Under the pieces are notes generated by a model that saw only the letters and a program-made list of their open reading frames with translations, searched no databases and was not told where the DNA came from. From a virus, in the IMG/VR virus record IMGVR_UViG_3300005293_000009, positions 1 through 64,000 of that record: a DNA stretch of 64,000 nt, one strand, 5' to 3'. Below, piece after piece: positions 1 to 64,000 of the stretch. How positions within the stretch are numbered: position 1 is the first letter of the stretch; the number at the start of each line of letters is the position of its first letter. Both the position numbers and the translations under genes were made by a program.

Positions 1-469
1 CAGCCGACACTTCAGCGGCAGCGGCGGGAGCCACTGCAACAATCTCAACCGGGGTAACGGCTGCGATTTCAGATACCTCAGGCGTGGGTGCCTCAGGAAG
101 CTGCTTGACGACAGCCAGGAGCAGAGAACCTACTGCTGCCGAGACTACGAGAGCCGGGATAGCGCTCCAGTCTACGTCTGTGAACAGGGCCGCAGTTCCG
201 AACGCGGTGACTAGAGCCTGAGCTACCGTCTTGACGACGCGCGACAGAGCCGCGTACCACCAAGGCTGCTCGCCAGGTGTAGTCTCCGAGATTCCCGCCA
301 GGGATGTGATAAGCGAGAGGATGAAACCCATTCCAAAGGCCGAAGCCAGAATGAAGTATTCGGTTCCTGAAGCTGCCAGCGGAACGTAAGGAATCGCGAC
401 CACCGCTGCGGTGCGAAAGGCCCGGATAAGCGCGGCCTTCCACCAATTCGGGTCAGTGATCGTTGCCAT
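1..469 (-). CDS. Holin, r1t-like, with internal duplication (3' end beyond window)
   Basis: Reading leftward from the ATG at 469, 156 residues are visible before the window edge. The ATG is preceded by AAGGAG four bases upstream. Four hydrophobic segments are visible, at about residues 12-32, 40-62, 75-95 and 100-120. The W-K-A-A-L-I-R-A-F-R-T start and the later V-K-T-V-A-Q, T-D-V-D-W-S and L-L-L-A-V-V parts resemble r1t-type phage holins, which form the membrane lesion that releases endolysin. The first half (about 8-60) and second half (about 67-125) look like two copies of one two-helix unit. The visible C-terminal stretch is Ala/Val/Pro/Glu rich and probably cytoplasmic. It is the last visible gene of a leftward block. 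The assignment is inference from pattern; another small membrane protein is possible. Confidence 0.75.
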   Translation of the reverse strand, partial: MATITDPNWWKAALIRAFRTAAVVAIPYVPLAASGTEYFILASAFGMGFILSLITSLAGISETTPGEQPWWYAALSRVVKTVAQALVTAFGTAALFTDVDWSAIPALVVSAAVGSLLLAVVKQLPEAPTPEVSEIAAVTPVEIVAVAPAAAAEVSA

Positions 470-528
470 GATTCTCCTTGCAAGAGGGATAATACCCAGC
501 TAATTACTAGGTACTACCAGTGTAACGA

Positions 529-538
529 CCTTGCAAGG
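529..538. repeat. 10-bp perfect palindrome CCTTGCAAGG
   Basis: A perfect inverted repeat lies in the gap between the leftward DUF7455 and holin genes, upstream of the holin. It could be a protein-binding site or chance; the gap holds no gene. Confidence 0.3.
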
Positions 539-558
539 TTACTAGAATGTCCTAAAGT

Positions 559-822
559 TCAATCAGGCGAGGACTGTGACGGCTTCTTATTGATCTTGTA
601 CGTCTCATCCACGATGTCGATAGCGTGCTCGCGCAAGCCCGCCTCATTGCGGCGGAAGTGGTGCCCGCAGTAAAGCAAGCCCGACTTTGAGCTTGGCATG
701 TTGACCCAGACGAAAGCCTGCGCTCCACACTGATCGCAACGATCATTGATGTTGAGGGTGTCCGAGAGAGGGCGAACCTCTTCTCCCGCTTCCAGTTCTG
801 CGACGATAGGCTCCATGAGCAT
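559..822 (-). CDS. DUF7455-like zinc-ribbon protein
   Basis: An 87-residue protein with a C-D-Q-C-G-A-Q-A pair at about residues 29-36 and a Y-C-G-H-H motif some 20 residues later, which together form a likely Cys3His zinc site. Spacing and the following L-R-E-H-A-I-D-I-V-D-E-T resemble the actinobacterial DUF7455 family, whose role is unknown. AAGG lies six bases before the ATG at 822; an in-frame ATG six bases further in is an alternative start. It lies eight bases after the helix-turn-helix gene and is probably co-transcribed with it and the holin. Confidence 0.8.
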   Translation of the reverse strand: MLMEPIVAELEAGEEVRPLSDTLNINDRCDQCGAQAFVWVNMPSSKSGLLYCGHHFRRNEAGLREHAIDIVDETYKINKKPSQSSPD

Positions 823-830
823 AGTCTACC

Positions 831-1295
831 TTATTTTCCCTTCTTGATACGGTTGATTCCGTAATATAGTGGATTCGCGCTGGACAATCCCATACGCTTT
901 GCGATGTTCGACATAGACAACCCTGCCTCATAGTGCTTGTGCAGGGTCAGGTGGTACTCGTACGGCGTCCCCTCGGCCTTGACCTTGAGAATATCCTCCA
1001 CCGCAGCTTCGTAGGCTTCTGGTGAGAACTTTTTCCGCGCACGATGTGATGACGGCGGTACGTCCTTGTTGACGACTCGCCGCCGAACGCCAGCGTACTG
1101 CACATTCAGACGCTTCGCCATTGCTAGGAGTGAACCGCCCTTCTCGTAGTACTCGCACAGCAAGCGCGTGTATTCGCGGCTCGCGTCGTGCTGAGGCGAA
1201 ACCGTGTCTCTGGAGCCAAAAGCTTTCTTCGCAAGCTCCAGGTGAGGGAGGATGAGGGCTACATACTCATCCAGGAGCGCGCTGTCGGGGGTCAT
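831..1295 (-). CDS. Helix-turn-helix DNA-binding protein (leaderless)
   Basis: A 154-residue protein. I start it at the ATG at 1295 rather than at the longer upstream start, because a -10 TATAAT sits exactly six bases before it and a -35 TTGACT further up, so the message would begin on this ATG. Two helix-turn-helix-like segments are visible: one near residues 52-70 (S-L-L-A-M-A-K-R-L-N-V) and one near the C-terminus (A-G-L-S-M-S-N-I-A-K-R-M-G-L). Both have the spacing of homeodomain-like/resolvase-type helices. It may regulate the adjoining leftward lysis genes, or the rightward genes starting 85 bp away, but no target is shown. Confidence 0.75.
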   Translation of the reverse strand: MTPDSALLDEYVALILPHLELAKKAFGSRDTVSPQHDASREYTRLLCEYYEKGGSLLAMAKRLNVQYAGVRRRVVNKDVPPSSHRARKKFSPEAYEAAVEDILKVKAEGTPYEYHLTLHKHYEAGLSMSNIAKRMGLSSANPLYYGINRIKKGK

Positions 1296-1301
1296 GGTTC
1301 G

Positions 1302-1331
1302 ATTATATACATGCCGTCTCTGCCGAGTCAA
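1302..1331 (-). promoter_or_regulatory. Leaderless promoter of the leftward block
   Basis: The -35 TTGACT and -10 TATAAT are separated by 18 bases. The -10 lies six bases before the ATG at 1295, so the predicted first transcribed base is in the start codon. Confidence 0.8.
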
Positions 1332-1345
1332 GCCGAAATTGCAAC

Positions 1346-1374
1346 TTGACGGAAAGATGTTCGTGAGGTAGGCT
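1346..1374 (+). promoter_or_regulatory. Leaderless promoter, rightward
   Basis: The -35 TTGACG and -10 TAGGCT are 17 bases apart and the -10 is six bases before the ATG at 1381. It is divergent from the leftward promoter at 1302-1331, only 14 bases away, so a bound regulator could affect both. Confidence 0.85.
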
Positions 1375-1380
1375 GCTCTC

Positions 1381-1605
1381 ATGGCAGTTTTCAGAACGAA
1401 GGACCGCGAGAAGCGGCGTGAATGGAAAGCGTATCACGCGACCGCGATGAGCCGCGCCCGCGATGCGGTCTACTGGACCGATCCCGAGACTTCAATCGAG
1501 ACATATGAAGCGGAGCAGTGGGAAGACTACAAGGCCTTCATGATCCGTGAAGGGCAGACGCACGTAAACCACGAACGATTCTTGAAGGAGCTACGCAAAG
1601 CATGA
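1381..1605 (+). CDS. Small hypothetical protein
   Basis: A 74-residue protein of no family I recognise. It is charged, with a basic N-terminus (K-D-R-E-K-R-R-E-W-K) and a Trp/Tyr-rich middle, and is probably helical and cytoplasmic. The start is fixed by the leaderless promoter just upstream. It overlaps the next gene by four bases (ATGA), so the two are translationally coupled. Confidence 0.75.
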   Translation: MAVFRTKDREKRREWKAYHATAMSRARDAVYWTDPETSIETYEAEQWEDYKAFMIREGQTHVNHERFLKELRKA

Positions 1606-2036
1606 CTGATTACCCTGAAGAGATTCTTGGTGAATACGATGACGACGGTACGATGGTGAACAGCCTTGAAAACCTGAAGGAGGCTGTCATCGGCCACCGA
1701 ATCGTGTCCGCCGAGCGAAAGAAGTGGACCGAGAAGCGCTCCTACAGCGACTACGAGTACCCGATGGAGGCCATGGTCCTCACGCTCGACAACGGCAAGG
1801 AGGTCCGCCTGCATGAGGGCGGGGACTGCTGCGCCTACACCGAAGTGCGTGGCTTCCTGCTCAACCCCGAGCTAGTGGATCACGTAATCACTGGCGTAGG
1901 CACGACAGACGGCTTCGATACCTGGCACATCTACGCGGACCTCGGAGACGTAGTGGCGCTGAATGTGGCGTGGTCACCGGGGAACCCCTTCTACTACGGC
2001 TATGGATTCAACATCGAGGTCGTTGACCACTCGTGA
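1602..2036 (+). CDS. DUF7448-like protein
   Basis: A 144-residue protein with the pattern I-V-S-A-E near residue 36, L-D-N-G-K-E, G-G-D-C-C-A-Y-T-E-V near residue 74, and a C-terminal N-P-F-Y-Y-G-Y-G-F. These resemble the DUF7448 family found in actinobacterial phages; its function is not known. It starts within the end of the previous gene (ATGA), and its stop overlaps the GTG of the next gene. Family call is from memory of the motif, moderately sure. Confidence 0.75.
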   Translation: MTDYPEEILGEYDDDGTMVNSLENLKEAVIGHRIVSAERKKWTEKRSYSDYEYPMEAMVLTLDNGKEVRLHEGGDCCAYTEVRGFLLNPELVDHVITGVGTTDGFDTWHIYADLGDVVALNVAWSPGNPFYYGYGFNIEVVDHS

Positions 2037-2203
2037 CCTATACCGTTTACGATTGCGCTTGCGGTGAGCACATAGGTGCTGTAGGCTGGACAGACGGCGT
2101 ACATAACGCGACCTGGCTGTGGCTCAAGCACAATCAGGAGAGGCACCCAGAATGGCTGGACGAACATGACAGAACAAGAACCGACAACCCTTTTCAAGGC
2201 TGA
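2033..2203 (+). CDS. Small Cys/His protein, GTG start
   Basis: A 56-residue frame from a GTG that overlaps the preceding stop (GTGA) to a TGA inside the next gene. It contains C-A-C-G-E-H near the N-terminus, then W-L-W-L-K-H, H-P-E-W and a further His, suggestive of a small metal-binding or treble-clef-like fold. Coupling and residue pattern support a real gene, but it overlaps the nucleotidyltransferase start by 38 bases. Function unknown. Confidence 0.6.
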   Translation: MTYTVYDCACGEHIGAVGWTDGVHNATWLWLKHNQERHPEWLDEHDRTRTDNPFQG

Positions 2204-2909
2204 GTGGGGCTCTCGCGCGTACGGCACGAACACCGCTACGTCCGACCGAGACCTCATTCAGGTCGTCATCGAGCCTCCCGAGTACATCACTGGATTGAGC
2301 GAGTTCCGTCCGAAGCACGAGTCCACCGCCGAGCAGGGCGCTCGCAGCTTTGCCGACGACACCGATACGGTGACGTACGGCCTCCAGAAGTATGCCGCTC
2401 TCGCTGTGGACGGTAACCCTCAGGTGCTCGCTACGCTGTGGCTGCGCGAGTTCATCGAGTACCACGAGTGGTTCAGTTTCCTCCAGAACAACCGCCGTCT
2501 CTGTGTGTCCAAGAACGCCGGTCGAAAGTACCTCGGTTATATGAAGAGCCAGCGATACAACCTCGAAGGTCTGAAGGGCGGCAAGACGAATCGTCCCGAG
2601 CTTGTGCACACTCATGGGTATGATACTAAGTTCGCCATGCACGCAGTTCGCCTGGGATATCAGGGGAATGAACTGATGGAGACAGGCAATATCTCCCTCC
2701 CTATGGAGGGGGAAGCCCTCGAAACTTGCCAGGCTATTCGCGCCGGTAAGATGACGAAGGACGAGTGCCTGGAGCTTCTGACTGTTCTGGAGTTTGGATT
2801 GGAGACCGCTATTCTCCACTCGGACTTCCCGGAGAGGGGAGACCGTGGCCTCATGAGCCAAATCCTGCACGACATCTACCTGATTGATTGGGACCGTAAC
2901 TATGCCTAA
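2166..2909 (+). CDS. RlaP-like nucleotidyltransferase (RNA repair type)
   Basis: A 247-residue protein. Near residue 15 it has G-S-R-A-Y-G-T-N-T-A-T-S-D-R-D, the G-S/x10/D-x-D active-site signature of DNA polymerase beta-fold nucleotidyltransferases, matching the RlaP/YcgL group linked to RNA repair. The catalytic acids would be the two Asp in S-D-R-D. It is followed by a 2H phosphoesterase and, further on, phosphoesterases and a HAD phosphatase, which supports an RNA-end-processing role. The next gene overlaps its end by eight bases. Substrate is unknown; a tRNA or nucleotide-modifying role is equally possible. Confidence 0.8.
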   Translation: MTEQEPTTLFKAEWGSRAYGTNTATSDRDLIQVVIEPPEYITGLSEFRPKHESTAEQGARSFADDTDTVTYGLQKYAALAVDGNPQVLATLWLREFIEYHEWFSFLQNNRRLCVSKNAGRKYLGYMKSQRYNLEGLKGGKTNRPELVHTHGYDTKFAMHAVRLGYQGNELMETGNISLPMEGEALETCQAIRAGKMTKDECLELLTVLEFGLETAILHSDFPERGDRGLMSQILHDIYLIDWDRNYA

Positions 2910-3441
2910 CCTGCCAATGCCTGAGGGGCTGGGGACACCAGACCTCGAATGCGTGATGATTGACATCGCGCCGCTGGACGTGCTCAACATCCTGCACCCG
3001 ACCGCCGAGAATGAACTATTCTTCGGCACCACGCCTGAACTGAAGTACGCTCAGGGCGCGGTCGGTGCGACCAAGCCGCACGTCACGCTGCTGTTCGGCA
3101 TCCACCCGAGCGCGAGCTATCACCGCTGGGTGTGGGCGGTGCTCAAGGATTGGACGCCTGAGCCGATCAAGATCACCGAGGTTGGTGTCTTCCCGGTGCG
3201 TGACGAGGACCAGGAGTATCGGGTCGTCATCGGCCACGTCGAGAAGACCCCGAACCTCCTAGAGGCTCGTGCACGTCTAGAGACCCTAGACTACACAGAC
3301 GGATTCCCCGAATACAAGCCTCACGTCACCCTTGCATACATCAAGCGTGACGCCGACGAGCACCGTTGGATTCAGCGGCTCGGTGAGGAATACAACGGCA
3401 AGGTTTTCCCCGTTACCGGAGTAAATCTGGGAGACGACTGA
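2902..3441 (+). CDS. 2H phosphoesterase (LigT / 2'-5' RNA ligase-like)
   Basis: 179 residues from the ATG at 2902. Two H-V-T-L motifs, with His at residues 60 and 141, are the paired H-x-T signature of 2H phosphoesterases, which open 2',3'-cyclic phosphates or 2'-5' linkages in RNA. The second sits in Y-K-P-H-V-T-L-A-Y, typical of LigT. It overlaps the RlaP-like gene and is presumably co-expressed. Its role may be to process cleaved RNA ends or to degrade cyclic-nucleotide defence signals; the sequence does not decide between these. Confidence 0.85.
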   Translation: MPNLPMPEGLGTPDLECVMIDIAPLDVLNILHPTAENELFFGTTPELKYAQGAVGATKPHVTLLFGIHPSASYHRWVWAVLKDWTPEPIKITEVGVFPVRDEDQEYRVVIGHVEKTPNLLEARARLETLDYTDGFPEYKPHVTLAYIKRDADEHRWIQRLGEEYNGKVFPVTGVNLGDD

Positions 3442-3443
3442 GC

Positions 3444-3472
3444 TTGACAGACCGCATCGCTGCTAGTAAGGT
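3444..3472 (+). promoter_or_regulatory. Leaderless promoter
   Basis: TTGACA and TAAGGT with a 17-base spacer; the -10 is six bases before the ATG at 3479. Confidence 0.85.
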
Positions 3473-3478
3473 AGAAGC

Positions 3479-4087
3479 ATGACAAAGCGATTCTTCACAA
3501 GCGACCAGCACATCGGACATAAGTTCGTTGCTGGCACACGCGGCTTTGCCGACCCCGCTGAGCACGACCGTGTGCTCGCTGAGAAGTGGGATGCGGTCGT
3601 AGGTCCAGACGACACGGTGTTCGTACTGGGGGACATCTCGATCAACCCGAAGCGCGATGGTGCCTGGGACTGGTTTCGAGTCCGCCCCGGCAAGAAGCAC
3701 CTGATCGCTGGAAACCACGATGAGGTCCACGCGATGCACTCCAAGGCGCTTCAGGCGCAGCAGGACCCTCGCTGGACCGAGACGTTTGCCACGATCAACA
3801 CTTGGGCGCGTCTGAAGGTTCAGGGCCGCACGCTGCTGATGAGCCACCACCCGTACGACGGTGAGGGCTCGCGGGATATCGAGGACCGGAATGTCGAGTA
3901 CCGACTGAAGGACTCTGGATTCCCGTTGCTGCACGGTCACACGCACGCCAAGCATCGCGTTCACACGTCTGCGCTGGGTTCCCCCCAGTTTCATGTCGGC
4001 GTGGACGCCTGGGACTTCGAGCTTGTCCCGGAAGCAACCATCGTAGAGTGGCTGGAGTTCCTGCCACCGAGCCCGCAGGGGACGTGA
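3479..4087 (+). CDS. Calcineurin-like metallophosphoesterase
   Basis: A 202-residue protein with all the metal-binding blocks of the family: D9-x-H11, G51-D52, G78-N79-H80-D81, a S-H-H-P motif near 121-124 and G-H-T-H near 153-156. It is predicted to hydrolyse phosphomonoesters or diesters using two metal ions in the cytoplasm. Its close context (nucleotidyltransferase, 2H enzyme, HAD phosphatase) suggests nucleic-acid-end or nucleotide processing. It is transcribed from its own leaderless promoter. Confidence 0.9.
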   Translation: MTKRFFTSDQHIGHKFVAGTRGFADPAEHDRVLAEKWDAVVGPDDTVFVLGDISINPKRDGAWDWFRVRPGKKHLIAGNHDEVHAMHSKALQAQQDPRWTETFATINTWARLKVQGRTLLMSHHPYDGEGSRDIEDRNVEYRLKDSGFPLLHGHTHAKHRVHTSALGSPQFHVGVDAWDFELVPEATIVEWLEFLPPSPQGT

Positions 4088-4092
4088 CAAGT

Positions 4093-4731
4093 ATGAATCC
4101 GCTATACATCTGGGGTGGTCCCTGGCGTGACATCGACTACGTAATACGTGGTCGTGATGTTGTGGACATTGGGCTGCAAAAAACTCACCTGGAGCCTGAC
4201 ACACTTGAAGTAACACTCATAGGGGACTCCGCCGCGCGCATTATCGCGGCTATCGAAGGCTACCTTCCGGATACGGAGCCGACGCCTGAGCCGGTGAATC
4301 GTCAGGACGAGGCGCTAGCTGCGGCCCGCCGTGACGCCCTTGAGGCGAAGCGGCGGGCTCAAGCTGCCGAGGATGCACACACCGCGCTAGAGGATACCCT
4401 CGCTGATTATGAAGGCGAGATTGAGACCCTTCGTGCAGAGGTTGCACGACTTAAAGTTGCAAATGCTATGACGGTTTCCTTCGACCCGGCACCCCCTGGA
4501 GGGCCACGTCCGAACTCAACTGGATTTGCAACAGGGGGGTATGTCAGCGGGAAGGGCCGTACCCTCTCGGAACAGGTCGAGACGCTAGATCGTTGGGTAC
4601 GCAGGGAGCGGGTCCGGAGGCATCCTATGGATGAGCCCTGGCACACCGAGTACCTGAATCAGCCAATTCTGTCGGCTGAGGCCAGAGCACATCTCGAAAA
4701 GTACGACCCCTTTACATACGGAGACAACTAA
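4093..4731 (+). CDS. Coiled-coil hypothetical protein
   Basis: 212 residues from the ATG at 4093, just after the phosphoesterase stop. Residues about 70-140 (A-L-A-A-A-R-R-D-A-L-E-A-K onward) have a strong heptad pattern and should form a coiled coil. The flanks are compact N-terminal and Gly/Pro-rich C-terminal parts. I do not recognise a family. Its stop overlaps the next gene start by one base (TAATG). Confidence 0.75.
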   Translation: MNPLYIWGGPWRDIDYVIRGRDVVDIGLQKTHLEPDTLEVTLIGDSAARIIAAIEGYLPDTEPTPEPVNRQDEALAAARRDALEAKRRAQAAEDAHTALEDTLADYEGEIETLRAEVARLKVANAMTVSFDPAPPGGPRPNSTGFATGGYVSGKGRTLSEQVETLDRWVRRERVRRHPMDEPWHTEYLNQPILSAEARAHLEKYDPFTYGDN

Positions 4732-5624
4732 TGAAGCTAGGCATTCTTGGGGACCTGCACGGCAACATCGCCGCAGGCCGCTTCATGCTGTGGTCGATGG
4801 GCCAGATGGGCATCGATACCGTCATCCATGTAGGTGACTTCGGTATTTACTCGACTAATGACGGTATGAAGTTCGCCAGCAGGATGAACGAATACGCAAA
4901 GTTGCTGGACATCACGATCATTGTGGTGCCAGGTAACCACGAGAACTGGCGAATCATCAACGAGCTTACCGGAGACAACCGGACGAAGCTCGCCATGTAT
5001 CGCTCGAATATCTTCATTGCGCCGCGTGGTTATCGTTACACGTTCGATGGTGTTAGCTTCGTGATGCTCGGTGGTGCGCCCTCGGTGGACCGCAACTGGC
5101 GGGCTGCGGCTGATCGTAAGCGCGCCAACAAGGGCGAGTTCCAGGCTAACCAGAATTGGTATTGGGAAGAGCAGATCACTGCCGCTGACGTGGACTATGT
5201 GGTGGCTGGCGGCTACGCGGACGTGATGATCGGCCACGATGCCCCCCACGGTATCCAGGGGATAGAGAGCCGGATCAAGGGAAACCCTCACGGTTTCCAC
5301 ATTGCTGATATCCTCTATGCGGAGGATGGGCGGAAGCTGATGACTGAGGCTTTTCAGGGTGTGGCACCGCGATTCTTCTTCCACGGCCACTACCACTTCC
5401 CGGTGAACGAGTGGATTCAGCGACCTAAAGGTGAGTATGGTCTTGACAAGACTCACGTAATCGGGCTAGACTGTGAGTTCAACAACTATTCTATGGCGAT
5501 CCTCGACACGGTTGAGCAGAGCGCCTGGAATGTTGACCACAAAACACTGCTCTTCCAATATCGAAAGGATGGAATCGGAACATGGCCCTCGCACGCCTCT
5601 ACGAAGACATCGATGGATGCCTGA
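4731..5624 (+). CDS. Second calcineurin-like metallophosphoesterase
   Basis: A 297-residue protein with G-D-L-H-G near residue 7, H-V-G-D-F near 35, P-G-N-H-E-N near 65, I-G-H-D-A-P-H near 170 and H-G-H-Y-H-F near 220. This is a complete binuclear metallophosphoesterase site, of a different subfamily from the gene at 3479. Larger inserts between motifs suggest a distinct substrate. It is coupled to the coiled-coil gene upstream; the HAD gene starts within its last 43 bases. Confidence 0.9.
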   Translation: MKLGILGDLHGNIAAGRFMLWSMGQMGIDTVIHVGDFGIYSTNDGMKFASRMNEYAKLLDITIIVVPGNHENWRIINELTGDNRTKLAMYRSNIFIAPRGYRYTFDGVSFVMLGGAPSVDRNWRAAADRKRANKGEFQANQNWYWEEQITAADVDYVVAGGYADVMIGHDAPHGIQGIESRIKGNPHGFHIADILYAEDGRKLMTEAFQGVAPRFFFHGHYHFPVNEWIQRPKGEYGLDKTHVIGLDCEFNNYSMAILDTVEQSAWNVDHKTLLFQYRKDGIGTWPSHASTKTSMDA

Positions 5625-6133
5625 ACGCAAGCTGGAACGCTCGCGTATGGCGTGACAAAGAGAACCCTGAAGACCTGGGCGGATACCAGCGTGGCTGGGC
5701 GCACCCCTGTCACGACGACTTCGGCGTAGAGCGGGAAGTGTCCATTGCGAAGTACCGCATGGAGTACAACGAGCGTCTTATCCGGGCGATGAACAACCTC
5801 TCGGTCGAGTTCGTCTGGGCGACCACCTGGCGTCAGGACGCTATCGGGGTGGGCATTCTGATGGGGCTACTTCACAGCCCTCAGCGCGTGCTACACCCGC
5901 TGGACGGTCAGACGCGATTCCCCTCAATCAAATGGAAGTTCGATGCGATCCTCCATGAGCAGGACCACGACCCCTCACCGTTCATTGCCGTGGACGATGA
6001 GTGGGACTCGGATCGGGGCTACTACCGAGAGACCCTTGAGAGCATCGGCGGGCTAGTAATCTGCCCGGATTTCAACTTCGGAATCACCCCAGCGCACATC
6101 TCGCAGATGGAGCGCTACCTGGCAAAGTTCTAG
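5582..6133 (+). CDS. HAD phosphatase of the RNA-repair (HAD_SAK) type
   Basis: A 183-residue protein. Near its start it carries D9-I-D11-G, the HAD nucleophile motif, followed by W-A-T-T-W-R near residue 80 and V-D-D-E-W near 139. These fit the HAD domain of Swiss-Army-knife RNA repair proteins, where it acts as an end phosphatase. AAGGA lies nine bases before the ATG. Overlap with the phosphoesterase gene implies a shared transcript. Substrate is inferred from the family only. Confidence 0.75.
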   Translation: MALARLYEDIDGCLNASWNARVWRDKENPEDLGGYQRGWAHPCHDDFGVEREVSIAKYRMEYNERLIRAMNNLSVEFVWATTWRQDAIGVGILMGLLHSPQRVLHPLDGQTRFPSIKWKFDAILHEQDHDPSPFIAVDDEWDSDRGYYRETLESIGGLVICPDFNFGITPAHISQMERYLAKF

Positions 6134-6147
6134 ATCATCACACATCG

Positions 6148-6199
6148 ACACCCCTGGTAGTATAGAGTGAGCATTGTCTCACTCTTCTACTGGGGGTGT
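6148..6199 (+). promoter_or_regulatory. Long hairpin covering the start codon at 6196
   Basis: Arms 6148-6171 and 6178-6199 can pair through ACACCCC/GGGGTGT, GTAG/CTAC and GAGTGAG/CTCACTC, with two wobble pairs, a small bulge and a six-base loop. The 3' arm contains the GTG start of the following tail gene and its G-rich upstream bases, so the fold would hide the start. No U-run follows, so it is not a typical terminator. Confidence 0.6.
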
Positions 6200-6834
6200 C
6201 TGTGTTTCCTGAGGGAATCATCACGCGAGAACTACTGGTCGGGCCAGCCTACGACCTAACCTCCGGTGTACCCTTTGGCATCCGAGTAATGGTCCAGTCG
6301 AGTCGCGCACTTGTCAAGGACGGGATTCCTGTGCTGCCTAAGCTCACGGTTTACGAAGCCCCGCCAGGCGAGCAGATTTCAATCAGCCTTCCAGTTTGTG
6401 ACCAGCCTGGATACTCTGACGGTCGGGGCAATCCCATCGACGCGGGGCCTGGCGCATTCTCCCACTACTATCATATCGCTACAAGCTACCTGCACAGCGA
6501 GTCGGTAGCGGAGAAGGACCCGACAGTAAAGGTCGCCATTAGTACCGACGATCTGTCTCCGATTGACATCGATGACCTCATTTATTTCCAGAACGGAAAG
6601 CCTGCTGAGATTATTTATGTGCCGGATATCTGGTCTGCTCAGGTTGAAAATATCCCCATCCTAGTAAATGATACAATGGAGGAGTGGCTGGCAGGTACCG
6701 AACTACCGACCACAGCCGCCGACCTGAACGTTCTAGGGTGGCCTGAGTTTATCATTCTAGAACATGACACAGATTCCACGTCCGTACCTGACGGAGCGTT
6801 CATAGTAAGACTGCCTGAGGATTGGACCCCTTAG
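6196..6834 (+). CDS. Probable minor tail protein
   Basis: 212 residues from a GTG at 6196, which lies inside the hairpin described above; no strong purine-rich ribosome site precedes it. The protein is beta-rich and acidic, without membrane segments or catalytic motifs I recognise. The tail call rests on position: it immediately precedes two clear fibre-type genes. It could instead be a fibre adaptor or unrelated. Confidence 0.6.
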   Translation: MSVFPEGIITRELLVGPAYDLTSGVPFGIRVMVQSSRALVKDGIPVLPKLTVYEAPPGEQISISLPVCDQPGYSDGRGNPIDAGPGAFSHYYHIATSYLHSESVAEKDPTVKVAISTDDLSPIDIDDLIYFQNGKPAEIIYVPDIWSAQVENIPILVNDTMEEWLAGTELPTTAADLNVLGWPEFIILEHDTDSTSVPDGAFIVRLPEDWTP

Positions 6835-6857
6835 GCCTACAAATAAGGATAACCATC

Positions 6858-7232
6858 ATGGCAGGACTAACCCAGGCTCTCCAGCAGCAGGTACTTGATA
6901 GCACTGTGCTGTTTCCGACAACCGCCGCTACGGACCACATCGCTTACTCGTCCAACGGCACTTCTGAGGCCGCGATCCTCGCCCGTACCCCTATCGGTGC
7001 TACTGGTTGGGCCGCAGCTACAGCAGCCACCCCCTCGGTGAAGGCAAACAACGCCGTCCTAACCTCGGCAACTGCTTCCGGTTCGGGCACCATCACGCAC
7101 TTCGCGATCTACTCCGCATCAACCGCTGGTACGCAGAAGACGGACTGGCAGGCCCTCTCGGCTTCCCGCGCGGTCGTATCTGGTGACACACTTCAGTGGG
7201 CTATCGGAGCCCTCCAGATCACGCTCGACTAA
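6858..7232 (+). CDS. Small tail fibre / baseplate-type protein
   Basis: 124 residues from the ATG at 6858, with AAGGAT upstream. It is Ala/Thr/Ser-rich. Near the C-terminus it has T-H-F-A-I-Y, then V-V-S-G-D-T-L-Q-W-A-I-G and I-T-L-D. This arrangement is common in small phage fibre-associated proteins that trimerise. It sits between the minor tail gene and the giant fibre and ends at a strong terminator. Confidence 0.65.
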   Translation: MAGLTQALQQQVLDSTVLFPTTAATDHIAYSSNGTSEAAILARTPIGATGWAAATAATPSVKANNAVLTSATASGSGTITHFAIYSASTAGTQKTDWQALSASRAVVSGDTLQWAIGALQITLD

Positions 7233-7251
7233 TCTTCCTGGAATACAGATA

Positions 7252-7278
7252 GGGGCACCGGGGATTTTCCGGTGCCCC
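7252..7278 (+). terminator. Hairpin terminator after the small fibre gene
   Basis: A perfect ten-base stem (GGGGCACCGG / CCGGTGCCCC) with a seven-base loop. No long U-run follows. Confidence 0.75.
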
Positions 7279-7308
7279 TGATTAGCAGTACGGGGAGGGG
7301 GTAGAGTA

Positions 7309-10300
7309 GTGGCGGTCACTTTCGTTCGCAGTCACGTCGCGGAGTTCGTCAAGGCGGCGGGCACGACCGATGCCTACGCGCTGACTTCTCTCGTACCCGC
7401 AGGCAACCTCCTGGTCATGACGCTGGTGCATGACAATGCGGCAGTGGTCGCCAACTCGGTCGTGTCCTCGATCAGCAAGCCTGCCGGGGAGACTGCCTCG
7501 TGGGTGTTCCTCGGGCGAGCACAGCACCCGACATCCACCAGCGCTGGTGCGTTCGCCAACGGTGAGATGTGGGCGATCAAAACCACAGTGGACTGGCCGA
7601 ACGCGACCTCTCTGACGGTCACGTACGGTGCCTCGATCACGATGAAGGCGCAGAACATCCTGGAGTTCTCCGGGGCTGAGGCAGTCCTGCGCTCTACGGT
7701 CGGCACGGCGTACACCGCCGTCGCCGGTGGTGTGGCTATGGCTAGTACCAGCGGCACCACTCCGGTCGTCGGTGACCTCGCTGTCGGCCTGATCTTCGGC
7801 TCCAACCTCTCCGCCGCCCAGTCCGGGGATAACGACACCACGGGCGGCGCGTGGTCTAGCGTATTCGGGCTGGGTTCCACAGGCGGCAATGCGACGACCA
7901 ACAACTTCGGCATTGGCCAATACAAGATCATAACTACCACGTCTCATCAGTCGTTTAGTAGCCCAGGTGCATTGACGACGGGCAACGGTTCCATCGTCGC
8001 GATCCTGCGAGCCACTCCCGACCCGGTGATCAGTCAGGCCGCGTTCCGGTTCTACGAGGACGGCACCGAGTCCGGGTCCATCGCGCTCGCCGCGCAGAAC
8101 ACCGCACCGCTGGTGAACATCTCCGCTGGTGATGCAGTATTCCAGCTTCGGGTGCGGATGCAGGAGACCGGCAACGGCAATGTTCCGCCGACCGACAACT
8201 TCCAGTTGCAGTTCGAGAAGAACGCCAGCGGGACGTGGACGAACGTCTCACCTGCGCCTGGTCCGGTCATGTCCTACGACAGCCCGCGCCTGACCAACGC
8301 GGGCGCAACTACCAGCCGCCTCACCGGAGGCACGGGCTCCTTCGCCGCTGGTGAGATTTCTGAGGGTGGGGTGGTTGACAGCCTCGGCTGGGCGCAGAGT
8401 GGCTACACCGAACTGCTCTACTCGTTGAAGCTGATCGCCGCCGACCTCGCGCCCGGCGACACGCTCCGGTTTCGGGTGCTCCGAAATGGTCTGACAACCG
8501 GAGTAACGTACACTCAAACCCCGACTCTCACTGCTTTTGCCGGTCCTATGCCGCTCGCGGGGACCGTCGCCATTAGGAGCACGGTCCCTGCCGCCTCTCT
8601 TGTCCAAGACTCTGTAGTCCTTACACCACTGTATCCATCCTGGTCCCAGGAATTCGACATCAAAGAGACGACGGTGACTGTGCCGCCAGGGTACGGCATC
8701 CTCGTGGTTGACCTAGCGCAGTTCGACTCCGGGGCGCAGGTTACCGATCTGGCGGTTAACGCTGATTTTCCAGAGGCCGTACACACCAGCGGAAACTACA
8801 ATTTCTGGCTATGCGCTCCAACCCCCGGCTCAGTAAACCTGTGGGCCGAGTATTCGGGGGGTATGCCCTACGACAACGCCGCGATGGTTTGGCTTGTCAG
8901 TCTGAATTCTGACGGAAATCTTCCGGAGATTTACGACATCGACGAACAGTATGATAAGACTGTGGATGTTGCTACGGCATCAAAGGGTGCCGTTATTTTC
9001 GTTATCCACTCCAGAGACGGTTGGGATTTCTACCCAGAGCCCCTACCCTCTCTTGTCGCACTCGTTCCGTCATATATCCAGTCGTCTAACGAGGGATTCG
9101 GATTCTTCCACGCTCTCCCAACCCCAGACAGTGGCTCTATGGCCTTCGGAGTCGATTTCTCTGGCGGCTGGGGTTCGACGGCGATAGGTGTGTCGCTAAA
9201 GCCCGCCCCCCTTGCTGGGGGAGGTACGACACATATCGCGGCTGGTACCATTGCAATATCTAGTACGGCATCCGGAAACGCCACAGTACCAAGCGTCGGA
9301 ACCACTTACCAGGTATCCGGAACAGTATCCGGAGCTACGGCACTAACAGGCACGGCAACGAAGCGTACGCAAGTTACGGGCGCAGTCACTGCGGTGAGTG
9401 TGTCATCGGGTTCCGCCACTAGAGTACCTGTTACGTACCAGGCATCCGGAGTTAAGGTACTTACTTCGACTGTCTCAGGGACCGCCACGGTAGTTGCGGG
9501 CGCTCAGACTTATCCGGCATCCGGAGTTAAGGTACTTACTTCAGCAATTTCTGGCACCGTCTCGAAGAGAACCCAAGTATCGGGGGCGCTCGCTTTCGTT
9601 TCGGTGAATTCCGGAGCCGCGAAACTGACAGCTACGGCTTCCGGAGCGGTGGTGGGTGTGTCCGCTGTTTCCGGAACTCTGTCCAAGACCACTCAGGCCT
9701 TCGGTACTTCCTCTGCGGTATCCTCTGTTTCCGGAAACCCAAACAAGACCACTCAGGCCTCCGGCAGCCTGTCGGTAACTACCGACTCTACGGGTAGCGC
9801 TACAGTGGTGTCCACTGGCACCACATATCAGGCAACAGGTTCTATTAGCGCCTCTAGCTCTGTGTCGGGCACCGTTACAGCCCTTAAGACTATCCTTGCA
9901 CCGGGCACAGAAGTCCGTCGCAACCTGTTCCGCAATCCTTCTCCCTCCAACTCTACTACGCACTTCAGTTCAACGGGGAGCACGCTCTCCCTGGGTGTGA
10001 GCCAGTACGGCGGTCTGGCCGTATCGACGCGCACTACCATCGGCAACTACAGACTCCTGGACATGCTGACCGGCAATACGGTTGTAGCGGGCGAGAGTTA
10101 CCGCTTTCAGTTCGTATTTACGACAACGGAAGCAATGACAGGAATATATATCTATTTCCGTCCAAATGTGACCAGCAATACGAACCAAGTAACCCTGTGG
10201 AGCAACGGGTCTATTGCGAGCCCCCTCAGCTACCTACAGTTCGGCACTAATTTTACGGTACCTGCTGGTGCCGGGGACCTTACCAACTCCGGTATTGTAA

Positions 10301-13300
10301 TAGTGCAGAGCGGCTCCACGGTGGGGTCGGAGCTTAGAGTCGGTCAGGTTCTCCTTGAGCGCGGGGTTAGTGTCATGTCCCCGTGGTTTGATGGGGATTT
10401 GTGGGACACCCCTCAATTCGATTTCCAGTGGGTAGGAACACCAGAGGACTCGGCGTCTGTGGCCCTTGAAGTGGGCTCGAAGATCGCTATCAATTCTTCA
10501 GTATACGGGCCTCCAAAGGATGCTGCACTTAGAGCAGAGTACGGATTCAACGAAGGCAGCGGAGACTTCATTGCCGGTGAGGGACCGGATGCTGTTACTC
10601 TCGAAGGCTCTCCCCCGGCGTGGTACACAGACGGAGTATACGGCACTGCATTTGGTAGCGCCACTGACCCTGACGCTTACTTCTACTCCTCGCTGGATGC
10701 GGCTGGGCTGGATGAGTTCTCCAGCACTATATGGCTAAAGCCTCACACCTCGATATATGGTGGTGGGGAGATTTGGTGGGGGCCTGCCGCACTCTGTTTT
10801 ACTGTAATAGACGGCGTGGCTTCACTATCTTACAAGTTGAGACGCCCCACTGGTGTGACAATCGTCGTCGCGTTCGACACCACTATCCCGATGTTCGCCT
10901 GGTCACATGTTGCGGTAAGTGTTATTCGTCCTCAGGGTGCCATTAAGCTATACCTGAATGGTGTTCTAGTCGAAACGAAGGGATTCTCTCCACACTCTGC
11001 GGCGGGACTCCTCTACGATATTGAGGCGTGGCTTGACACCGTTGCGGTAGATGACTTCAGATTCTTCGAAGGCATTCTTACTGAGTCCGAAGTTTCTGCG
11101 TATATGTTGCAGAGCGTGGGGGAGCCGCCTCCGCCGCTGCCGACATCGGGCGCGATTGCCGTCACATCCGCTACGGACGGGGCTGTCTCCCTACAGCGTG
11201 CCGCTGTCGGTGTTGTCCCTAGCTCATCGTCCGTTTCCGGTACGCCTACAAAGCGCTCTCCGGTGGCGGGTTCGGTTGTAGTGTTGTCTATTGCGAGCGG
11301 TGCGCTCACACTCAAGACTGCCGTCAGCGCCACGCTCCCCATTGTCTCGACGGTGAGCGGCGCACCCATCACGAGCGCTAAGCCGGTAACCGGAACGGTT
11401 ATTGCAGTCTCCGCAGCTAACGGTGCCCCGACTACCCGCACGCAGGTCGCTGGAGCGGTGGCGTCGGGGTCGGCGGTCGCTGGAGCGGTGGCGTCGGGGT
11501 CGGCGGTCGCTGGAGCCGCACCTATTGTCTCTGCAATAACAGGCGCAGCCGGTCGCACGACCTACATCGGCGGTGTCATCTCGGCGGTCACCGCCACATC
11601 TGGATCAATCACTAACCGCACGCAGGTCGTCGGTACGCTGCCTATTGTTTCAACGGTAGCCGGAACAGCTATCCCGCCGACCAGCATCAACGGAACGGTG
11701 TCGGTAGTTTCGTCTTCGGTCGGTATAGTCTTCGCTAGTATGCAGGTAACCGGTGCGGTGGACATCGCCTCGACCGCCAACACCGGATTCGCTTCGCAGA
11801 ATAGTCTTATCGGCGGAACGGTCAGCACTGTCGTCGGCAGTTCCGGTGACGCTATTCGACGTGCGCCTACTGCCGGTGCTGTTCAGATCGTATCGACCGT
11901 TTCCGGTGTTTCGACAAAGCGGACCCCTGTTTCGGGAACTGTCCCTGTAGTCAGTACCACAACAGGAATTTCGAAGCTGACCGGGGTCACGTCAGGTGCG
12001 ATCACTGTAGTTTCGGCTGCGGCGGGCACGTCCACCAAGACCACCCAGGCGGCGGGCACGTCTGCCATTGTCTCCGAGGTAGTCGGGTCGGAGTCGCTAC
12101 GCTCCGCCGTCTCCAGTCAAGTAAATGTCGTCTCGACCCAGACGGGCTCGGTTGCTACAGGGTCGTCTCAGAACGGCATCGTGCGAATCTACTCTGCGGT
12201 GTCCGGTGCTGTTACCGCCACGCTCCCGATAGCGGGGTCGGTCGTAATCACGAGTGACGTTTCCGGTGAGCCGGTCAAGCTCACGTCTGCGGGCGGCGCG
12301 GTAGGGGCATCCAGCGCGGTAAGCGGTGCCTTGACAAAGGTTGGCCCGCTAACGTCTACCGTGGGGCTAGTCTCTAATACTTCTGGGTCGATACGCAGCC
12401 TACTGCCCACCGCAGGCACAGGTACGATCATCTCGACGGGTTCTGGGGCTCCCACTAAGTACACACAGGGGAGCGGGGTCGTCACCGCCACATCTACAGT
12501 GACCGGATTTGTCGTCTCCGGTAACTCCGTTGTCGCTCCTTCCATGCCCATCGTCTCTAGCGTAAGCGGGGCAGTGACCGCCAGGGGTACAACCGCTGGG
12601 GTTGTGCCTGTCCAGGTCGCCGTAACAGGAGCACCGGCGAAGCGCACACCGGTTAGCGGCGCTGCCAGCCTTACCTCGTCTGTATCCGGCGCTCCGACCA
12701 AGCAGACGCAGATTACCGGCACCCCCATTCAAACCATCAGCGGTGTGGGTGGGTCTGTGCTCGGCACACTGGTGGCGGGCGGCATCGTCACCATTACCTC
12801 GACAGTTATCGGAGACACAAACCCGCCGAAGCCTGTGAGTGGTGCCGTATCTGTCGTGTCTACTGTGACCGGCAGTGCGCTGCGTCAAGTTCCGACCTTC
12901 GGTACGGTGTCAGTCGTCAGCACCGCCCAGGGTGTCCCGGCTGGTACCCTCTCCGCCACTTCGGGACCCGTTGTGGTGGGCTCGGGAGTCGCCGGAACTG
13001 TGGCCCTCCGGAGAGTCGCCGGGGGCACCGTTGCTGCTGTCTCGGGTGTTCTCGGGACGGTTGGGAAGGTGTCTTCGGTATCCGGAACCACGGAAATTAC
13101 AGCCGCCACATTCGGTGCAGCTACGCGACTGGTACAGCTTGCGGGTATAGTCACGATCCTCTCCAGCGTGGTAGGCATCTCGTCCTCCCTGGAGACGCTC
13201 CACGTCAAGATCGCGGGACAGGAAATTATGCTCGCTCCGGGTATGCTGTTCTGGAAGAAGAATGGTGTGGAGGTTCCTGTGGGTATCGCGCGTAAGACAA

Positions 13301-13332
13301 ACGGTATCGAGCAGCCGTACTGGACTATTTAG
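7309..13332 (+). CDS. Giant repetitive tail fibre / minor tail protein with LamG-like domain
   Basis: 2007 residues from a GTG at 7309, preceded by a G-rich GGGGAGGGGG run about 8 bases upstream. Residues 1-220 form a beta-rich N-terminal part. About 640-860 and 1285-1960 are arrays of a roughly 20-residue unit with the core S-G-x3-K-x-T-Q-x2-G-x4-V-S. Between the arrays lie an R-N-L-F-R-N-P jelly-roll-like region (about 863-1050) and a LamG/concanavalin-like lectin region (about 1075-1266). The C-terminus is a short non-repetitive cap ending at residue 2007. The protein is predicted to be an extended fibre that binds host surface glycans. A perfect 30-bp tandem duplication lies inside. The reading frame is intact throughout. 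Confidence 0.9.
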   Translation: MAVTFVRSHVAEFVKAAGTTDAYALTSLVPAGNLLVMTLVHDNAAVVANSVVSSISKPAGETASWVFLGRAQHPTSTSAGAFANGEMWAIKTTVDWPNATSLTVTYGASITMKAQNILEFSGAEAVLRSTVGTAYTAVAGGVAMASTSGTTPVVGDLAVGLIFGSNLSAAQSGDNDTTGGAWSSVFGLGSTGGNATTNNFGIGQYKIITTTSHQSFSSPGALTTGNGSIVAILRATPDPVISQAAFRFYEDGTESGSIALAAQNTAPLVNISAGDAVFQLRVRMQETGNGNVPPTDNFQLQFEKNASGTWTNVSPAPGPVMSYDSPRLTNAGATTSRLTGGTGSFAAGEISEGGVVDSLGWAQSGYTELLYSLKLIAADLAPGDTLRFRVLRNGLTTGVTYTQTPTLTAFAGPMPLAGTVAIRSTVPAASLVQDSVVLTPLYPSWSQEFDIKETTVTVPPGYGILVVDLAQFDSGAQVTDLAVNADFPEAVHTSGNYNFWLCAPTPGSVNLWAEYSGGMPYDNAAMVWLVSLNSDGNLPEIYDIDEQYDKTVDVATASKGAVIFVIHSRDGWDFYPEPLPSLVALVPSYIQSSNEGFGFFHALPTPDSGSMAFGVDFSGGWGSTAIGVSLKPAPLAGGGTTHIAAGTIAISSTASGNATVPSVGTTYQVSGTVSGATALTGTATKRTQVTGAVTAVSVSSGSATRVPVTYQASGVKVLTSTVSGTATVVAGAQTYPASGVKVLTSAISGTVSKRTQVSGALAFVSVNSGAAKLTATASGAVVGVSAVSGTLSKTTQAFGTSSAVSSVSGNPNKTTQASGSLSVTTDSTGSATVVSTGTTYQATGSISASSSVSGTVTALKTILAPGTEVRRNLFRNPSPSNSTTHFSSTGSTLSLGVSQYGGLAVSTRTTIGNYRLLDMLTGNTVVAGESYRFQFVFTTTEAMTGIYIYFRPNVTSNTNQVTLWSNGSIASPLSYLQFGTNFTVPAGAGDLTNSGIVIVQSGSTVGSELRVGQVLLERGVSVMSPWFDGDLWDTPQFDFQWVGTPEDSASVALEVGSKIAINSSVYGPPKDAALRAEYGFNEGSGDFIAGEGPDAVTLEGSPPAWYTDGVYGTAFGSATDPDAYFYSSLDAAGLDEFSSTIWLKPHTSIYGGGEIWWGPAALCFTVIDGVASLSYKLRRPTGVTIVVAFDTTIPMFAWSHVAVSVIRPQGAIKLYLNGVLVETKGFSPHSAAGLLYDIEAWLDTVAVDDFRFFEGILTESEVSAYMLQSVGEPPPPLPTSGAIAVTSATDGAVSLQRAAVGVVPSSSSVSGTPTKRSPVAGSVVVLSIASGALTLKTAVSATLPIVSTVSGAPITSAKPVTGTVIAVSAANGAPTTRTQVAGAVASGSAVAGAVASGSAVAGAAPIVSAITGAAGRTTYIGGVISAVTATSGSITNRTQVVGTLPIVSTVAGTAIPPTSINGTVSVVSSSVGIVFASMQVTGAVDIASTANTGFASQNSLIGGTVSTVVGSSGDAIRRAPTAGAVQIVSTVSGVSTKRTPVSGTVPVVSTTTGISKLTGVTSGAITVVSAAAGTSTKTTQAAGTSAIVSEVVGSESLRSAVSSQVNVVSTQTGSVATGSSQNGIVRIYSAVSGAVTATLPIAGSVVITSDVSGEPVKLTSAGGAVGASSAVSGALTKVGPLTSTVGLVSNTSGSIRSLLPTAGTGTIISTGSGAPTKYTQGSGVVTATSTVTGFVVSGNSVVAPSMPIVSSVSGAVTARGTTAGVVPVQVAVTGAPAKRTPVSGAASLTSSVSGAPTKQTQITGTPIQTISGVGGSVLGTLVAGGIVTITSTVIGDTNPPKPVSGAVSVVSTVTGSALRQVPTFGTVSVVSTAQGVPAGTLSATSGPVVVGSGVAGTVALRRVAGGTVAAVSGVLGTVGKVSSVSGTTEITAATFGAATRLVQLAGIVTILSSVVGISSSLETLHVKIAGQEIMLAPGMLFWKKNGVEVPVGIARKTNGIEQPYWTI
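9226..9890 (+). repeat. First array of about 20-residue fibre repeats
   Basis: Repeated coding units with TCCGGA-containing boundaries and the protein core S-G-x3-K-x-T-Q-x2-G. Copies diverge at DNA level but keep period and phase. Confidence 0.8.
11161..13190 (+). repeat. Second array of about 20-residue fibre repeats
   Basis: Some thirty diverged units of the same V-S-x-V-S-G type after the lectin-like region, mostly S-G-x5-T-x3-G-x3-V-S. Confidence 0.8.
11446..11505 (+). repeat. Perfect 30-bp tandem duplication inside the fibre gene
   Basis: Two identical 30-bp copies in tandem, followed by the start of a third, encode V-A-G-A-V-A-S-G-S-A twice (from about residue 1380). Identity at every base points to a recent in-frame duplication. 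Confidence 0.9.
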
Positions 13333-13336
13333 CCGC

Positions 13337-13365
13337 TTGCGTAGACTCGCAGGATCATGTAGAAT
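13337..13365 (+). promoter_or_regulatory. Leaderless promoter
   Basis: TTGCGT and TAGAAT are 17 bases apart, and the -10 is six bases before the ATG at 13372. The -35 departs from TTGACA, but the geometry is exact. Confidence 0.7.
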
Positions 13366-13371
13366 CGCGGG

Positions 13372-13989
13372 ATGCGACTACTATACGACCTGGACGGGAA
13401 CCTCGTCCACTTTGATCGAGGCTATGACCTCATCATGAACACGGACTATATCCACCTGACGGACATTCCGCGCTCGCACGAGCAGACGAGCTTCAACCTG
13501 TGGGATGGGCGTACGCCTGAAGAGCAGGAGGCTATTCGTGAAGTCATGAATCGCCCCGGATTCTATCGAGACCTGGACCCGATTGACGGTGCTGTCGATG
13601 CGGTCAAGGAAGCGGTGGCACTCGGACACGAAGTCCACTTCCTGTCGGCACCATGGACCACTAACCCTACCTGTGCGCAGGATAAGTACGACTGGATTGG
13701 CAAGCACTTCGGTGACGACTGGCGTGACCGCCTGATCCTCGCCAAGGACAAGACCATTGTCTCGGGCGATATCCTGTTCGATGACAAGTACCCGATCCTC
13801 AAGAAGGAGCGCGCGGACTGGACGCAAGTCTTCTTCGATCAGCCATACAACCGCAATGCCGAGGGTCTGCGTATCACATCGTGGCAGACCGACGAGTGGA
13901 AGAACATTATCGAACTGGTTGCAGAACGGAAGCGTGAAGCGGGCGCACGAGCCGATGAACTAAGTTGGGCAGGGAGCGCACCGTGGTGA
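13372..13989 (+). CDS. 5'(3')-deoxyribonucleotidase-like HAD phosphatase
   Basis: A 205-residue protein. D6-L-D8-G-N is the HAD nucleophile block, L-S-A-P-W near residue 90 fits motif II, and K-D-K-T-I with D-I-L-F-D-D-K near 130-140 fits motifs III and IV of 5'(3')-deoxyribonucleotidases. These remove phosphate from deoxynucleoside monophosphates. The next gene is a dNMP kinase, so the pair would tune phage nucleotide pools. The start is fixed by a leaderless promoter. Confidence 0.85.
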   Translation: MRLLYDLDGNLVHFDRGYDLIMNTDYIHLTDIPRSHEQTSFNLWDGRTPEEQEAIREVMNRPGFYRDLDPIDGAVDAVKEAVALGHEVHFLSAPWTTNPTCAQDKYDWIGKHFGDDWRDRLILAKDKTIVSGDILFDDKYPILKKERADWTQVFFDQPYNRNAEGLRITSWQTDEWKNIIELVAERKREAGARADELSWAGSAPW

Positions 13990-14612
13990 CGCAGGTCGTA
14001 GGTATCGGGGGCAAACTAGCCTCCGGAAAGGATGCAATCGCTGACCACCTAGTCGAGAAGCACGGCTGGGTAAAGTTCGGCATGAGTGATGCACTCGCTG
14101 AAGCGCTGTACACGCTGGACCCGTACATCCCGCTTCCGACGCGACTCGGCTGGAAGAACCGCTTCACGGCATTCCTCGCTCGTGTATTCCGGGTTCCGCC
14201 CCGTAAGGTATTCGTCAAGTTCAAGTGGCTCTATGACTCCATGGGGTACGTACGCGCCAAGGAGAATGACGAGGTTCGCCGTCTGCTTCAGGTGCTTGGC
14301 ACCGAGGTCGGTCGGAAGCAGCTTTCGGACGGTGACCTCTGGACCGGTATAATGGAACGTAAGATCAACAAGGCTGTGGCGGAGGGGGTCCCTGGCGTGA
14401 TAGTTACCGGAGTCCGCTTTCCGAATGAACTCGCACTATTCGAGGACATGGACGCGGAAACCTGGTGGGTGGAGCGTCCGAGCCTCAAGTCCACAGTCAA
14501 TGCAGCCCACGCTAGCGAAAACAGCGTGAGTGCTGTAGACTTCGAACGAGTGGTCCTGAACGATGGATCGCTGTCAGACCTGTATCGCAAGGCGGATGCC
14601 CTTGTGACCTAA
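13983..14612 (+). CDS. Deoxynucleoside monophosphate kinase
   Basis: 209 residues from a GTG at 13983, with AGGGAG a few bases upstream; GTG at 13986 is an alternative. G-I-G-G-K-L-A-S-G-K-D near the N-terminus is the phosphate-binding loop. The length, the R-R-L-L-Q-V-L-G-T-E segment and the later V-I-V-T-G-V-R-F-P-N-E block fit T4 gp1-like dNMP kinases. They phosphorylate dNMPs for phage DNA synthesis. It overlaps the nucleotidase gene upstream. Confidence 0.85.
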   Translation: MVTQVVGIGGKLASGKDAIADHLVEKHGWVKFGMSDALAEALYTLDPYIPLPTRLGWKNRFTAFLARVFRVPPRKVFVKFKWLYDSMGYVRAKENDEVRRLLQVLGTEVGRKQLSDGDLWTGIMERKINKAVAEGVPGVIVTGVRFPNELALFEDMDAETWWVERPSLKSTVNAAHASENSVSAVDFERVVLNDGSLSDLYRKADALVT

Positions 14613-14631
14613 GCCGTAAGGAGGCGCAACC

Positions 14632-15018
14632 ATGGACCAGATTCTTTGCCTACAATACCGTCGTCGTGGCAAGCGCCTCCAGATCATCGTGCTGCCGTAC
14701 TCATTCAACGTGAGTGCGGCAGCGCTGATCCGGTTCGTCAGCGCGTACGATGAGAACATCGACCCCATCAAGGGTTGGCGAATGTGGCCGATCACTGGCA
14801 TGGCTACCACGCTGAAGATCAACGAACTTCCGGACTTCGAGGCGGATATTGCCGTCACCGAAATCTTCAAGAGTCAGTGGATGGACCCTGAGCGCGTGCG
14901 TCTAGAGTCGAAGGGGCACGCCAACACCGAGTCCTGGGACATGGGCGACCTTGTAGGAGGCCGCGTCCCGCGCCAGCTTCTAACTCGCATCCATGAGCAG
15001 GTTGACAACTGGGCCTGA
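14632..15018 (+). CDS. Hypothetical protein with strong ribosome site
   Basis: A 128-residue protein not matched to any family I know. The N-terminus is basic (Q-Y-R-R-R-G-K-R) and the rest is mixed alpha/beta with no membrane segment. A full AAGGAGG lies seven bases before the ATG, stronger than almost any other ribosome site in this part of the window. It is probably on the same transcript as the dNMP kinase. Confidence 0.75.
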   Translation: MDQILCLQYRRRGKRLQIIVLPYSFNVSAAALIRFVSAYDENIDPIKGWRMWPITGMATTLKINELPDFEADIAVTEIFKSQWMDPERVRLESKGHANTESWDMGDLVGGRVPRQLLTRIHEQVDNWA

Positions 15019-15030
15019 CGGGTGTATCGT
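15002..15030 (+). promoter_or_regulatory. Promoter with 5' leader
   Basis: TTGACA and TATCGT with a 17-base spacer; the ATG at 15060 is about 30 bases downstream, preceded by AGAAGGAA. The -35 lies inside the end of the upstream gene. Confidence 0.8.
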
Positions 15031-15059
15031 AGTGGGTACAACGACACCAGAAGGAACCC

Positions 15060-15488
15060 ATGTACGCTATCTACTTCGAATTCGGGCGAGGCGATGATGT
15101 CTATCAGTGCCTCTTCATCCCATCCACGTCCATCGGCGCGCACACGATCAAGCCGACGTTCGCTTACAAGGAACTGACCGCCATACGCTCGCGCCGCGTC
15201 TGGGAAGTGAAGACTAACTCCACGTACCGGCTCTCATCCGAGGTTCCTCGTGACACTGCCGACGTGATGAGTCACGAACTTGACCAGCTTCTCGGCCTCT
15301 CCGTCTACATGACGAGCATTCTCGTTGCTCCCGATTGGGTGATCAAGGGGACATTCCCTGTAGAGGTTTCGACCACCGATCTGCTCGCTCTCAAAGAGAA
15401 AGAAGACCGCATGCCCCCGGACCTGAACGCCCGGATCAAGACCATCCGCGACCAGAAGGGGTTCAGCCCCCTTCCTACGAACCGATGA
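15060..15488 (+). CDS. Hypothetical protein upstream of MoxR-like ATPase
   Basis: A 142-residue protein of unknown family, without membrane segments. Its stop overlaps the MoxR-like ATPase start (ATGA), so it may be a small partner of that ATPase; this rests only on the coupling. Confidence 0.7.
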   Translation: MYAIYFEFGRGDDVYQCLFIPSTSIGAHTIKPTFAYKELTAIRSRRVWEVKTNSTYRLSSEVPRDTADVMSHELDQLLGLSVYMTSILVAPDWVIKGTFPVEVSTTDLLALKEKEDRMPPDLNARIKTIRDQKGFSPLPTNR

Positions 15489-16537
15489 CCGTGGATTGGG
15501 CTACCGCAGCGGTAGCAACAACCGTGGCTGACTACAGCCAGACGGACGGCGGTCGCATCATTGCGTCCCTGTCCGCTGACCACTCCCCGGTTCGTAACGA
15601 GCTTGCCCAGCTTCTCGTGGCGAGCCTCGCTCAGCGGCGTGATGGGACGGCGCATCAGTATCTCGCTGGCATCGCTGGCGACCCCAATGCTGCGCAGGGT
15701 GACCCCGATCTGGCTAAGCCTGGCGTTGACGCGGATCGTCCTCAATACATCCGTCCGAACGGCTCGGTCTACTACGCCCGCCACTGGGGGGACTACTGGG
15801 ACGTGGACGTGCTCAAGAAGAGTCGTGACGCGGAGCAGTGGGCACTCCTGCTTGGCCCTCCTGGTACCGGCAAGACCGCCATGACGGAGGCGGCATTCGG
15901 TGACGACCTGCTGACTGTTGTCATCACCGGAGACACGACCGTGAGCGGTATCGTGGGGGGATTCATTCCGGACGGCATGGGCGGCTACCGCTGGGCGCGT
16001 GGTCCGCTTCAGATTGCAGTCGAAGAGGGTCGTCCGATTCTCATTGACGAAATCCTTCTGGCTAACCCTGTCGTCCTTTCCGTGCTCTACCCCCTCATGG
16101 ACGGTCGAGGCTTCCTGGACGTGCAGGAGAACCCCGAGATTGGGATCGTCCACGCCAAGGAAGGCTTCTACATCGTAGGTGCCGCCAACCCGGACGTGCC
16201 GGGTGCTAAGATGTCCGCAGCCCTCGGCTCCCGCTTCCCGATCCATGTGGAAGTGACGACCGACTGGGACCTGGCTAAGGCTCTCGGCGTGGACAACCGC
16301 GTGGTGGACGTGCTCGAAGGCCTGGCGCTCGCAGCTTCCGGTCGCAACTCGTCAATCTCTTGGGCTCCGCAGTTCCGTGAGGCGCTGGCGTTCAAGAGCC
16401 TGGAAGAGAAGTTCGGTCGCAAGTTCGCGATCCACAACCTCATGCGTCTGGTGCCGAAGGCGGACCTGGATGAAGTCACCACCCGCGTAGCTCCGCTGCT
16501 CGGCGGTCTCTCGGCTGTGACACCCGCCAAAATCTAA
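15485..16537 (+). CDS. MoxR-like AAA+ ATPase
   Basis: 350 residues from the ATG at 15485, overlapping the previous stop. Walker A is G-P-P-G-T-G-K-T at residues 124-131, Walker B is I-L-I-D-E near 185-189, and A-A-N-P-D near 233 and the arginine-containing A-A-L-G-S-R-F follow as sensor and finger. The V-S-G-I-V-G-G and M-D-G-R-G-F-L inserts resemble the MoxR/CobS group. MoxR ATPases usually work with a VWA-domain protein to remodel other proteins. A VWA protein is encoded at 41295, about 25 kb away. Ends at a strong terminator. Confidence 0.85.
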   Translation: MTVDWATAAVATTVADYSQTDGGRIIASLSADHSPVRNELAQLLVASLAQRRDGTAHQYLAGIAGDPNAAQGDPDLAKPGVDADRPQYIRPNGSVYYARHWGDYWDVDVLKKSRDAEQWALLLGPPGTGKTAMTEAAFGDDLLTVVITGDTTVSGIVGGFIPDGMGGYRWARGPLQIAVEEGRPILIDEILLANPVVLSVLYPLMDGRGFLDVQENPEIGIVHAKEGFYIVGAANPDVPGAKMSAALGSRFPIHVEVTTDWDLAKALGVDNRVVDVLEGLALAASGRNSSISWAPQFREALAFKSLEEKFGRKFAIHNLMRLVPKADLDEVTTRVAPLLGGLSAVTPAKI

Positions 16538-16540
16538 GCT

Positions 16541-16585
16541 TCTGGGGGGCGAGCTTCGTCGTTGGACTCGCTCCCCAGATTTCTT
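16541..16585 (+). terminator. Intrinsic terminator after MoxR-like ATPase
   Basis: A thirteen-base stem starting TCTGGGG and closing CCCCAGA, with one wobble pair, followed by TTTCTTTC. Confidence 0.85.
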
Positions 16586-16596
16586 TCACATCCGAC

Positions 16597-16626
16597 TTGA
16601 CAACGGAACAACGACACTGATAGTCT
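16597..16626 (+). promoter_or_regulatory. Promoter of rIIA homologue
   Basis: TTGACA and TAGTCT with an 18-base spacer. The leader to the start codon is about 40 bases. Confidence 0.8.
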
Positions 16627-16672
16627 GTAATCACGGCACAGGAAGTGCCCACAACGACAGAAGGAAAAGCTC

Positions 16673-18847
16673 TTGGAACTCGTACAGAACACTGTGACTG
16701 TCCAGTCGAACATGCAGTTCGATGAGACGTTCAAGGTCGGAATCGCGGACGATGACGCGGCAGTCTCGATGGTCATCGAACGCCTCATCAGCGCCTACAA
16801 GAACCCGTATCTCGCCGCTCTCCGCGAGTACACGTCGAACGCCTATGACGAGCACGTAGAGGCTGGCGTCAGCCGCCCGGTCGAGGTCAGCCTCCCGAGC
16901 GCACTCTCACCGGTCCTGAAGGTTCAGGACTTCGGTCGAGGCCTCACCCGCGAAGGCCTGAAGGGCTTCGGCACCATCGGCACGTCCTCCAAGCGTGGCA
17001 CGAACGAACTGACCGGTGGCTTCGGTATGGGCTCCAAGTGTGCTCTTGCGGCTGCTCCGACCTTCACGGTCGTGTCCGTCCGTGACGGCAAGCGCAACAC
17101 GGTGGTCGTGGCTCGTGACGAGAACAACGTCCCCCACATGAACTTCCTCGCGGAGACTGAGACCACGGACGAGACCGGCACTACGGTCATCATCCCCATT
17201 TCGGACGCCAGTAAGTTCGGTGACCTCACCAACTTCTGGACCGGCTGGAAGCCTGGCACCATCCTGGTCGATGACGAGCAGCCGAAGCGCTCCCTCCACA
17301 ACCCGGATCAGTATCGCGCCATGCGGAACGGGATCGCCTACTACGACCTCTCCAACACACCCTCATCGCGTGACGAAGTGCGTGTCGTGATCAACCAGGT
17401 CACCTACGAACTGAACTACAAGGACCTCGGGCTGACCTACAACCAGCGCGAAATCCTGAAGTACTACGTGGTGCGTCTGGATAACGGCACGGTGGAAATC
17501 GCACCGTCTCGTGAAACCCTGCTCTACAATGCCCGCACGAAGGCGGCAGTCGAGGCACGTATGGACGCTGTGCTGTCGCTGTCGGCTATCGAGCAGGCGA
17601 ACGCGATCACGAACGCTCCTGACATCAAGACGGCGCTGACGCTGCTGGACCGGATGCGGAACAACGGATACCCCACCACAGGTATCAAGTTCAACGGTAC
17701 CGGAATCGCTCTGCCGGGTGCGGTCATCAACGGCAACGTTGTCCCGGACGCTATGGGCACCTGGGCTTCCCCCCACCGCGACCACTCCATCAAGACGGGG
17801 TGGCGCGTGGACAAGGAGTTCCGTTCGCTGAGCGGTCGGAAGGTGTGGCTCAACTACGACCACACCAAGTTCGTCATCATCCACAGTGCGGGTGACCCCA
17901 CCCCGTACGGTCGGGCCGGTCGCCGGAAGGCTCACCGCGAGGCTTATGGTGTCGCGGAATACCTCTCCACGATTACCCCCGCCTCCGGTCGTGACTGGAA
18001 CTTCTTCATCACGAGTGAGCCGCTGAAGCGTGTCAACCGTCACTACCGCGACATGGCTGATGTCATCCTTTCCGCTGACGAGTTCAACGCTGTCGTCAAG
18101 ACGGTGCGTGCCGAGGCGGCGAAGGTGGCAAAGGCTGAGAGCGCCGCGAAGAAGGCGAGCCGTAAGCTGGTTGTGCTGGACAACTACTCGTCCTACCGCA
18201 ACCCGGTCGAAATTCCTGCGAGCGATATCGCCAGCAACTACGACTACACGATCATCCTGCGCAATCAGGACGGCGGAATGGGTGAGCGCTTCCGCGACTC
18301 GCTCATGACGAAGGCTCACGCAAACCGGACGTGGAACACCGCGCTCGACAAGCTGCGTCGGGAGTTCAAGGTGGCGGTGGTTCTGGTCGGCAAGAATGAC
18401 AAGATCGATGATCTGCTGCCGTTCATGCCCCCGGTCACCACGTTCCAGGAGCTTGCCGTCCAGAAGATCAAGGCGAGCTACGCGACCGCCTCGAAGTGGG
18501 ACCTCATGGCTCAGCGTGACCGTGACACCGAGTCGGTCGATGTGTTCCGCTACCTCAAGGACCACCACCTTGACCTCATCAACAACAAGAAGACGGTCAA
18601 GTGGGCAAAGGCTGTGCGGGATTACCGTGACACCGGAGCCGAAACTCGTCGTGAGTTTGAATGGCTCTCACACTACAGCACGGAGGTTCGTGACGCCCTG
18701 GCGGGGACCCGTTCGGACGGCATGACGGCTCTCCCTGAGAGCCCCATCAAGCGGTACCCCCTGCTGCGCTCCGTCTACGGACACAGCGCCAAGCCGGAAG
18801 ATGTCGTAGACTACGTGAATCTCCGGGACAAGGCCCTCAAGGGTTGA
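16673..18847 (+). CDS. rIIA: RIIA-like protein (GHKL ATPase domain)
   Basis: 724 residues from a TTG at 16673, with AAGGA about seven bases upstream. The N-terminal domain has the GHKL blocks: the N-box around E53 (E-Y-T-S-N-A-Y-D), D-F-G-R-G near residue 86 and G-G-F-G-M-G-S near 114. The rest is a long protein with an Ala/Lys-rich stretch near 490. Size, domain order and the RIIB-like gene downstream fit T4 RIIA, a membrane-associated protein needed against some prophage exclusion systems. The exact mechanism is unresolved even in T4. Ends 54 bases before the rIIB homologue, which has its own promoter. Confidence 0.85.
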   Translation: MELVQNTVTVQSNMQFDETFKVGIADDDAAVSMVIERLISAYKNPYLAALREYTSNAYDEHVEAGVSRPVEVSLPSALSPVLKVQDFGRGLTREGLKGFGTIGTSSKRGTNELTGGFGMGSKCALAAAPTFTVVSVRDGKRNTVVVARDENNVPHMNFLAETETTDETGTTVIIPISDASKFGDLTNFWTGWKPGTILVDDEQPKRSLHNPDQYRAMRNGIAYYDLSNTPSSRDEVRVVINQVTYELNYKDLGLTYNQREILKYYVVRLDNGTVEIAPSRETLLYNARTKAAVEARMDAVLSLSAIEQANAITNAPDIKTALTLLDRMRNNGYPTTGIKFNGTGIALPGAVINGNVVPDAMGTWASPHRDHSIKTGWRVDKEFRSLSGRKVWLNYDHTKFVIIHSAGDPTPYGRAGRRKAHREAYGVAEYLSTITPASGRDWNFFITSEPLKRVNRHYRDMADVILSADEFNAVVKTVRAEAAKVAKAESAAKKASRKLVVLDNYSSYRNPVEIPASDIASNYDYTIILRNQDGGMGERFRDSLMTKAHANRTWNTALDKLRREFKVAVVLVGKNDKIDDLLPFMPPVTTFQELAVQKIKASYATASKWDLMAQRDRDTESVDVFRYLKDHHLDLINNKKTVKWAKAVRDYRDTGAETRREFEWLSHYSTEVRDALAGTRSDGMTALPESPIKRYPLLRSVYGHSAKPEDVVDYVNLRDKALKG

Positions 18848-18872
18848 CAACCAAAACCGTTACTGCTAGACT
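18844..18872 (+). promoter_or_regulatory. Promoter of rIIB homologue
   Basis: TTGACA and TAGACT with a 17-base spacer. The -35 overlaps the rIIA stop. The leader is about 25 bases. Confidence 0.85.
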
Positions 18873-18901
18873 GGCAGTAATCCAACGAAAGGACAGCCAC
18901 C

Positions 18902-20023
18902 GTGGCATTCTATTCAATTCAGTCCAGCGATGAATTCTCTGGTGCGACCGTCATCTTCCCTGACGGGAGCACGCAGACCATCGCATCGGACAACGCGAAC
19001 TATGAGACGGTCGTCAAGGGCCTTCTCGATGGTTCGCTGTCGGACGATCAGCTTCTCGATCTGATCGCCCCCTTCGAAGCGATCTACAAGACGCTGACGA
19101 AGCTCTCCGAGCGGGTCTCCCGCAAGGGTTCCAAGCTCCTGTTCGACGGCGATGTGGTGAGCAGCAAGCTCAGCAACTTCATCATCGAACTCATGAACGA
19201 GGGCAAGGACGAGGCCTGGAAGGCGTACGTGGCCTTCATGGAGAAGCTGTACACCAACCCCTCCGAGCAGTCGCGTGAGCACCTGTTTCACTTCATCGAG
19301 GACAACGGCCTCCAGCTTACGGCAGACGGTGACCTCCTGCTCTACAAGGGCACCAAGGAGGACGGCAAGTCCACCCACGCCGGTTATGGAATCGTAAACG
19401 GTGTCGAGTTCCAGAACGACTACCTCCAGAACGCGCTCGGCGCTGTCGTGGAGATTCCTCGTTCGCTGGTGGACGAGGATCGTGGCTCGCTCTGCTCGAC
19501 CGGTCTGCACGTCGGTGCGTTCGAGTACGTCACCGGCAACTACGTGTCCACCTGGCCGCGCCTGTGGCTCGTGCTGGTCAACCCGCGCGATGTGGTCGCG
19601 GTCCCGCACGACTACCACTCCAGCAAGATTCGCGTCACGCGCTACGTCGTGGTCGGGGAGCTTGGTGCGACCCGCGAAGCCACGAAGTACGAGGGTCTGA
19701 TCTGGACGCCCGGTGACGTTGCGCCTGAGGCCGACGAGTTCGAAGAGGACGACGAGGACTTCTACGCAGACGAGTACGACGAGGCTGACTACAGCGAGTA
19801 CGATGAGGATGAGGACGAGCCCATTCAGGTTCAGGCTTCTGCCCCGGCTACCGTGGCGAAGTCGGCCACCGACTCGCGTGTCGAAGAGTACAAGAAGGTC
19901 ATCCGCGATCTGATCGCTCAGGACCCGAACGTCTCCCTTCGCCGGTACCGCTCGAAGAAGGTCACCGCTGCTCGCCGTGGCGAGTTCAAGCAGGCCGCTG
20001 AGGAACTGGGCTTCAAGCTCTAA
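18902..20023 (+). CDS. rIIB: RIIB-like protein
   Basis: 373 residues from a GTG at 18902, with AAAGGA upstream. The N-terminal half includes F-H-F-I-E-D-N-G-L, Y-K-G-T-K-E-D and C-S-T-G-L-H-V-G, as in RIIB-type proteins of T4 and actinophages. Residues about 278-315 are a very acidic linker of Asp/Glu/Tyr. A basic helical C-terminal part follows (R-R-Y-R-S-K-K), possibly nucleic-acid binding. In T4, RIIB acts with RIIA in lysis timing and exclusion. Ends at a strong terminator. Confidence 0.85.
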   Translation: MAFYSIQSSDEFSGATVIFPDGSTQTIASDNANYETVVKGLLDGSLSDDQLLDLIAPFEAIYKTLTKLSERVSRKGSKLLFDGDVVSSKLSNFIIELMNEGKDEAWKAYVAFMEKLYTNPSEQSREHLFHFIEDNGLQLTADGDLLLYKGTKEDGKSTHAGYGIVNGVEFQNDYLQNALGAVVEIPRSLVDEDRGSLCSTGLHVGAFEYVTGNYVSTWPRLWLVLVNPRDVVAVPHDYHSSKIRVTRYVVVGELGATREATKYEGLIWTPGDVAPEADEFEEDDEDFYADEYDEADYSEYDEDEDEPIQVQASAPATVAKSATDSRVEEYKKVIRDLIAQDPNVSLRRYRSKKVTAARRGEFKQAAEELGFKL

Positions 20024-20033
20024 CATCAGACGG

Positions 20034-20065
20034 AAAGGGTCCGGGCCTTGTGCCTGGACCCTTTT
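20034..20065 (+). terminator. Intrinsic terminator after rIIB homologue
   Basis: A stem pairs AAAGGGTCC with GGACCCTTT around a G/C-rich loop and is followed by a T-run. The next promoter's -35 lies within the loop. Confidence 0.9.
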
Positions 20066-20076
20066 TCGTGTACGAT
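20048..20076 (+). promoter_or_regulatory. Leaderless promoter embedded in a terminator
   Basis: TTGTGC and TACGAT are 17 bases apart and the -10 is six bases before the ATG at 20083. The -35 is part of the preceding terminator loop. Confidence 0.65.
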
Positions 20077-20082
20077 AGTACT

Positions 20083-20781
20083 ATGGTTCATCTTGTTTAC
20101 TACTGCAAAAACCCCGGCGAAGAGCTACGGTATAGCCTCCGCTCCGCTGCGGCACACGCAAATGTGGATCGGGTCACCATCATCGGGGATGCACCTAGCT
20201 GGCTGAAGTATGCCAAGGTGATCCCAGGGAACCCCACTGCGGATGCTCATGTCAACTCCGTGGCGAACGCGCACATTGCGGCACGGAATTTCAAGGATGA
20301 ATTCATTCTGTGTAATGACGACTTCTACTGGCTGAAGGATGCGCCGGTCGTCTACCCGCGCTGGTTCTTCCGTACGATGACCTCCCACATGGGGCTCTAC
20401 TCCGATCCGCGATCCGCGCATTGGAAGAAGCTCTATATGGACACTACAAAGTACCTCACATATAAGCAGGTACCGATGCCGAAGAGCTTTGAGCTACACA
20501 TTCCGATGCCCGTCCAGGGTGCCGAGCTTGACCGTATTCTCACGATGTCTGCTGCGGACCCGCACCTAGCTGGGCCGGGACTGTGGCGGTCGCTGTACGG
20601 CAACCTAGCGCCGAGCCTGCGGAATGTTCGGGCTATGCAACGAGACGATGTTAAGCTACACTCAATCAAGGCCCTCTCGCCGGATCAGGATTTCCTGTCC
20701 ACGGACGAGAAGACCGCCAAAGACCTACTGCAAATGCTTCGGGATCGGTTCCCGGAGCGCTCACCCTGGGAGAAGCGTTGA
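20083..20781 (+). CDS. Stealth-like glycosyltransferase or sugar-phosphotransferase
   Basis: 232 residues from the ATG at 20083. The F-I-L-C-N-D-D-F-Y-W block near residue 80, the V-I-I-G-D segment and the D-P-H-L-A-G-P-G block fit the Stealth-type sugar-phosphate transferases and related GT-A glycosyltransferases, where N-D-D binds the metal and nucleotide sugar. It may modify host surface or phage glycans or DNA. Length is short for a full Stealth protein. It ends by overlapping a TTG-start gene. Confidence 0.65.
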   Translation: MVHLVYYCKNPGEELRYSLRSAAAHANVDRVTIIGDAPSWLKYAKVIPGNPTADAHVNSVANAHIAARNFKDEFILCNDDFYWLKDAPVVYPRWFFRTMTSHMGLYSDPRSAHWKKLYMDTTKYLTYKQVPMPKSFELHIPMPVQGAELDRILTMSAADPHLAGPGLWRSLYGNLAPSLRNVRAMQRDDVKLHSIKALSPDQDFLSTDEKTAKDLLQMLRDRFPERSPWEKR

Positions 20782-20981
20782 ACGTATCGGCTCGCGAAGA
20801 AGCACTAGCTAAGGAACTGTACACTCAGGACATGGGTGTCCACCAGGGGGAGTTCGTTCCCTGGGAGCAGCAGATCGAGAAAGTGCGAGACAGCTACCGC
20901 CGTCAGGCTATGAAGGTCGTCAACTCCAAGTGGTTCAAGCACCAGCTAGACAAGGCGTTCTATCGAGGCAAAGCTGCATGA
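20778..20981 (+). CDS. Small hypothetical protein, TTG start
   Basis: 67 residues from a TTG overlapping the preceding stop (TTGA). It is charged and helical, with Lys/Arg-rich C-terminus. It shares an ATGA junction with the next gene. Unknown family. Confidence 0.65.
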   Translation: MNVSAREEALAKELYTQDMGVHQGEFVPWEQQIEKVRDSYRRQAMKVVNSKWFKHQLDKAFYRGKAA

Positions 20982-21364
20982 AGCGTATCCTGATTACCGG
21001 CGCACGAGAATGGCAGGATGAGAATGCTGTTCAAGATGCTATCTTCGAGTGGGTCTATTTCAACTCCCCGGAACCCGAAGAGATAGTTGTGGTGCACGGT
21101 GATGCTGCACGCGGTGCGGATCGTATGGCGCGCGACTTCGCTCGCGCCTGTGACTGGATCACGGAAGAGGCGCACCCGGCTGACTGGTCATGGGGCAACG
21201 GCGGCGGGGCTCTGCGGAACATTCATATGGTGAGCCTAGGCGCGGACGTGTGCCTGGCGTTCATCCGGGGGAAGTCTGCGGGAACCAGACATTGTGCTGG
21301 TGAGGCGGCAAAAGCAGGCATCCCCGTAATCCGCTATGTTGACAACCCGGACGAAGAGGCATAG
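20978..21364 (+). CDS. SLOG-type protein (DUF2493/YAcAr)
   Basis: 128 residues. The N-terminal I-L-I-T-G-A-R-E-W and the V-V-V-H-G-D-A-A-R-G-A-D block with later G-I-P-V-I-R-Y fit the DUF2493/YAcAr branch of the SLOG Rossmann superfamily. SLOG domains bind or process nucleotide-derived ligands and occur in anti-phage systems and their phage counterparts. A role in handling NAD- or ADP-ribose-type signals is attractive given the NAD+ genes nearby, but is inference. Confidence 0.75.
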   Translation: MKRILITGAREWQDENAVQDAIFEWVYFNSPEPEEIVVVHGDAARGADRMARDFARACDWITEEAHPADWSWGNGGGALRNIHMVSLGADVCLAFIRGKSAGTRHCAGEAAKAGIPVIRYVDNPDEEA

Positions 21365-21367
21365 ACT
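21339..21367 (+). promoter_or_regulatory. Promoter with short leader
   Basis: TTGACA and TAGACT with a 17-base spacer. A leader of about 28 bases ends in AGGAG before the TTG at 21401. Confidence 0.8.
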
Positions 21368-21400
21368 GGAGGCTCCTTCAACAACGACTAGGAGCAAGAC

Positions 21401-21793
21401 TTGACATTCTTCGACACCGACACTAAGGTGGAAACCGTGACCTCAGATAATTACATCGACGTGAAGTGGGAGTACACCGGCCTCCCAGATGAGAACGGCC
21501 TTCGCCTTCGCACTCGCGATGTGTGGTACGCCACAAAGCCGACCGTCCCAGAATTCCATGTCGTAGACAAAGACGACGCGCCGGTTCCTGACCATGAGGT
21601 CGTCGTGGATACCGCGTGGACCATCGGCAAGGCGGGCCTCAACAACATCATCATCATCTGCGACCGCGATGACATCAACGGACTTCGCGCCCTGCTGAAC
21701 TCGCTCGAATCCGAGTTCGACCGCCGCGATATGGACAAGCTGCACGCGCAGTTCAATGACGCCGACGAAGAGAGCGACAACAACGATGTCTGA
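21401..21793 (+). CDS. Acidic hypothetical protein, TTG start
   Basis: 130 residues from a TTG that follows AGGAG by six bases. The C-terminus is acidic (D-A-D-E-E-S-D). It has a hydrophobic I-I-I-I-C strand in the middle. Family unknown. The start codon is itself part of a TTGACA, but no -10 is correctly spaced to use it. Confidence 0.65.
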   Translation: MTFFDTDTKVETVTSDNYIDVKWEYTGLPDENGLRLRTRDVWYATKPTVPEFHVVDKDDAPVPDHEVVVDTAWTIGKAGLNNIIIICDRDDINGLRALLNSLESEFDRRDMDKLHAQFNDADEESDNNDV

Positions 21794-21809
21794 GTCTCGG
21801 AAGCCGACC

Positions 21810-21838
21810 TTGACAAGCGGGACAAGGGCCTGTAAGCT
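21810..21838 (+). promoter_or_regulatory. Leaderless promoter of the prs-like operon
   Basis: TTGACA and TAAGCT with a 17-base spacer; the -10 is six bases before the ATG at 21845. Confidence 0.85.
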
Positions 21839-21844
21839 ACAGGT

Positions 21845-22021
21845 ATGAACAAGTTCCGCGACAAGATCGCACACGCCGTGTCCAACTGGGTGCTGAACCA
21901 TATCGCCACGGAAGACTACCGTGAGAAGCTGGAGTTCATCATCGTCCTCGGCATGAATGAGCTTGAGCAGCGCGCTCAGGACGAGCGTGAATACATCGCA
22001 TGGAAGAAGGGCCAGGCATGA
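21845..22021 (+). CDS. Small helical protein before the prs-like gene
   Basis: 58 residues, charged and helical, ending K-K-G-Q-A. It is the first gene of a leaderless transcript and is coupled by ATGA to the PRPP-synthetase-like gene. It may serve as a leader cistron that gives the second gene ribosome access. Unknown family. Confidence 0.75.
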   Translation: MNKFRDKIAHAVSNWVLNHIATEDYREKLEFIIVLGMNELEQRAQDEREYIAWKKGQA

Positions 22022-22950
22022 CCATCAAATTCACCGCCAAGCACAAGAGCGGTTTCAGCGTCCACTCTCAGCTTTCCGCGTTCCTCTTCCCCGATGGGGC
22101 GGCGCACATCAAGGGCGCTGACAACGAGGCGAACGAGGGCGAGTTCCTGTACGAGGTCGCGGACCTTCGCGGCTTCAGCCACACCGACCTCTTCACGCTA
22201 GCCATGTGGGCCAACGCCTGCGACAACCGTGCCGTGGACAAGGTGCTCATCCTGCCGTACCTCCCCGGTGCGCGCATGGATCGTGGCAACCCGGAAGGTG
22301 CTGCCGTCTACTCGTGGTTCATCCTGAACGATGTCAACCCCCGCCAGATCATCACCATCGATCCGCACTCGGAGCGGGCACGGAACAATTTCTACGAGGT
22401 CTACGAGCGGGACGGTCGGCTGGACAAGTTCACCGTCTTCCCTGTGGAGCGCATCATCCGCAGGGGAGTGCAGGACGCCACCAGCGACTCCAAGCCGAAC
22501 AACACCTACCAGGGTGTCATCGCCCCGGACAAGGGGGCTCACGACCGAGCAGCGCGTGCTGCGGAGGTCATGGGGGTTCCGGTCTACACCGGAGGCAAGA
22601 CGCGCGACTTCGAAACCGGCAAGATCACCGGCTTCCACATGGAGGACGAGCTTCCCGACGAGGGCCGCTTCCTCATTGTAGATGACATCTGTGACGGTGG
22701 CGGAACCTTCCTCGCTCTCGCTGAGGCTACGGGCCTTCCGAAGGAACGGCTGGACCTGTGGGTCACGCACGGCATCTTCTCGAAGGGGCTCAAGGAACTG
22801 CTGAACCATTTCGGAACCATCCACACCACGGACTCGTACCTCGGCGGTGATGAGAATGACCCCATCCTCGCTCAGGTCATGATGAGCGGGGGGCGTGTCA
22901 AGATTCACCCCCTCACACCCTACCTGTACCCGGAGATTAGCCCCGCCTAG
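22018..22950 (+). CDS. prs: Ribose-phosphate pyrophosphokinase-like (PRPP or ADPR-PP synthetase)
   Basis: 310 residues. L-P-Y-L-P-G-A-R-M-D-R corresponds to the ATP-site block of PRPP synthetases, D-P-H-S-E to the metal/His block, and L-I-V-D-D-I-C-D-G-G-G-T (V221-T230) to the PRPP-binding loop. It should make PRPP from ribose-5-phosphate and ATP, feeding the NAMPT encoded nearby. The sequence is divergent from bacterial housekeeping Prs. A known phage relative (Adps of the NARP1 pathway) instead pyrophosphorylates ADP-ribose; motif reading cannot tell which substrate is used here. Confidence 0.85.
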   Translation: MTIKFTAKHKSGFSVHSQLSAFLFPDGAAHIKGADNEANEGEFLYEVADLRGFSHTDLFTLAMWANACDNRAVDKVLILPYLPGARMDRGNPEGAAVYSWFILNDVNPRQIITIDPHSERARNNFYEVYERDGRLDKFTVFPVERIIRRGVQDATSDSKPNNTYQGVIAPDKGAHDRAARAAEVMGVPVYTGGKTRDFETGKITGFHMEDELPDEGRFLIVDDICDGGGTFLALAEATGLPKERLDLWVTHGIFSKGLKELLNHFGTIHTTDSYLGGDENDPILAQVMMSGGRVKIHPLTPYLYPEISPA

Positions 22951-22954
22951 GGGG

Positions 22955-22984
22955 TTGACAAACCTAACCAGAAAGACGTAGACT
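22955..22984 (+). promoter_or_regulatory. Leaderless promoter of lipoprotein gene
   Basis: TTGACA and TAGACT with an 18-base spacer; the -10 is six bases before the ATG at 22991. Confidence 0.85.
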
Positions 22985-22990
22985 AAGAAC

Positions 22991-23407
22991 ATGAAAACAC
23001 GCACAAAGATCACAGGCGTAGGCCTCGCGGCAGTCCTGGGCGTCTTCGCCCTCACCGGGGCCGCATGTGCCTCCGACGCCGACAAGGCTTCCGAGAACAT
23101 CAGCACCGCCGCCGAAGCCTTCGAGGTCCAGCGTACGCTGGTCGCTACCAACGGCATCACCGGACAGGTCATGCTCTTCGCTGAGGGTCGCTGCTCGTTC
23201 GAGCACCCCAGCAAGATTCGCATCGACATCACATGCAAGTACGGCCCGGATGAGTACCGCCGTCACACCTACATCAAGGGTGATCAGGATCAGGTCGTCA
23301 TCAGCCAGGAAGAGTCCATCGATGTGAGCGAGTACCACTCGCGCATCGTCATCAAGCCGCAGAACGTCATCCCCGAGTTCGACATCATGGTGGGCGAGGA
23401 CGAGTAG
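22991..23407 (+). CDS. Predicted lipoprotein
   Basis: 138 residues with a basic n-region (K-T-R-T-K), a hydrophobic stretch and the lipobox L-T-G-A-A-C, giving a mature lipid-modified Cys near residue 27. The mature part is about 110 residues, mostly beta, with two further Cys that could pair. A phage-encoded surface lipoprotein could exclude superinfecting phages, as known for others, but no homologue is recognised. It sits between the prs-like and NAMPT genes as a single-gene unit with its own promoter and terminator. Confidence 0.8.
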   Translation: MKTRTKITGVGLAAVLGVFALTGAACASDADKASENISTAAEAFEVQRTLVATNGITGQVMLFAEGRCSFEHPSKIRIDITCKYGPDEYRRHTYIKGDQDQVVISQEESIDVSEYHSRIVIKPQNVIPEFDIMVGEDE

Positions 23408-23417
23408 TCCGACCCCT

Positions 23418-23451
23418 AAGTAGCCCCGGTCTTCGGATCGGGGCTACTTCC
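23418..23451 (+). terminator. Hairpin terminator after lipoprotein gene
   Basis: A perfect eleven-base stem (AAGTAGCCCCG / CGGGGCTACTT) with a ten-base loop. Confidence 0.85.
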
Positions 23452-23461
23452 ATATCTGGAC

Positions 23462-23491
23462 TTGACACCGATGCGATCATCGGTATAGACT
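23462..23491 (+). promoter_or_regulatory. Promoter of NAMPT gene
   Basis: TTGACA with TAGACT at 18 bases, or TATAGA at 16. A leader of about 35 bases ends in AAAGG before the ATG at 23530. Confidence 0.8.
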
Positions 23492-23529
23492 GAGTACAGA
23501 CCGAAAGACAATCAACCAGAAAGGCTCGC

Positions 23530-25047
23530 ATGAGCAAGTTCGACCCCATCCAGGCACTCATCGATACCGATGCGTACAAGCTCGGGCATATCCACATGTA
23601 CCCGGAGGGAACCACGCGAGTCCTCTCCAACTTCACCGACCGAGGCTCTCGCATCCCGGACCTGACGCACACGGTCCACTTCGGACTTCAGGCGTTCCTC
23701 CACTCGTGGATCACCGACGCCTGGGCACCCTTCTTCGCGGCGGATGAGGATCAGGTCTGCGACCTGTACGAAGAGTTCACCACGTCTGTCATCGGGCCGA
23801 ACACCATCGGCACGGATCACATTCGTGCCCTGCATAAGCTCGGATACCTGCCGCTCCGCTTCCGCTCGCTGCCGGAAGGTAGCCGCGTCCCGATCCGGGT
23901 TCCGAAGTTCACGGTGGAGAACACCGTACCGGAATTCTTCTGGCTGACGAACTACATCGAGACGGCAATGTCCTCGGAAGTTTGGCAGATCGCCACGTCC
24001 GCCACCATCGCTGACCGCTTCCGTAAGCTGCTCGATGAGTGGGCAATCAAGACGACCGGCTCGACCGAGGGTGTGCAGTGGCAGGGCCACGACTTCTCGT
24101 TCCGTGGCATGGCTGGCGTTCACGCCGCCGCGCTGTCGGGTATGGGGCACGCACTCAGCTTCACCGGCTCGGACAACCTCAACGTCATCCGCGCGGTGGA
24201 CAACTACTACGGCCCTGCCGAGGGTCTGATCATCGGATCGGTCCCCGCTACAGAGCACTCGGTCGCTACCGCCTTCGGCCCTGCCGATGAGCTTGGATAC
24301 TTCAACCGTATCCTGGACCAGAATCCCGCTGGCATCCTCTCGGCAGTCTCCGACTCGTACGACCTGTGGAATGTCCTCACCGATATCCTTCCGCAGATCA
24401 AGGACCGTATCCTCTCGCGTGACGGCAAGCTCGTCATCCGCCCGGACAGCGGCAACCCTGTGGATATCCTCACCGGCACTATCCAGAACACCGACCCGGA
24501 GTGGGGACGTTCAGTCAACACCCGCACGCCTGCCGAAGTCGGCACCGTGGAACTGCTGTGGGATGTCTTCGGCGGCACCGTCAACGAGCAGGGCTACAAG
24601 GTCCTGGACCCGCACATCGGCGTCATCTACGGTGACTCGATCACCTATGACCGCGCGCTGCAAATCTTCCAGCGGCTTGAAGCGAAGGGTTTCGCTTCGA
24701 CCAATGTCGTGTTCGGCGTCGGCAGCTTCACCTACCAGTACCAGACTCGTGACACGTTCATGAGCGCCATGAAGGCGACCTGGGTACAGGTCAACGGTGA
24801 GGGTAAGGACATCTTCAAGGACCCGGCTACCGACAGCGGGACCAAGAAGTCGGCTCGCGGTCGGATCGCGGTCCTTCAGGATTCGACTGGCGACTACTTC
24901 CTGGTGGACAGCACGTCATCGCCCGACGCCTCCGAGATTGAGGGTGGAGATTTCGATCACCTGAATACTGTCTGGGAGGACGGTAAGTTCCTGGTCGAAC
25001 ACACCTTCGCTGAGGTCCGCGCACGTCTGGGGCATATCAATGGCTAA
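23530..25047 (+). CDS. nadV: Nicotinamide phosphoribosyltransferase (NAMPT)
   Basis: 505 residues, close to the usual length of about 490. D-T-D-A-Y-K-L-G-H and N-F-T-D-R-G-S-R lie near the N-terminus; V-P-A-T-E-H-S carries the catalytic His243 and R-P-D-S-G-N-P (304-310) the nicotinamide-ribose site. It condenses nicotinamide with PRPP to nicotinamide mononucleotide in the cytoplasm. The PRPP-synthetase-like, PnuC and NadR-like genes within 6 kb complete an NAD+ salvage route. A Namat-like activity on ADP-ribose pyrophosphate is an alternative if the prs-like enzyme is an Adps. The next gene overlaps its end by eight bases. Confidence 0.92.
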   Translation: MSKFDPIQALIDTDAYKLGHIHMYPEGTTRVLSNFTDRGSRIPDLTHTVHFGLQAFLHSWITDAWAPFFAADEDQVCDLYEEFTTSVIGPNTIGTDHIRALHKLGYLPLRFRSLPEGSRVPIRVPKFTVENTVPEFFWLTNYIETAMSSEVWQIATSATIADRFRKLLDEWAIKTTGSTEGVQWQGHDFSFRGMAGVHAAALSGMGHALSFTGSDNLNVIRAVDNYYGPAEGLIIGSVPATEHSVATAFGPADELGYFNRILDQNPAGILSAVSDSYDLWNVLTDILPQIKDRILSRDGKLVIRPDSGNPVDILTGTIQNTDPEWGRSVNTRTPAEVGTVELLWDVFGGTVNEQGYKVLDPHIGVIYGDSITYDRALQIFQRLEAKGFASTNVVFGVGSFTYQYQTRDTFMSAMKATWVQVNGEGKDIFKDPATDSGTKKSARGRIAVLQDSTGDYFLVDSTSSPDASEIEGGDFDHLNTVWEDGKFLVEHTFAEVRARLGHING

Positions 25048-25408
25048 GACGAATTCGCTCAAGGAAGTTCCGTACGGTACAAAGCGGCTGAGGGTGGGGA
25101 AGGACCTTGTGGAGTACCCTACCCTCCTGGAGTACACCTACGGCAGTCCGGAGTATCCCTCTGCGGGTGTCACCTACAAGGACAACCTGCCGTTCGAGGC
25201 CACGCTGAAGATCGTCTCTCTTGAGCGAGGACGTTCGGCGGCACGATTCTGGTTTCAAGATATTGATACCGGCACCTACTATCCGTTCTTCGGGCAGACC
25301 CTTGTTGATATGTTGGAGCGTACTGTGGCAGATCATGGTGTCGTTGAGGGCACCTGGATTGCCGTCAAGAAGGGTTCCAACTACGGCATCGAACTGTACA
25401 CCCCCTGA
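25040..25408 (+). CDS. Hypothetical protein coupled to NAMPT
   Basis: 122 residues, beta-rich, with A-R-F-W-F-Q-D-I-D-T-G near residue 70 and no membrane segment. It overlaps the NAMPT stop. I do not recognise the family; a small modulator of the NAD+ enzymes is only a guess from position. Confidence 0.75.
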   Translation: MAKTNSLKEVPYGTKRLRVGKDLVEYPTLLEYTYGSPEYPSAGVTYKDNLPFEATLKIVSLERGRSAARFWFQDIDTGTYYPFFGQTLVDMLERTVADHGVVEGTWIAVKKGSNYGIELYTP

Positions 25409-25410
25409 GG

Positions 25411-25439
25411 TTGACACCGGTTACTGGAGACGCTAGGCT
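25411..25439 (+). promoter_or_regulatory. Leaderless promoter
   Basis: TTGACA and TAGGCT with a 17-base spacer, six bases before the ATG at 25446. Confidence 0.85.
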
Positions 25440-25445
25440 TTAATC

Positions 25446-25565
25446 ATGCGAAGACGACTTCGAATCTGGATTTACTGGCTGAGCGAGAACGCCGCAGCCG
25501 TCCGGGGGGATTTCCCCACAGCCCGCTATTACCTCGCCAGGAGAATAGAAGAGGAAAACAAGTGA
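25446..25565 (+). CDS. 39-residue basic peptide
   Basis: Begins M-R-R-R-L-R-I-W-I-Y-W-L and ends E-E-E-N-K. It is the first cistron of a leaderless transcript and overlaps the next gene by GTGA. It may be a real peptide with an amphipathic basic/aromatic helix or a translation-coupling leader. Confidence 0.65.
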   Translation: MRRRLRIWIYWLSENAAAVRGDFPTARYYLARRIEEENK

Positions 25566-25756
25566 CACGTTTTGAAGTAGTCTTTGAGACCGCGCTCTAC
25601 CGCTCGGTGTTCGTTGAGGCCGCTGACAGAGAAGAGGCGGAGACGCTGGCGGTGGAGAATCACTTCCCCGCCAGTGAGCTTCCGCTGCCTCCGGGGTACG
25701 ATCTGAACCCCGACTGGTTTGTTGAAGGAACGGTGCGGGTGCGCGATGACGACTGA
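25562..25756 (+). CDS. Small hypothetical protein
   Basis: 64 residues from a GTG overlapping the previous stop. F-E-V-V-F-E-T and V-F-V-E-A-A-D-R-E-E-A-E form a beta-alpha pattern; a short ferredoxin-like or PepSY-like fold is possible. Unknown function. Confidence 0.7.
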   Translation: MTRFEVVFETALYRSVFVEAADREEAETLAVENHFPASELPLPPGYDLNPDWFVEGTVRVRDDD

Positions 25757-25934
25757 CACCGAACTGCATTCGTCCGACGAGTGGTCGATTCTGCTCGATG
25801 TTCTCGTGGTCAATCCTGACGGATGGGATCGCTCGAACTTTGCACAGGACTGGGCTCGCCCCATTACCCGTCCGGAGTTCATCCGGAAGGTTGGGATGAG
25901 CACCATCGACATGAGAGGGCGGCGGGGCCGATGA
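25746..25934 (+). CDS. Small hypothetical protein
   Basis: 62 residues from the ATG at 25746, overlapping the previous gene by 11 bases and the next by four. Trp-containing, otherwise unremarkable; it ends in a basic R-G-R-R-G-R tail. Confidence 0.65.
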   Translation: MTTDTELHSSDEWSILLDVLVVNPDGWDRSNFAQDWARPITRPEFIRKVGMSTIDMRGRRGR

Positions 25935-26116
25935 CTGATGAGAAGCCTGTAGCCCTCGGCTGGGTAGACGTGGACCAACTTGCCGCACGTATTGAGCGGG
26001 AAGTAGAGCCCTCATTTCTGGAACTGGTTTACGGCAACCCCGCCAACACCAGAACCGTCGAGTCCCTGCTTCAAGAGGTTTACCGCCAGAGGGGGTGCCA
26101 TGTCGGACGTAGGTGA
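25931..26116 (+). CDS. Small hypothetical protein
   Basis: 61 residues, coupled by ATGA to the gene before it and overlapping the next by 17 bases. Helical, with the pattern L-A-A-R-I-E-R-E. Unknown. Confidence 0.65.
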   Translation: MTDEKPVALGWVDVDQLAARIEREVEPSFLELVYGNPANTRTVESLLQEVYRQRGCHVGRR

Positions 26117-26351
26117 CGTGAACCAGGCGCATACGCCTGGCAGCGGTGGCACCCTCGGAGACGAGCTTGAGACCTACCTGCTCGCTGCCCAGCGTGTCCA
26201 TGAGGGCGGCACCATGCTTGACCGTATGGTGTTCCAGTCGCTCCACAACGCGCAGAATGTGATCACCCTCGGCAAGATCATCACCGCTCTTGAGGAAGAG
26301 AATCGGACGCTGATGGAAATGCTGTACGGGGGACTTGACGGAATGGGTTGA
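26100..26351 (+). CDS. Small helical hypothetical protein
   Basis: 83 residues, last gene of this five-gene set of small coupled cistrons. The C-terminal half (A-Q-N-V-I-T-L-G-K-I-I-T-A-L-E-E-E) is a likely helix or short coiled coil. Unknown. Confidence 0.7.
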   Translation: MSDVGDVNQAHTPGSGGTLGDELETYLLAAQRVHEGGTMLDRMVFQSLHNAQNVITLGKIITALEEENRTLMEMLYGGLDGMG

Positions 26352-26363
26352 GTGCGGTAGGCT
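26335..26363 (+). promoter_or_regulatory. Leaderless promoter of pnuC operon
   Basis: TTGACG and TAGGCT with a 17-base spacer, six bases before the ATG at 26370. Confidence 0.85.
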
Positions 26364-26369
26364 TACTCC

Positions 26370-26522
26370 ATGGCAACCAACGAGTTCAGGTCCAGTAACG
26401 GATTCACCGTCCGCACCGTGGACTACCAACACATCTACATCGACAACGTGTACCTCAACCGCCCACACCTGGAGGCGCTTTTGGAGTACGCCGAATATCT
26501 GAGAGAGAATCCAATCCGATGA
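26370..26522 (+). CDS. 50-residue protein upstream of pnuC
   Basis: First cistron of a leaderless message, coupled by ATGA to the PnuC gene. It contains T-V-D-Y-Q-H-I-Y-I-D-N-V-Y. As before the prs-like gene, a tiny first cistron precedes the enzyme gene. Confidence 0.7.
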   Translation: MATNEFRSSNGFTVRTVDYQHIYIDNVYLNRPHLEALLEYAEYLRENPIR

Positions 26523-27448
26523 GCATTCCCCACATCCCCACGCCGGTCTCTGGCGTCGTGCGATTCGTCAAGAACGATATCTTCATCGCGTTTGTGGTCG
26601 CAATCGTCCTGTCGGGGGCGACCTTCGCACTCGGCTTCGCGCTGCACTGGTTCCCGAACGGGGTCAACGGCTTCGAGGTTGCCGCCGCCACGCTGAACTA
26701 CGGCGCGACCTACCTCAGCATCAAGCAGCGCCGGTTCGCCTACACCCTCGGCTTCGTGGCGTCTGCCTTCTGGGCGGTCGCGTACTACCAGTACAACCTG
26801 CTTGGCTCCGCGATCCTCTCGCTGTACCTTGTGGGTCAGCTTATCTATGGCTACTTCCGCTGGGGTCCTGACGGCAAGACGCGCCCGGTGCATAAGTTCC
26901 AGTGGAAGTGGGCGTGGGCCTATGCGCTCGCTACCGTGCTCACCTACGCGGGTGCGGTCGGTATCATTACCCTCTTCGGCGGCAGCTTCGCCTTCTGGGA
27001 TGGTGCCATTCTGGTGCTGACTATCCTCGCGCAGTTCCTCCTGGACAACAAGGTGCTCTCGTCTTGGTACGTGTGGGGTGCCGTCAACGTGATCGGTGTC
27101 GTGCTCTACACTACGGCAGGCGCTCCGTTCGCTGCGGTCCAGCAGTTCATCTTCGGCGTGGCTAACATCTGGGGCTTCATTGCCTGGAAGAAGAGCATGG
27201 AAAATTCGGGTGAAAATTTTTCTGAAAGGGCCATTTCAAAATCAGAGCCCAAAGAAGAATCTCGTCTAATGTTCATAGATGAATCAACGGGCGAGAGCCC
27301 TCTCGTCAAGCGTCTCGTGGGTGAGCAGTACAGCGGAAGCTCGAAGGTGGACGCCACATTCCACCCGCACACGTCTCTGTTCCTGATGAGCGGTGAGAAG
27401 CCGATCATCCGTGACGCGACCACCGAAATCGATCAAATCAAGCCCTGA
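26519..27448 (+). CDS. pnuC: PnuC-type nicotinamide riboside transporter
   Basis: 309 residues with about seven membrane segments in residues 20-225. A-A-T-L-N-Y-G-A-T-Y-L-S and Q-F-L-L-D-N-K-V-L-S-S-W-Y-V-W are typical PnuC blocks. It should move nicotinamide riboside through the cytoplasmic membrane by facilitated diffusion, trapped inside by phosphorylation. The NadR-like gene next to it has the needed kinase domain. Residues about 226-309 form an extra soluble Ser/Glu-rich tail not usual in PnuC; its coding part has an AT-richer stretch near 27200-27280. Confidence 0.9.
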   Translation: MSIPHIPTPVSGVVRFVKNDIFIAFVVAIVLSGATFALGFALHWFPNGVNGFEVAAATLNYGATYLSIKQRRFAYTLGFVASAFWAVAYYQYNLLGSAILSLYLVGQLIYGYFRWGPDGKTRPVHKFQWKWAWAYALATVLTYAGAVGIITLFGGSFAFWDGAILVLTILAQFLLDNKVLSSWYVWGAVNVIGVVLYTTAGAPFAAVQQFIFGVANIWGFIAWKKSMENSGENFSERAISKSEPKEESRLMFIDESTGESPLVKRLVGEQYSGSSKVDATFHPHTSLFLMSGEKPIIRDATTEIDQIKP

Positions 27449-27450
27449 GC

Positions 27451-27479
27451 TTGACACACGAAGGGCCGTCAGGTAGGCT
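27451..27479 (+). promoter_or_regulatory. Leaderless promoter of nadR-like gene
   Basis: TTGACA and TAGGCT with a 17-base spacer, six bases before the ATG at 27486. Confidence 0.9.
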
Positions 27480-27485
27480 GAGAGC

Positions 27486-28535
27486 ATGACAAAAGCTTTC
27501 GTCCTCATGACCGCTCTCCCACCGACCTTTGGTCATCTGGACCTGATCCAGTTCGCCGGTAATCTGTTCGTGGACCAGGTGACTGTGTTGCTGAATACTG
27601 ATCCTCGTGAGCCGCTGGCGAGAGAGCGCTACTACGCGCTGTCTCTGGCTGTCAACAAGCTTGCCCTTGGTGGGAAGATTCATGTGCTGTGGCAGAACGA
27701 AGAGGTCCAGCAGGAGCCTACCGACCCTGACGACCAAGCTTTCTGGGATGACTGGGTAGCTAACCTCGTCCGCTTCGGCTTCGAGCCGGGTGACTACATC
27801 GTAGCGTCTGAGCAGTACGGTGTGCGTCTGGCGGCGGAAGCTCGTGGGAGATTCATGCCTTACGACCGGGACCGCTGGGTGCGCTATACCAAGGGCACCA
27901 AGGCGCGTGAGGATTACCTTCAGGAGTGGAGCAACATTCTCCCCGAGTTCCGTCACAACCTACAGAAGAAGGTGACAATCTTCGGTGCGGAATCCACCGG
28001 CAAGACGACACTGACAGAATCGCTAGCTAGTGACGCATTCTTCGGGATGTCCACTAAGCTGTTCGAGTGGGCGCGTCCGTTCCTGGAAATGACCGGGCCG
28101 GAAGTTACTCGGGAAGGTATGTACCGAATTTGGGAGGGGCAGTATGCTCTCCAGGCTTCGACCTACGAGAATGCGCTGAAGCCGCTCGTGATTCAGGATA
28201 CCGACCTCTTCACCACCATCGGATTCTGGGAGGACTGGGAACCGGATACGGTGCCGCAGGGCATCTACCCGAGCGCTCGCGAAACGCAGAGCGACCTGTA
28301 CATCCTGACAAAGAGCAACATCCCGTTCGAGCACGACATCCTGCGGTATGGGGGAGACGAGCGTCAGACGAGTGATGAGTACTGGCTTGACATCTGTGCG
28401 CGTCATGGGCTAAACTACATAGTACTGGACGGTGACGATCCGAAGGAACGCCTCATGGAGGCTTCTGAAGCGATCTGGGACCTTCTGGAAGACAACCCCC
28501 TGACCTACAAGCGCATCGGAGCAGAATATGCCTGA
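27486..28535 (+). CDS. nadR: NadR-like NMN adenylyltransferase / nicotinamide riboside kinase
   Basis: 349 residues in two domains. The N-terminal M-T-A-L-P-P-T-F-G-H-L-D is a nucleotidyltransferase H-x-G-H-like block, here with H-L-D in place of the second His. The C-terminal domain has G-A-E-S-T-G-K-T (167-174), a P-loop of the NadR kinase type, and Q-D-T-D-L-F-T-T near 240. It would adenylate NMN to NAD+ and phosphorylate nicotinamide riboside brought in by PnuC. No repressor helix-turn-helix is present, unlike enterobacterial NadR. The altered H-L-D should be checked for activity. Confidence 0.88.
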   Translation: MTKAFVLMTALPPTFGHLDLIQFAGNLFVDQVTVLLNTDPREPLARERYYALSLAVNKLALGGKIHVLWQNEEVQQEPTDPDDQAFWDDWVANLVRFGFEPGDYIVASEQYGVRLAAEARGRFMPYDRDRWVRYTKGTKAREDYLQEWSNILPEFRHNLQKKVTIFGAESTGKTTLTESLASDAFFGMSTKLFEWARPFLEMTGPEVTREGMYRIWEGQYALQASTYENALKPLVIQDTDLFTTIGFWEDWEPDTVPQGIYPSARETQSDLYILTKSNIPFEHDILRYGGDERQTSDEYWLDICARHGLNYIVLDGDDPKERLMEASEAIWDLLEDNPLTYKRIGAEYA

Positions 28536-28932
28536 CACCATCACCATCACCGACCCCGGCTGGGACTGGGTATTTACCGCCTGGATTGTCGCGCTACCTG
28601 CGGCGGGGCTCCTGGTCGTGATCACTCTGCTGGCGCTCTCGTTCATCCTGCCGGGGCGGAGCAGACGGAAGGCGCTGCGAGGGGGTGCGAGTGCTATCGG
28701 ATTCATCACCCTCATCCTTGGCGCGTTTGCATTTCTCCTGATTGCGATGATCGGCAGCGATATATACGAGGACCGCATCTATGCGCTTCAGACGGAAGCG
28801 CTAGAAGACGCCGGATTCGAGAAGGTGACGCTCACTTACGACAGATTCACCGCCAGCATGGAGGGGGACTACTTCTCCGGAGTCCTCGTGGAAACTGACA
28901 CCCTCACCTACCAGATTGTGGAAATCAAATGA
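28528..28932 (+). CDS. Membrane protein with two helices
   Basis: 134 residues with hydrophobic segments near 17-42 and 55-78, joined by a basic loop (G-R-S-R-R-K-A-L-R). A soluble domain of about 55 residues follows. It overlaps the nadR-like gene by eight bases and the HD hydrolase by four, so it belongs to the same transcript. Unknown role. Confidence 0.75.
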   Translation: MPDTITITDPGWDWVFTAWIVALPAAGLLVVITLLALSFILPGRSRRKALRGGASAIGFITLILGAFAFLLIAMIGSDIYEDRIYALQTEALEDAGFEKVTLTYDRFTASMEGDYFSGVLVETDTLTYQIVEIK

Positions 28933-29675
28933 TCACCTTCAAGAACGAGAAGCCTCTTAAAGAGTACGACGCAGTTTCGCTGGCAGAAATGCTGCGGGCG
29001 GATTTTGTAGAGAAGTATCCTGCACCGACCGTTCAGCGACTTCAGAATGCAATCCAGGTGGCGAGCTACCTGCACCGCAACGATGTGCGCAGGGGTGCGC
29101 GTAGCACGAGCGTGAGCCCGCCCTACATCGAGCACCCGCTCCGTGTGGCGCTTCGAGCGCTTCGCCGGTTCCAGGTGGCGGACCCTAACGTCATCATCGC
29201 TGCGGTCCTGCATGACACGGTAGAGGACCACGCGCTTGACTTCGTGGACTTCGAGGGTGTGCGTGCCACGGACAAGGGGTACGAGGATCGAGTCGCCCTC
29301 GGGTATCTCTCGCAGCAGTTTGGGTTCGAGGTTGCGAAGTTCGTGGAACTTGTCTCAAACCCGCCGATCACACCCGGCACCCCGAAGGCGGAGAAGATCG
29401 CCGCATACCAGGCACATGTTGCCAAGGTGGTCAACCTCTCCAGCGAAGCGCTCATCATCAAGGTGAGTGACTTCATCGACAATGCTGGGTCGCTACACCA
29501 CCACTACTCGTACGGCGACCCGAAGGTTGGGTATTTCCTGGACCGGTATGAGCCGCTTCTGGAGGTCTACCGAGGCGCACTCAACACCGGCAATCACGAG
29601 TTCTGGGTGGCTAAGGTGCGGGAACGTCTGGATGACGTGGAGAGCCAGTTCGACAAGTTCCGCTCTGTGGCTTGA
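28929..29675 (+). CDS. MESH1/SpoT-type HD hydrolase
   Basis: 248 residues. His69 (E-H-P-L-R-V-A), H95-D96 (V-L-H-D-T-V-E-D) and D181 (K-V-S-D-F-I-D-N) form the metal site of RelA/SpoT-family hydrolases. Like MESH1 and small alarmone hydrolases, it has no synthetase part. It should cleave the 3' pyrophosphate of ppGpp, or related substrates such as NADPH or ppApp. This could silence the stringent response or neutralise alarmone-type toxins during infection. It is placed in the NAD+ operon. Confidence 0.8.
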   Translation: MITFKNEKPLKEYDAVSLAEMLRADFVEKYPAPTVQRLQNAIQVASYLHRNDVRRGARSTSVSPPYIEHPLRVALRALRRFQVADPNVIIAAVLHDTVEDHALDFVDFEGVRATDKGYEDRVALGYLSQQFGFEVAKFVELVSNPPITPGTPKAEKIAAYQAHVAKVVNLSSEALIIKVSDFIDNAGSLHHHYSYGDPKVGYFLDRYEPLLEVYRGALNTGNHEFWVAKVRERLDDVESQFDKFRSVA

Positions 29676-29700
29676 CTTCCGTCTACCCCTACAGTAAGCT
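29672..29700 (+). promoter_or_regulatory. Leaderless promoter
   Basis: TTGACT and TAAGCT with a 17-base spacer, six bases before the ATG at 29707. The -35 overlaps the HD hydrolase stop. Confidence 0.85.
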
Positions 29701-29706
29701 GAGAGC

Positions 29707-30441
29707 ATGACAAACATCAAGACCTACCTGGTCGGCGGCGCTGTGCGCGACGAACTGCTGGGCCTGCGGTCAAAGGACCTGGACTACGTGGTGGTGGTGG
29801 AAGATGCGCCTACCGTCGAGTGGGCCTGGACCGGGATGCGGGATTACCTGATCGACCAGGGCTTCAAGATTTTCCTGGAGACCCCCGAGTACTTCACGAT
29901 CCGGGCGCGCTTCCCGAAGGGTCACGTCAACGAGAAGATCGTGGGTGACTTCGTGCTGGCTCGGAAGGACGGCCCCTACACGGATGGTCGCCGCCCGGAC
30001 TGGGTTGAGGCAGGCACCCTGGAGGATGATCTGCGGCGTCGAGACTTTACAGTCAACGCCCTGGCGAAGGCTGAGGATGGTTCGATCATCGACCTGTTCG
30101 GTGGTCAGGCTGATCTGGCGGATCGGCGTCTGCATGCGGTGGGAGACCCCCGAGAGCGGTTGACCGAGGATGCTCTGCGCGCCTTCCGTGCGGTTCGCTT
30201 CGCGATCACTAAGGGCTTCCACATCGATGACGAACTGTCGAACGCTATGCGTACGCTGCGTGTACTCGATGCGCTGGAACAGAACATTGCCGCCGAGCGA
30301 ATCAAGGATGAACTGCACCGCTGCTTCGCCTTCGATACCGTGATGACAATCAGCTTCCTGACCCGCCACTTCCCAGCGTACCTGCCTATCATGCAGGCAA
30401 AGGGCATTTGGCTTCGTCCGACGATGGAGACCCCGAAGTGA
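29707..30441 (+). CDS. CCA-adding enzyme / poly(A) polymerase-like nucleotidyltransferase
   Basis: 244 residues. G-G-A-V-R-D-E-L-L-G and S-K-D-L-D-Y-V-V carry the catalytic acids; R-R-R-D-F-T-V-N-A-L-A and D-P-R-E-R-L-T-E-D-A-L-R-A-F-R-A-V-R-F are the template-like blocks of class II tRNA nucleotidyltransferases. It is shorter than host enzymes of about 400 residues because most of the C-terminal body and tail domain are missing. It could repair tRNA CCA ends after tRNA-cleaving defences. Confidence 0.88.
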   Translation: MTNIKTYLVGGAVRDELLGLRSKDLDYVVVVEDAPTVEWAWTGMRDYLIDQGFKIFLETPEYFTIRARFPKGHVNEKIVGDFVLARKDGPYTDGRRPDWVEAGTLEDDLRRRDFTVNALAKAEDGSIIDLFGGQADLADRRLHAVGDPRERLTEDALRAFRAVRFAITKGFHIDDELSNAMRTLRVLDALEQNIAAERIKDELHRCFAFDTVMTISFLTRHFPAYLPIMQAKGIWLRPTMETPK

Positions 30442-30692
30442 CCCACAGCGTGTACGTGTTTATGATGACGGTGCCTGAGGCGGACCTAGAGAAGAAGTCG
30501 CTGATGAAGCGATACTGGGCTCTGGGTCTTTCTCAGGCGGTCAACCAGGCTGAGAGCAAAGGCTTCAACGTGATCAAGAGCGTTGAGCCTTCCTACCATG
30601 TGGGTCGGGACGTGGCGTATGACGAGGACGGCAATGTCGTTCGCGGAATGGCTGCGCTGTATGTCGAACTGATGGTGCGTGCGAAGGCTTGA
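30438..30692 (+). CDS. Small hypothetical protein, GTG start
   Basis: 84 residues from a GTG overlapping the preceding stop (GTGA). The pattern Y-V-F-M-M-T-V, helix, V-I-K-S-V-E-P suggests a ferredoxin-like fold. Unknown. Confidence 0.7.
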   Translation: MTHSVYVFMMTVPEADLEKKSLMKRYWALGLSQAVNQAESKGFNVIKSVEPSYHVGRDVAYDEDGNVVRGMAALYVELMVRAKA

Positions 30693-30694
30693 AA

Positions 30695-30721
30695 AGAGCC
30701 TGAAATTATGGGGTATAGTGC
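30695..30721 (+). promoter_or_regulatory. Possible promoter with long leader
   Basis: TTGAAA near 30690 and TATAGT near 30714 have a 19-base spacer, wider than usual in this genome. A leader of about 50 AT-rich bases, with TTTTTCTAGGAAAAA able to fold, precedes the ATG at 30771. Confidence 0.45.
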
Positions 30722-30770
30722 TCCCCTACAAATCACACTTTTTCTAGGAAAAAATTGACAGGAGAATCCA

Positions 30771-30998
30771 ATGGCCGTATACCAGTCCGGTACAGAGCCT
30801 CTAGTGCGCCGAAGGACCTATACGGAGCGTGTCCCGTACCACTGGTACGAGCAGATGTCTGAGGCGGGGATCGCTCGCTACATGCGAAAGCGGAACCATA
30901 TTCCTCGGAAAGCATCGCTCTCGATTGAGACGGATGGGTGGGACCCCAGCTTTCAGGTGTTCGGCTTCAGATGGTACGAAGTTGAAACGAATGCTTGA
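30771..30998 (+). CDS. Small hypothetical protein
   Basis: 75 residues, basic and aromatic (R-R-R-T-Y-T-E-R, H-W-Y-E-Q-M). AGGAGAA lies upstream of the ATG. Unknown family; single gene between promoters. Confidence 0.7.
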   Translation: MAVYQSGTEPLVRRRTYTERVPYHWYEQMSEAGIARYMRKRNHIPRKASLSIETDGWDPSFQVFGFRWYEVETNA

Positions 30999-31024
30999 CT
31001 TCGGATACTCCTATATACTAGAGT
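30995..31024 (+). promoter_or_regulatory. Promoter of secreted-protein gene
   Basis: TTGACT and TAGAGT with an 18-base spacer. The ATG at 31031 is at leaderless distance; a second in-frame ATG with its own ribosome site is at 31061. Confidence 0.8.
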
Positions 31025-31060
31025 AGAGACATGGCGGATGGACCGCCCGAAAGGAACACA

Positions 31061-31846
31061 ATGAAGAAGCTTCTTCAGACTGCCGCTGGCATCGCACTGG
31101 GTGCGGGGCTCGTCGGTGCGTCTCTTGTCGCCGCTGCCCCCGCCAGTGCGGCCAAGCCTACCCCACCGCCCGCGCCGGTCTGCTATGAGACTGCCTGGAC
31201 GATTGAGAATCGTATTCTCATCGACCCAGGAACCCCTACCGTAGCGGACGACTACGTAGAGATTGGTGAGTACGTTGTCTCACCGGGCTCTTTCGTAGAG
31301 GCTGAACAGGGCGGTGTTTATCTTTCGTCGTCCTCATCCTGGACGGGCGGTAACATCTTTGGCACCCAGGCGGTAAACTACGACGCCCCCTTCTCGGAGG
31401 CTGTTAGCGACGAGCCTCAGACGTATTTTACCCCGAACTACGTGGATCACACCTATCAGTACCCTTCGCCTCTCGGTCAGATTGGCGTAGACCTGGACAA
31501 CAACGGGGACGCTGAAACTACACTCACGTTCGATACGTTCGATACGTGGGCCGGAATCTCGGCGGCTAACCCCGAGGCTCGCATCAAGTCTGTGGGGTTT
31601 GTCCTCTCAGGGTTCAGTGAGGGCTGGCTGTCTCATAGCACAGTCGGGGAGAACATCTTCCCCTGGTTCTACTTCGTCAAGGGCTATTGGGGTAAGGACG
31701 CTATTTACGAGTGGGTGCCCGCTGGCACCGGGCATGGCAAGACTGTCCCCGCCAACACGGCTGACATTCGCTACACGGTAACAGGGCAGGTTGAAGTTGC
31801 TTGTCCCTACACCCCGCCTACGAAGCCCGGTAAGGGCAATAAGTAG
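31061..31846 (+). CDS. Secreted protein with Sec signal peptide
   Basis: 261 residues from the ATG at 31061, preceded by AAAGGA. It starts M-K-K-L-L-Q-T-A-A with a long hydrophobic core and an A-P-A-S-A-A cleavage site near residue 30-32. The mature part is acidic, beta-rich, Tyr/Trp/Ser-rich and Pro-rich at both ends; no catalytic motif is visible. An in-frame leaderless ATG at 31031 would add ten residues before the signal, so two start forms are possible. Likely acts outside the membrane, for instance in exclusion or wall processes; no family is recognised. Confidence 0.8.
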   Translation: MKKLLQTAAGIALGAGLVGASLVAAAPASAAKPTPPPAPVCYETAWTIENRILIDPGTPTVADDYVEIGEYVVSPGSFVEAEQGGVYLSSSSSWTGGNIFGTQAVNYDAPFSEAVSDEPQTYFTPNYVDHTYQYPSPLGQIGVDLDNNGDAETTLTFDTFDTWAGISAANPEARIKSVGFVLSGFSEGWLSHSTVGENIFPWFYFVKGYWGKDAIYEWVPAGTGHGKTVPANTADIRYTVTGQVEVACPYTPPTKPGKGNK

Positions 31847-31857
31847 TCACACGAAGA

Positions 31858-31890
31858 CCCCCCGTCTGTTCTTGACAGGCGGGGGTTTTC
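31858..31890 (+). terminator. Terminator overlapping the next promoter
   Basis: A stem of eleven pairs (CCCCCGTCTGT with ACAGGCGGGGG, one wobble) is followed by TTTTC. The 3' arm includes the next -35 TTGACA. Confidence 0.85.
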
Positions 31891-31900
31891 TGTGTAGGCT
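31872..31900 (+). promoter_or_regulatory. Leaderless promoter nested in terminator
   Basis: TTGACA and TAGGCT with a 17-base spacer, six bases before the ATG at 31907. Confidence 0.88.
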
Positions 31901-31906
31901 GTAGGT

Positions 31907-32428
31907 ATGACTACTCTTGTCGGACTGGATTTCGAAATGGCGAACCCCATCGTGGGGTCGCTGTGTGCGTACGGACTGGCGTACGAAGATGGGACCGTGG
32001 AGAGCGGCGTCCTAGCTCTGCATCCTACGAAGGGCGGACGCCAGGAGCGTCAGCGTTTCCACGGTATCTCCCCCGCTGAGACGGCGGCAGGCTTCGGCCC
32101 GCAGGCTCTCTACCGGCGTCTGCTGGCTCTGCCTTCGGACGCGGTGCTCGTAGCACATGATGCTCGGATCGACCGCACCCATCTGTACGCTTGGCTTGAC
32201 ATGTGGGGGCTTCCGCTGCTGGACTTCCGCTGGTTCGACACCCTGCGTATCGCACGTCGAGAGTTCGGCAAGCAGGGGAAGACGGGCGTGGCGGCTATGG
32301 CTGAGCGCATGGGGCTTACCGTGAAGGCGCATGACCCGGCTGATGATGCGCGGGTGGCGCTAGAGATTGCTACGCGCTTCGAGTGGGGACAGTTCCGAGT
32401 GCTTGACAACCCTATCGGCGTCCTGTAG
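31907..32428 (+). CDS. DEDDh exonuclease (DnaQ-like)
   Basis: 173 residues. L-D8-F-E10 is motif I, A-H-D-A-R-I-D near residue 84 motif II, and H-D-P-A-D-D-A-R near 144 motif III of DEDDh 3'-5' exonucleases. Size fits a stand-alone epsilon-type or RNase T-type enzyme. It may proofread, trim RNA ends or degrade DNA. A second such gene is at 33085. Confidence 0.85.
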   Translation: MTTLVGLDFEMANPIVGSLCAYGLAYEDGTVESGVLALHPTKGGRQERQRFHGISPAETAAGFGPQALYRRLLALPSDAVLVAHDARIDRTHLYAWLDMWGLPLLDFRWFDTLRIARREFGKQGKTGVAAMAERMGLTVKAHDPADDARVALEIATRFEWGQFRVLDNPIGVL

Positions 32429-32431
32429 GCT
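32403..32431 (+). promoter_or_regulatory. Leaderless promoter
   Basis: TTGACA and TAGGCT with a 17-base spacer, six bases before the ATG at 32438. It lies inside the end of the exonuclease gene. Confidence 0.88.
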
Positions 32432-32437
32432 GTAGTC

Positions 32438-32623
32438 ATGGAAACAGTCATCGCTATTCTTCTCCTTCTGCTGCTCGTGGTTCTGGGAGTCTGCATGATC
32501 CTGTCGTGGGTGCGTTACAACGTCGAGGGGCGTGGCGGTAGGTATCTCGCTGGTGCGCTTGCGACTACAACATTTGCTGTGGTAGGCTTCTGGTACATAT
32601 TCTTCTCAGGGGCACTCTCGTGA
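32438..32623 (+). CDS. Small two-helix membrane protein
   Basis: 61 residues with hydrophobic segments at about 4-24 and 38-58 and a basic loop between. It overlaps the next gene start (GTGATG). Unknown. Confidence 0.75.
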   Translation: METVIAILLLLLLVVLGVCMILSWVRYNVEGRGGRYLAGALATTTFAVVGFWYIFFSGALS

Positions 32624-32829
32624 TGTACCCGATCCCGGCTGACAACCCCCGGCTGATGGTGTGGTTGTACCACTACATCGTCTGCTTCATCGTTGGATCG
32701 GTGATAGGGCACCTTATCTCCTTCGTACCGGAAGCATGGATAGCACTCATCGTGCTGAATGTGATCGTGCTGACATTCCTCGTGAACAACACAAGTAGAA
32801 AGATGAAAAATTATGAAAGCAACCACTGA
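32620..32829 (+). CDS. Small two-helix membrane protein
   Basis: 69 residues from the GTG at 32620, or 68 from the ATG at 32623. Hydrophobic segments lie at about 13-35 and 40-57, with a charged tail. It is paired with the preceding membrane protein and may form a complex with it. Confidence 0.7.
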   Translation: MMYPIPADNPRLMVWLYHYIVCFIVGSVIGHLISFVPEAWIALIVLNVIVLTFLVNNTSRKMKNYESNH

Positions 32830-33088
32830 AAGCGGAGCCGTGTACGAGTTCACTAAGGACGGATCGAAGTTCCGCCGTCTGAAGAACAAGCTCGCTCGGG
32901 ACCCTGAAGCTGAAGTTCCTCGCGTGGACCTGCGCCAGGACGGCAAGTGGCTGACTCTCTTCCAGCCGGTTGAGCCGGTCGTGGGTCTGCCGATGACTCT
33001 GTTCGTGGAGCCGCTGGACCCGCCGCAGATCGAGGGCGCATCCATCACGGTACGCCACACGTCTGTCGTTGTGGGGGTGGAAGCGTGA
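32813..33088 (+). CDS. Hypothetical protein
   Basis: 91 residues, beta-rich, with a basic R-R-L-K-N-K-L-A-R patch near residue 21. It overlaps both neighbours. Unknown. Confidence 0.7.
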   Translation: MKATTESGAVYEFTKDGSKFRRLKNKLARDPEAEVPRVDLRQDGKWLTLFQPVEPVVGLPMTLFVEPLDPPQIEGASITVRHTSVVVGVEA

Positions 33089-33663
33089 CCATCTTCGCAT
33101 TTCTCGATGTGGAAACCACTGGACTCGACCCGGTAGACAACTACGTCCTTGAGGTTGCCTGGCAGTTCACGGATGATCGGTTCAACCCTATCGGGGAAGG
33201 CCAGTCGTGGATCGTGGACCACGGCCTGAGGGAGCCGACTGTCGCGGCCCAGATTCGGGACTCGGCGTTCATCACCAACATGCATTCGGAGTCGGGCCTG
33301 CTGCTGGACCTGGCGAACCCGAGCGTTCCGAAGCTTCGTATGGATGACATTCTTGATGCGTTCGTAGATAGCGCGCTGGATGTGGGGGCAGCTAATGACC
33401 AGGTTCGCCTCGCCGGATACTCCGTATCATTCGACCGTGAATTCCTCCGGGAGAATGGTTGGCGTGACTTGTTCGAGTCGAAGGCGCTCGGCTTCCAGAT
33501 GCATCACCGCATCCTGGACCTGTCGTCCGTGATCCAGATGTTCGAGGCGGCTGACCGTGAGGTTCCGTCCACCTACAACGAGAACCCACACCGTGCGCTG
33601 GATGACGCTCTCGATGCACTGGAGAAGGCTCAACTCATGGCTCGCGAGATTTCCTGGTCTTGA
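33085..33663 (+). CDS. Second DEDDh exonuclease
   Basis: 192 residues. F-L-D8-V-E10-T-T-G-L-D is motif I, Y-S-V-S-F-D-R-E near residue 112 is motif II and H-R-A-L-D-D-A near 172 is motif III. The layout resembles oligoribonuclease/RNase T-like phage enzymes. It is coupled to the gene before it by ATGA-like overlap. Two different DEDDh enzymes within 2 kb suggest distinct substrates. Confidence 0.88.
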   Translation: MTIFAFLDVETTGLDPVDNYVLEVAWQFTDDRFNPIGEGQSWIVDHGLREPTVAAQIRDSAFITNMHSESGLLLDLANPSVPKLRMDDILDAFVDSALDVGAANDQVRLAGYSVSFDREFLRENGWRDLFESKALGFQMHHRILDLSSVIQMFEAADREVPSTYNENPHRALDDALDALEKAQLMAREISWS

Positions 33664-33688
33664 CAACCGTAGATCAGTGATGTAGGCT
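33660..33688 (+). promoter_or_regulatory. Leaderless promoter
   Basis: TTGACA and TAGGCT with a 17-base spacer, six bases before the ATG at 33695. Confidence 0.88.
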
Positions 33689-33694
33689 AGGAGC

Positions 33695-33847
33695 ATGCAG
33701 CAGCTACAGGAACTCCTCGCCTACATCGCCCTCCTCACTGCGGGGGTGTATGTGTCCGTCATGGCGGTGGCACTCGTAATGAGCTTCGCCACACTCATCG
33801 TCGTGTTCTTGCTGTCTCTTATTACGAAGGATCGGACAAATGGTTGA
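33695..33847 (+). CDS. 50-residue single-helix membrane peptide
   Basis: Mostly one long hydrophobic stretch (about residues 8-43) with a K-D-R-T-N tail. Overlaps the next gene by eight bases. Confidence 0.7.
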   Translation: MQQLQELLAYIALLTAGVYVSVMAVALVMSFATLIVVFLLSLITKDRTNG

Positions 33848-34214
33848 ACTCTTCCTGCTTCTCCCCTTCACACTGATGTCCCTGTCAGCGGGCAAGATCG
33901 CCATAGAACACCGCCGTGCGCTTCGGGGTGGTATCGAGATTCCTCGTACGGGTCGGCTGAGGGCTGTCGCCTCGCTGGACCGTGAGCGCCAGAAGGCTAT
34001 CGAAATCGGTAAGCGTGAGCTTGCGGTTCGTGACGCTGAAGTTTGGGATTGGGCCTTCGAGCGGGCGATAGAGGATGCCGACCCCCAGCGGGCCATTGCG
34101 GAGAGTCGGACGGACGACCGAGCCTGCTACTGCCCTGAGTGTGTAGGGTCGAACGGTGAACCCTACATCGGACTCCCTTGGATTGCCGTTGATCGCCCCT
34201 ATCGGATTGGGTAG
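33840..34214 (+). CDS. Hypothetical protein with Cys pair
   Basis: 124 residues with a hydrophobic N-terminus (about 1-18), a helical Arg/Glu-rich middle and C-Y-C-P-E-C near residue 98, which may bind zinc. Unknown. Confidence 0.7.
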   Translation: MVELFLLLPFTLMSLSAGKIAIEHRRALRGGIEIPRTGRLRAVASLDRERQKAIEIGKRELAVRDAEVWDWAFERAIEDADPQRAIAESRTDDRACYCPECVGSNGEPYIGLPWIAVDRPYRIG

Positions 34215-34216
34215 CG

Positions 34217-34522
34217 GTGCCTATGACTGAAGATCAGATCACCGCTCTCTGTGAGAGTATGCTTCGTGACTGGGGGCTGGACCGCTGGATCATCCGGTGG
34301 GAAGATACGCTGCCTTCCTTCCAGGGTAACCTTGCGGGACACTGTAGCTGGGACGAGCGTGTCATCCGACTGTCTCGGGAGTACGTGCTGGATTACGAGT
34401 CCAGCGATGTGGTGGCGATTCTTCAGCATGAAATTGCACACGCTCGGACACCTGAAGAGAAGTTTCATGGTCCGAGATTCGATTGGAACCTAAGAGAAAT
34501 GAGGTCAGGCTGTGCCACGTAA
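34217..34522 (+). CDS. SprT-like metalloprotease
   Basis: 101 residues counted from the GTG at 34217; an ATG two codons in is an alternative. H71-E-I-A-H75-A-R is the zinc protease motif, and H-G-P-R-F-D-W follows as the third ligand region. It resembles the SprT/Wss1 minimal fold but lacks the zinc ribbon. Relatives cut DNA-crosslinked proteins; a second, longer SprT-like gene is at 52120. Confidence 0.8.
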   Translation: MPMTEDQITALCESMLRDWGLDRWIIRWEDTLPSFQGNLAGHCSWDERVIRLSREYVLDYESSDVVAILQHEIAHARTPEEKFHGPRFDWNLREMRSGCAT

Positions 34523-34691
34523 AGATGGACGACCGCGCATGCCGGTGAAGCTGGGACTGGACCCGCTGCCCTGGGTAGACAAGGAAGACGGCGAAGGTCG
34601 CTGGATTCGTCAGGCTCACCCGGACGGGTGGACCGAGTTCGAGCCGCGTGACGGCTACTCCAAGAATGAAGAGGACTACTATGGCTCGTAA
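34512..34691 (+). CDS. 59-residue hypothetical protein, GTG start
   Basis: From the GTG at 34512, inside the end of the SprT-like gene, to a TAA inside the next gene. It starts V-P-R-K-D-G-R-P-R and has W-I-R-Q-A-H-P-D-G-W. Both ends overlap neighbours, as is usual for real genes here. Confidence 0.65.
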   Translation: MPRKDGRPRMPVKLGLDPLPWVDKEDGEGRWIRQAHPDGWTEFEPRDGYSKNEEDYYGS

Positions 34692-34887
34692 GAGTGCCCC
34701 GCGCCTGCCGGTGACTGGACGATTCTTCTTCTCGGTAGGTAACTACCAGGAGAATGCGGAACTGGACCCGGAGTTTGTGGACCTGTATGCGCGTAATGCG
34801 CAAGGCATCTGGTTCGTGAACGGACTAAAGACTGACGAAAACGAAATCCCGGACGACCTCTGGGAAGTAAGGACCGTGCAACGGTAG
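34681..34887 (+). CDS. Small hypothetical protein
   Basis: 68 residues from the ATG at 34681, beginning M-A-R-K-S-A-P-R. The later part holds a likely beta strand pair. Unknown. Confidence 0.7.
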   Translation: MARKSAPRLPVTGRFFFSVGNYQENAELDPEFVDLYARNAQGIWFVNGLKTDENEIPDDLWEVRTVQR

Positions 34888-34894
34888 AATGGTG

Positions 34895-34900
34895 TACAGT
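34895..34900 (+). promoter_or_regulatory. Leaderless -10 without clear -35
   Basis: TACAGT is six bases before the ATG at 34907, but no TTGACA-like box is found at 16-18 bases upstream. Confidence 0.45.
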
Positions 34901-34906
34901 AAGAGC

Positions 34907-35254
34907 ATGAGCAACACGTCAAACAACAAGCCCGTAGAAACCGTAGACGCTTTCGTCCTTCAGGAGTGCATCCGCATCGCCAACGATGTGACGGAGAGTG
35001 TGGAGCGTCGGCGTAAAGCGTCAGCGTGGGCGAAGAAGCTGGTCGAGTCTGCGGGCTCTAACTGGGAGGGCGGCGGGCGTACCGTGGCGGAGAAGGCTGG
35101 GGTCGAGGTAGACCCTAAGGCTCCGGGCGGACAGCGCGTAGACAGCGGGAGCGGCTATGCCGGGGTCTCGCGTAACAGTGGGCGTGTGGCGGACATCGAG
35201 GCGGGGCAGCTTAGCTCCGAGCTTCACTCGGGACAGCGGGTGTCTCGTGGGTAA
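34907..35254 (+). CDS. Hypothetical protein
   Basis: 115 residues. The N-terminal part is helical (V-T-E-S-V-E-R-R-R-K-A), the C-terminal 60 residues are Gly/Ser-rich and probably disordered. The next gene starts at a GTG in its last codons. Confidence 0.65.
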   Translation: MSNTSNNKPVETVDAFVLQECIRIANDVTESVERRRKASAWAKKLVESAGSNWEGGGRTVAEKAGVEVDPKAPGGQRVDSGSGYAGVSRNSGRVADIEAGQLSSELHSGQRVSRG

Positions 35255-35540
35255 GCGCGTCAAATTCAAGGATGGTGGGGTGCTCCTTTTCGGAAAGTAC
35301 TTCGTGGATGAGGACCTAGCGTTCTGGACCGGGTTCGTGCTGTTCATCCTGTCTATGGGGCTGTCTGTGGTCGCCGCCGCTACCGATTGGTGGGTGCTGT
35401 ATATCCCGTTCTTCCTTATTATCGGGAGTGTGGGGTTGGCTGTTGTGTGGGCTGTCCTCTCGTTCTTCTGGGGCAGATGGGCTGAAGTGTTTCGTAAGGG
35501 GCGTCGGCGGGGACTTGACACCGAGGCTGAAGACCGGTAG
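35247..35540 (+). CDS. Two-helix membrane protein, GTG start
   Basis: 97 residues from a GTG at 35247, with hydrophobic segments at about 28-48 and 52-75. The end W-A-E-V-F-R-K recalls the W-V-E-I-F-R-K end of the gene at 37157, so it may be a distant relative of the membrane pair there. Confidence 0.7.
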   Translation: MGKRVKFKDGGVLLFGKYFVDEDLAFWTGFVLFILSMGLSVVAAATDWWVLYIPFFLIIGSVGLAVVWAVLSFFWGRWAEVFRKGRRRGLDTEAEDR

Positions 35541-35543
35541 GCT
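35515..35543 (+). promoter_or_regulatory. Leaderless promoter
   Basis: TTGACA and TAGGCT with a 17-base spacer, six bases before the ATG at 35550. Confidence 0.88.
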
Positions 35544-35549
35544 GATCGT

Positions 35550-35876
35550 ATGAGCATGCTACGGAATCTATTCGTTGACGACGAGCGGACCCCGCCTCCG
35601 GGAATGGACTGGGAAGTCGTCAAGACGGCAGGAGACGCCTATTCGGCGCTTTCTGGCGCAGAGTATGCCGTAGTCTCCCTAGACTACGTGCTGATCGGCT
35701 GGGAGAGCGGCTTCGATGTGGTGTGGTGGATGCATACCAACAACCGCTGGCCTACGCACGAGCTTCGCGTACATTCGTCCTCCTATATGGGGCGCGCGCA
35801 GATCATCGAGTTCGCTCAGGCGCATGCGCCTAAGGGTCTGCGGGTCATCGATGCTTCTGCTGAGCGGGGGCTGTGA
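35550..35876 (+). CDS. cREC-type receiver-like domain protein
   Basis: 108 residues. L-F-V-D10-D11-E-R-T-P-P and V-S-L-D-Y-V-L near residue 45 fit the cyclic-phosphate-processing receiver domain (cREC), a CheY-like fold found beside RNA-repair enzymes. It adds to the RNA-repair set at 2-6 kb. Assignment is by motif only. Confidence 0.7.
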   Translation: MSMLRNLFVDDERTPPPGMDWEVVKTAGDAYSALSGAEYAVVSLDYVLIGWESGFDVVWWMHTNNRWPTHELRVHSSSYMGRAQIIEFAQAHAPKGLRVIDASAERGL

Positions 35877-36292
35877 TGCATTTGTGGGTTTCGAAGACCG
35901 GACTGGTCCGAGAGGACTGGCGGATCAGGCACGGCACTAAGAGTCGTGTGGCGGCAGGTTGCGAGTGCGACCTATGCAAGAAGGCGGCGCGCTCATTCGA
36001 GATTGCGTCCAAGCAGCCTAAAGAGGCGTCCGCCCCGCTCGCGGTCGGCATGACCGATGTCGGCTGGATCGTGCTACAGATTCAGCGTATGGCGGAGGAT
36101 CGTTCGATCCCTGCCGCTAAGCGTGCGCGTGCCCGCTGGTGGTACCAACGGCTGACGTACGCAGACTCCGCGTCGGCTACCTCCATCGTCCAGGAGAGCG
36201 GCGGGCGTCGGCGCTCGCATAACGCGAGGCGTCTCGTGGCGTCGGACCTAGAGTACAGCGGGGACTACAAGCGCCCGCTGATTCAGACTTGA
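35873..36292 (+). CDS. Hypothetical protein with Cys pair
   Basis: 139 residues from the GTG at 35873, or 138 from the ATG at 35876. C-E-C-D-L-C near residue 30 in a basic context suggests zinc and nucleic-acid binding; the rest is basic and helical. W-R-I-R-H-G-T near the start resembles small HNH-like or WhiB-neighbour proteins but is not conclusive. Confidence 0.65.
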   Translation: MMHLWVSKTGLVREDWRIRHGTKSRVAAGCECDLCKKAARSFEIASKQPKEASAPLAVGMTDVGWIVLQIQRMAEDRSIPAAKRARARWWYQRLTYADSASATSIVQESGGRRRSHNARRLVASDLEYSGDYKRPLIQT

Positions 36293-36317
36293 CAGTTGGA
36301 GCGGGAGCGGGTAGGCT
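36289..36317 (+). promoter_or_regulatory. Leaderless promoter
   Basis: TTGACA and TAGGCT with a 17-base spacer, six bases before the ATG at 36324. Confidence 0.9.
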
Positions 36318-36323
36318 GTAGGC

Positions 36324-36569
36324 ATGACAACTCGAACGCACCCGCTTCTTCGCATCAAGCGATTCTTCCAGGTGGCCGTCAAGCATTACCCCTGGACCTT
36401 CTGGACCGTAGTGGTGATTCTGGCGGCGATCCACATTCCAGTGCTGATCTGGCCTCTGGAGATGGGGGCCGTGGCCCTGGGCCTCTGGGCAGTCATCGTC
36501 GGTGCGACTCTTTTCGTTGGGCTGATCTGGAAGATCGTCACCGAGATTGCGGACGGGGGAGGACGCTGA
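36324..36569 (+). CDS. Two-helix membrane protein
   Basis: 81 residues with hydrophobic segments near 25-45 and 48-70. The stop overlaps the next start by one base. Confidence 0.75.
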   Translation: MTTRTHPLLRIKRFFQVAVKHYPWTFWTVVVILAAIHIPVLIWPLEMGAVALGLWAVIVGATLFVGLIWKIVTEIADGGGR

Positions 36570-36946
36570 TGGGCTGGGCGGGCGGCGGTAAGCGTGTCAT
36601 CGACATGCGCGCGTTCATTGAGAACGAGCTTGCGAAGTGGGAGCTTGGTGCGCTGGTGGCGGTCGTGGGTCCGGAGAAGACGACTGACGACTGGTTCAAG
36701 CTGACTATCAAATACCGCCCTCCGGGCAACGAGCACCGGAAGGATATCCAGTTCTACGACAAGAACATCGTCGTCAACATCGGCTATAGTCGGAAGGCTG
36801 GCTACTGGAACCGCACCTTCATCCGGAAGGCTATCCGGAACGCGGGACAGGAGTTCCAGGAAGAGAAGGTGGCTGCGGTCGTGTGGTCTTCCATGCCGCG
36901 TGAACTGACGACCGGTCGTGACGAGGATGGACGGTTCGCGCTGTGA
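36569..36946 (+). CDS. Basic hypothetical protein
   Basis: 125 residues from the ATG at 36569 (TGATG junction). Rich in Lys/Arg, with W-F-K-L-T-I-K-Y and F-I-R-K-A-I-R-N-A. Possibly nucleic-acid binding; unknown family. Confidence 0.75.
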   Translation: MGWAGGGKRVIDMRAFIENELAKWELGALVAVVGPEKTTDDWFKLTIKYRPPGNEHRKDIQFYDKNIVVNIGYSRKAGYWNRTFIRKAIRNAGQEFQEEKVAAVVWSSMPRELTTGRDEDGRFAL

Positions 36947-37125
36947 GACGGTGCGGATGGTGTGGTGTCGAGCTTCGGTGGTGGCAACTAAACCACTGCC
37001 GAGTTTGCGCCTTCTCGCTGCGGTATGACACGTCTTCGCCGCCTTGTCGGCACGCTTCGCGCTGGGATGGTGTGCCTGACCACGCGCCTTGGTCCTTCAA
37101 GCGCCCTGAGTATCCAATCACTTGA
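36943..37125 (+). CDS. Zinc-ribbon protein, GTG start
   Basis: 60 residues with C-G-W-C and C-R-V-C pairs near residues 4-7 and 19-22, a short zinc ribbon, then a Pro-rich tail. It overlaps the preceding stop (GTGA). Confidence 0.75.
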   Translation: MRRCGWCGVELRWWQLNHCRVCAFSLRYDTSSPPCRHASRWDGVPDHAPWSFKRPEYPIT

Positions 37126-37150
37126 CATCCCTGCGGGGATAGAGTAGGCT
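37122..37150 (+). promoter_or_regulatory. Leaderless promoter
   Basis: TTGACA and TAGGCT with a 17-base spacer, six bases before the ATG at 37157. The -35 overlaps the preceding stop. Confidence 0.9.
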
Positions 37151-37156
37151 GTAGAC

Positions 37157-37501
37157 ATGACAAACAAGAACAACCTCATCTTCTACGAATCGGGGCACTA
37201 CACCCGAGAGGCGTACGGTCATGTGGAAGAGTACCACCCCGCCGTCTTCGTGGTGGCGGGAGGGCGTGCGCGCGTTCCTGTGATGCTGCTCTGGCTGACG
37301 TGGAGCCTCATCCTCGCCGTGCTCTTCGTGATCGACACCTGGACAGGTATTGCGAGCGGGGACATCGCTACGGAGTTCGTCTGGAACCTGTCCCTGTACT
37401 GGGTGCTCGGTCTGGTGGCGGTCTTCGTGATCTACTGGCCGCTGAAGTTCGTCTGGTACGTCCTGTCGTGGTGGGTCGAAATCTTCCGGAAGGCGATGTG
37501 A
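37157..37501 (+). CDS. Membrane protein, first of a tandem paralogous pair
   Basis: 114 residues with an N-terminal soluble part (L-I-F-Y-E-S-G), A-G-G-R-A-R-V-P-V-M-L-L-W-L-T-W, two membrane segments (about 43-60 and 75-95) and F-V-I-Y-W-P-L. The next gene has the same layout and blocks. Likely inner-membrane; function unknown. Confidence 0.8.
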   Translation: MTNKNNLIFYESGHYTREAYGHVEEYHPAVFVVAGGRARVPVMLLWLTWSLILAVLFVIDTWTGIASGDIATEFVWNLSLYWVLGLVAVFVIYWPLKFVWYVLSWWVEIFRKAM

Positions 37502-37848
37502 TGATTACTCGTAAGAAGAATGACTTCCTCTACTACGAGCCGAGCGGGTTTACGCTGAACGGCCTGCACCTAGGTGAAAGGTTCACTGCAAGGCTCGTCC
37601 TCGCTGGCGGCAGGGTGAAGGTGCCCGTATCGCTGCTGTGGGCAACCTGGGCGTTGATCGGTGCGGTAATCTTCACCGTGGAGACGGTGGTGGGCTTGAA
37701 CACCGGAGTGGCGTTCTATGGTCCCTGGTGGACCGTCACCGGCTACTACCTGCTGTTCACCCTCGGTTGGTTCGTCATCTACTGGCCCATCTACGCGGTG
37801 ATCTTCATCGTTCGGACGTGGGTTGATGTTGTCCGGAGCGCGCTGTAG
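37501..37848 (+). CDS. Membrane protein, second of a tandem paralogous pair
   Basis: 115 residues from the ATG at 37501 (TGATG). Shares L-Y-Y-E-P-S-G, A-G-G-R-V-K-V-P-V-S-L-L-W-A-T-W and F-V-I-Y-W-P-I with its neighbour. Codons differ widely, so the duplication is old and the pair has been kept. Confidence 0.8.
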   Translation: MITRKKNDFLYYEPSGFTLNGLHLGERFTARLVLAGGRVKVPVSLLWATWALIGAVIFTVETVVGLNTGVAFYGPWWTVTGYYLLFTLGWFVIYWPIYAVIFIVRTWVDVVRSAL

Positions 37849-37854
37849 TCGCGC

Positions 37855-37883
37855 TTGACGTTCGTCACTAAAGAGAGTAGACT
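37855..37883 (+). promoter_or_regulatory. Leaderless promoter
   Basis: TTGACG and TAGACT with a 17-base spacer, six bases before the ATG at 37890. Confidence 0.85.
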
Positions 37884-37889
37884 GTAGTC

Positions 37890-38036
37890 ATGATCGCACT
37901 TATCCTCATCCTAGCATTCATCGCGGGACTCATCGCCTACTTCGTGGATGGTCGCCTGCCGGTGGCTCTCTCGGTGGCGGGCATCGTCGGGTTGGCAGCA
38001 ACCGTAGCGTCGGTGATCCTGGATGTCTTCGTCTGA
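37890..38036 (+). CDS. 48-residue two-helix membrane peptide
   Basis: Almost wholly hydrophobic, with F-V-D-G-R-L-P as the turn between two short helices. Overlaps the next gene by 14 bases. Confidence 0.7.
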   Translation: MIALILILAFIAGLIAYFVDGRLPVALSVAGIVGLAATVASVILDVFV

Positions 38037-38295
38037 GGGCAGCTTGGCTAAGCCGGTGTGGACCCCGCCCTACTGTGACACCTTCTGGGGTTCGCACGGA
38101 TGCTCGCTGGACCGAGGCCATTCGGGGCCGTGCCTGTGCATCACCGTGTTCTATGACGAAGACGGTCAGATTGAAGAGACCGTCTGTGACGGTAACTGCG
38201 CTCCGCCGTACTTCGGGCCGGATACGGAGTTCTTCTCCAACCATGGGATGCCTACACCTGAGGCTACACTTAGGGCGGCGCATAATGGCAACTAG
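38023..38295 (+). CDS. Cys-rich hypothetical protein
   Basis: 90 residues with six Cys and several His in its first 65 residues (Y-C-D-T-F, G-C-S-L-D-R-G-H, C-L-C, V-C-D-G-N-C), probably a metal-binding fold. Unknown. Confidence 0.7.
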   Translation: MSSSEGSLAKPVWTPPYCDTFWGSHGCSLDRGHSGPCLCITVFYDEDGQIEETVCDGNCAPPYFGPDTEFFSNHGMPTPEATLRAAHNGN

Positions 38296-38452
38296 AATCT
38301 GGAGCCCGCCTGACTACTGGTACAACCAGCCCTCTGACGGACCTGCGGAGGGGGAGAGTCGTGCGGCGTGGAAGAACCGCACCTTCGCCGCGCACTACGG
38401 CAACCCTGGGATGTTCACCCTGGCGGAACTACTGGAAGATGGAGACCGGTGA
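38285..38452 (+). CDS. Small hypothetical protein
   Basis: 55 residues from the ATG at 38285. W-S-P-P-D-Y-W-Y and A-A-W-K-N-R-T-F are aromatic-rich. It overlaps both neighbours. Confidence 0.65.
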   Translation: MATRIWSPPDYWYNQPSDGPAEGESRAAWKNRTFAAHYGNPGMFTLAELLEDGDR

Positions 38453-38814
38453 GCGGGTCGGGGTGGGACTGGGACGCCATTGCTGCGTCCGATTATCCGG
38501 TGGTGGTAAATCCTGCCGCGCTACGGCGGGACATGGTGTACTGCGAGTTCTGGACGCTGAGCCTCCCTTCGGAGTCGTACGGCTACGTGACCGGGCTAGT
38601 CATAGAGTGGTCGGAGTGGCTACGGGTGCGAGAGCAGCGAGCGGGACCCCTGCGTATCGACCTGAGCGGGTACGGGCTGGAGGGTGCGGAGCTTTACCCC
38701 TTCATGCGTGCACGCTTCTCGCTGTGGACCGCTCCGGAGAACCCGCGCTGGCCGCGTACAGTCGTGGCGGTGTGGACGCTGGACGGCGGCTTCAAAAAGC
38801 CGGGTCGGGCTTGA
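38449..38814 (+). CDS. Hypothetical protein, GTG start
   Basis: 121 residues from a GTG overlapping the previous stop (GTGA). Trp-rich, beta-type protein, no family recognised. Its end overlaps the promoter that points into the AT-rich island. Confidence 0.7.
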   Translation: MSGSGWDWDAIAASDYPVVVNPAALRRDMVYCEFWTLSLPSESYGYVTGLVIEWSEWLRVREQRAGPLRIDLSGYGLEGAELYPFMRARFSLWTAPENPRWPRTVVAVWTLDGGFKKPGRA

Positions 38815-38839
38815 CAAAAGCGGCCCGGTGAACTAAAAT
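38811..38839 (+). promoter_or_regulatory. Strong promoter firing into the AT-rich non-coding island
   Basis: TTGACA and TAAAAT with a 17-base spacer, one of the closest matches to consensus in the window. No start codon lies at leaderless distance; the first probable gene starts about 290 bases later. Transcription may make a long leader, a non-coding RNA or a replication primer. Confidence 0.85.
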
Positions 38840-39136
38840 AACTAATCAACAGTCCCCCCAACAGGTAGCAGACTATTGGAAACTAATAAAACTAAACTAG
38901 TGTTTTAGATATTAGTTTTTAGTGGTAGGATATTAGTTAGAGGCCGATTTGCAATCTGGCTGAAAAATGGGGTAAGCTCTTCTAATATAATTAATTAACT
39001 TAAACTTATATACTTATCCGACTACGTACCGGTAGATTAGGAAAAAACGCTACTCCCTATTTCTACTGCTCTTCCTTAGGGAACGTGGTCGGAAAGGTTT
39101 ATTAGTTTTTGTCAGTATACACCAATGGAGATAGAA
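38837..39136. other. AT-rich island with ATTAGT/ACTAAT repeats: candidate replication origin
   Basis: About 300 bases without a gene and far richer in A+T than the rest. ACTAAT or its complement ATTAGT occurs at least five times, the ATTAGT copies near 38927, 38951 and 39099 and ACTAAT copies near 38841 and 38882. TTAATTAA and other AT runs lie near 38990-39010. It sits downstream of a strong promoter. Repeated short sites next to an AT-rich melting region are typical of origins, but no initiator gene is recognised beside it. Confidence 0.5.
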
Positions 39137-39664
39137 ATGAGTGAAGTAATTGACCCGGTAACGGGGATGACCCAGGCGGACCTGGATGCGTTCGTGGAGG
39201 CTCGGAAGGCGAAAGGTCCGAAGCGTGATGCGCGCGTGTGTGTCTGCGGTCACGGTGCCGGTGCACACTTCTCGGTGACGGGGCTTGGCGGGCCTTCGGA
39301 CATCGCAGAGCGTGAAGCGGGAACGATTCGGTGCCAGGCTGGTAAGACGCCGTGCGAGTGCCAGAAGTTTACGTACGTGCTGCGTTCGACTGACATTCGG
39401 TCGTTCATCCAGAAGACGACAGGTCCCGGAGCGGAGCATGCGCTGGCTAAGGGGATCGCGTCTACCCTTGGACGTGGGATCGTGGTGGAGTGGCGCGAGG
39501 ATATCGCCTGCTTCTACTGCGGTAAGGCTCCTTCGGAAGTTGGTGCACTGATTCCGATCCCGTACAATGAGCGTGGTGGTGAAGCGTTCCGTTCGACTGT
39601 GGAGAATCGTCTGCATTGCGCGGGGTGCCGGATCGAGATTCAGAAGCAGGTCTCTGGCGTATAA
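39137..39664 (+). CDS. Multi-cysteine zinc-binding protein
   Basis: 175 residues from the ATG at 39137, with GGAG six bases upstream; an ATG four codons before is an alternative. Cys groups: V-C-V-C-G-H near residue 34, C-Q...C-E-C near 65-75, F-Y-C-G-K near 130 and H-C-A-G-C near 163, suggesting two or three zinc sites. First gene after the candidate origin, so a replication or regulatory role is possible. Family unknown. Confidence 0.75.
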   Translation: MSEVIDPVTGMTQADLDAFVEARKAKGPKRDARVCVCGHGAGAHFSVTGLGGPSDIAEREAGTIRCQAGKTPCECQKFTYVLRSTDIRSFIQKTTGPGAEHALAKGIASTLGRGIVVEWREDIACFYCGKAPSEVGALIPIPYNERGGEAFRSTVENRLHCAGCRIEIQKQVSGV

Positions 39665-39665
39665 T
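39660..39665 (+). promoter_or_regulatory. Leaderless -10 TATAAT
   Basis: A perfect -10 six bases before the ATG at 39672, overlapping the preceding stop. The -35 region is weak. Confidence 0.6.
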
Positions 39666-39671
39666 AGCTTC

Positions 39672-39968
39672 ATGGAAACCGTTGAGCTTCAGGTGCCTGG
39701 AGGCAGGCGTGTAAGTGCGCTTCGCCTTCAGGACCTTCCTGCTGAGCATGTGCTGGCGTTCATGTCGCTGCCGGTGGGGGTCAAGGAGCATATGGGCGTG
39801 AAGCTATTCAAGCTGGCGCTAGGCTCTAACGGGGAAGATGTGCTCGCGGGACTGACGTTCGGAGAGCTTGAGTATCTGATGAGCGAATGGTTCCTGTTGT
39901 CGGGTGAGTCGGAGGCGGAGGACCCGGACGGTCGAGGGCTGGGGCTTGACTGGAATCTGATTCCGTAG
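39672..39968 (+). CDS. Hypothetical protein
   Basis: 98 residues with L-T-F-G-E-L-E-Y-L-M-S-E-W near the C-terminus, reminiscent of phage tail assembly chaperones but isolated from tail genes, so I leave it unnamed. Start set by the TATAAT spacing. Confidence 0.7.
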   Translation: METVELQVPGGRRVSALRLQDLPAEHVLAFMSLPVGVKEHMGVKLFKLALGSNGEDVLAGLTFGELEYLMSEWFLLSGESEAEDPDGRGLGLDWNLIP

Positions 39969-39974
39969 TAGTCT
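39946..39974 (+). promoter_or_regulatory. Leaderless promoter
   Basis: TTGACT and TAGTCT with a 17-base spacer, six bases before the ATG at 39981. Confidence 0.85.
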
Positions 39975-39980
39975 TGGGGT

Positions 39981-40181
39981 ATGGCACTCAAACATACTCA
40001 TACACTCAGCGGTACCGGACCCTTCCCGTTCGAATCGCTCTCGGAACTGGTGACCGCTGTATCGGAGGCGGCAGGCGAGAGCCGAGACTGGAAGAATGAC
40101 ATTACTGTCAACCTCCTCACGGAGAACCGAACCGCAGACGGGGTACGCTACCTCGACTGGGAGATTCAGGTTACCTGGTGA
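39981..40181 (+). CDS. Small hypothetical protein
   Basis: 66 residues, with T-H-T-L-S-G-T-G near the start and D-W-E-I-Q-V-T-W at the end; alpha-beta pattern. Unknown. Confidence 0.7.
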   Translation: MALKHTHTLSGTGPFPFESLSELVTAVSEAAGESRDWKNDITVNLLTENRTADGVRYLDWEIQVTW

Positions 40182-40282
40182 GCTTGCTGGCGGTGGCGGC
40201 TATCCCTCTGCTCGTTGCCGTGATCGCGACTGTTCACGGTGCGGCACTTCATCGGAGTCTTGACAAGCCTGCCTTCGGCTGA
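40178..40282 (+). CDS. 34-residue membrane peptide, GTG start
   Basis: A GTG overlapping the preceding stop begins a short hydrophobic peptide (L-L-A-V-A-A-I-P-L-L-V-A-V) with a basic tail. Too short to be certain. Confidence 0.45.
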   Translation: MSLLAVAAIPLLVAVIATVHGAALHRSLDKPAFG

Positions 40283-40288
40283 TAGCGT
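40260..40288 (+). promoter_or_regulatory. Promoter with leader
   Basis: TTGACA and TAGCGT with a 17-base spacer; the TTG start at 40321 is about 30 bases downstream. Confidence 0.75.
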
Positions 40289-40320
40289 TTAGGCAACTCA
40301 ACAGAAAGTGAAATGAAACC

Positions 40321-40572
40321 TTGACAGAAGCACTCGGCGGGGAAATCCTCGCTACAATCCTCTGGTTCGTACTCGGAGATATCGCCGTGTTCGGCGTGGC
40401 GATGCTCGTGTTCGGACTGTTCGTACTCATCGCGTCGGCTACGGATGCGGAGTGGGTTGCCGGTCTTGGCGTCCTGTTCGCATGGATCGCGGCGATTGCA
40501 ACGGTCGTGATCGTGTGGTGGAACATCATCACGCACGCACTCGCGGCTGGTTCGCTCATCTGGGGGTGGTAA
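40321..40572 (+). CDS. Three-helix membrane protein, TTG start
   Basis: 83 residues from the TTG at 40321. Hydrophobic segments near 9-20, 24-40 and 48-78. No strong ribosome site. The size suits a holin-like or small membrane protein, but there is no lysin beside it. Confidence 0.65.
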   Translation: MTEALGGEILATILWFVLGDIAVFGVAMLVFGLFVLIASATDAEWVAGLGVLFAWIAAIATVVIVWWNIITHALAAGSLIWGW

Positions 40573-40574
40573 CG

Positions 40575-40811
40575 GTGGCTCGGTACGTTCACGGCAGTAG
40601 TGAGCTTCTGGATCACGCGGCGGCGGCTAAGTCGCTGTCGGAGAAGGAAGAGTGGCTTAGACTCTCCAAGAGAGTGTATGCCCTCGGTCCAAGCATCCCG
40701 AGAGGCGCTACCCTCGAAGGGGCGCAGCAGGATGTGGATAATGCTCGCATTGTTCTCGCTGCGGCGTACAAGCTATACACGAACCCGTTCGGGGTGGTGA
40801 AGACGGTCTGA
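40575..40811 (+). CDS. Small helical protein, GTG start
   Basis: 78 residues from the GTG at 40575, just after the membrane protein. A-A-A-A-K-S-L-S-E-K-E-E-W-L-R-L-S-K-R is helical. Its stop overlaps the next start (TGATG). Confidence 0.65.
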   Translation: MARYVHGSSELLDHAAAAKSLSEKEEWLRLSKRVYALGPSIPRGATLEGAQQDVDNARIVLAAAYKLYTNPFGVVKTV

Positions 40812-41110
40812 TGGTTGACCGACTGGTGTTTAGTGTGGACGGGGTTTGGGAGACGCGCGCAGTCGCGCCGTACACCATACCGTCTAACGGATTCATCCAA
40901 CGCGGGGACGCCTGGGTCAACGCTAGTTCGATCACTGTAGTTGCTCTTGAGCATATTCGCCACAAGCCTCTTTACATCCGGATAGAAAGTTGTCAGGGAC
41001 GCCGTACGGATTGGGGCTTCGTGGGTGGCGGACGACCGTTTGACATCCGCGCGGGAGATACGATCCAATTCCAGCCTGGTAATCTAGAATCGAGGATTCA
41101 CTATTACTGA
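40811..41110 (+). CDS. Hypothetical protein
   Basis: 99 residues, beta-rich, no recognised motif. Coupled to the gene upstream by a one-base overlap. Confidence 0.7.
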   Translation: MVDRLVFSVDGVWETRAVAPYTIPSNGFIQRGDAWVNASSITVVALEHIRHKPLYIRIESCQGRRTDWGFVGGGRPFDIRAGDTIQFQPGNLESRIHYY

Positions 41111-41270
41111 CGACGATGCAGAACTTGAACGGCTCGCGGCTGTGATCCGTGCGAACATGCACTGGAAGAAGATGATGGAGGACGGCTACATGTCTGTCGG
41201 CTTTAACACACCGGAAGAGATTGCGCAAGCTGTCTGGGACTCCGGGTTCCGTCCAGGGGTTGACAAGTAG
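41103..41270 (+). CDS. Small protein, uncertain start (ATT or GTG)
   Basis: A frame of 55 residues is open from an ATT at 41103, overlapping the preceding stop, to a TAG at 41270; a GTG at 41142 gives 42 residues. D-D-D-A-E-L-E-R-L-A-A-V-I-R is a good helix and the composition is coding-like. ATT starts are rare, so the N-terminus is open. Confidence 0.5.
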   Translation: MTDDDAELERLAAVIRANMHWKKMMEDGYMSVGFNTPEEIAQAVWDSGFRPGVDK

Positions 41271-41288
41271 CCTCATGGCCGCTATAGT
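41260..41288 (+). promoter_or_regulatory. Leaderless promoter of VWA gene
   Basis: TTGACA and TATAGT with a 17-base spacer, six bases before the ATG at 41295. Confidence 0.9.
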
Positions 41289-41294
41289 TGAAGT

Positions 41295-43040
41295 ATGACA
41301 GGCCACGAGACGCAGCTTCAGCGCATGACCGCAAACCCCGACTGGGTTCGCGTCAGCGGGGACCTGTCCATCCTCTGCAACATGTGGGCAGGTCGCCGCG
41401 ACCTTCAGGTGTACTTGGGTCGTGACGGTGGGAAGGGGAAAGCTTCGGCGTTCTTCGACCCTCGCAGCGCACAGATCGAAATCAATTCGGAGGATGCGTT
41501 CGGTAAGGGTTCGGACGGTTCGCTCGTTGGGGACCTGACTTCTCGCATGGAGCTTGCGAAGTATCCCGTTGCAGGAGGTCTTTCCCTGCACGAGAGCGGA
41601 CACGCACGGCACAGCACCGCAGACTGGGAGGAACTTCGTAAGTCGTTCGACTCGGAAGCGGAGTGGACCGTGTTCGTCCGTCTGGAAGAGACGCGCATCG
41701 AAGGCCTTATGGCCCTCACCTTTCCGCAGGATGTCGGATACTTGCGGGCTAGCACTCGGGAACTGCTGATGGGCGATGACCCTGCGGGGTGGACCGGACG
41801 TGGTGCGGCGCAGCTTCTTGTTGGACGTGCGGAAATCGGTGTACTGGAAGCGTCGGATGTTCAGGCGGTAGAGACTGCACTCGTATCTGCGGGGTGGTCG
41901 CCGTCTGTGTTGACGCGCCTGCGTGAAATCGTGGGAGAGTTTCTTCTGCTGGTTGACCGTGGCGATGATCTTGAGATTATGGTTGCGCTCGCGAAGGAGC
42001 TTCACGCGCTGATGCCTGAGGACCCTGCGGGGGATGAAGACGGAGAAGATTCCGGGATGCCGTCTGACTTGGCGGACGCTATTGCGGATGCGCTGGGGCG
42101 TGCGGCTCAGGGTGGGCGACTGTCCGCTATTGAGGCGGGCGACCGTGCGGAGTCCGCGCGTAAGCGTGAAGAGGCTGATGCGGCTGACCGTATCCAGTCG
42201 GAGAATGAAGCGAAGGCTCGCGAAACGTTTACCGATTCTGGTAATGGGACGGCGAAGGTGCCGTCACAACTACGGACTAACCGAGCACCAACAGGGGACG
42301 AGCGTTCTGCGGCGGTTCGTCTGAGTAGAGACCTAGAGAAAGCGAAGTATCGTGACCGGATCGAAACGGAATGGAACACCGACGTACCGCCTGGGAAATT
42401 CAACGGTGGGGAAGCTATGCGTCTGGATGCTGCGCGGAGTGTCGGCGGAGACACCAGTCGTTACAAGCCGTTCCGCACAAAGCGCTACGAGGAAACTGAT
42501 GAGCCGCCGCTGACCGTAGGCATCATGTCTGATGTGTCGGGTTCGATGAGCGCGGTGCAGGAAGCAGTCGGTACGGCGGTGTGGGTGATGAACGAGGCGG
42601 TATACCGTCTGGACCTCGCAACCTGCGCGGCTGTCTACTTCGGAGAGCGCGTCTACCCTGGACTTCGGAAGGGCGAGCACAGCAGTAGGGTGCGTGAGTG
42701 GAACGGGCGTGACGGCTGGGAAGACTTCGATGGGGCGTTCCGTGCGCTTGACGGTGAGCTTGAACTGCTCAACGGTAAAGGCGCACGACTGTTGGTTGTC
42801 GTGTCGGATGGGCAGTACGGATCAACCGTGCGTGTCAATCAGGCTGAGGCTCGTGATCGCTGGGTGCGGACTTGCGTCCAGAATGGTGTGGGTGTAGTCT
42901 GGCTACAGGTGCGAGGGCAGAAGACGCCGGTTGCAGAGGGACCGGGGATTGAGATTGTGAGTGTCGGGACTTCGATCCTGGACGCTATTGGACCGATAGG
43001 ACAAGCTTGCATCCGTGCATTGTCGCACGCTAGCGCATAA
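41295..43040 (+). CDS. VWA-domain protein with HExxH motif (MoxR partner)
   Basis: 581 residues. H99-E-S-G-H103 with a later E-E-T-R-I-E is a putative zinc-peptidase-like site of the CobT/VWA-peptidase kind. The middle (about 235-330) is acidic and Ala/Arg-rich. The C-terminal VWA domain begins near 405 with D413-V-S415-G-S417, the metal-ion adhesion site, and V-V-S-D-G-Q near residue 500. VWA proteins act as adaptors of MoxR ATPases, one of which is at 15485. The target of such a pair in phages is unknown. Confidence 0.85.
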   Translation: MTGHETQLQRMTANPDWVRVSGDLSILCNMWAGRRDLQVYLGRDGGKGKASAFFDPRSAQIEINSEDAFGKGSDGSLVGDLTSRMELAKYPVAGGLSLHESGHARHSTADWEELRKSFDSEAEWTVFVRLEETRIEGLMALTFPQDVGYLRASTRELLMGDDPAGWTGRGAAQLLVGRAEIGVLEASDVQAVETALVSAGWSPSVLTRLREIVGEFLLLVDRGDDLEIMVALAKELHALMPEDPAGDEDGEDSGMPSDLADAIADALGRAAQGGRLSAIEAGDRAESARKREEADAADRIQSENEAKARETFTDSGNGTAKVPSQLRTNRAPTGDERSAAVRLSRDLEKAKYRDRIETEWNTDVPPGKFNGGEAMRLDAARSVGGDTSRYKPFRTKRYEETDEPPLTVGIMSDVSGSMSAVQEAVGTAVWVMNEAVYRLDLATCAAVYFGERVYPGLRKGEHSSRVREWNGRDGWEDFDGAFRALDGELELLNGKGARLLVVVSDGQYGSTVRVNQAEARDRWVRTCVQNGVGVVWLQVRGQKTPVAEGPGIEIVSVGTSILDAIGPIGQACIRALSHASA

Positions 43041-43041
43041 G

Positions 43042-43085
43042 CTCCGGGGGCTGGTTCGCACTGTCCCGCACACCAGACCCCCGGA
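43042..43085 (+). terminator. Large hairpin after VWA gene
   Basis: TCCGGGGG and CTGGT pair with ACCAG and CCCCCGGA around a 16-base loop. No U-run follows, so it is either a weak terminator or a processing/stability structure. Confidence 0.6.
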
Positions 43086-43104
43086 TCAACCGTAAGGAAA
43101 GAAT

Positions 43105-43215
43105 ATGAGTGAAGCACTACCAGCAATACCGCGCAACGAGGCGCTTGCACGACTCATGGCTCAACTGAAAGAACAACAAGAAAAGGATAAAGACAATGGG
43201 ACCAATTTCGAGTGA
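43105..43215 (+). CDS. 36-residue peptide
   Basis: From the ATG at 43105, with AAGGAAA upstream, to a TGA inside the next gene. Helical with Q-L-K-E-Q-Q-E-K-D-K. The ribosome site is good. Confidence 0.6.
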   Translation: MSEALPAIPRNEALARLMAQLKEQQEKDKDNGTNFE

Positions 43216-43435
43216 TGTACTGATGTTCCTCGCGGAGCTTGAACAGGCCACGAGCGAAATCATCACGAAGTACTACGATGCCAGCGCGGCTGACTGGGAT
43301 GAGAACGGCACCGAGGCAACCAAGAACTTCAAGTTCTACGCGCCTATTCTCGTGAAGGTTGTCACGTCCGAGGATGGGAAGGTGCTGGCTCAGTTCGTGG
43401 AGGAAGGGGTTGACTTCTACCCGGATCAGGAGTAA
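43196..43435 (+). CDS. Acidic hypothetical protein
   Basis: 79 residues with AAGGA eight bases upstream. Acidic, alpha-beta. Unknown; overlaps the peptide before it. Confidence 0.7.
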   Translation: MGPISSDVLMFLAELEQATSEIITKYYDASAADWDENGTEATKNFKFYAPILVKVVTSEDGKVLAQFVEEGVDFYPDQE

Positions 43436-43436
43436 C

Positions 43437-43556
43437 ATGACTGTAGGTGTGAATGACAGCCCCACCCGGTGTGAGCAATGCGGGCGCACCGAAGCGACGT
43501 ACACCTGGGTAGGCCAATGGGTCTGCTCTCTCTGCGAGAGAAAGGCACGACGATGA
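43437..43556 (+). CDS. 39-residue zinc-ribbon protein
   Basis: Two pairs, C-E-Q-C-G and C-S-L-C-E-R, twenty-odd residues apart, form a minimal zinc ribbon. Starts right after the preceding stop and overlaps the next gene (ATGA). Confidence 0.7.
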   Translation: MTVGVNDSPTRCEQCGRTEATYTWVGQWVCSLCERKARR

Positions 43557-43939
43557 CAATCAAGATCGAAACCGAGTGGGGCGTGGTCTATCCATATGCT
43601 CCTGAAGTTGTCCACCCGATGGTGGACCGCGCCTCTGCCGAAGCGCACGCCCGCTCTACCGGGTCGATCCTTATGTGCCGAGACTGGTCTGTGGTTCGAC
43701 AGCAACCCGGCTGTACTGACCATAATCCTGTTCAACATCGTGACGGCAAGCCCGCGTGGTGTAAGCGGTGCGGGCTGACCGCTAGCTTCACTGTTCCGGA
43801 ATTTCGGTTTGTCAAATCCTCCAACGCCCCTCAACCGAGTGAGCAGCATCCGGTTGGAGACGTGGACCCGAGCATGGTCTATCGCCCGACCGAGACGCCC
43901 CGCACGCGGAGAGTTGACAATGGGCCTAGAGGGCAGTAA
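43553..43939 (+). CDS. Hypothetical protein with zinc-knuckle-like pair
   Basis: 128 residues. A-W-C-K-R-C-G near residue 70 plus nearby C-T-D-H may bind zinc. The C-terminal 40 residues are Pro/Arg-rich and disordered. Unknown. Confidence 0.7.
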   Translation: MTIKIETEWGVVYPYAPEVVHPMVDRASAEAHARSTGSILMCRDWSVVRQQPGCTDHNPVQHRDGKPAWCKRCGLTASFTVPEFRFVKSSNAPQPSEQHPVGDVDPSMVYRPTETPRTRRVDNGPRGQ

Positions 43940-43942
43940 GCT
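43914..43942 (+). promoter_or_regulatory. Leaderless promoter
   Basis: TTGACA and TAAGCT with a 17-base spacer, six bases before the ATG at 43949. Confidence 0.88.
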
Positions 43943-43948
43943 GTAGGT

Positions 43949-44218
43949 ATGGAACTTCTACACGACTTCATGCTCTACATCCAGAGCCTCTTCGTTCGCC
44001 CTAAGCGCTCGGATCGCGAGCGACGTAGGTGCACCAGCGAAATCCTGAAGGCTGGACTGCCGGTGTTCATCATCGTTAGTCTGATCGGCACTACGCTTCT
44101 CGCGCTGTTCGTCAACCTCTGGTTCCTCCTGCTGCTTATCGTCATCGCGGTGGGTTGGCCGCTGTGGTACGGCTTTGTCAAGTACCACGCTTCGAAGTAC
44201 GGACTACTCGGATGGTGA
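43949..44218 (+). CDS. Two-helix membrane protein
   Basis: 89 residues with a basic cytoplasmic stretch (R-P-K-R-S-D-R-E-R-R-R) and membrane segments near 34-56 and 58-76. Unknown. Confidence 0.75.
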   Translation: MELLHDFMLYIQSLFVRPKRSDRERRRCTSEILKAGLPVFIIVSLIGTTLLALFVNLWFLLLLIVIAVGWPLWYGFVKYHASKYGLLGW

Positions 44219-44622
44219 ACCTGCACGGGCCGGGGGCGAAACTTCTACCTATCAGCCCTGCAACGTACGATCCGGGCAAGCGAATGCAGGCCGCAACTAT
44301 GGCGGCGTACGTAGGCCTTGGCGTGGCGATGCATGTCCACTCATCCCACACGGAGTTCTGGACGGACAAGCGGGTCCCTCCGTGGAAGATCGACGTGTAT
44401 TCGGCTCGCACCTATAAGGGGCCGCTAGAGTTCGACCGGCGACTAGAGCACCCGACCGAGCCGTGGTCACCATTCGCCCCGCCAGTCAGGACGGCAGAAG
44501 ATCGAATCGAGCAGGCTATCGCGGTCCTGTCCGAGCTAGCGGAGACTGATCCGGTGGCGCTCCAGGCGATTGACATTCTGGAGGGAAGGTTGACAAACCC
44601 AGAACAAGAGAGTAGGCTGTAA
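44212..44622 (+). CDS. Hypothetical protein
   Basis: 136 residues from the ATG at 44212, overlapping the membrane protein stop by seven bases. The C-terminal part (T-A-E-D-R-I-E-Q-A-I-A-V-L-S-E-L) is helical. Unknown. Confidence 0.7.
   Translation: MVNLHGPGAKLLPISPATYDPGKRMQAATMAAYVGLGVAMHVHSSHTEFWTDKRVPPWKIDVYSARTYKGPLEFDRRLEHPTEPWSPFAPPVRTAEDRIEQAIAVLSELAETDPVALQAIDILEGRLTNPEQESRL
44590..44618 (+). promoter_or_regulatory. Leaderless promoter
   Basis: TTGACA and TAGGCT with a 17-base spacer, six bases before the ATG at 44625. Confidence 0.9.
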
Positions 44623-44624
44623 CT

Positions 44625-45011
44625 ATGACAATCGATCTTCGCAACTTCAAGTCCGGTGACCGGGTACGTGCCACCAACCAGAGAAACACGGACACCGCTG
44701 AGTTTACCGTGGATTCGTCCTCCGAGACCCTCCTGTACTCCGCGACCAATGTTTTCAATGCAGAGTCGTGGGACTTCACCCTCATCGAACCGCCCAAGCC
44801 CAAGCTGCCGAAGGTGGCGGGTGTGTACCGTCTGACGCCAGGCAAGTTCGGTGACCGTCACCTGATTCTGACTACGGTGGGTTCGTGGTACTGGATCGAC
44901 TTCACGACCGCGCACAAGAATGATGGTGGCTTCGTGTATCAGGGTGAGCACATCAAGGAGAGCGTCGTGAAGAAGTACGCGGGAGAGCTTCACCTTCAGT
45001 GGGCGTACTGA
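44625..45011 (+). CDS. Beta-rich hypothetical protein
   Basis: 128 residues; F-K-S-G-D-R-V-R-A near the start and Pro/Lys linker near 60 suggest two small beta barrels, SH3-like. Overlaps the next start by one base. Confidence 0.7.
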   Translation: MTIDLRNFKSGDRVRATNQRNTDTAEFTVDSSSETLLYSATNVFNAESWDFTLIEPPKPKLPKVAGVYRLTPGKFGDRHLILTTVGSWYWIDFTTAHKNDGGFVYQGEHIKESVVKKYAGELHLQWAY

Positions 45012-45292
45012 TGACACACGCAACACTGGGGCAGGACTTTCAGCAGTTCCTCCGCGAAGCCTTCCCGAAGCGCACCAAGAAATCTTTCTCCCGCGAGAAG
45101 CGGATCAGCCGCATGCTGTCCGTCGTGATGTTCGTGATGATGCTCGGAGGTACGGCGGCGTCTCTTGCGTCTGCGGCCTTCTTCGGAAACGGATACCTCG
45201 CGTTTCTGATCATCCCCTCGTTAGGGGTTGGCTTCGTGGTCGGGATGTTCGGGGACTGGTATGACGCCAAGTATCATCTGAACGGGCTCTGA
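45011..45292 (+). CDS. Two-helix membrane protein
   Basis: 93 residues from the ATG at 45011. A basic N-terminus (P-K-R-T-K-K) precedes membrane segments near 35-58 and 60-80. Unknown. Confidence 0.7.
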   Translation: MTHATLGQDFQQFLREAFPKRTKKSFSREKRISRMLSVVMFVMMLGGTAASLASAAFFGNGYLAFLIIPSLGVGFVVGMFGDWYDAKYHLNGL

Positions 45293-45313
45293 TGTAAAAC
45301 ATTCTAGACAAAT

Positions 45314-45337
45314 AAATAACATGGTAGTATGTTATTT
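45314..45337 (+). promoter_or_regulatory. Inverted repeat adjoining the HNH gene start: candidate operator
   Basis: AAATAACAT and ATGTTATTT are perfect inverted nine-base arms around a six-base centre, ending on the base before the ATG at 45338. TAGTAT within it could be the -10, so a bound protein would block the promoter. The flank is unusually AT-rich. Confidence 0.65.
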
Positions 45338-45760
45338 ATGACCACTAGAATCTGCACCCGCCGAGAATGCGGACAACCTGAAGAGGGGCTTGGCCTCTGC
45401 CTCGAACATCTAGAAGAGGTAGAGGCCAGGATCACGCAGGGACTCCCGCCTACAGGAACGCTACTCGGAGAATGGGGGCGTTGGCGGACGAACGGTGCTG
45501 GATATCGCATCCGGTCGCGAACCGTCAACGGCGTGCAAGAGTTTCAACTAGAGCATCGTCATGTGATGGAGGAACACCTTGGACGACCACTGGAACGTGG
45601 TGAGAATGTGCACCACCGCAACGGTTTTCGGGATGATAACCGTCTAGAGAATCTAGAGCTTTGGTCAACGGCACAGCCCGCTGGTCAGCGAGTAGCCGAG
45701 AAGCTGGCGTGGGCAAAAATGATCACGGAGCGCTACGGCCCAGAAGAACACCTTCTGTAA
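45338..45760 (+). CDS. HNH homing-type endonuclease
   Basis: 140 residues from the ATG at 45338. C-T-R-R-E-C near residue 5 and C-L-E-H form a zinc site; [16 protein letters not shown] and D-N-R-L-E-N-L-E-L form the His-Me finger nuclease of mobile HNH genes. The AT-rich upstream base composition and single-gene insertion suggest recent arrival. Lies next to a terminase-small-subunit-like gene, a known habitat of HNH genes. Confidence 0.88.
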
Positions 45761-45765
45761 TAGAG

Positions 45766-45771
45766 GTATAA
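45766..45771 (+). promoter_or_regulatory. Possible promoter -10 TATAAT
   Basis: A perfect -10 about 145 bases before the ATG at 45915, with no clear -35. The AT-rich gap 45761-45914 otherwise holds no gene. Confidence 0.4.
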
Positions 45772-45914
45772 TACTTTGTAGACCAACTGAATCGATCCGA
45801 GAAAGAACCCAGGCATTTAAGGGGTTTCGGACGTGAAAGTTGCTGAAAAGCAGGCCGTCTCGTTGAATAAGCGAAGATTTATCCTGCATAGTTCACACTA
45901 CAAAGGATTTGTAC

Positions 45915-46820
45915 ATGCAGGAAATCGAAGCAGGGGAACCCGCTGAGCTAGAGATTGAAGCCCCGCCAGGGCTGCTTCCCGACCTCGAAGCATGGGGCAT
46001 TGTCGAGATTGAGCGTGGTGTTTGCGAAGATACCTTTGAAAACCGGAAGGCTATCCGAGCCAATAAGGGCAAGGCCAATACCGTCTTCGATAGTAATGGA
46101 AACCCAACAGGCTATCTACAGGTGGTCACGGCGGAAATGTACGCCACCGCTCAAGGCCTGTCAAAAAGCGATCTTCTTTCCGACCCGGACGATTACAACT
46201 CCGACTACCTCAACGGTGTCAAGCTCCTGCTCGCTCAGAACGCAGACCACCTGGCACCGACGTGGGTCCTCAATACTACCAAAACTTTTATCCGTCAGCA
46301 AGACCGTATCAAGGAACTCGGCGCAGACGGCGAACTGTACGCCAGCCAGACTCGGCTCGTAACCGTACCGCACCGTTGCAAGACGACGAAGGCTGACGGC
46401 ACGCGATGCTGGGGCTGGGCAGACGGTAGCTCGGACCTGAACGGCATGTGCCGTGTACACGCACGGCGCGCGAACCGCTCCCCCTCACACGGCCTGAGTA
46501 CACGCCAGATTATGCGCAACCGTATGGACTCCGCCGTCCCCGGTCTGTGGGAAAAGCTGGAAGTGCTGACCGACTCGGAAGACGAGCGCATTGCGCTGAC
46601 CGCTATCCGTGACATGATGGACCGTGCCGGTTACAAGGCCGTGGACCACGTTGAGCAGAAGGTCGAAGTAACCGTAACCGACGCCTCGGACGTTGTGAAG
46701 GATCGCCTCAAGAAACTGAAGAAGGGCCAGGACGACAAGGCCGCACTTCTCAAGCAGATGCGTGAAGCAACCGCCGCCGAAGATGTAGTAGACGCGGAGG
46801 TTGTTGACGATGACGAGTGA
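45915..46820 (+). CDS. Terminase-small-subunit-like protein
   Basis: 301 residues from the ATG at 45915, with AAAGG upstream. H-R-C-K, C-W-G-W and C-R-V-H-A form a zinc-like set near residues 156-178. E-D-E-R-I-A-L-T-A-I-R-D-M-M-D-R-A-G-Y and the V-E-Q-K-V-E-V-T-V segment resemble the helical oligomerisation end of phage small terminases. No large terminase lies in the window, so the call is tentative; a DNA-binding protein of another kind is possible. It begins the AACCG-rich zone. Confidence 0.55.
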   Translation: MQEIEAGEPAELEIEAPPGLLPDLEAWGIVEIERGVCEDTFENRKAIRANKGKANTVFDSNGNPTGYLQVVTAEMYATAQGLSKSDLLSDPDDYNSDYLNGVKLLLAQNADHLAPTWVLNTTKTFIRQQDRIKELGADGELYASQTRLVTVPHRCKTTKADGTRCWGWADGSSDLNGMCRVHARRANRSPSHGLSTRQIMRNRMDSAVPGLWEKLEVLTDSEDERIALTAIRDMMDRAGYKAVDHVEQKVEVTVTDASDVVKDRLKKLKKGQDDKAALLKQMREATAAEDVVDAEVVDDDE

Positions 46821-46968
46821 AGCCCGCGAGAAGCTAGAGCAGATGCGCGACCAAATAGTTTTTGACGCACAGGGGGCGCTCTCCCGCGCGGAGCTTCAGC
46901 GTCTACGGCAGTACTGGGGTGACATTACCCAGATTCTCCAGCTTGACACGGACGCCAAGGGCGAGTAA
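46810..46968 (+). CDS. 52-residue helical protein
   Basis: From the ATG at 46810, overlapping the previous stop by 11 bases. E-A-R-E-K-L-E-Q-M-R-D is a clear helix. Its end contains the next promoter. Confidence 0.65.
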   Translation: MTSEAREKLEQMRDQIVFDAQGALSRAELQRLRQYWGDITQILQLDTDAKGE

Positions 46969-46971
46969 ACT
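46943..46971 (+). promoter_or_regulatory. Leaderless promoter
   Basis: TTGACA and TAAACT with a 17-base spacer, six bases before the ATG at 46978. Confidence 0.88.
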
Positions 46972-46977
46972 AAGACC

Positions 46978-47220
46978 ATGCTCACAACCGAACGGCTCGC
47001 CGCACTGCACGCTGTCAAGAACGGCGAGGTAACCGTGCGGAAAGTCAGCGCGCCGGGACTCCCCTGGAGATTCCAGCCTGCCGAGCGAACCGTAGCACTC
47101 GGGTTCCTGCTGAAGGCGGACCTGATTTCGGTAACCGCTGAGTTCGGCCCGAACCGTTCACGACCGTCAACCGTGACACTCACGGATCGAGGGTGGCGTG
47201 CTATTCGAGCTACGGCGTGA
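46978..47220 (+). CDS. Possible winged-helix protein
   Basis: 80 residues. R-L-A-A-L-H-A-V-K and L-T-D-R-G-W-R-A-I-R near the C-terminus have the look of a MarR/PadR-type wing end, but the fold is too short to be sure. Coding strand is packed with AACCG words. Confidence 0.55.
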   Translation: MLTTERLAALHAVKNGEVTVRKVSAPGLPWRFQPAERTVALGFLLKADLISVTAEFGPNRSRPSTVTLTDRGWRAIRATA

Positions 47221-47386
47221 ACTGATCCGGCTTGCGAACCGTAACCGTCTGAGCGCGGAAGCCGTGACCGACCTACTGGACCTCGCGGAGCATCTGAACG
47301 GCCTGGTTGTAGACGAGGATGACCGTGAACTTCTCACCGCCGAGCATGTGCTAGACTTCTGGCAGGAGAGTTTCGATGAATCGTAG
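47198..47386 (+). CDS. Small helical protein, GTG start
   Basis: 62 residues from the GTG at 47198, overlapping both neighbours. L-I-R-L-A-N-R-N-R and V-T-D-L-L-D-L-A-E-H are amphipathic helices. Unknown. Confidence 0.6.
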   Translation: MLFELRRELIRLANRNRLSAEAVTDLLDLAEHLNGLVVDEDDRELLTAEHVLDFWQESFDES

Positions 47387-48131
47387 ACAACGGCAAGCAA
47401 CCGCAACCGCTATCGTGTCTGAAGCGAAGCGGCACGTTGGGTATCGCGCCCAACCGCAGCGCCGTAGCGCCTTTGCCCTTAAGCAGTACCTCGGGAAAGC
47501 GTGGAACGGCACGTTCATAGACCGCGTACTCCATGACGCATTCGGAGACTTCGCGGAAGTGCGGTTTGTGTCAACCGTGTCAGCGCTCGGGTACTACCTG
47601 AACCGTAACCGTGTCTATCACAAGCCCCGGCCCGGAGACATCGCGTTCTTCAACTTCGCATCGAACCCGCTGGAACCGTTCGAGCAACCGCACGTTGGTG
47701 TGGTAATTTCGGTTGAACCGAACGGCTCGTTCCGAACCGTAGAGGGCGAGACTTCACCCGGCACGCCTCAAGGGTCGCAGCTTGCAGACGGTGTATTCGA
47801 GAGAGTGCGGCACGTAACCGATACCGTAGGCTTCGTGCGCCCAACCGTACGGAAGATCGAACCGCTAGACGGCACGCCTACAACCGTGCAGATGAGCTAC
47901 TTCGACTCGAACCCCAGTACGCGCGCCAAGGCAATCGAAACCGTGCAGCGAGCGCTGAACCGTGTACGGCCTGCTTGGACGTTCAACCGTGGCAAGAAGG
48001 ACGGCGAGTTTAAGAGCGCTCTCGGCCTGTACGCTCGTGAGACGGGAACCGTGGAGAACCGTGGCGAACTGACGTACCCGGTACTCGACACCCTCGGAAC
48101 CGAGACCGGCGTGTATACGGTAGACTCATGA
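47376..48131 (+). CDS. CHAP/NlpC-like protein without catalytic cysteine
   Basis: 251 residues, with AGGAGAG before the ATG. W43-N44-G-T-F occupies the place where CHAP amidases have Trp-Cys; P-G-D-I-A-F-F, H106-V-G-V-V and V-E-G-E-T follow as in CHAP domains. The Cys is replaced by Asn, so a standard cysteine hydrolase is unlikely. Residues about 175-251 may bind peptidoglycan or DNA. It could be an inactive wall-binding protein or an unusual lysin. Carries twenty AACCG words on the coding strand. Confidence 0.65.
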   Translation: MNRRQRQATATAIVSEAKRHVGYRAQPQRRSAFALKQYLGKAWNGTFIDRVLHDAFGDFAEVRFVSTVSALGYYLNRNRVYHKPRPGDIAFFNFASNPLEPFEQPHVGVVISVEPNGSFRTVEGETSPGTPQGSQLADGVFERVRHVTDTVGFVRPTVRKIEPLDGTPTTVQMSYFDSNPSTRAKAIETVQRALNRVRPAWTFNRGKKDGEFKSALGLYARETGTVENRGELTYPVLDTLGTETGVYTVDS

Positions 48132-48379
48132 CACGCTCAGAACGGTGCAAGTCTGACGACCTCTTCGACAACGAGCACCACCGATGCATCGGCGCGATCT
48201 ACACCGGCTGGCTCGAAGAAGGCGTGCCGTGTGAGTGCGCCTGCCACAAGCTTCCACGGTGCTTCACACCGTATGTCGCAAACCACGGAACCGGCATCTA
48301 CGACTGCGACCTACACGAAGGGCACGGCGGGAACTTTCACTCACACAGAGGTCGGATACTTTGGTCGAAGCGTGTTTGA
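48128..48379 (+). CDS. Cys/His-rich protein
   Basis: 83 residues with five Cys and eight His; C-E-C-A-C-H near residue 38 and C-D-L-H-E-G-H near 60 suggest zinc binding. Coupled to the previous gene by ATGA. Confidence 0.75.
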   Translation: MTRSERCKSDDLFDNEHHRCIGAIYTGWLEEGVPCECACHKLPRCFTPYVANHGTGIYDCDLHEGHGGNFHSHRGRILWSKRV

Positions 48380-48404
48380 CATCGAGTAAACCGTGTGCTA
48401 GAGT
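48376..48404 (+). promoter_or_regulatory. Promoter of candidate small RNA
   Basis: TTGACA and TAGAGT with a 17-base spacer. No start codon follows at leaderless distance and no good gene before the terminator at 48496. Confidence 0.8.
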
Positions 48405-48410
48405 AGTCTT

Positions 48411-48532
48411 ACGTCCAGGTAGTAAACGCCGAAACGGTATTACGAAACAACGTGCCAAACCGGGTGAGTGGTTCCTGTGCCTCCCCGGCTCTCGGCAAAA
48501 CCCCGCTCATCAGTTACGGCGGGGTTTTGTTG
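48411..48532 (+). ncRNA. Candidate small non-coding RNA
   Basis: About 120 bases between a consensus promoter and a strong terminator. GCCGA near 48428 can pair with TCGGC near 48491, and CCGGG near 48457 with CCCGG near 48484, giving a nested fold. A 29-codon GTG frame overlaps but has no ribosome site. No known RNA family recognised; it does not fold as a tRNA. Confidence 0.5.
48496..48532 (+). terminator. Intrinsic terminator of the candidate RNA
   Basis: A perfect eleven-base stem CAAAACCCCGC / GCGGGGTTTTG with a twelve-base loop and a following T-rich tail. Confidence 0.92.
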
Positions 48533-48570
48533 TTGGTACGGCGTGCCACATAACCGTAACCGGTTTGTGG

Positions 48571-48576
48571 TAGGCT
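48571..48576 (+). promoter_or_regulatory. Leaderless -10 TAGGCT
   Basis: Six bases before the ATG at 48583; the -35 position does not resemble TTGACA, so strength is uncertain. Confidence 0.55.
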
Positions 48577-48582
48577 CGCAGC

Positions 48583-48831
48583 ATGTCCCACGTAGAGATT
48601 CACTGGCTTGAGACCGCAACCGATGCGGCACGCCTGGAGTACGCCGGTCTGCCCCGGCTCGACCTTGAACCGTCACAGTGCACGGCGTGCAACGCAAGAG
48701 TTGGGGAGGTAAACGGCACGAACGGTGATGTCTTCTGGAAACCGTGCGGCCTGGTGCTCAACGGTGATGCAATCGGCACGCTCTGCCGCAAGTGCTTCGC
48801 TCCAGTTGACAAAAGCCTCACGGCACGCTAA
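48583..48831 (+). CDS. Four-cysteine zinc protein
   Basis: 82 residues with C-T-A-C near residue 33 and C-R-K-C near 68, a split zinc ribbon. Unknown function. Confidence 0.7.
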   Translation: MSHVEIHWLETATDAARLEYAGLPRLDLEPSQCTACNARVGEVNGTNGDVFWKPCGLVLNGDAIGTLCRKCFAPVDKSLTAR

Positions 48832-48834
48832 GCT
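48806..48834 (+). promoter_or_regulatory. Leaderless promoter
   Basis: TTGACA and TAAGCT with a 17-base spacer, six bases before the ATG at 48841. Confidence 0.88.
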
Positions 48835-48840
48835 GACGGC

Positions 48841-49083
48841 ATGAGAAGCAACAGCAAACCGGTCCCGATTCGCGACCTGTCCGAAGAGGACCAACGCGGT
48901 CTCGTCGGAAACGTCGTGACCGTGAAGGTCTACGAAGACCTGGAAACACAGGAACCGTCCGCCACACTACATGGGCGGCTCGCCTTGATCGCCCTGACCC
49001 CGGACGGCACCGTCGTAGTCTTCGAGTACCAGCCCAACTTCCAGCCTGTACCGGCGTCTCAGCCGATCACTGTCGAGTGGTGA
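48841..49083 (+). CDS. Small beta protein, first of a likely paralogous pair
   Basis: 80 residues. The order helix, V-V-T-V-K-V, A-T-L-H-G-R-L-A-L, V-V-V-F-E-Y, P-V-P-A is shared with the next gene. Unknown function. Confidence 0.7.
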   Translation: MRSNSKPVPIRDLSEEDQRGLVGNVVTVKVYEDLETQEPSATLHGRLALIALTPDGTVVVFEYQPNFQPVPASQPITVEW

Positions 49084-49089
49084 CCCGGC

Positions 49090-49118
49090 TTGACAACGGT
49101 CGAACGGCACGCTAGGAT
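49090..49118 (+). promoter_or_regulatory. Near-leaderless promoter
   Basis: TTGACA and TAGGAT with a 17-base spacer; the ATG at 49126 is seven bases after the -10. Confidence 0.85.
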
Positions 49119-49125
49119 GGGAAGC

Positions 49126-49389
49126 ATGAAGGACACGTCCAAGACCATCCCACTCGCTGAGGTTGCTAGCTACAGCAACGGTGACCTCATCTATCTGATC
49201 GACCAGGTTGTCGTTCTCGACTTCACGGAGAACGGCGAGACCGCGACCGTAACTGGCACGCTCGAACTGCTGCTTCGAACCGACGAGGGGTTCGCCCTGA
49301 AGTTCGCCGGATACCCGGATGTCGTACCGGTGCCACTCGCCAGCGATGCAACGCTCTCGTTCACCGACTACGAGAAGTGGGGGCTCTGA
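49126..49389 (+). CDS. Small beta protein, second of a likely paralogous pair
   Basis: 87 residues from the ATG at 49126. D-L-I-Y-L, V-V-V-L-D-F, A-T-V-T-G-T-L-E-L and P-V-P-L-A line up with the gene before it. Similarity is low and read by eye. Confidence 0.7.
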   Translation: MKDTSKTIPLAEVASYSNGDLIYLIDQVVVLDFTENGETATVTGTLELLLRTDEGFALKFAGYPDVVPVPLASDATLSFTDYEKWGL

Positions 49390-49391
49390 TC

Positions 49392-49592
49392 ATGGCAGTT
49401 CATGGTGTGAGCGCAACCGCCAAGGGCAAGAACTCGGAACCGGGGGACTGGACCCTCAAGACCAACACCGGCAAGCCGGTACTGGATGAGAAGAACAAGC
49501 CCATCGCTGGGCTCTCATTCCGTTCGGCCAGTGACGCGGCGCGTAGTCACCTGACTCGTACGGGAGAGTACGTCTTCCCGATTCGCGGCTAA
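49392..49592 (+). CDS. Small hypothetical protein
   Basis: 66 residues from the ATG at 49392; a GTG at 49377 inside the upstream gene is an alternative. Contains A-T-A-K-G-K-N-S and A-A-R-S-H-L-T-R-T-G. Unknown; an antisense promoter lies just downstream. Confidence 0.65.
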   Translation: MAVHGVSATAKGKNSEPGDWTLKTNTGKPVLDEKNKPIAGLSFRSASDAARSHLTRTGEYVFPIRG

Positions 49593-49637
49593 GGCTGGGA
49601 GAGGCCTCGTCCACGTCCTCTGTTGTGTTATAAGTAC

Positions 49638-49666
49638 AGCATAGCAGGGTTCCCCCGATAGTGCAA
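49638..49666 (-). promoter_or_regulatory. Leftward promoter with no clear gene
   Basis: On the minus strand TTGCAC and TATGCT are 17 bases apart, followed by a leader with ACAACAGAGGA. It points into the 3' end of the gene at 49392. Only an unconvincing 52-codon GTG frame follows, so it may make an antisense RNA or be a relic. Confidence 0.6.
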
Positions 49667-49677
49667 TACCTAAATGA

Positions 49678-49713
49678 AAGAATTCCGTCTGGACTCCAGG
49701 CGGAATTTCTTTT
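49678..49713 (+). terminator. Intrinsic terminator
   Basis: Twelve-base stem AATTCCGTCTGG / CCAGGCGGAATT with one wobble and a three-base loop, followed by TCTTTTG. Confidence 0.88.
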
Positions 49714-49723
49714 GCCCTAGGAC

Positions 49724-49752
49724 TTGACACCGGCTCCAGCTTGCCGTAGTGT
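49724..49752 (+). promoter_or_regulatory. Promoter with leader
   Basis: TTGACA and TAGTGT with a 17-base spacer. A 34-base leader ends in GAAGGGAAAACA before the ATG at 49787. First of the right-hand leadered class. Confidence 0.85.
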
Positions 49753-49786
49753 AGGAACTACCAACCCGGTCAACGAAGGGAAAACA

Positions 49787-50140
49787 ATGACCAACACACT
49801 CACCCCCGAGCAGCTTGAGCAGCTTGCCAGCATCGAGGTAGGCATGGGAGCGACCTACCGCACGGCACTCGGCGGCATCTACATCCCGTTCACCGTGGTC
49901 GCCGTGCGGCGCGGAGGCAAGGAAGTCGATGTGCGCCGCGACAAGACGATCATCGTGGAGCGCAAGAGCGGCTGGGAAGACAACCACGTCAAGGCGTACG
50001 AGTACGACCCCGAGGGTCGGCTCGAAACCTACACGCTCCGGAACAACGGCCAGTACATCGCAAAGGGCGAGCCGAAAGAGCGCTGGTCCTCGACACTCCA
50101 GATCGGCTACCGCCGTGACTGGACAGACATGAGCATGTGA
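49787..50140 (+). CDS. Hypothetical protein
   Basis: 117 residues, N-terminal helix (P-E-Q-L-E-Q-L-A) then a beta-rich basic part (V-D-V-R-R-D-K-T-I-I-V). Unknown; overlaps the next start by one base. Confidence 0.75.
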   Translation: MTNTLTPEQLEQLASIEVGMGATYRTALGGIYIPFTVVAVRRGGKEVDVRRDKTIIVERKSGWEDNHVKAYEYDPEGRLETYTLRNNGQYIAKGEPKERWSSTLQIGYRRDWTDMSM

Positions 50141-50373
50141 TGAACCGGCTCGCGAAAGACGGGTACGACCGTTGCGAGTGCGGGTGCAAGTACTGGGAGC
50201 ACGACCGCTGTATCGACTGCGGCACGTACATCCGGTCTGCACTCGTGCTCGACGTGAAGGACGCGCAGGAAGACTACGACCGTGCGTCCATCCCCCAGCT
50301 TGCCGCAGCGCAAGCAGAACTGAAGCGTGCGAGAAACCGTCTCGCTCAGCTTGACAAGCAACTTCTAGGCTAG
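50140..50373 (+). CDS. Zinc-ribbon protein with helical tail
   Basis: 77 residues from the ATG at 50140 (GTG at 50137 also possible). C-E-C-G-C and C-I-D-C-G make a ribbon; the remaining part, A-A-Q-A-E-L-K-R-A-R, is helical. Confidence 0.75.
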   Translation: MNRLAKDGYDRCECGCKYWEHDRCIDCGTYIRSALVLDVKDAQEDYDRASIPQLAAAQAELKRARNRLAQLDKQLLG

Positions 50374-50379
50374 TAAGGT
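50351..50379 (+). promoter_or_regulatory. Leaderless promoter
   Basis: TTGACA and TAAGGT with a 17-base spacer, six bases before the ATG at 50386. Confidence 0.88.
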
Positions 50380-50385
50380 AGGAAC

Positions 50386-50763
50386 ATGAGATTCAACATC
50401 GTACACGAGCGCAGTGACACCGTGGTTGGCGAGGCCGACCAGGTGGAGGTCGCGCAGTCCGTACTCTCCGGAATTTACGGCGAGATGTTCGTCGTCATCG
50501 ACAAGTGGAGCGGTGTGGCACTCGACCGCCCTGCCCAGAACGCCGTACCTGGAGCATCAATCCTCACGGAAGAGCAGCTTCCCTGGGGCACCATCGACCT
50601 TCTCTCTCGCGAGGGCAAAAAGGTTCTCGCGATCAAGCTCGTCCGCGAACTGACGCACCTGGGCCTCGGTGAAGCCAAGGATGTCGTTGACCGCCGTGTG
50701 GTCGAAGCCAACCGGCTCGCGCAAGAGCAGGCCCGACTTGACGAAGAGCGTCGGAACTGGTAG
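50386..50763 (+). CDS. Protein with ribosomal L7/L12 C-terminal-like segment
   Basis: 125 residues. Residues 76-103 read G-K-K-V-L-A-I-K-L-V-R-E-L then L-G-L-G-E-A-K-D-V-V-D, the hallmark of the L7/L12 C-terminal domain that recruits translation factors to the ribosome. The N-terminal 70 residues are unrelated to L7/L12. It may bind EF-Tu/EF-G or the ribosomal stalk proteins; similar short domains occur in other actinobacterial and phage proteins with unknown role. Confidence 0.75.
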   Translation: MRFNIVHERSDTVVGEADQVEVAQSVLSGIYGEMFVVIDKWSGVALDRPAQNAVPGASILTEEQLPWGTIDLLSREGKKVLAIKLVRELTHLGLGEAKDVVDRRVVEANRLAQEQARLDEERRNW

Positions 50764-50766
50764 GGT
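50738..50766 (+). promoter_or_regulatory. Leaderless promoter
   Basis: TTGACG and TAGGGT with a 17-base spacer, six bases before the ATG at 50773. Confidence 0.85.
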
Positions 50767-50772
50767 TAAGAC

Positions 50773-51087
50773 ATGAGCACACAGGAAATTCGCCAGGCAG
50801 AACTGGCGCTCGCGGAAGCCAACCGTGCCGTCCGAATCGCGCAGCTTCAACTGGCTCGCGCTAAGAGCCGGGAGCCGGAAGAGCCCCCGGTCGATACGAC
50901 CCTCCAGATCAAGGTCCAGTATCGCGAGGGCGAGAAGGCCTACACGTACGTCGCATACCGCACCCCCGAAGGCTACTGGCTCGTTACGGGTCGGAACTAC
51001 GCGGGCAAGCGGCTCGGGTGGGAAGACATTCTCCACCTGGCTGACAAGAACTATTCGGGTCCCGCGCATCTGCGCGTCCTGAAGTAA
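50773..51087 (+). CDS. Helical/beta hypothetical protein
   Basis: 104 residues: an N-terminal Ala/Glu/Arg coiled segment (about 5-35) and a C-terminal beta part with Y-T-Y-V-A-Y-R. Unknown. Confidence 0.7.
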   Translation: MSTQEIRQAELALAEANRAVRIAQLQLARAKSREPEEPPVDTTLQIKVQYREGEKAYTYVAYRTPEGYWLVTGRNYAGKRLGWEDILHLADKNYSGPAHLRVLK

Positions 51088-51118
51088 CAAGCTGCCGGTT
51101 TCTCCTTCCGGCTTCCCC

Positions 51119-51160
51119 GGCCCCGGCTCGCGTCCTCCCTTCCGCGAGTCGGGGCCTTCT
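51119..51160 (+). terminator. Intrinsic terminator
   Basis: A fourteen-base stem from GGCCCCGG to CGGGGCC with one wobble and a ten-base loop, followed by TTCT. Confidence 0.88.
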
Positions 51161-51162
51161 CC

Positions 51163-51186
51163 GTTTAGTGCCCGGACTCTTACGTG
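51163..51186 (+). repeat. 24-bp intergenic motif, copy 1
   Basis: GTTTAGTG, CCCGGA, CTCTTACGTG. Lies just after a terminator and 35 bases before the next -35. Confidence 0.9.
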
Positions 51187-51221
51187 GTTATGGATGCCGA
51201 AGATAAGGTCATCGCTTATAG

Positions 51222-51250
51222 TTGACATGCGGTACCGGATCATGTAAGCT
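51222..51250 (+). promoter_or_regulatory. Promoter with leader
   Basis: TTGACA and TAAGCT with a 17-base spacer; the leader ends in GAAGGGAAATCGAA before the ATG at 51279. Confidence 0.88.
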
Positions 51251-51278
51251 GGAGCTACGCCGACGAAGGGAAATCGAA

Positions 51279-51488
51279 ATGGCGAAGATGCTGACAGTGC
51301 AGGTTGAGGAAGGCCCCCTGGTCATTCCGGTTGCCGTGGATGTGTGGCAGGAGTGGATCGACGTTCACGCCGACGAGGATGAGGATGGGTTCGCGCTCGC
51401 AGAGGCGTACCTCTACGCCGACGAGGATGGTGCGATCATCTGCCAGTGTTGCGGCGTGAACTACAACCCGGCAGTTGACAAGGACTGA
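51279..51488 (+). CDS. Acidic small protein with Cys pair
   Basis: 69 residues. D-E-D-E-D near 33 and C-Q-C-C near 58. Possible metal binding; unknown. Confidence 0.75.
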   Translation: MAKMLTVQVEEGPLVIPVAVDVWQEWIDVHADEDEDGFALAEAYLYADEDGAIICQCCGVNYNPAVDKD

Positions 51489-51503
51489 AGAGTCCTGTAG
51501 GCT
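51475..51503 (+). promoter_or_regulatory. Promoter with leader
   Basis: TTGACA and TAGGCT with a 17-base spacer; leader ends in GGAAGGGAAATC before the ATG at 51532. Confidence 0.9.
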
Positions 51504-51531
51504 GTAACTACAACGAACAGGAAGGGAAATC

Positions 51532-51849
51532 ATGTTCACTCTCAAGCTCACCGATTCCGATGAGGCACTCCAGGTCGAAGGCATCGACCTCAACGTCTGG
51601 GACTCGAACCTCTACGGCTCTGGACCGGCGCGCGGTATCGTGGTCACCGGATACCCCATGTTCAAGGACGAGAACGGTCTCTGGGACACCGACACCGATG
51701 TCATCCTGTTCAGCGCCGACACCAACTTCAATCCGGAAGAGTGGGACGAAGACGCCTGGTACGGCCTGAGCGAGGACACCGCCCCCGGCGAGGTCCCGAA
51801 TGAAGTCATGACCCTCGTCAATAACATCCTCAAGGAGCTTTCGGTATGA
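51532..51849 (+). CDS. Acidic hypothetical protein
   Basis: 105 residues with many Asp/Glu and Trp, including N-P-E-E-W-D-E-D-A-W-Y. Beta-rich first half. Overlaps the next start (ATGA). Confidence 0.75.
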   Translation: MFTLKLTDSDEALQVEGIDLNVWDSNLYGSGPARGIVVTGYPMFKDENGLWDTDTDVILFSADTNFNPEEWDEDAWYGLSEDTAPGEVPNEVMTLVNNILKELSV

Positions 51850-52037
51850 GCACGATCACCGTTCACCCCCGGTTCGCCACCCTGGAATGGGCGTGCAACA
51901 ACGACGATGAGCACGAGGGTGCGGACGACCAGGAAATCGTCCTCCAGCCTCTCTCGGACATCGAGGATTCCGGCACCGCGATCTGCCCGCAGTGTGGCGA
52001 GGACATGGAACTCGTGAGCGTGACTGTCACGCAGTAG
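51846..52037 (+). CDS. Acidic zinc protein
   Basis: 63 residues with N-terminal W-A-C and C-terminal I-C-P-Q-C-G-E; three or more Cys could bind zinc. Unknown. Confidence 0.75.
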   Translation: MSTITVHPRFATLEWACNNDDEHEGADDQEIVLQPLSDIEDSGTAICPQCGEDMELVSVTVTQ

Positions 52038-52060
52038 TCCCAAAGTAGTGCGGGTCGGGT

Positions 52061-52089
52061 TTGACATCCGGCCCGCATTGCTGTACGCT
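52061..52089 (+). promoter_or_regulatory. Promoter with leader
   Basis: TTGACA and TACGCT with a 17-base spacer; leader ends in GGAAGGGAAACCA before the ATG at 52120. Confidence 0.88.
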
Positions 52090-52119
52090 TGAAGTATCAG
52101 CCAAACGGAAGGGAAACCA

Positions 52120-52581
52120 ATGGCATCTCTCACTCAGACTCAACTCGAAGCGAACGCGCTTCTCCGTCAGCACGGCCTCTACGAGAAGGGGTGGCGGTTC
52201 ATCTGGGACAACGCGAAGACGCGCGGCGGTCAGTGCAAGCACCGCGAGCGCACGATCAGCATGAGCAAGTACCTCGTGCCGCTGTGGTCCGAGGACCAGG
52301 TGACGCAGACGCTCATCCACGAGGTCGCGCACGCGGTCGTGGGTCCCGGCAACGGGCACGGCCCCGTATGGGCGCGGCAGATGCGCGCCATGGGTGTGCG
52401 GGCGGATCGTTGCCACAGCAACGAGACCGTACAGGGCCGGTACCTTGCGATCTGCGACCACTGCGGCGTGGAGGCACACCGCGCGCACCGCATGAGCCCC
52501 GCCATGAAGCAGGGCCGACACCTTCACGCGGCGTGCCGCAAGCCGGTGCGGTGGGTTGACACCGCCACCCTGGTGCGGTAA
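52120..52581 (+). CDS. SprT-like metalloprotease with C-terminal zinc part
   Basis: 153 residues. H67-E-V-A-H71-A is the protease motif, G-H-G-P-V-W-A-R-Q-M follows, and C-D-H-C near 112 with C-R near 145 may be a zinc ribbon. This is closer to full SprT than the protein at 34217. SprT/Spartan relatives clear DNA-protein crosslinks. Confidence 0.88.
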   Translation: MASLTQTQLEANALLRQHGLYEKGWRFIWDNAKTRGGQCKHRERTISMSKYLVPLWSEDQVTQTLIHEVAHAVVGPGNGHGPVWARQMRAMGVRADRCHSNETVQGRYLAICDHCGVEAHRAHRMSPAMKQGRHLHAACRKPVRWVDTATLVR

Positions 52582-52584
52582 GGT
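52556..52584 (+). promoter_or_regulatory. Leaderless promoter
   Basis: TTGACA and TAAGGT with a 17-base spacer, six bases before the ATG at 52591; one of the few leaderless units right of 51 kb. Confidence 0.88.
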
Positions 52585-52590
52585 AGAGGC

Positions 52591-52824
52591 ATGGCAAGAG
52601 AAACGCGCCGGGTCCGGGTCGAAGACATCGATCCGGGCCTTGAGCAGGAGAACCCGCAGACCTGGCTTCGCATCCTGCCGTATGACGGGTGCGGTCAGTA
52701 CAACGCGGATCGCACCATGCGGTACATCAACTGGTGCGACCCGGACGATGACGATGAGTACCCGGTACAGCACGGACAATGGTACCCGGTCGGCACACTG
52801 ATACCGCTTGACTTCTACGTCTAG
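52591..52824 (+). CDS. Small hypothetical protein
   Basis: 77 residues with R-V-R-V-E-D-I-D and acidic D-D-D-D-E-Y; Tyr/Trp-rich. Unknown. Confidence 0.7.
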   Translation: MARETRRVRVEDIDPGLEQENPQTWLRILPYDGCGQYNADRTMRYINWCDPDDDDEYPVQHGQWYPVGTLIPLDFYV

Positions 52825-52836
52825 ACCCTGTAAGCT
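52808..52836 (+). promoter_or_regulatory. Promoter with leader
   Basis: TTGACT and TAAGCT with a 17-base spacer; leader ends in GAAGGGAAATCGAA before the ATG at 52868. Confidence 0.88.
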
Positions 52837-52867
52837 GTAAGTACAAGCCAACCGAAGGGAAATCGAA

Positions 52868-53197
52868 ATGGCAACGTACACAGACGACATTGACCCGGAG
52901 GGCCGCTTCTGGGTCCACGACACCGTGACGGACGATCAGCCGGATGTCGGCATGCCGTTCGGTGAAGCGACGGTCGGGATCGTGGACGAGCACGAGGGCG
53001 GTGTGGTGCTGTACTGCCACGAGGCTTCCGCGCCGTCCATCCTCAAAATGCTCCGCCGATCAGCCGCACCGGGAAAGCTGGTGTTTCAGGGCGCAATCGT
53101 GGACACGCACCAGGAGCTTCCCGAGTCCGAGCGGTTCGTCACGGTCTGGGGCGAGACGGAGTGGTTCGAGCGCGTCAAGCTCGCGCGGTTCGAGTAA
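52868..53197 (+). CDS. Hypothetical protein
   Basis: 109 residues, alpha-beta, with G-G-V-V-L-Y-C-H-E-A near 48 and a basic helix after it. No known family. Confidence 0.75.
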   Translation: MATYTDDIDPEGRFWVHDTVTDDQPDVGMPFGEATVGIVDEHEGGVVLYCHEASAPSILKMLRRSAAPGKLVFQGAIVDTHQELPESERFVTVWGETEWFERVKLARFE

Positions 53198-53230
53198 ACA
53201 GCACGCCGCCTCCGGGCGGCTTTGCTGTTT
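53196..53230 (+). terminator. Terminator overlapping the 24-bp motif
   Basis: AAACAGCA and GCCGCC pair with GGCGGC and TGCTGTTT. The final GTTT is also the first four bases of motif copy 2. Confidence 0.85.
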
Positions 53231-53250
53231 AGTGCCGATCCTCTTGCGTG
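53227..53250 (+). repeat. 24-bp intergenic motif, copy 2
   Basis: GTTTAGTG, CCGATC, CTCTTGCGTG. Eleven bases before the next -35, and sharing four bases with the preceding terminator. Confidence 0.9.
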
Positions 53251-53260
53251 CGGATGCGGC

Positions 53261-53289
53261 TTGACATTGGCGTGCGGATGCGATACGCT
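53261..53289 (+). promoter_or_regulatory. Promoter with leader
   Basis: TTGACA and TACGCT with a 17-base spacer; leader ends in GGGAAGGGAACCCC before the ATG at 53317. Confidence 0.88.
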
Positions 53290-53316
53290 TGAGGTACATC
53301 GAGGGAAGGGAACCCC

Positions 53317-53637
53317 ATGAAGGAATACCAAGTCAGCCTGAGCCTGCCGGTCGAAGCGCTGGACGTTGCGGGCGCGGTCGCAGAGTTTCGCTGGGACGTG
53401 GCGAACGGGCCTGCCTATGTGTACGGCGTGGATACGGGCGAGGAACTGCTGAGCTACGACTCGGAGACTCGCACCGCTACCGCTGGCGCACGGATCGACA
53501 AGGGCGCGCTTGACGCGCTCGCGGATCGCGTGCTTGACCGTGCGGACGTGGACGAGACAGGCTACCTCATCGCGGGCGCGGATGAGGTTCGCGACATCCT
53601 CCGTGACGAGCTTTACAAGCTGCTCGGCATGGTGTAG
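53317..53637 (+). CDS. Hypothetical protein
   Basis: 106 residues. Strand-rich first half, helical C-terminal half (R-V-L-D-R-A-D, V-R-D-I-L-R-D-E-L). Unknown. Confidence 0.75.
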   Translation: MKEYQVSLSLPVEALDVAGAVAEFRWDVANGPAYVYGVDTGEELLSYDSETRTATAGARIDKGALDALADRVLDRADVDETGYLIAGADEVRDILRDELYKLLGMV

Positions 53638-53640
53638 GCT
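53612..53640 (+). promoter_or_regulatory. Leaderless promoter
   Basis: TTTACA and TAGGCT with a 17-base spacer, six bases before the ATG at 53647. Confidence 0.78.
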
Positions 53641-53646
53641 AGAGCC

Positions 53647-53904
53647 ATGGGACAGACACAGACCACCAAGCTCGCCGGTAGCCTCGCGGTCGGGGATCGC
53701 ATCCTCTGGGACGGCGTGCCTGCAACGGTGACGTACCGCCAGAACTACCGGGTGGCGATGCTCCCCGGCGTGCAGACCGAACTCATGGTGCAGGGCGAGA
53801 ACTTCACCGCCGCGACCACGATCAACGCGGGCGATGCGGTCGTCATGGCAGACGAGCCGTGTGCCAAGTGCGCGAACGGGATGCATCGCGGGGTGCTCGC
53901 GTGA
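53647..53904 (+). CDS. Small protein with Cys pair
   Basis: 85 residues, beta-rich, ending with C-A-K-C-A-N-G-M. Unknown; overlaps the next start by GTGA. Confidence 0.7.
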   Translation: MGQTQTTKLAGSLAVGDRILWDGVPATVTYRQNYRVAMLPGVQTELMVQGENFTAATTINAGDAVVMADEPCAKCANGMHRGVLA

Positions 53905-54050
53905 CGCTCGGAGATGAGGCGCAGAAGTACGCCGACCTCGCAACGGGCGCGCTCGAAGAGTCGAAGCGCCGGTCAGACCCCCGCGAAGCCGACCGAGACA
54001 TCGCACGCGCGGCAGTCTACGCGCAACTGGCTCGCGCCGCGCAGAGTTGA
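53901..54050 (+). CDS. 49-residue helical protein, GTG start
   Basis: Ala/Arg/Asp-rich helix with Y-A-D-L-A-T-G-A-L-E-E-S. Overlaps the preceding stop; likely co-translated with it. Confidence 0.65.
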   Translation: MTLGDEAQKYADLATGALEESKRRSDPREADRDIARAAVYAQLARAAQS

Positions 54051-54075
54051 CAGCTTGCCGCCGATGCGGTAAGCT
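54047..54075 (+). promoter_or_regulatory. Promoter with leader
   Basis: TTGACA and TAAGCT with a 17-base spacer; leader ends in GAGAAGGGAAATCTC before the ATG at 54112. The -35 overlaps the preceding stop. Confidence 0.88.
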
Positions 54076-54111
54076 CGAAGTATCACAACGACAACCGAGA
54101 AGGGAAATCTC

Positions 54112-54477
54112 ATGCTCAACCTCTACTCCACCCCCTCACACATCGAGGCACCGGACTTCGGCAAGTACTTCGGGCGTGACGGTCTGGGATACCAGGCCTA
54201 CGCGGAAGCGGAACAGGCGTACATCGACGCGCTGAAAGCGTGGGCGAAGAAGCTCGCACCGGCATCGCCCATCGCTGGCGAGCTTGTCAGCATGCCCTAC
54301 GCGGACGGTGCCGCGCTGTACATCATCGTGCAGTCGTCGGGCAAGCACGGACTCATGCCGGTGCCGGTCGGGGACGCCTGGCGCGACCCGAACTTCGAGC
54401 AGTACGCAACGGTCGCCGCACTGAAAGACATGGTGGCGCGGAACCGACGCTTCGAGAAGGCGCGGGCGCGCGTTTGA
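54112..54477 (+). CDS. Hypothetical protein
   Basis: 121 residues with a helical middle (Y-A-E-A-E-Q-A-Y-I-D-A-L-K-A-W) and basic C-terminus. Its first residues (L-N-L-Y-S-T-P-S-H-I) resemble the start of the DUF7178-like gene at 59949 (L-N-T-I-P-T-P-A-H-I). Confidence 0.75.
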   Translation: MLNLYSTPSHIEAPDFGKYFGRDGLGYQAYAEAEQAYIDALKAWAKKLAPASPIAGELVSMPYADGAALYIIVQSSGKHGLMPVPVGDAWRDPNFEQYATVAALKDMVARNRRFEKARARV

Positions 54478-54502
54478 CACTCTGAACGTGAGGGTGTAGT
54501 CT
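54474..54502 (+). promoter_or_regulatory. Leaderless promoter
   Basis: TTGACA and TAGTCT with a 17-base spacer, six bases before the ATG at 54509. Confidence 0.88.
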
Positions 54503-54508
54503 GGGGAC

Positions 54509-54763
54509 ATGGCAAACGAACCGGACTACATCCTCACGATCAAGATGTCCAAGCACGGCGCGGAGGACGCGCTGGAGAAGTTCGACGGCTGGGAGGGCAC
54601 GCGGCACATCGCGAGCGTCCCGGACGATGACGGTGCGCGCATCGTCACAATCTGGCATGTGCCGAACGCAACCGTAGGCGCGGGGATCATCCTCTCATGC
54701 GGAGGCTGGATCGATGACCTCGTTTGGGGAGACTACCGTCTCATCCCGAATCGGCGTCTGTAG
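54509..54763 (+). CDS. Small hypothetical protein
   Basis: 84 residues. Y-I-L-T-I-K-M-S-K-H-G, helix, H-I-A-S-V-P-D-D-D, strand: a ferredoxin-like order. Overlaps the next GTG start. Confidence 0.7.
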   Translation: MANEPDYILTIKMSKHGAEDALEKFDGWEGTRHIASVPDDDGARIVTIWHVPNATVGAGIILSCGGWIDDLVWGDYRLIPNRRL

Positions 54764-54900
54764 TGGCGCGCGTCATCGACCCCAGCACAGGGGAGGACGT
54801 GCGGACGTGTGCCGGATGCGGCATCGACCATGATGCGGAAGGCTTGACGTGCTTCAACGCGCGGGACTTGTGCATCGACTGTTGTGGCGAGACTCACTGA
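54763..54900 (+). CDS. 45-residue zinc protein, GTG start
   Basis: C-A-G-C-G, C-F-N and C-I-D-C-C give five or six Cys in 45 residues. One-base overlap with the stop before. Probably a zinc ribbon. Confidence 0.65.
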   Translation: MARVIDPSTGEDVRTCAGCGIDHDAEGLTCFNARDLCIDCCGETH

Positions 54901-54916
54901 AAGGCCCTCCGGGGCG

Positions 54917-54940
54917 AACGCAAGAGTATGGGCACTAAAC
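54917..54940 (-). repeat. 24-bp intergenic motif, copy 3
   Basis: Reading on the minus strand: GTTTAGTG, CCCATA, CTCTTGCGTT. Lies between two convergent genes. Confidence 0.88.
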
Positions 54941-54948
54941 GTGCAACG

Positions 54949-54978
54949 CGAAAGGGCACCCTCTCGGATGCCCTTTCG
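54949..54978. terminator. Bidirectional terminator between convergent genes
   Basis: Ten-base perfect stem CGAAAGGGCA / TGCCCTTTCG with a ten-base loop, placed between converging units at 54763-54900 and 54981-55145. Confidence 0.8.
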
Positions 54979-54980
54979 GA

Positions 54981-55145
54981 TCAGTTGGCGAACAGAACCT
55001 TGCGCTTGTCGATCCAATCGACTACGCGGGCCTCTCCAGCGGGGCGACCCTTGAGCCAAGTGCGGGATGCCGCTTCGGTTCCCCGCGCGTAATCCAGCCA
55101 TTCCCCATCAACGAGAATCTGTCCGAGATATTCTTCCAGTTCCAT
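54981..55145 (-). CDS. Small leftward hypothetical protein
   Basis: 54 residues from the ATG at 55145, with GGGAGAGAAA upstream. Acidic N-terminus (M-E-L-E-E-Y), basic C-terminus (D-K-R-K). One of three leftward genes in the right-hand region, each with its own promoter. Unknown. Confidence 0.75.
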   Translation of the reverse strand: MELEEYLGQILVDGEWLDYARGTEAASRTWLKGRPAGEARVVDWIDKRKVLFAN

Positions 55146-55173
55146 TTTCTCTCCCTTTTGACTTGTTACTTCG

Positions 55174-55202
55174 ATACTACAGGAAAGAATGCGGAATGTC
55201 AA
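55174..55202 (-). promoter_or_regulatory. Leftward promoter with leader
   Basis: TTGACA and TAGTAT with a 17-base spacer on the minus strand; leader of about 25 bases. Divergent from the promoter at 55226. Confidence 0.88.
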
Positions 55203-55225
55203 ACTAAGAATCTTCGGATTCTGGC

Positions 55226-55254
55226 TTGCAATGCCGTGCGGATGGGTGTAGGCT
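55226..55254 (+). promoter_or_regulatory. Promoter with leader
   Basis: TTGCAA and TAGGCT with a 17-base spacer; leader ends in GGGAAGGGAACCTAAA before the ATG at 55286. Confidence 0.85.
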
Positions 55255-55285
55255 GGCTTTAGACAGACAGGGAAGGGAACCTAAA

Positions 55286-55903
55286 ATGTCAAACCTCCAC
55301 ACCCGCCACATCACGGCGGTTTTCCGCACGGCGGATGCCGACCTCATTGCGGAAGGCATCGACTGGTACGCGGACGCGCGCCGCGTTGCGGACGCTTACG
55401 CGGTCAAGTACAACGTGCCGGTGTCGGTCGCGGCTGGCGTGCTCGCGGCGCTCTCGCCCCTCAATTCGTGGGGGAACAACGTCAACCTCGCGGGGCGCAT
55501 GCTCGCGTCGGGCGGGACCCTTGAGCGCGGATATCTCAAGGCGAACCTCGCAAAGGCGCGGGCGATCATGGCTACGGGATCACTTGAGCCTTTGGGCGGG
55601 CTCAAGGTGAACAACTTCTACCTCTCGATCATTACGGGCGGCGCGGAAGGCGTGACGATTGATCGCCACGCATGGTGCATCGCGCACAACGATCGTTCGC
55701 GGACAAACTCGATCCCGAAACTCTCGCCTAAGGCGTACGCGGAGATTGCCGAGCGCTACCGCCGTGCGGCTGTAATCCTCTCGAAAGAGTACGGCATGCC
55801 GCTCTCGCCCGCCGTGGTACAGGCGGTAACGTGGGTTGTCTGGCGTCGGCGGTACTGGGGCGCGGGCGCGTTTGACACTTACAACGTGGATGATGTAAAC
55901 TAG
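55286..55903 (+). CDS. DUF7178-like protein A
   Basis: 205 residues. A-G-V-L-A-A-L-S-P-L-N-S-W-G-N-N, K-V-N-N-F-Y-L and V-T-I-D126-R-H128-A are the family blocks. The helical layout with a conserved Asp recalls HhH-GPD DNA glycosylases but the helix-hairpin-helix is not clear. A second copy lies at 59949. Function unknown; a DNA or nucleotide base-handling enzyme is a reasonable hypothesis. Confidence 0.78.
   Translation: MSNLHTRHITAVFRTADADLIAEGIDWYADARRVADAYAVKYNVPVSVAAGVLAALSPLNSWGNNVNLAGRMLASGGTLERGYLKANLAKARAIMATGSLEPLGGLKVNNFYLSIITGGAEGVTIDRHAWCIAHNDRSRTNSIPKLSPKAYAEIAERYRRAAVILSKEYGMPLSPAVVQAVTWVVWRRRYWGAGAFDTYNVDDVN
55872..55901 (+). promoter_or_regulatory. Leaderless promoter
   Basis: TTGACA and TAAACT with an 18-base spacer, six bases before the ATG at 55908. 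Confidence 0.85.
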
Positions 55904-55907
55904 ATCC

Positions 55908-56150
55908 ATGGTTGTTATCTCATTCTTCATTTTCGCCGGGGTTATAGGTTTCGTGACCTATAACCTCGGACGTGCGCGCCGCATGAATCATGGTCTCAAG
56001 CATCGCCCGGATGACTACGCGGTGAACCTCCAGACAGGCGAGATAATCGAACGCGGTTCGGCAGCGTGGAACCTCGCATGCCGTGAGGGTAACCTCGCGA
56101 CAACCCTACAGCCCCAGAATGGCGCGCGGAAAGGTGTGACGTTCGAATGA
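55908..56150 (+). CDS. Small membrane-anchored protein
   Basis: 80 residues with one N-terminal membrane segment (about 2-19) and a soluble tail. Coupled to the redoxin gene by ATGA, so it may anchor or pair with it. Confidence 0.75.
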   Translation: MVVISFFIFAGVIGFVTYNLGRARRMNHGLKHRPDDYAVNLQTGEIIERGSAAWNLACREGNLATTLQPQNGARKGVTFE

Positions 56151-56371
56151 TCACAGTGTGGACTCAAGCGGGATGCGGGCCGTGCTACGCGCTCAAGCGG
56201 GCGCTCAAGGGCATTACGTACCTTGAGCGGGATGCCGCTAGCGCGGACGCCGGTAGGCTCGCGTACTGGCGCGCTCAAGGCTGGCAGACGCCTATCGTAG
56301 AGCATGCGGGCGGGACGTTCGGGGGTTTCGATCCCGCGAAGGTTCGCGCGCTCGCGGACGCGCGCCGATAG
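56147..56371 (+). CDS. Glutaredoxin / NrdH-like redoxin
   Basis: 74 residues with C10-G-P-C13 in V-W-T-Q-A-G-C-G-P-C, Q-T-P-I-V near 48 (the cis-Pro block) and G-G-F-D-P. Size and motifs fit NrdH/glutaredoxin-like redoxins that supply electrons to ribonucleotide reductase. No reductase gene is in the window, so the host enzyme or one outside it would be the partner. Confidence 0.85.
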   Translation: MITVWTQAGCGPCYALKRALKGITYLERDAASADAGRLAYWRAQGWQTPIVEHAGGTFGGFDPAKVRALADARR

Positions 56372-56387
56372 CGCCCCCCTACGGGGA

Positions 56388-56411
56388 CACGCAAGAGTTT
56401 GACCACTAAAC
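56388..56411 (-). repeat. 24-bp intergenic motif, copy 4
   Basis: On the minus strand: GTTTAGTG, GTCAAA, CTCTTGCGTG. Follows a short CCCC/GGGG hairpin after the redoxin gene. Confidence 0.9.
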
Positions 56412-56449
56412 CCGCGCCGAGATTTCTCGCGCGAGTTTCGCATTTCGTG

Positions 56450-56478
56450 TTGCGGTTTGGCGCGGACCATGCTAAGCT
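56450..56478 (+). promoter_or_regulatory. Promoter with leader
   Basis: TTGCGG and TAAGCT with a 17-base spacer; leader holds ACAGAGAGAAA and CAGGGAGAAGCAC before the ATG at 56520. Confidence 0.8.
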
Positions 56479-56519
56479 AGCTTTAGCAAGACAGAGAGAA
56501 ACTAAACAGGGAGAAGCAC

Positions 56520-56771
56520 ATGAACGTTATCGAGATTGTCTACACTGTCGCTCAGATCGCGGTGGGGAACCTCTACATGTGGGATGCGCCGGGAAACCTC
56601 ACCTTCAAGGTTGTGGGGCTTCACCCGGCTCCGGATGCCGCTTTCGCCGGTAACAGGATCGCCCCGTTCGCGGACGTTATCTGGTCCGATGACAATGGGA
56701 AGGTCACCACGATGAACCTCCAGAGCATCGCCTCGGGCGTGCGGATCGGGCAGATCATCCCGACAGACTGA
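56520..56771 (+). CDS. Small hypothetical protein
   Basis: 83 residues, beta-rich, with V-G-N-L-Y-M-W-D-A-P-G. Unknown family. Confidence 0.75.
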   Translation: MNVIEIVYTVAQIAVGNLYMWDAPGNLTFKVVGLHPAPDAAFAGNRIAPFADVIWSDDNGKVTTMNLQSIASGVRIGQIIPTD

Positions 56772-56773
56772 AC

Positions 56774-56805
56774 GCGGGGGAGCTACGGCTCCCCCGCTTT
56801 CGTTT
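56774..56805 (+). terminator. Intrinsic terminator
   Basis: Perfect ten-base stem GCGGGGGAGC / GCTCCCCCGC with a TACG loop, then TTTCGTTT. Confidence 0.92.
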
Positions 56806-56809
56806 GCCC

Positions 56810-56833
56810 GTTTAGTGCCCATATGCTTACGTG
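56810..56833 (+). repeat. 24-bp intergenic motif, copy 5 (diverged)
   Basis: GTTTAGTG, CCCATA, TGCTTACGTG; two mismatches in the second half. Confidence 0.85.
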
Positions 56834-56908
56834 CTCCGGACGTGCGGCGCGTGCCGCGAGCATGCGGCAGGGGTTATCAATCTGTTACCAAAGTCATGCG
56901 GTTTCGGG

Positions 56909-56937
56909 TTTGCAATGACGCCGGATGCGTGTATAGT
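56909..56937 (+). promoter_or_regulatory. Promoter with leader
   Basis: TTTGCA and TATAGT with a 17-base spacer; leader of about 55 bases ends in CAGGAAGG before the ATG at 56995. Confidence 0.75.
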
Positions 56938-56994
56938 AGTAATTACAGAGGGACACCCAGTAAGGGACTCCCCAGAACAGGAAGGTTAGTCATC

Positions 56995-57336
56995 ATGGCT
57001 ACCACCACGAAAGATCGCCGCAACGCCGCTCGCAAGCCGGGGCTCAACGTCACGAACGACGCCGCGCTCCACGCCCTTGTGAATCGCCACAAGGAACTCA
57101 AGGCAATCGAGCGCGCCGCCGCCGAGGCTGAGCGCGAGCGCAAGGGCATCGAGTCCGAACTTCGTGCCGCCATGGGTGACGAAGAGCAGATCGTCGTGCG
57201 CGGTGTCGTCATCGCTCGCCTGTCGTCCGAGCGCAAGACGCAGAAGATCGACAGGGACACGCTCCGCAACGTCTTCCCCGAGGCCTACAGCGCGGTTGTG
57301 TCCTACGCGCCGTATCGCTACATCGAGGTCCTGTAG
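56995..57336 (+). CDS. Coiled-coil protein
   Basis: 113 residues from the ATG at 56995. Residues about 28-60 (R-H-K-E-L-K-A-I-E-R-A-A-A-E-A-E-R-E-R) form a coiled coil; the end (Y-A-P-Y-R-Y-I-E-V-L) is strand-like. It resembles small phage recombination- or nuclease-associated proteins in layout, but no family is certain. Confidence 0.75.
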   Translation: MATTTKDRRNAARKPGLNVTNDAALHALVNRHKELKAIERAAAEAERERKGIESELRAAMGDEEQIVVRGVVIARLSSERKTQKIDRDTLRNVFPEAYSAVVSYAPYRYIEVL

Positions 57337-57345
57337 CCTCACACA

Positions 57346-57378
57346 GAAAGCCCCCGGCCCTTGCGGTCGGGGGTTTTC
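57346..57378 (+). terminator. Terminator containing the next -35
   Basis: GAAAGCCCCCG pairs with CGGGGGTTTTC. The TTGCGG -35 of the next promoter lies in the loop. Confidence 0.88.
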
Positions 57379-57389
57379 TAGTGTAAGCT
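57361..57389 (+). promoter_or_regulatory. Promoter nested in terminator, with leader
   Basis: TTGCGG and TAAGCT with a 17-base spacer; leader ends in AAGGGAGGCCACA before the ATG at 57416. Confidence 0.8.
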
Positions 57390-57415
57390 ATGAGTAACAG
57401 ACAAGGGAGGCCACA

Positions 57416-57652
57416 ATGGCTATCAACACGGCAGGATACCACGTCGCAGGAATCGCGCGGGCGTCACGCATGAACCCCTCGCCCCGCTATGAGGCGCGGG
57501 TGTACGTCATGCGCCATGAGGCGGATGAGCGGCACATCGTGATCGACGCCGAGCTAGGCAAGATCGTGAAGCGGTTCCGCGACACTGAGACAGCGTGGAT
57601 GGACGCCGAGCGCTGGGCGAACGACTACGCCGACAAGGTGCACGCGGAGTAG
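57416..57652 (+). CDS. Small hypothetical protein
   Basis: 78 residues, basic then helical (A-W-M-D-A-E-R-W-A-N-D-Y). Unknown. Confidence 0.75.
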   Translation: MAINTAGYHVAGIARASRMNPSPRYEARVYVMRHEADERHIVIDAELGKIVKRFRDTETAWMDAERWANDYADKVHAE

Positions 57653-57682
57653 GGCGCGGGGCTTCGGCCCCAAACCCAGCAA

Positions 57683-57706
57683 CACGCAAGAGTAGCGCCG
57701 CTAAAC
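57683..57706 (-). repeat. 24-bp intergenic motif, copy 6
   Basis: On the minus strand: GTTTAGCG, GCGCTA, CTCTTGCGTG. Confidence 0.88.
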
Positions 57707-58023
57707 GCGGGAAAAACTGCCGGTAGAACCACTTAGGGGGAGAGTGCGCTAACACTCTCCCCTTGCATCCTCCGGTTCGGATTCACCACTCACGGGTTTC
57801 ACCTGCCAGGGCCGTTGGACACCCCTTAGCGTTGGCCGATATTTAGTTATTGTGCATGTTAGGGTGTGGACTCTTTGGCGGTCGCACTTACCCCTACGGG
57901 GACTCGAATTCCTAGGCTCACGGACTGAACGCCCGGTCTTGCTGTGATCTTCGCCCTTTTGGTTGTCACCAGCTTATCATGGTTGCGGAGCGTATGTCAA
58001 CTTCAATCTCATCCAATTTCAGA
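57707..58023. other. Non-coding region with hairpins, possible structured RNA
   Basis: No plausible gene on either strand. A perfect ten-base hairpin GGGGAGAGTG / CACTCTCCCC sits at 57737-57762. Further along, GGTTCGGATTC at 57773, CCCCTACGGGG at 57891-57901 and a minus-strand TTCGAGT recall tRNA T-arms, but no cloverleaf closes. It may be an RNA of unknown type or the remains of a tRNA locus. Confidence 0.5.
57737..57762 (+). terminator. Strong hairpin, possible terminator
   Basis: Perfect ten-base stem with a CGCTAA loop, followed by TTGC rather than a U-run. Confidence 0.65.
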
Positions 58024-58052
58024 TTTGTTTTCGCGCCAGAGTATGCTAAGCT
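58024..58052 (+). promoter_or_regulatory. Promoter with leader
   Basis: TTTGTT and TAAGCT with a 17-base spacer; leader holds ACAACAGAGAGAAAGGA before the ATG at 58089. The -35 is weak. Confidence 0.65.
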
Positions 58053-58088
58053 TGCCGTAGGCAGAACAACAGAGAGAAAGGAACTGCC

Positions 58089-58298
58089 ATGAACGAGGAC
58101 TTCGAGTCGGAGCTTTACGACGAGGGCTTCCTGGACGACATTGAGTCGTTCTCGGACACGTCCCTCGATGACGAGGACGAGGACTGGGACGACGAGGACG
58201 AGCCCGAGTACGATGACGCGGACTACTGGGACGAGCGCCAGGCCGCGTACGACGACGAGTGGCCCGACCCGCTGGAACTTCCGAGCTACGGGTCGTAG
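58089..58298 (+). CDS. Extremely acidic small protein
   Basis: 69 residues with 32 Asp/Glu and a single Arg, spread along the whole chain with Tyr/Trp in between. Such composition is found in DNA-mimic anti-restriction proteins such as Ocr and in some histone-like inhibitors. No sequence family is recognised. It is a single-gene unit with promoter, ribosome site, terminator and motif copy 7. Confidence 0.8.
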   Translation: MNEDFESELYDEGFLDDIESFSDTSLDDEDEDWDDEDEPEYDDADYWDERQAAYDDEWPDPLELPSYGS

Positions 58299-58303
58299 CG
58301 CAT

Positions 58304-58352
58304 AGCCCCAGGTTTTCAACGCCGGTACTACTCCGGGACCTGGGGCTTCGTG
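58304..58352 (+). terminator. Hairpin terminator
   Basis: Perfect ten-base stem AGCCCCAGGT / ACCTGGGGCT with a 24-base loop. Confidence 0.8.
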
Positions 58353-58359
58353 CTGCCCG

Positions 58360-58383
58360 GTTTAGTGGCGAGACTCTTGCGTT
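58360..58383 (+). repeat. 24-bp intergenic motif, copy 7
   Basis: GTTTAGTG, GCGAGA, CTCTTGCGTT. Lies between convergent units. Confidence 0.9.
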
Positions 58384-58407
58384 GCGCTGCTCGCGCCGCA
58401 AATGACA

Positions 58408-58427
58408 ACAGCCCCTTTCGGGGCTGT
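58408..58427 (-). terminator. Terminator of the leftward gene
   Basis: Eight-base stem ACAGCCCC / GGGGCTGT with a four-base loop, just past the leftward gene's end. Confidence 0.75.
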
Positions 58428-58430
58428 GTG

Positions 58431-58652
58431 TCAGGCGAAGATTCCGCGTGCCGCTTCCCAGGCTTCCTGGGCTCGGGCTTCTTCCCATCCCCGGTTCTCG
58501 TAGTAGCGTTCTACTGCGAGTTCTGCCTGAACCTCAGCGTACGATTCTTCGGCATCCGGGAGGTATTCGCAAATCTGCGCGAAGGTGAATGTAACGCCGG
58601 GGCGAATCAGGCCGCAACGCTTAGCGCGGGCGATGATATCCATGGGGTTCAT
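58431..58652 (-). CDS. Leftward small helical protein
   Basis: 73 residues from the ATG at 58652 with AGGGAA upstream. Begins D-I-I-A-R-A-K-R-C-G-L and ends with a Glu/Ala-rich helix; F-T-F-A-Q-I-C-E-Y could be a turn of a DNA-binding fold. Unknown. Confidence 0.75.
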   Translation of the reverse strand: MNPMDIIARAKRCGLIRPGVTFTFAQICEYLPDAEESYAEVQAELAVERYYENRGWEEARAQEAWEAARGIFA

Positions 58653-58699
58653 TTCGTTCCCTGTCTCTCTGTTTAGTTTCTGTCTTGCTGTATATCTAT

Positions 58700-58728
58700 A
58701 CTCTACAGCACAATGCCGCGAGAGTCAA
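58700..58728 (-). promoter_or_regulatory. Leftward promoter with leader
   Basis: TTGACT and TAGAGT with a 17-base spacer on the minus strand; leader holds AACAGAGAGACAGGGAACG. Divergent from the promoter at 58763. Confidence 0.88.
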
Positions 58729-58762
58729 GCCGAGATTCAAGAAAAAAACTTTCCGTTCTAGG

Positions 58763-58791
58763 TTGACACGTTGCCAGGCATAGGGTAATGT
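58763..58791 (+). promoter_or_regulatory. Promoter of Lsr2-like gene
   Basis: TTGACA and TAATGT with a 17-base spacer; leader of about 45 bases ends in AACAGGAAGAG before the ATG at 58842. Confidence 0.85.
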
Positions 58792-58841
58792 TGTACTTAC
58801 AAGGGCAGAGAGCCCCAAACCACAACAGGAAGAGAAACATC

Positions 58842-59162
58842 ATGCGTACCACCCTCAACATCAAGCACTCGTCCCCCGCCGACCTCGCCCGCGCGCTCCG
58901 CTCCGCCGCCGCGAAGATCGATGCCGGTGACATCACGCCCGGTGCGGACATCACGGTCGGAAGCGTCCGCGTGCAGGTCGCGGTCCCGCAGGAGTCGGAG
59001 AAGCGCGCGTGGGCGCGTGCCAATGGCTACCCGGTCGGTTCGCGCGGTCGCTACTCGAAGGCCCTCGAAGAGGCCTACGCCGCGCACGTCGCGTCGGAGA
59101 AGGCCGCACGCGCCGCAGAGCGCAAGGCCGCACGCGCCGCGAAGGCCCTTGTCAGCGCCTAG
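58842..59162 (+). CDS. Lsr2-like DNA-binding protein
   Basis: 106 residues from the ATG at 58842. R-A-W-A-R-A-N-G-Y-P-V-G-S-R68-G69-R70 matches the Lsr2 C-terminal domain, whose R-G-R enters the minor groove of AT-rich DNA; V-G-S-V-R-V-Q-V precedes it. The C-terminal 25 residues are an Ala/Lys/Arg helix as in histone-like tails. The usual Lsr2 dimerisation N-terminus is not obvious. It could displace or mimic the host silencer. Confidence 0.82.
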   Translation: MRTTLNIKHSSPADLARALRSAAAKIDAGDITPGADITVGSVRVQVAVPQESEKRAWARANGYPVGSRGRYSKALEEAYAAHVASEKAARAAERKAARAAKALVSA

Positions 59163-59188
59163 CGCTCGCGGAAGGTCCCGCTAAGAAT

Positions 59189-59215
59189 CCCCCGGCAAAT
59201 CGCCGGGGGTTTCTT
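59189..59215 (+). terminator. Intrinsic terminator
   Basis: Eight-base stem CCCCCGGC / GCCGGGGG with a five-base loop, followed by TTTCTTG. The next -35 begins at its tail. Confidence 0.9.
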
Positions 59216-59242
59216 GCATTCCCCGCAGAACTATGGTAGGCT
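59214..59242 (+). promoter_or_regulatory. Leaderless promoter
   Basis: TTGCAT and TAGGCT with a 17-base spacer, six bases before the ATG at 59249. Confidence 0.8.
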
Positions 59243-59248
59243 TACAGC

Positions 59249-59401
59249 ATGGACATTACGACACCCTGCCACGGCCTACCCCCGCAGATTGACTATGCGT
59301 TCGAGGGTCGCGCGTACATGCAAGAGCGGGTAGTTGACGGCTTTGGGTGCCCTGCCCCCGGATGCTATCTATCCTGGGATGCCCAAGGCAAAGCGCAATA
59401 G
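59249..59401 (+). CDS. 50-residue Cys-containing protein
   Basis: P-C-H-G and G-C-P-A-P-G-C carry three Cys and one His, a possible zinc site. Start fixed by the leaderless promoter. Unknown. Confidence 0.75.
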   Translation: MDITTPCHGLPPQIDYAFEGRAYMQERVVDGFGCPAPGCYLSWDAQGKAQ

Positions 59402-59404
59402 CGC

Positions 59405-59433
59405 TTGACACAATGGAAAAAGCCTGATAGGCT
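59405..59433 (+). promoter_or_regulatory. Promoter with leader
   Basis: TTGACA and TAGGCT with a 17-base spacer; leader holds GGGAGAGAGG and GGGAAGAGGGAATC before the ATG at 59473. Confidence 0.9.
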
Positions 59434-59472
59434 ATAGACATAGGGAGAGAGGCTCCCAGGGAAGAGGGAATC

Positions 59473-59625
59473 ATGCTCAAGGTCATCGCCACCGGGATCG
59501 CGACCGACTACGCCTTTGAGGCGGAGTTCGCGGAGGCGGCGGCTGAGGATGCCCTCCGCGACTGGTACGCGGACGCGGCGAACTGGCCGCGCTGGGACCA
59601 CGAAGAGGGGAAGTGGGACCTGTAG
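59473..59625 (+). CDS. 50-residue acidic protein
   Basis: A-E-F-A-E-A-A-A-E-D-A-L-R-D-W-Y helix and Trp-rich end (W-P-R-W-D-H-E-E-G-K-W). Unknown. Confidence 0.75.
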   Translation: MLKVIATGIATDYAFEAEFAEAAAEDALRDWYADAANWPRWDHEEGKWDL

Positions 59626-59648
59626 GGTCCCCGCCCCTCGCGGGCCAG

Positions 59649-59672
59649 CACGCAAGAGTCTGCCCACTAAAC
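59649..59672 (-). repeat. 24-bp intergenic motif, copy 8
   Basis: On the minus strand: GTTTAGTG, GGCAGA, CTCTTGCGTG. Its TAG is the stop codon of the leftward gene that follows. Confidence 0.9.
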
Positions 59673-59831
59673 AGAAGAGCCGCGACCCTCGCGGATCGCG
59701 GCGTTCCGTGCCGCCGAGCGCGTGCGCGCTCGCTGTGTGCGGCTGTCGGCGTGCGGACTGGTCCGGGAGCCTTTCCGGAGTTCCTGCATCGCGCGGTACT
59801 GGGCTGTCGGCTCATTCTTGCGCTTGCTCAT
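59667..59831 (-). CDS. 54-residue basic leftward protein
   Basis: From the ATG at 59831 to a TAG inside motif copy 8. Strongly basic (K-R-K-N, T-R-T-Q-R-A-R-T-R-S), likely to bind nucleic acid. Leaderless promoter at the correct distance upstream supports it. Confidence 0.7.
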   Translation of the reverse strand: MSKRKNEPTAQYRAMQELRKGSRTSPHADSRTQRARTRSAARNAAIREGRGSSV

Positions 59832-59837
59832 ACTGAA

Positions 59838-59865
59838 AGCTTAGCACACTCTCGCGAGGATGCAA
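59838..59865 (-). promoter_or_regulatory. Leftward leaderless promoter
   Basis: TTGCAT and TAAGCT with a 16-base spacer on the minus strand; the -10 is six bases before the ATG at 59831. Confidence 0.75.
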
Positions 59866-59889
59866 GACAAAAGTTTTTTTAGTTTGAGC

Positions 59890-59917
59890 TTGCATTCTCG
59901 CTGGAACCTGATAAGCT
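59890..59917 (+). promoter_or_regulatory. Promoter with leader
   Basis: TTGCAT and TAAGCT with a 16-base spacer; leader ends in GAGAGAGGAACCCCAA before the ATG at 59949. Confidence 0.78.
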
Positions 59918-59948
59918 TGCTATCAAGAGCAAGAGAGAGGAACCCCAA

Positions 59949-60560
59949 ATGCTCAACACCATCCCCACCCCCGCGCACATCGTCGCGGCGTTCCACGCCA
60001 TTGATGACCTGGCTGACGTGTCGGCAGGCATCGCATGGTATGAGGATGCCTACGGCATGGCTGAGACGCTGGGCGTCGTCTACGGGTGCACTACGGCACA
60101 GGCGGCAGGCATCATCGCCGCGCTGAGCCCTCAGCAGGGCTGGGCGCAGAACGTCAAGGCGGCAGAGAAATTCCTCGCCACGGGCGCGCGTGTGCACACT
60201 GAGAGCAACATGGGCAAGTGCCGTCGCATCCTCGCGGGTGAGGACATTCTGAAAGTGCTCAACGCACCTAAGACCCAGAATTTCTACCTGGGAATTGTGA
60301 GCATGGGCGTTCAGGGCGTGTGCATTGATCGGCACGCGCTTGATATCGCCCTGGGCGTCCGCCACACTGACGCCTCGCGCCCTGCCATTGGCGCGCGTCT
60401 CTACGTCACCGCCGCACAGGCCTACAGGGACGCCGCTGAGGCCCTGAACGCTGAGGGTGTGGTAATCACCCCGGCAGAGCTTCAGAGCGTCACCTGGGCC
60501 GCACACGTCCCCGTGTGGTCGGGCGTCAAGACGGGTGAGCCGGTCGCGCTGAGCTACTGA
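59949..60560 (+). CDS. DUF7178-like protein B
   Basis: 203 residues, paralogue of the protein at 55286. A-G-I-I-A-A-L-S-P-Q-Q-G-W, T-Q-N-F-Y-L-G-I and C-I-D127-R-H129-A line up. Divergence is large, so the pair is old or came separately. The conserved D-R-H suggests an enzyme; substrate unknown. Confidence 0.8.
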   Translation: MLNTIPTPAHIVAAFHAIDDLADVSAGIAWYEDAYGMAETLGVVYGCTTAQAAGIIAALSPQQGWAQNVKAAEKFLATGARVHTESNMGKCRRILAGEDILKVLNAPKTQNFYLGIVSMGVQGVCIDRHALDIALGVRHTDASRPAIGARLYVTAAQAYRDAAEALNAEGVVITPAELQSVTWAAHVPVWSGVKTGEPVALSY

Positions 60561-60571
60561 GGCAAGGCAAG

Positions 60572-60606
60572 CGCCCTAGAATCTCTCAGAGAATCTAGGG
60601 CGTTTG
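60572..60606 (+). terminator. Intrinsic terminator
   Basis: Nine-base stem CGCCCTAGA / TCTAGGGCG with an inner TCTC/GAGA pair, followed by TTT. Confidence 0.85.
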
Positions 60607-60608
60607 AC

Positions 60609-60638
60609 TTGACAGAATGGCGCGGCATGCCTTATGCT
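60609..60638 (+). promoter_or_regulatory. Promoter with leader
   Basis: TTGACA and TATGCT with an 18-base spacer; leader ends in AGGGAGAGAGGAACCCC before the ATG at 60665. Confidence 0.88.
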
Positions 60639-60664
60639 TGTACTAACAGGGAGAGAGGAACCCC

Positions 60665-60790
60665 ATGGACATCACTCACGAAGACTACTGCGACTGCGGT
60701 GACGCGCAGGCTTGCGCAGAGCGCGAGGCGGAGGCGCACAAGGGCCTCGCGCACGCGGACCCGGTGTGGGTCGCGAGCATCAGCCGCTAG
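60665..60790 (+). CDS. 41-residue Cys-containing protein
   Basis: Y-C-D-C-G-D and A-C-A-E near residues 8-18, with two or three His later. Possible zinc site. Unknown. Confidence 0.7.
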   Translation: MDITHEDYCDCGDAQACAEREAEAHKGLAHADPVWVASISR

Positions 60791-60795
60791 CGGGA

Positions 60796-60824
60796 GGGGC
60801 TGGGCCTACGGGCTCAGCCCTTTT
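60796..60824 (+). terminator. Intrinsic terminator
   Basis: GGGCTGGGCC pairs with GGGCTCAGCCC (one wobble), loop TAC, followed by TTTT. Confidence 0.88.
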
Positions 60825-60837
60825 ACCGGCCCCGGCA

Positions 60838-60861
60838 CACGCAAGAGTATCGGCACTAAAC
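60838..60861 (-). repeat. 24-bp intergenic motif, copy 9
   Basis: On the minus strand: GTTTAGTG, CCGATA, CTCTTGCGTG. Sits 27 bases before the next -35. Confidence 0.92.
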
Positions 60862-60888
60862 TGGGCGGAAATTAGTTTCCATTTCGGT

Positions 60889-60918
60889 TTGACATATGCC
60901 CCCGGCATGCTATAGACT
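60889..60918 (+). promoter_or_regulatory. Promoter with leader
   Basis: TTGACA with TAGACT at 18 bases or TATAGA at 16; leader ends in GAGGGAGAGGAACCCCAGA before the ATG at 60947. Confidence 0.85.
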
Positions 60919-60946
60919 GTAAGTAACGAGGGAGAGGAACCCCAGA

Positions 60947-61147
60947 ATGGCCGCAACAATCGCCGCAGAGTCGGCACTCGACAACCTGATCGAAGAGGAA
61001 TGGTTTGACGCTGAGGGCATCCTGATCAATCGGACGGATGACGGCGCGATCATCGTCTGGTGCGACCGGGAAGTCTACTACATCAGTAGCGAGGGTTTCA
61101 TCAGCCGCCGCGACTTCAAGGGTGGACCCCAGCGGGTCATCCTGTAA
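60947..61147 (+). CDS. Small hypothetical protein
   Basis: 66 residues, acidic N-terminal helix and beta hairpin (I-I-V-W-C-D-R-E-V-Y-Y-I). Unknown. Confidence 0.75.
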   Translation: MAATIAAESALDNLIEEEWFDAEGILINRTDDGAIIVWCDREVYYISSEGFISRRDFKGGPQRVIL

Positions 61148-61156
61148 AAACTAGAG

Positions 61157-61186
61157 TGGCCTGGGGGTTTGACTCCCAGGCCATTC
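61157..61186 (+). terminator. Terminator enclosing the next -35
   Basis: TGGCCTGGG pairs with CCCAGGCCA around a nine-base loop that includes TTGACT of the next promoter, followed by TTC. Confidence 0.8.
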
Positions 61187-61197
61187 TGGTGTAGACT
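61169..61197 (+). promoter_or_regulatory. Promoter nested in terminator, with leader
   Basis: TTGACT and TAGACT with a 17-base spacer; leader ends in GAGGGAGAGGAACCCTA before the ATG at 61224. Confidence 0.85.
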
Positions 61198-61223
61198 ACT
61201 AGTAACGAGGGAGAGGAACCCTA

Positions 61224-61400
61224 ATGGACCTGAACGCACTGGATCGCTGGATCACCGGCAACGACGGCATGGATCAGTACGAGGATTGCCCCTGCGGCGA
61301 TGAGGAATGCGATGGGGAGCACGAGGATGATCGTGACTTCGACAGCATGCCGGGAGGCGCGGACTACGAGGACTGGGAGCCGTTCTTCCCTGAGGACTGA
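61224..61400 (+). CDS. 58-residue acidic Cys-containing protein
   Basis: C-P-C-G-D-E-E-C-D near residue 23 and many Asp/Glu (E-H-E-D-D-R-D, Y-E-D-W-E). May bind metal or mimic nucleic acid. Unknown. Confidence 0.75.
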   Translation: MDLNALDRWITGNDGMDQYEDCPCGDEECDGEHEDDRDFDSMPGGADYEDWEPFFPED

Positions 61401-61428
61401 GAGGGAGGGGTTCGCCCCTCCCTCTCCC
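61399..61428 (+). terminator. Intrinsic terminator with TTCG loop
   Basis: Perfect twelve-base stem GAGAGGGAGGGG / CCCCTCCCTCTC with a TTCG tetraloop; its first bases overlap the stop codon. Confidence 0.9.
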
Positions 61429-61452
61429 GTTTAGTGCCTGTACTCTTACGTG
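61429..61452 (+). repeat. 24-bp intergenic motif, copy 10
   Basis: GTTTAGTG, CCTGTA, CTCTTACGTG. Immediately follows the terminator stem. Confidence 0.92.
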
Positions 61453-61483
61453 ATCCGGTTTCCGCTTTTTATGGGATTCCCGA

Positions 61484-61513
61484 TTGTACTTTGTCCCCCG
61501 TATGGTGTATGCT
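61484..61513 (+). promoter_or_regulatory. Leaderless promoter
   Basis: TTGTAC and TATGCT with an 18-base spacer, six bases before the ATG at 61520. Confidence 0.78.
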
Positions 61514-61519
61514 GTAACT

Positions 61520-61720
61520 ATGAACGAAGACCTGGTGCAGACTCAGCCCATCCTCATCATCCCCCCGCGTCCCGCGCTCCCCGCGCGCGTGCGGACGCGC
61601 AAGCGTGTGAACATGCCGCTGTGGGGATTCATGCTTACGCTCTTCGGCGCGCAGGCTGTGGGCGGAGTCGCCACAATCATCGGGATTGTGGCTCTGGCTT
61701 TGACATTCGGTTCAAACTAG
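61520..61720 (+). CDS. Small membrane protein
   Basis: 66 residues: a Pro/Arg-rich cytoplasmic part and hydrophobic stretch about residues 35-62. Unknown. Confidence 0.72.
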   Translation: MNEDLVQTQPILIIPPRPALPARVRTRKRVNMPLWGFMLTLFGAQAVGGVATIIGIVALALTFGSN

Positions 61721-61728
61721 AGTACGAT
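61700..61728 (+). promoter_or_regulatory. Promoter with leader
   Basis: TTGACA and TACGAT with a 17-base spacer; leader ends in AGAGAGAAGGGAAGCCCCA before the ATG at 61757. Confidence 0.88.
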
Positions 61729-61756
61729 AGTACTAACAGAGAGAAGGGAAGCCCCA

Positions 61757-62065
61757 ATGGCTACTCAGACGGCAATCATCCTCGGCCAGGACGGCACTGT
61801 CACGGAAGTGCAGTACGCCGAAAAGGACTCGTACCCCACGATGCGCAACGCGGTCGGCGGCATGATCGAGTCCGTGTCCTACTGGACGAAGAACATCGAC
61901 GCCTACGTGAACGAAGAGGGCCTGTACACGCCGGGACTGGAAGTGAACCCGTTCGGGCGCAAGGTCTTCGGTCAGCGCTGGATGGGCAACATCGTGATCC
62001 CCCGCGTGACGCCCACGAAGCGCAAGCGCCTCGCGGCGATGGGCCTGCCCATCGCGCAGGCCTAG
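61757..62065 (+). CDS. DUF3846-like protein
   Basis: 102 residues. Strand-rich start (A-I-I-L-G-Q-D-G-T-V-T), V-G-G-M-I-E-S-V, Y-V-N-E-E-G-L and P-F-G-R-K fit DUF3846, a short family common in phages and plasmids and sometimes seen beside conjugation or anti-defence genes. No activity is known. Confidence 0.75.
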   Translation: MATQTAIILGQDGTVTEVQYAEKDSYPTMRNAVGGMIESVSYWTKNIDAYVNEEGLYTPGLEVNPFGRKVFGQRWMGNIVIPRVTPTKRKRLAAMGLPIAQA

Positions 62066-62078
62066 CGCCTCGCACAAG

Positions 62079-62113
62079 CCGCCCAGATGCCGATTAGGTG
62101 TCTGGGCGGTTCT
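62079..62113 (+). terminator. Intrinsic terminator
   Basis: Nine-base stem CCGCCCAGA / TCTGGGCGG with a 13-base loop, then TTCT. Confidence 0.88.
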
Positions 62114-62133
62114 GTGTTAGAGTAGAGATATCG

Positions 62134-62209
62134 CAACGCGGGGCTTTGACTGTGAGACTCAGCGTGAAATCGGAGTAATAGCCTCCGGAGTATGCACCCG
62201 CTTGCGTTG
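62134..62209 (+). ncRNA. Candidate structured RNA
   Basis: About 76 bases between two terminators, closed by CAACGC / GCGTTG with GCGGG / CCCGC next to it, and with an inner GGAG/CTCC hairpin. No gene fits here. No strong promoter directly precedes it, only a TAGAGT at 62118-62123. It lacks a tRNA T-loop. Could be a leader element or a small RNA. Confidence 0.45.
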
Positions 62210-62265
62210 GCCCTAGCCGGTCTCCCTTCCTCTCTGTTCATCCGGCTAGGGCCTCTCTCGTTTTT
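62209..62265 (+). terminator. Intrinsic terminator
   Basis: Perfect twelve-base stem GGCCCTAGCCGG / CCGGCTAGGGCC with a long loop, followed after a few bases by TTTTT. Confidence 0.85.
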
Positions 62266-62292
62266 GACACAGCGCTAGAGTAATGCTAGACT
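62264..62292 (+). promoter_or_regulatory. Near-leaderless promoter
   Basis: TTGACA and TAGACT with a 17-base spacer; the ATG at 62300 is seven bases past the -10. Confidence 0.88.
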
Positions 62293-62299
62293 TGAATGT

Positions 62300-62488
62300 A
62301 TGGCCCTTCCCATCCTCGTCGGCGTAGGGGCGTTCGTGATCTTGGCGATCATGCTCGCCCTTCTTTGGACGAGCGCACGCTCTGACGAGAAGACAGACGC
62401 CGTAACGCAGGAAATCATCATCAAGGCCAATACGGGGCCTGTCATCGTGCACGCGCCCGTTGACACAACGCAAGAGGAGGAACACTAA
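62300..62488 (+). CDS. Small membrane protein
   Basis: 62 residues with one N-terminal membrane helix (about 4-24) and a soluble tail. AGGAGG for the next gene lies in its last codons. Confidence 0.75.
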   Translation: MALPILVGVGAFVILAIMLALLWTSARSDEKTDAVTQEIIIKANTGPVIVHAPVDTTQEEEH

Positions 62489-62677
62489 ATGCGAAACTTC
62501 TGGAATGTAGTACGTGAAGTCGAGTGGTACGCCGTGCTATCTATTGTGCTACTAGTCATCGCGCTAGTGCTCGCCGTGCTTATCGCCGTAGGCGTTATCG
62601 CCCCTCTGCTATGGGTGCTCATTATCGTACTGACACAGGCTGCTGTGGTCGCCGCTGTACTGTCTCACCGGACTTGA
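62489..62677 (+). CDS. Small two-helix membrane protein
   Basis: 62 residues beginning directly after the previous stop, with AGGAGG nine bases upstream. Two hydrophobic helices (about 14-36 and 38-58). The pair may work together; holin-like shape but no lysin nearby. Confidence 0.75.
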   Translation: MRNFWNVVREVEWYAVLSIVLLVIALVLAVLIAVGVIAPLLWVLIIVLTQAAVVAAVLSHRT

Positions 62678-62702
62678 CCCGCTAGCCGGTAGGGTGTATG
62701 CT
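62674..62702 (+). promoter_or_regulatory. Leaderless promoter
   Basis: TTGACC and TATGCT with a 17-base spacer, six bases before the ATG at 62709. Confidence 0.82.
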
Positions 62703-62708
62703 TGTCCC

Positions 62709-63266
62709 ATGGGACAAGCAACAGAGAAGCAGACCACGCTCATCAAGAGCCTGCTGGACGAGCGCGAAGTCGGATCGACTGAAGCGCTCATCCGTGGGGC
62801 TCTGGACTCGGGCTCGCTGGACATTCGTTCGGCGTCCGAGTTCATCACGAAACTCTTCGCCGCGCCTCGCAAGCCGAAGGCCGCGCCTGCGGAGTCGCCC
62901 TGGACGAAGGCGAATGCCGCGCTCGCGAAGGTGGAAATCTCGTTCTACGCGATTCCGGCAGGATACGTCACGGCACAGCGTATCGACCTGTACGGCTCGG
63001 ACTACCTGTTCGTGCGCGTGCGCAACTATCAGGGCAAGCGGTATATCTCGCGCGTGCACGGCGCACCTGGCTCGCCCCGGTACTCGCGTATCGACCCTGT
63101 GACGACTCTGGCGCTCGCGACCATCATGCAGGACCGTCACGTCGAGTTTGCGGCGCTCTGGCACGAGCACAGCGGGCGCTGTGGGCGTTGCAACGCGACC
63201 CTGACGGATCAGGTTTCGCGTGAAAAGGGCCTCGGGCCTGACTGCGCGAAGGTCTGGGGCCTGTAG
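62709..63266 (+). CDS. DUF6011-domain protein
   Basis: 185 residues. The N-terminal part is helical (T-L-I-K-S-L-L-D-E-R-E, A-S-E-F-I-T-K-L-F); the C-terminal C-G-R-C-N-A-T-L-T-D with S-R-E-K-G-L-G-P-D-C is the DUF6011 zinc site. Such proteins are frequent in actinophages, often near recombination or nuclease genes. Function unknown. Confidence 0.85.
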   Translation: MGQATEKQTTLIKSLLDEREVGSTEALIRGALDSGSLDIRSASEFITKLFAAPRKPKAAPAESPWTKANAALAKVEISFYAIPAGYVTAQRIDLYGSDYLFVRVRNYQGKRYISRVHGAPGSPRYSRIDPVTTLALATIMQDRHVEFAALWHEHSGRCGRCNATLTDQVSREKGLGPDCAKVWGL

Positions 63267-63268
63267 GG

Positions 63269-63298
63269 TTCGCATTCTCTCCCGTTGTATGCTAGGCT
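63269..63298 (+). promoter_or_regulatory. Promoter with leader
   Basis: TTCGCA and TAGGCT with an 18-base spacer; leader ends in GGGAGAGAGGAACCCCAG before the ATG at 63326. Confidence 0.72.
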
Positions 63299-63325
63299 AG
63301 GTGCAACGGGAGAGAGGAACCCCAG

Positions 63326-63475
63326 ATGTGCACTTGCGAAAACCCCATCGCTACCGGCTCGGAGTGGTACAAGATTCCGGGCGGGCGCGAGCGGCTGTGG
63401 TGCTGCCACCTGTGCGGAGGCGACCTGCCTGCCGAGACGGAAGGCGGATACAGCGCCTCGCTGATCCAGTACTGA
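63326..63475 (+). CDS. 49-residue Cys-rich protein
   Basis: M-C-T-C-E at the start and C-C-H-L-C-G near residue 26: five Cys and a His, a probable zinc ribbon. Unknown. Confidence 0.75.
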   Translation: MCTCENPIATGSEWYKIPGGRERLWCCHLCGGDLPAETEGGYSASLIQY

Positions 63476-63478
63476 GCG

Positions 63479-63507
63479 AAGGGTGGGCCTGCGGGCTCAC
63501 CCTTTTC
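63479..63507 (+). terminator. Intrinsic terminator
   Basis: AAGGGTGGGCC pairs with GGGCTCACCCTT (one wobble) around a short loop, followed by TTCTCTT. Confidence 0.88.
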
Positions 63508-63515
63508 TCTTGCCC

Positions 63516-63539
63516 GTTTAGCGCCCGTACTCTTGCGTG
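63516..63539 (+). repeat. 24-bp intergenic motif, copy 11
   Basis: GTTTAGCG, CCCGTA, CTCTTGCGTG. Between a terminator and the next promoter, 52 bases before the -35. Confidence 0.92.
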
Positions 63540-63591
63540 GCATTGCTGCGGCGCGCTGCCGAAACTCCCGCGAAACTCGCCACATTCTGGG

Positions 63592-63621
63592 TTGTACTTT
63601 GACGCGAGAGTGTGTTAGGAT
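63592..63621 (+). promoter_or_regulatory. Promoter with leader
   Basis: TTGTAC and TAGGAT with an 18-base spacer; a TTGACG 9 bases inside offers an alternative. Leader ends in AGAGAGAGGGAGACC before the ATG at 63646. Confidence 0.7.
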
Positions 63622-63645
63622 TGTATCAACAGAGAGAGGGAGACC

Positions 63646-63891
63646 ATGGAAACCATCAAGGTCATCAACATCAGCCGGATCAAGAACTCGCGCAACGGGA
63701 ACGCCCGGTTCGAACTCGAACTTCAGGACGGGACGAAGCGCCAGACGGCGGCTGACTCGTCCTACGCCGCTGACGTGGAGAACGCCTATCACGCCTGGGA
63801 CGGCGCGTCAGGGCTGACGGCATCCGTGGAGTACAACGGATGGGGAAAAATCACCCGCTTCGCGGTGCTTGCATTCCACAGCCGAGTATGA
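63646..63891 (+). CDS. Small hypothetical protein
   Basis: 81 residues, beta-rich then helical, with D-G-T-K-R-Q-T near the middle. Unknown. Confidence 0.75.
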   Translation: METIKVINISRIKNSRNGNARFELELQDGTKRQTAADSSYAADVENAYHAWDGASGLTASVEYNGWGKITRFAVLAFHSRV

Positions 63892-63897
63892 TAGGCT
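63869..63897 (+). promoter_or_regulatory. Promoter with leader
   Basis: TTGCAT and TAGGCT with a 17-base spacer; leader holds AACAGAGAGGGGAGCAGAA before the ATG at 63928. Confidence 0.85.
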
Positions 63898-63927
63898 GTA
63901 ATCACAACAACAGAGAGGGGAGCAGAA

Positions 63928-64000
63928 ATGCTCATCATGACGCAGGCACAGGCCGAGGACTTCGGTCTTGAGCACCTGGACATGACCAAGGTCACGATTC
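63928..64000 (+). CDS. Start of a gene cut by the window end
   Basis: 24 codons visible from the ATG at 63928, beginning M-L-I-M-T-Q-A-Q-A-E-D-F-G. The promoter and ribosome site support it; the product cannot be judged. Confidence 0.7.
   Translation, partial: MLIMTQAQAEDFGLEHLDMTKVTI

What the first reader, a model, noticed from the sequence alone, without database searches (positions are those of the whole stretch)
2166..6133. Cluster of RNA-repair-type enzymes
An RlaP-like nucleotidyltransferase, a 2H phosphoesterase, two metallophosphoesterases and a HAD_SAK-type phosphatase are consecutive. These are the end-processing activities of RNA repair systems, though no ligase is visible. A cREC protein (35550) and a CCA-enzyme-like protein (29707) elsewhere fit the theme of restoring cleaved tRNA.
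Basis: partly seen in the sequence, partly recalled or inferred. Interest (0 to 1): 0.7.

Follow-up and report, generated by a model that had tools for sequence, protein, structure and literature searches.

The report
Phage RNA-repair gene cluster, ligases elsewhere
A large bacterial virus carries a conserved run of five enzymes that probably clean and rebuild broken tRNA ends, while the matching RNA-joining enzymes probably lie in a part of the genome that is missing from this sequence record; the kind of system is already predicted in the literature, so this is mainly a good new example.

Summary
The five enzymes are real: RlaP nucleotidyltransferase, 2H phosphoesterase, two metallophosphoesterases (MPE1, MPE2) and a HAD_SAK-like phosphatase. 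They lie on one strand with catalytic residues intact, although an unconserved coiled-coil ORF separates the MPEs. The record is a 66-kb fragment, roughly the right third of a ~190-kb actinobacteriophage of the Cece/A3Wally type. All six long relatives keep the block (Pumpernickel lacks RlaP). All six have at least one RNA ligase (OB-fold ATP ligase and/or RtcB) 20-26 kb upstream, and the three inspected there carry 41-45 tRNAs, a Macro protein and Ro. So "no ligase visible" is best explained by truncation. cREC genes sit beside the ligases in relatives and near the MPEs in distant ones. MPE1 lies near ATP RNA ligases in 12/80 IMG/VR loci (0/80 for 2H loci). MPE2 occurs in tRNA arrays and near RlaP in other phages. 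This supports RNA-end healing for tRNA repair, as Iyer et al. 2021 predicted for jumbo phages. Main caveat: the 2H model's best solved match is a viral cGAMP phosphodiesterase (Z 15.3, next 11.5), so that gene may instead destroy immune signals. No activity has been shown. New member of a known, untested kind.

The parts
831..1382 (-). HTH-like protein, divergent from the block; candidate regulator
   Evidence: Weak HTH Pfam hits; orthologue in Cece annotated DNA binding protein
1381..1605 (+). small ORF, first of the co-directional run
   Evidence: ORF listing
1602..2036 (+). DUF7448 protein (phrog_2131), function unknown
   Evidence: Pfam 4.7e-15, PHROG 7e-33
2033..2203 (+). small ORF, unknown
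   Evidence: no family hit
2166..2909 (+). RlaP-type Pol-beta nucleotidyltransferase
   Evidence: PF10127 5.7e-24; phrog_388 8e-56; G15 S16 / D27 D29 / D67 invariant in 24 rows; AF2 pLDDT 92.8, nearest solved fold HalB Z 10.0
2902..3441 (+). 2H (LigT-like) phosphoesterase; TTG start at 2884 less likely
   Evidence: PF13563 7e-10; two HxT motifs invariant in 28 rows; AF2 pLDDT 95.1, nearest fold penguinpox cGAMP PDE Z 15.3
3479..4087 (+). MPE1, calcineurin-like phosphoesterase (phrog_547)
   Evidence: (4e-40); metal ligands invariant; near an ATP RNA ligase homologue in 12/80 IMG/VR loci
4093..4731 (+). coiled-coil protein of unknown function, poorly conserved and absent in some relatives
   Evidence: absent in Zooman, Big4, L010
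4731..5624 (+). MPE2, calcineurin-like phosphoesterase (phrog_1649)
   Evidence: (1.7e-36); metal ligands invariant; among tRNA genes in L015, Trina, Grayson
5582..6133 (+). HAD_SAK-like phosphatase
   Evidence: PF18143 1.3e-4, below cut-off; Pumpernickel orthologue 37.1 bits, above cut-off; DxD, T, K, DD motifs invariant
29707..30441 (+). CCA-enzyme-like protein (PolyA_pol head domain), probably same programme
   Evidence: PF01743 1e-19; NF009814 CCA nucleotidyltransferase 135 bits, below its cut-off; orthologue in Cece
35550..35876 (+). cREC (cyclic-phosphate Receiver); orthologue of Cece gp154, which lies directly behind the RNA ligase
   Evidence: PF20274 6.5e-16; match to Cece 97448-97738

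Best explanation
The block is the end-healing half of a tRNA repair system of a ~190-kb actinobacteriophage. Inferred course: host anticodon nucleases or other RNases cut phage or host tRNAs. RtcB can seal 2',3'-cyclic-phosphate/5'-OH ends directly. Ends that cannot be sealed that way are healed: 2H (and cREC) open the cyclic phosphate, the MPEs and/or the HAD remove the remaining phosphate, RlaP adds back lost nucleotides, and the OB-fold ATP RNA ligase joins them; the CCA enzyme restores 3' termini. Shown here: the families, intact catalytic residues, conserved order, and genomic linkage to ligases, cREC, tRNAs and Ro. Inferred: every substrate and the order of steps. The ligases themselves are outside this record and are known only from relatives.
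For: All six long relatives with the block have an RNA ligase 20-26 kb upstream: A3Wally ATP ligase; Cece and G001 both types; Zooman, Big4 and Pumpernickel RtcB. Cece has 45, A3Wally 43 and Pumpernickel 41 tRNAs there, with Ro, peptidyl-tRNA hydrolase and Macro. cREC genes lie directly behind the ligase in Cece, between RtcB and Rnl in G001, about 1 kb from RtcB in Zooman and Big4, and between MPE2 and RlaP or MPE1 in L012 and L013. MPE1 has a homologue of the Cece ATP RNA ligase within 8 kb, same strand, in 12/80 loci against 0/80 for 2H loci, Fisher 3e-4, across several ligase clades. MPE2 lies behind a tmRNA in an array of 31 tRNAs plus the tmRNA with Ro, close to RlaP among tRNAs in Trina, and near RNA_ligase + RtcB + tRNAs in Grayson. 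Neville: RNA ligase - PRPP synthase - NAPRT - RlaP - Ro - tRNAs. Ligase present in 11 of 13 RlaP-bearing isolates checked. Only 3 of 45 Cece tRNA genes encode CCA. Same family set predicted for RNA repair by Iyer et al. 2021.
Against: The 2H fold is nearest to a cGAMP phosphodiesterase, not to RNA CPDases, and 2H loci in general show no ATP RNA ligase within 8 kb. No KptA in any close relative, so the 2'-phosphate that a 2H would leave must be removed by an unproven MPE/HAD. Polynucleotide kinase was not searched for. Pumpernickel keeps the block without RlaP. Two RlaP-bearing isolates, Confidence and Mildred21, show no ligase. MPE2 stands beside rIIA/rIIB in Streptomyces phages. The block is 20-26 kb from the ligases, not in their operon.
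Confidence: 0.6

Rival explanations
1. Counter-signalling cluster: the 2H enzyme, with cREC, MPEs and HAD, degrades cyclic nucleotides or ADP-ribose derivatives made by host immunity (CBASS, TIR systems), working with the NAD salvage genes rather than on RNA.
For: 2H model: penguinpox cGAMP PDE Z 15.3 over 160 residues at 2.3 A, next 11.5; phage Acb1-type 9.9-10.9; weak Acb1 Pfam hit 5.4e-4. PRPP synthase and NAPRT interleave with the block in Pumpernickel and L012 and precede it in L011. Published: LigT-like PDEs repeatedly used against cGAMP (PMC11410667).
Against: Explains the 2H only; RlaP has no clear role in it, and MPE1/MPE2 linkage is to RNA ligases and tRNAs. Acb1, LigT and CPDases share the fold, so the best match does not fix the substrate. 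PADLOC models give only one weak hit, for MPE2.
Confidence: 0.25
2. Nucleotide housekeeping: a loose string of hydrolases serving nucleotide pools, alongside 5'-nucleotidase, dNMP kinase and ribonucleotide reductase.
For: 5'-nucleotidase and dNMP kinase follow the block in Cece and in distant L011; ribonucleotide reductase genes lie just upstream on the other strand in relatives.
Against: RlaP and HAD_SAK families are otherwise tied to RNA repair in the literature; cREC and RNA ligase linkage of the MPEs.
Confidence: 0.1
3. RlaP works like HalB: it synthesises short DNA or RNA oligomers or modifies 3' ends as a regulatory or counter-defence signal, not as repair.
For: HalB is the best solved structural match, Z 10.0 over 172 residues against 7.9 for the next.
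Against: 14% identity; the whole Pol-beta superfamily shares the core; the neighbourhood is RNA repair; no HalA partner was noticed among the genes inspected, though none was searched for.
Confidence: 0.05

Closest known systems
Jumbo-phage RNA repair suite predicted by Iyer et al. 2021 (PMC7824862), after Burroughs & Aravind 2016 (the latter not held, known by citation)
   Same: RlaP, 2H, HAD_SAK, cREC, CCA enzyme, RtcB and ATP ligases, TROVE/Ro and tRNAs in one phage group
   Different: Genomes are below 200 kb and infect Actinobacteria; two MPE families are added; ligases are 20-26 kb from the healing block; no KptA in close relatives
T4 Pnkp + Rnl1 tRNA repair against PrrC
   Same: Healing followed by ATP-dependent ligation (by inference)
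   Different: No T4-type Pnkp seen in the block (kinase not searched for); healing split over separate phosphoesterases; extra nucleotidyltransferase; OB-fold PHA02142-type ligase rather than Rnl1
Acb1 / avian poxvirus LigT-like cGAMP phosphodiesterases
   Same: Fold and two HxT motifs of the 2H gene
   Different: Gene sits in a block linked to RNA ligases and tRNAs; substrate untested
Hailong HalB
   Same: Closest solved fold to RlaP
   Different: 14% identity, different neighbourhood, no HalA partner noticed

Membership tests
RlaP (PF10127) | profile match and Pol-beta catalytic residues GS...DxD + third acid | tested here: met
   5.7e-24; G15, S16, D27, D29, D67 invariant in 24/24
RlaP (PF10127) | functional association with an RNA ligase in the genome | tested here: met
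   Ligase in all four RlaP-bearing long isolates of the group and in G001; the window record itself lacks one but is a fragment
RlaP (PF10127) | adds nucleotides to cleaved RNA | not testable with these tools
   no assay possible; activity is a published prediction
2H phosphoesterase superfamily | two HxT/S motifs in duplicated fold | tested here: met
   28/28 rows; fold
LigT/ThpR RNA 2',3'-CPDase (TIGR02258) | match above curated cut-off | tested here: not met
   23.7 bits against 65.7
Acb1 (PF23474) | match above curated cut-off | tested here: not met
   20.1 bits against 27; works-like claim stays open
HAD_SAK_2 (PF18143) | match above curated cut-off | tested here: inconclusive
   window 22.7 bits against 27.5; Pumpernickel orthologue 37.1 bits
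Calcineurin-like phosphoesterase | match above cut-off and metal-ligand motifs D-H/GD/GNH/H/GHxH | tested here: met
Complete phage RNA repair system | RNA ligase encoded by the same phage | tested here: inconclusive
   absent from the 66-kb fragment, present in all six long relatives
KptA-2H-Macro branch | KptA/Tpt1 present | tested here: not met
   PF01885 absent in all close relatives; Macro present

The most novel reading that the evidence does not exclude
MPE1 and MPE2 are two so far unrecognised phage families of RNA 2'/3'-end phosphatases. With RlaP and 2H they form a healing pathway without a T4-type Pnkp, coupled to a NAD-restoration gene set as one island that rescues translation.
Probability: 0.3. 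Interest if true: 0.6.

Novelty: new member of a known kind. Interest (0 to 1): 0.45.

Why it matters
RlaP and its partners have only been predicted to repair RNA, and I found no paper with a test in the library searched. This group includes cultured phages (Cece, A3Wally, Zooman, Big4, Pumpernickel) on ordinary Microbacterium hosts, with natural variants lacking RlaP or one ligase type, so the prediction can be tested genetically. The repeated linkage of two metallophosphoesterase families to RNA ligases and tRNA arrays would assign a role to widespread phage genes now called only phosphoesterase.

Tried and rejected
KptA route for the 2'-phosphate: searched and absent in close relatives. T4-Rnl1 family ligase (PF09511): only in three distant RlaP records. 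PADLOC: one weak hit only, for MPE2. PDB sequence searches for RlaP, MPE2 and HAD gave nothing useful; MPE1 matches only an uncharacterised structure, 1XM7. RlaP-ligase co-occurrence in IMG/VR (9/22 against 6/50, p 0.01) was kept only as weak support because RlaP contigs are longer and not independent. A paper search for the isolate names found nothing. Grayson gp154 first looked like a 2H gene; Pfam shows it is an RNA_ligase domain.
Full report
What is there. The window is bases 1-64000 of a 66,415-base IMG/VR virus record. On the + strand, 2166-6133 encodes RlaP, a 2H phosphoesterase, a metallophosphoesterase (MPE1), a poorly conserved coiled-coil protein, a second metallophosphoesterase (MPE2) and a HAD_SAK-like phosphatase. 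The ORFs abut, overlap slightly or are separated by short gaps, and small ORFs from 1381 on run in the same direction, so one transcription unit is likely; this is inferred. Catalytic residues are intact in every aligned homologue: the Pol-beta triad of RlaP (24 rows), the two HxT motifs of the 2H (28 rows), the metal ligands of both MPEs and the HAD motifs (6 rows each).

What genome it is. The block matches Microbacterium phages of 186-195 kb at 67-73% DNA identity. Protein-level synteny with Cece runs from Cece 120 kb to its right end and then into Cece 0-13 kb, which is its terminal repeat. The record is therefore the right end of a genome probably of about 190 kb, and it begins just before the block. 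In Cece the region 84-107 kb carries 45 tRNAs, an ATP-dependent RNA ligase (PHA02142 OB-fold + RNA_ligase), two cREC genes directly behind it, a Macro protein, an RtcB and, at 108 kb, a Ro protein. A3Wally and Pumpernickel are alike, with 43 and 41 tRNAs. Searches of whole records find at least one ligase in all six long relatives that hold the block, 20-26 kb upstream, and none in this record. Truncation best explains the missing ligase, although for this very genome its presence is not shown.

Linkage in other phages. In distant relatives (about 42% identity for MPE2) the same genes recur in shuffled order with NAD salvage genes: L011/L014 read PRPP synthase - NAPRT - RlaP - MPE1 - MPE2 - HAD - 5'-nucleotidase - dNMP kinase; L012 reads 2H - PRPP synthase - NAPRT - MPE2 - cREC - (two small ORFs) - RlaP - MPE1; L013 has MPE2 - cREC - MPE1. 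In L015 MPE2 directly follows a tmRNA inside an array of 31 tRNAs plus the tmRNA, with Ro. In Rhodococcus phage Trina, MPE2 is one small ORF from an RlaP gene among tRNAs. In Grayson it lies with an RNA_ligase gene, RtcB and tRNAs. In Gordonia phage Neville, RNA ligase, NAD salvage genes, RlaP, Ro and tRNAs are together. MPE1 has a homologue of the Cece ATP RNA ligase within 8 kb on the same strand in 12 of 80 IMG/VR loci, against 0 of 80 for 2H loci (Fisher 3e-4). These ligases fall into several clades under 60% identity; five of six examined have both the OB-fold and the RNA_ligase domain by Pfam, the sixth (L164) had no hit. These counts are not fully independent. Among 13 RlaP-bearing isolates checked, 11 have a ligase; Confidence and Mildred21 do not.

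Structure. The RlaP model (pLDDT 92.8) is closest to HalB of the Hailong defence system, Z 10.0 over 172 residues, ahead of 7.9 for the next fold. HalB was solved with oligodeoxyadenylate, so this points towards nucleic-acid-extending nucleotidyltransferases more than antibiotic-modifying ones, but at 14% identity it does not settle the substrate. The 2H model (pLDDT 95.1) is closest to penguinpox cGAMP phosphodiesterase, Z 15.3 over 160 residues at 2.3 A, clearly ahead of plant CPDase (11.5), Usb1 (11.3), Acb1-type phage enzymes (9.9-10.9) and LigT (9.9). LigT-like enzymes have been recruited against cGAMP several times (PMC11410667), so a counter-CBASS role for this gene is a serious rival.

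Mechanism. The best reading is that the block heals RNA ends and that ligases encoded upstream in the tRNA region seal them. RtcB would handle cyclic-phosphate/5'-OH breaks directly. 2H and cREC would open cyclic phosphates, MPE1/MPE2 or the HAD would remove phosphate, RlaP would replace lost nucleotides, and the ATP ligase would join. KptA is absent from the close relatives, so removal of a 2'-phosphate would fall to an MPE or the HAD; this step is unproven. A kinase was not searched for. No step has been shown biochemically here.

Known or new. Iyer et al. [quoted passage not shown] What this adds is its presence as a compact block in sub-200-kb actinophages, the likely explanation of the missing ligase, the repeated linkage of two metallophosphoesterase families to RNA ligases and tRNA arrays, and the structural warning about the 2H gene.

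Noticed in passing
window 22000-28535: NAD salvage set: PRPP synthase, NAPRT/NAMPT-like enzyme (NF006629 515 bits), PnuC-like transporter by synteny with Cece, NadR-like NMN adenylyltransferase/kinase; resembles phage NAD-restoration pathways and interleaves with the repair genes in relatives.
   Followed up: partly
window 35550-36292: cREC and the next gene are orthologues of Cece genes that lie directly behind the RNA ligase (97448-97738 and 98102-98494); here the two sit together far from that region.
   Followed up: partly
window 45909-63266: Matches Cece 0-13 kb, i.e. its terminal repeat, so the record contains the right end and most of one repeat copy.
   Followed up: no
window 7309-13332: 2007-aa protein full of short repeats, at the place where relatives carry purple acid phosphatase or other large genes; looks like a surface or fibre protein.
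   Followed up: no
window 28929-29675: HD/SpoT-like protein next to the CCA-like gene; RSH-like genes lie beside MPE1 in about ten IMG/VR loci, mostly at weak E-values.
   Followed up: no
L007/L008 (Cece tRNA region): Only 3 of 45 annotated tRNA genes encode CCA, and several anticodons occur twice, which may relate to evading anticodon nucleases.
   Followed up: no
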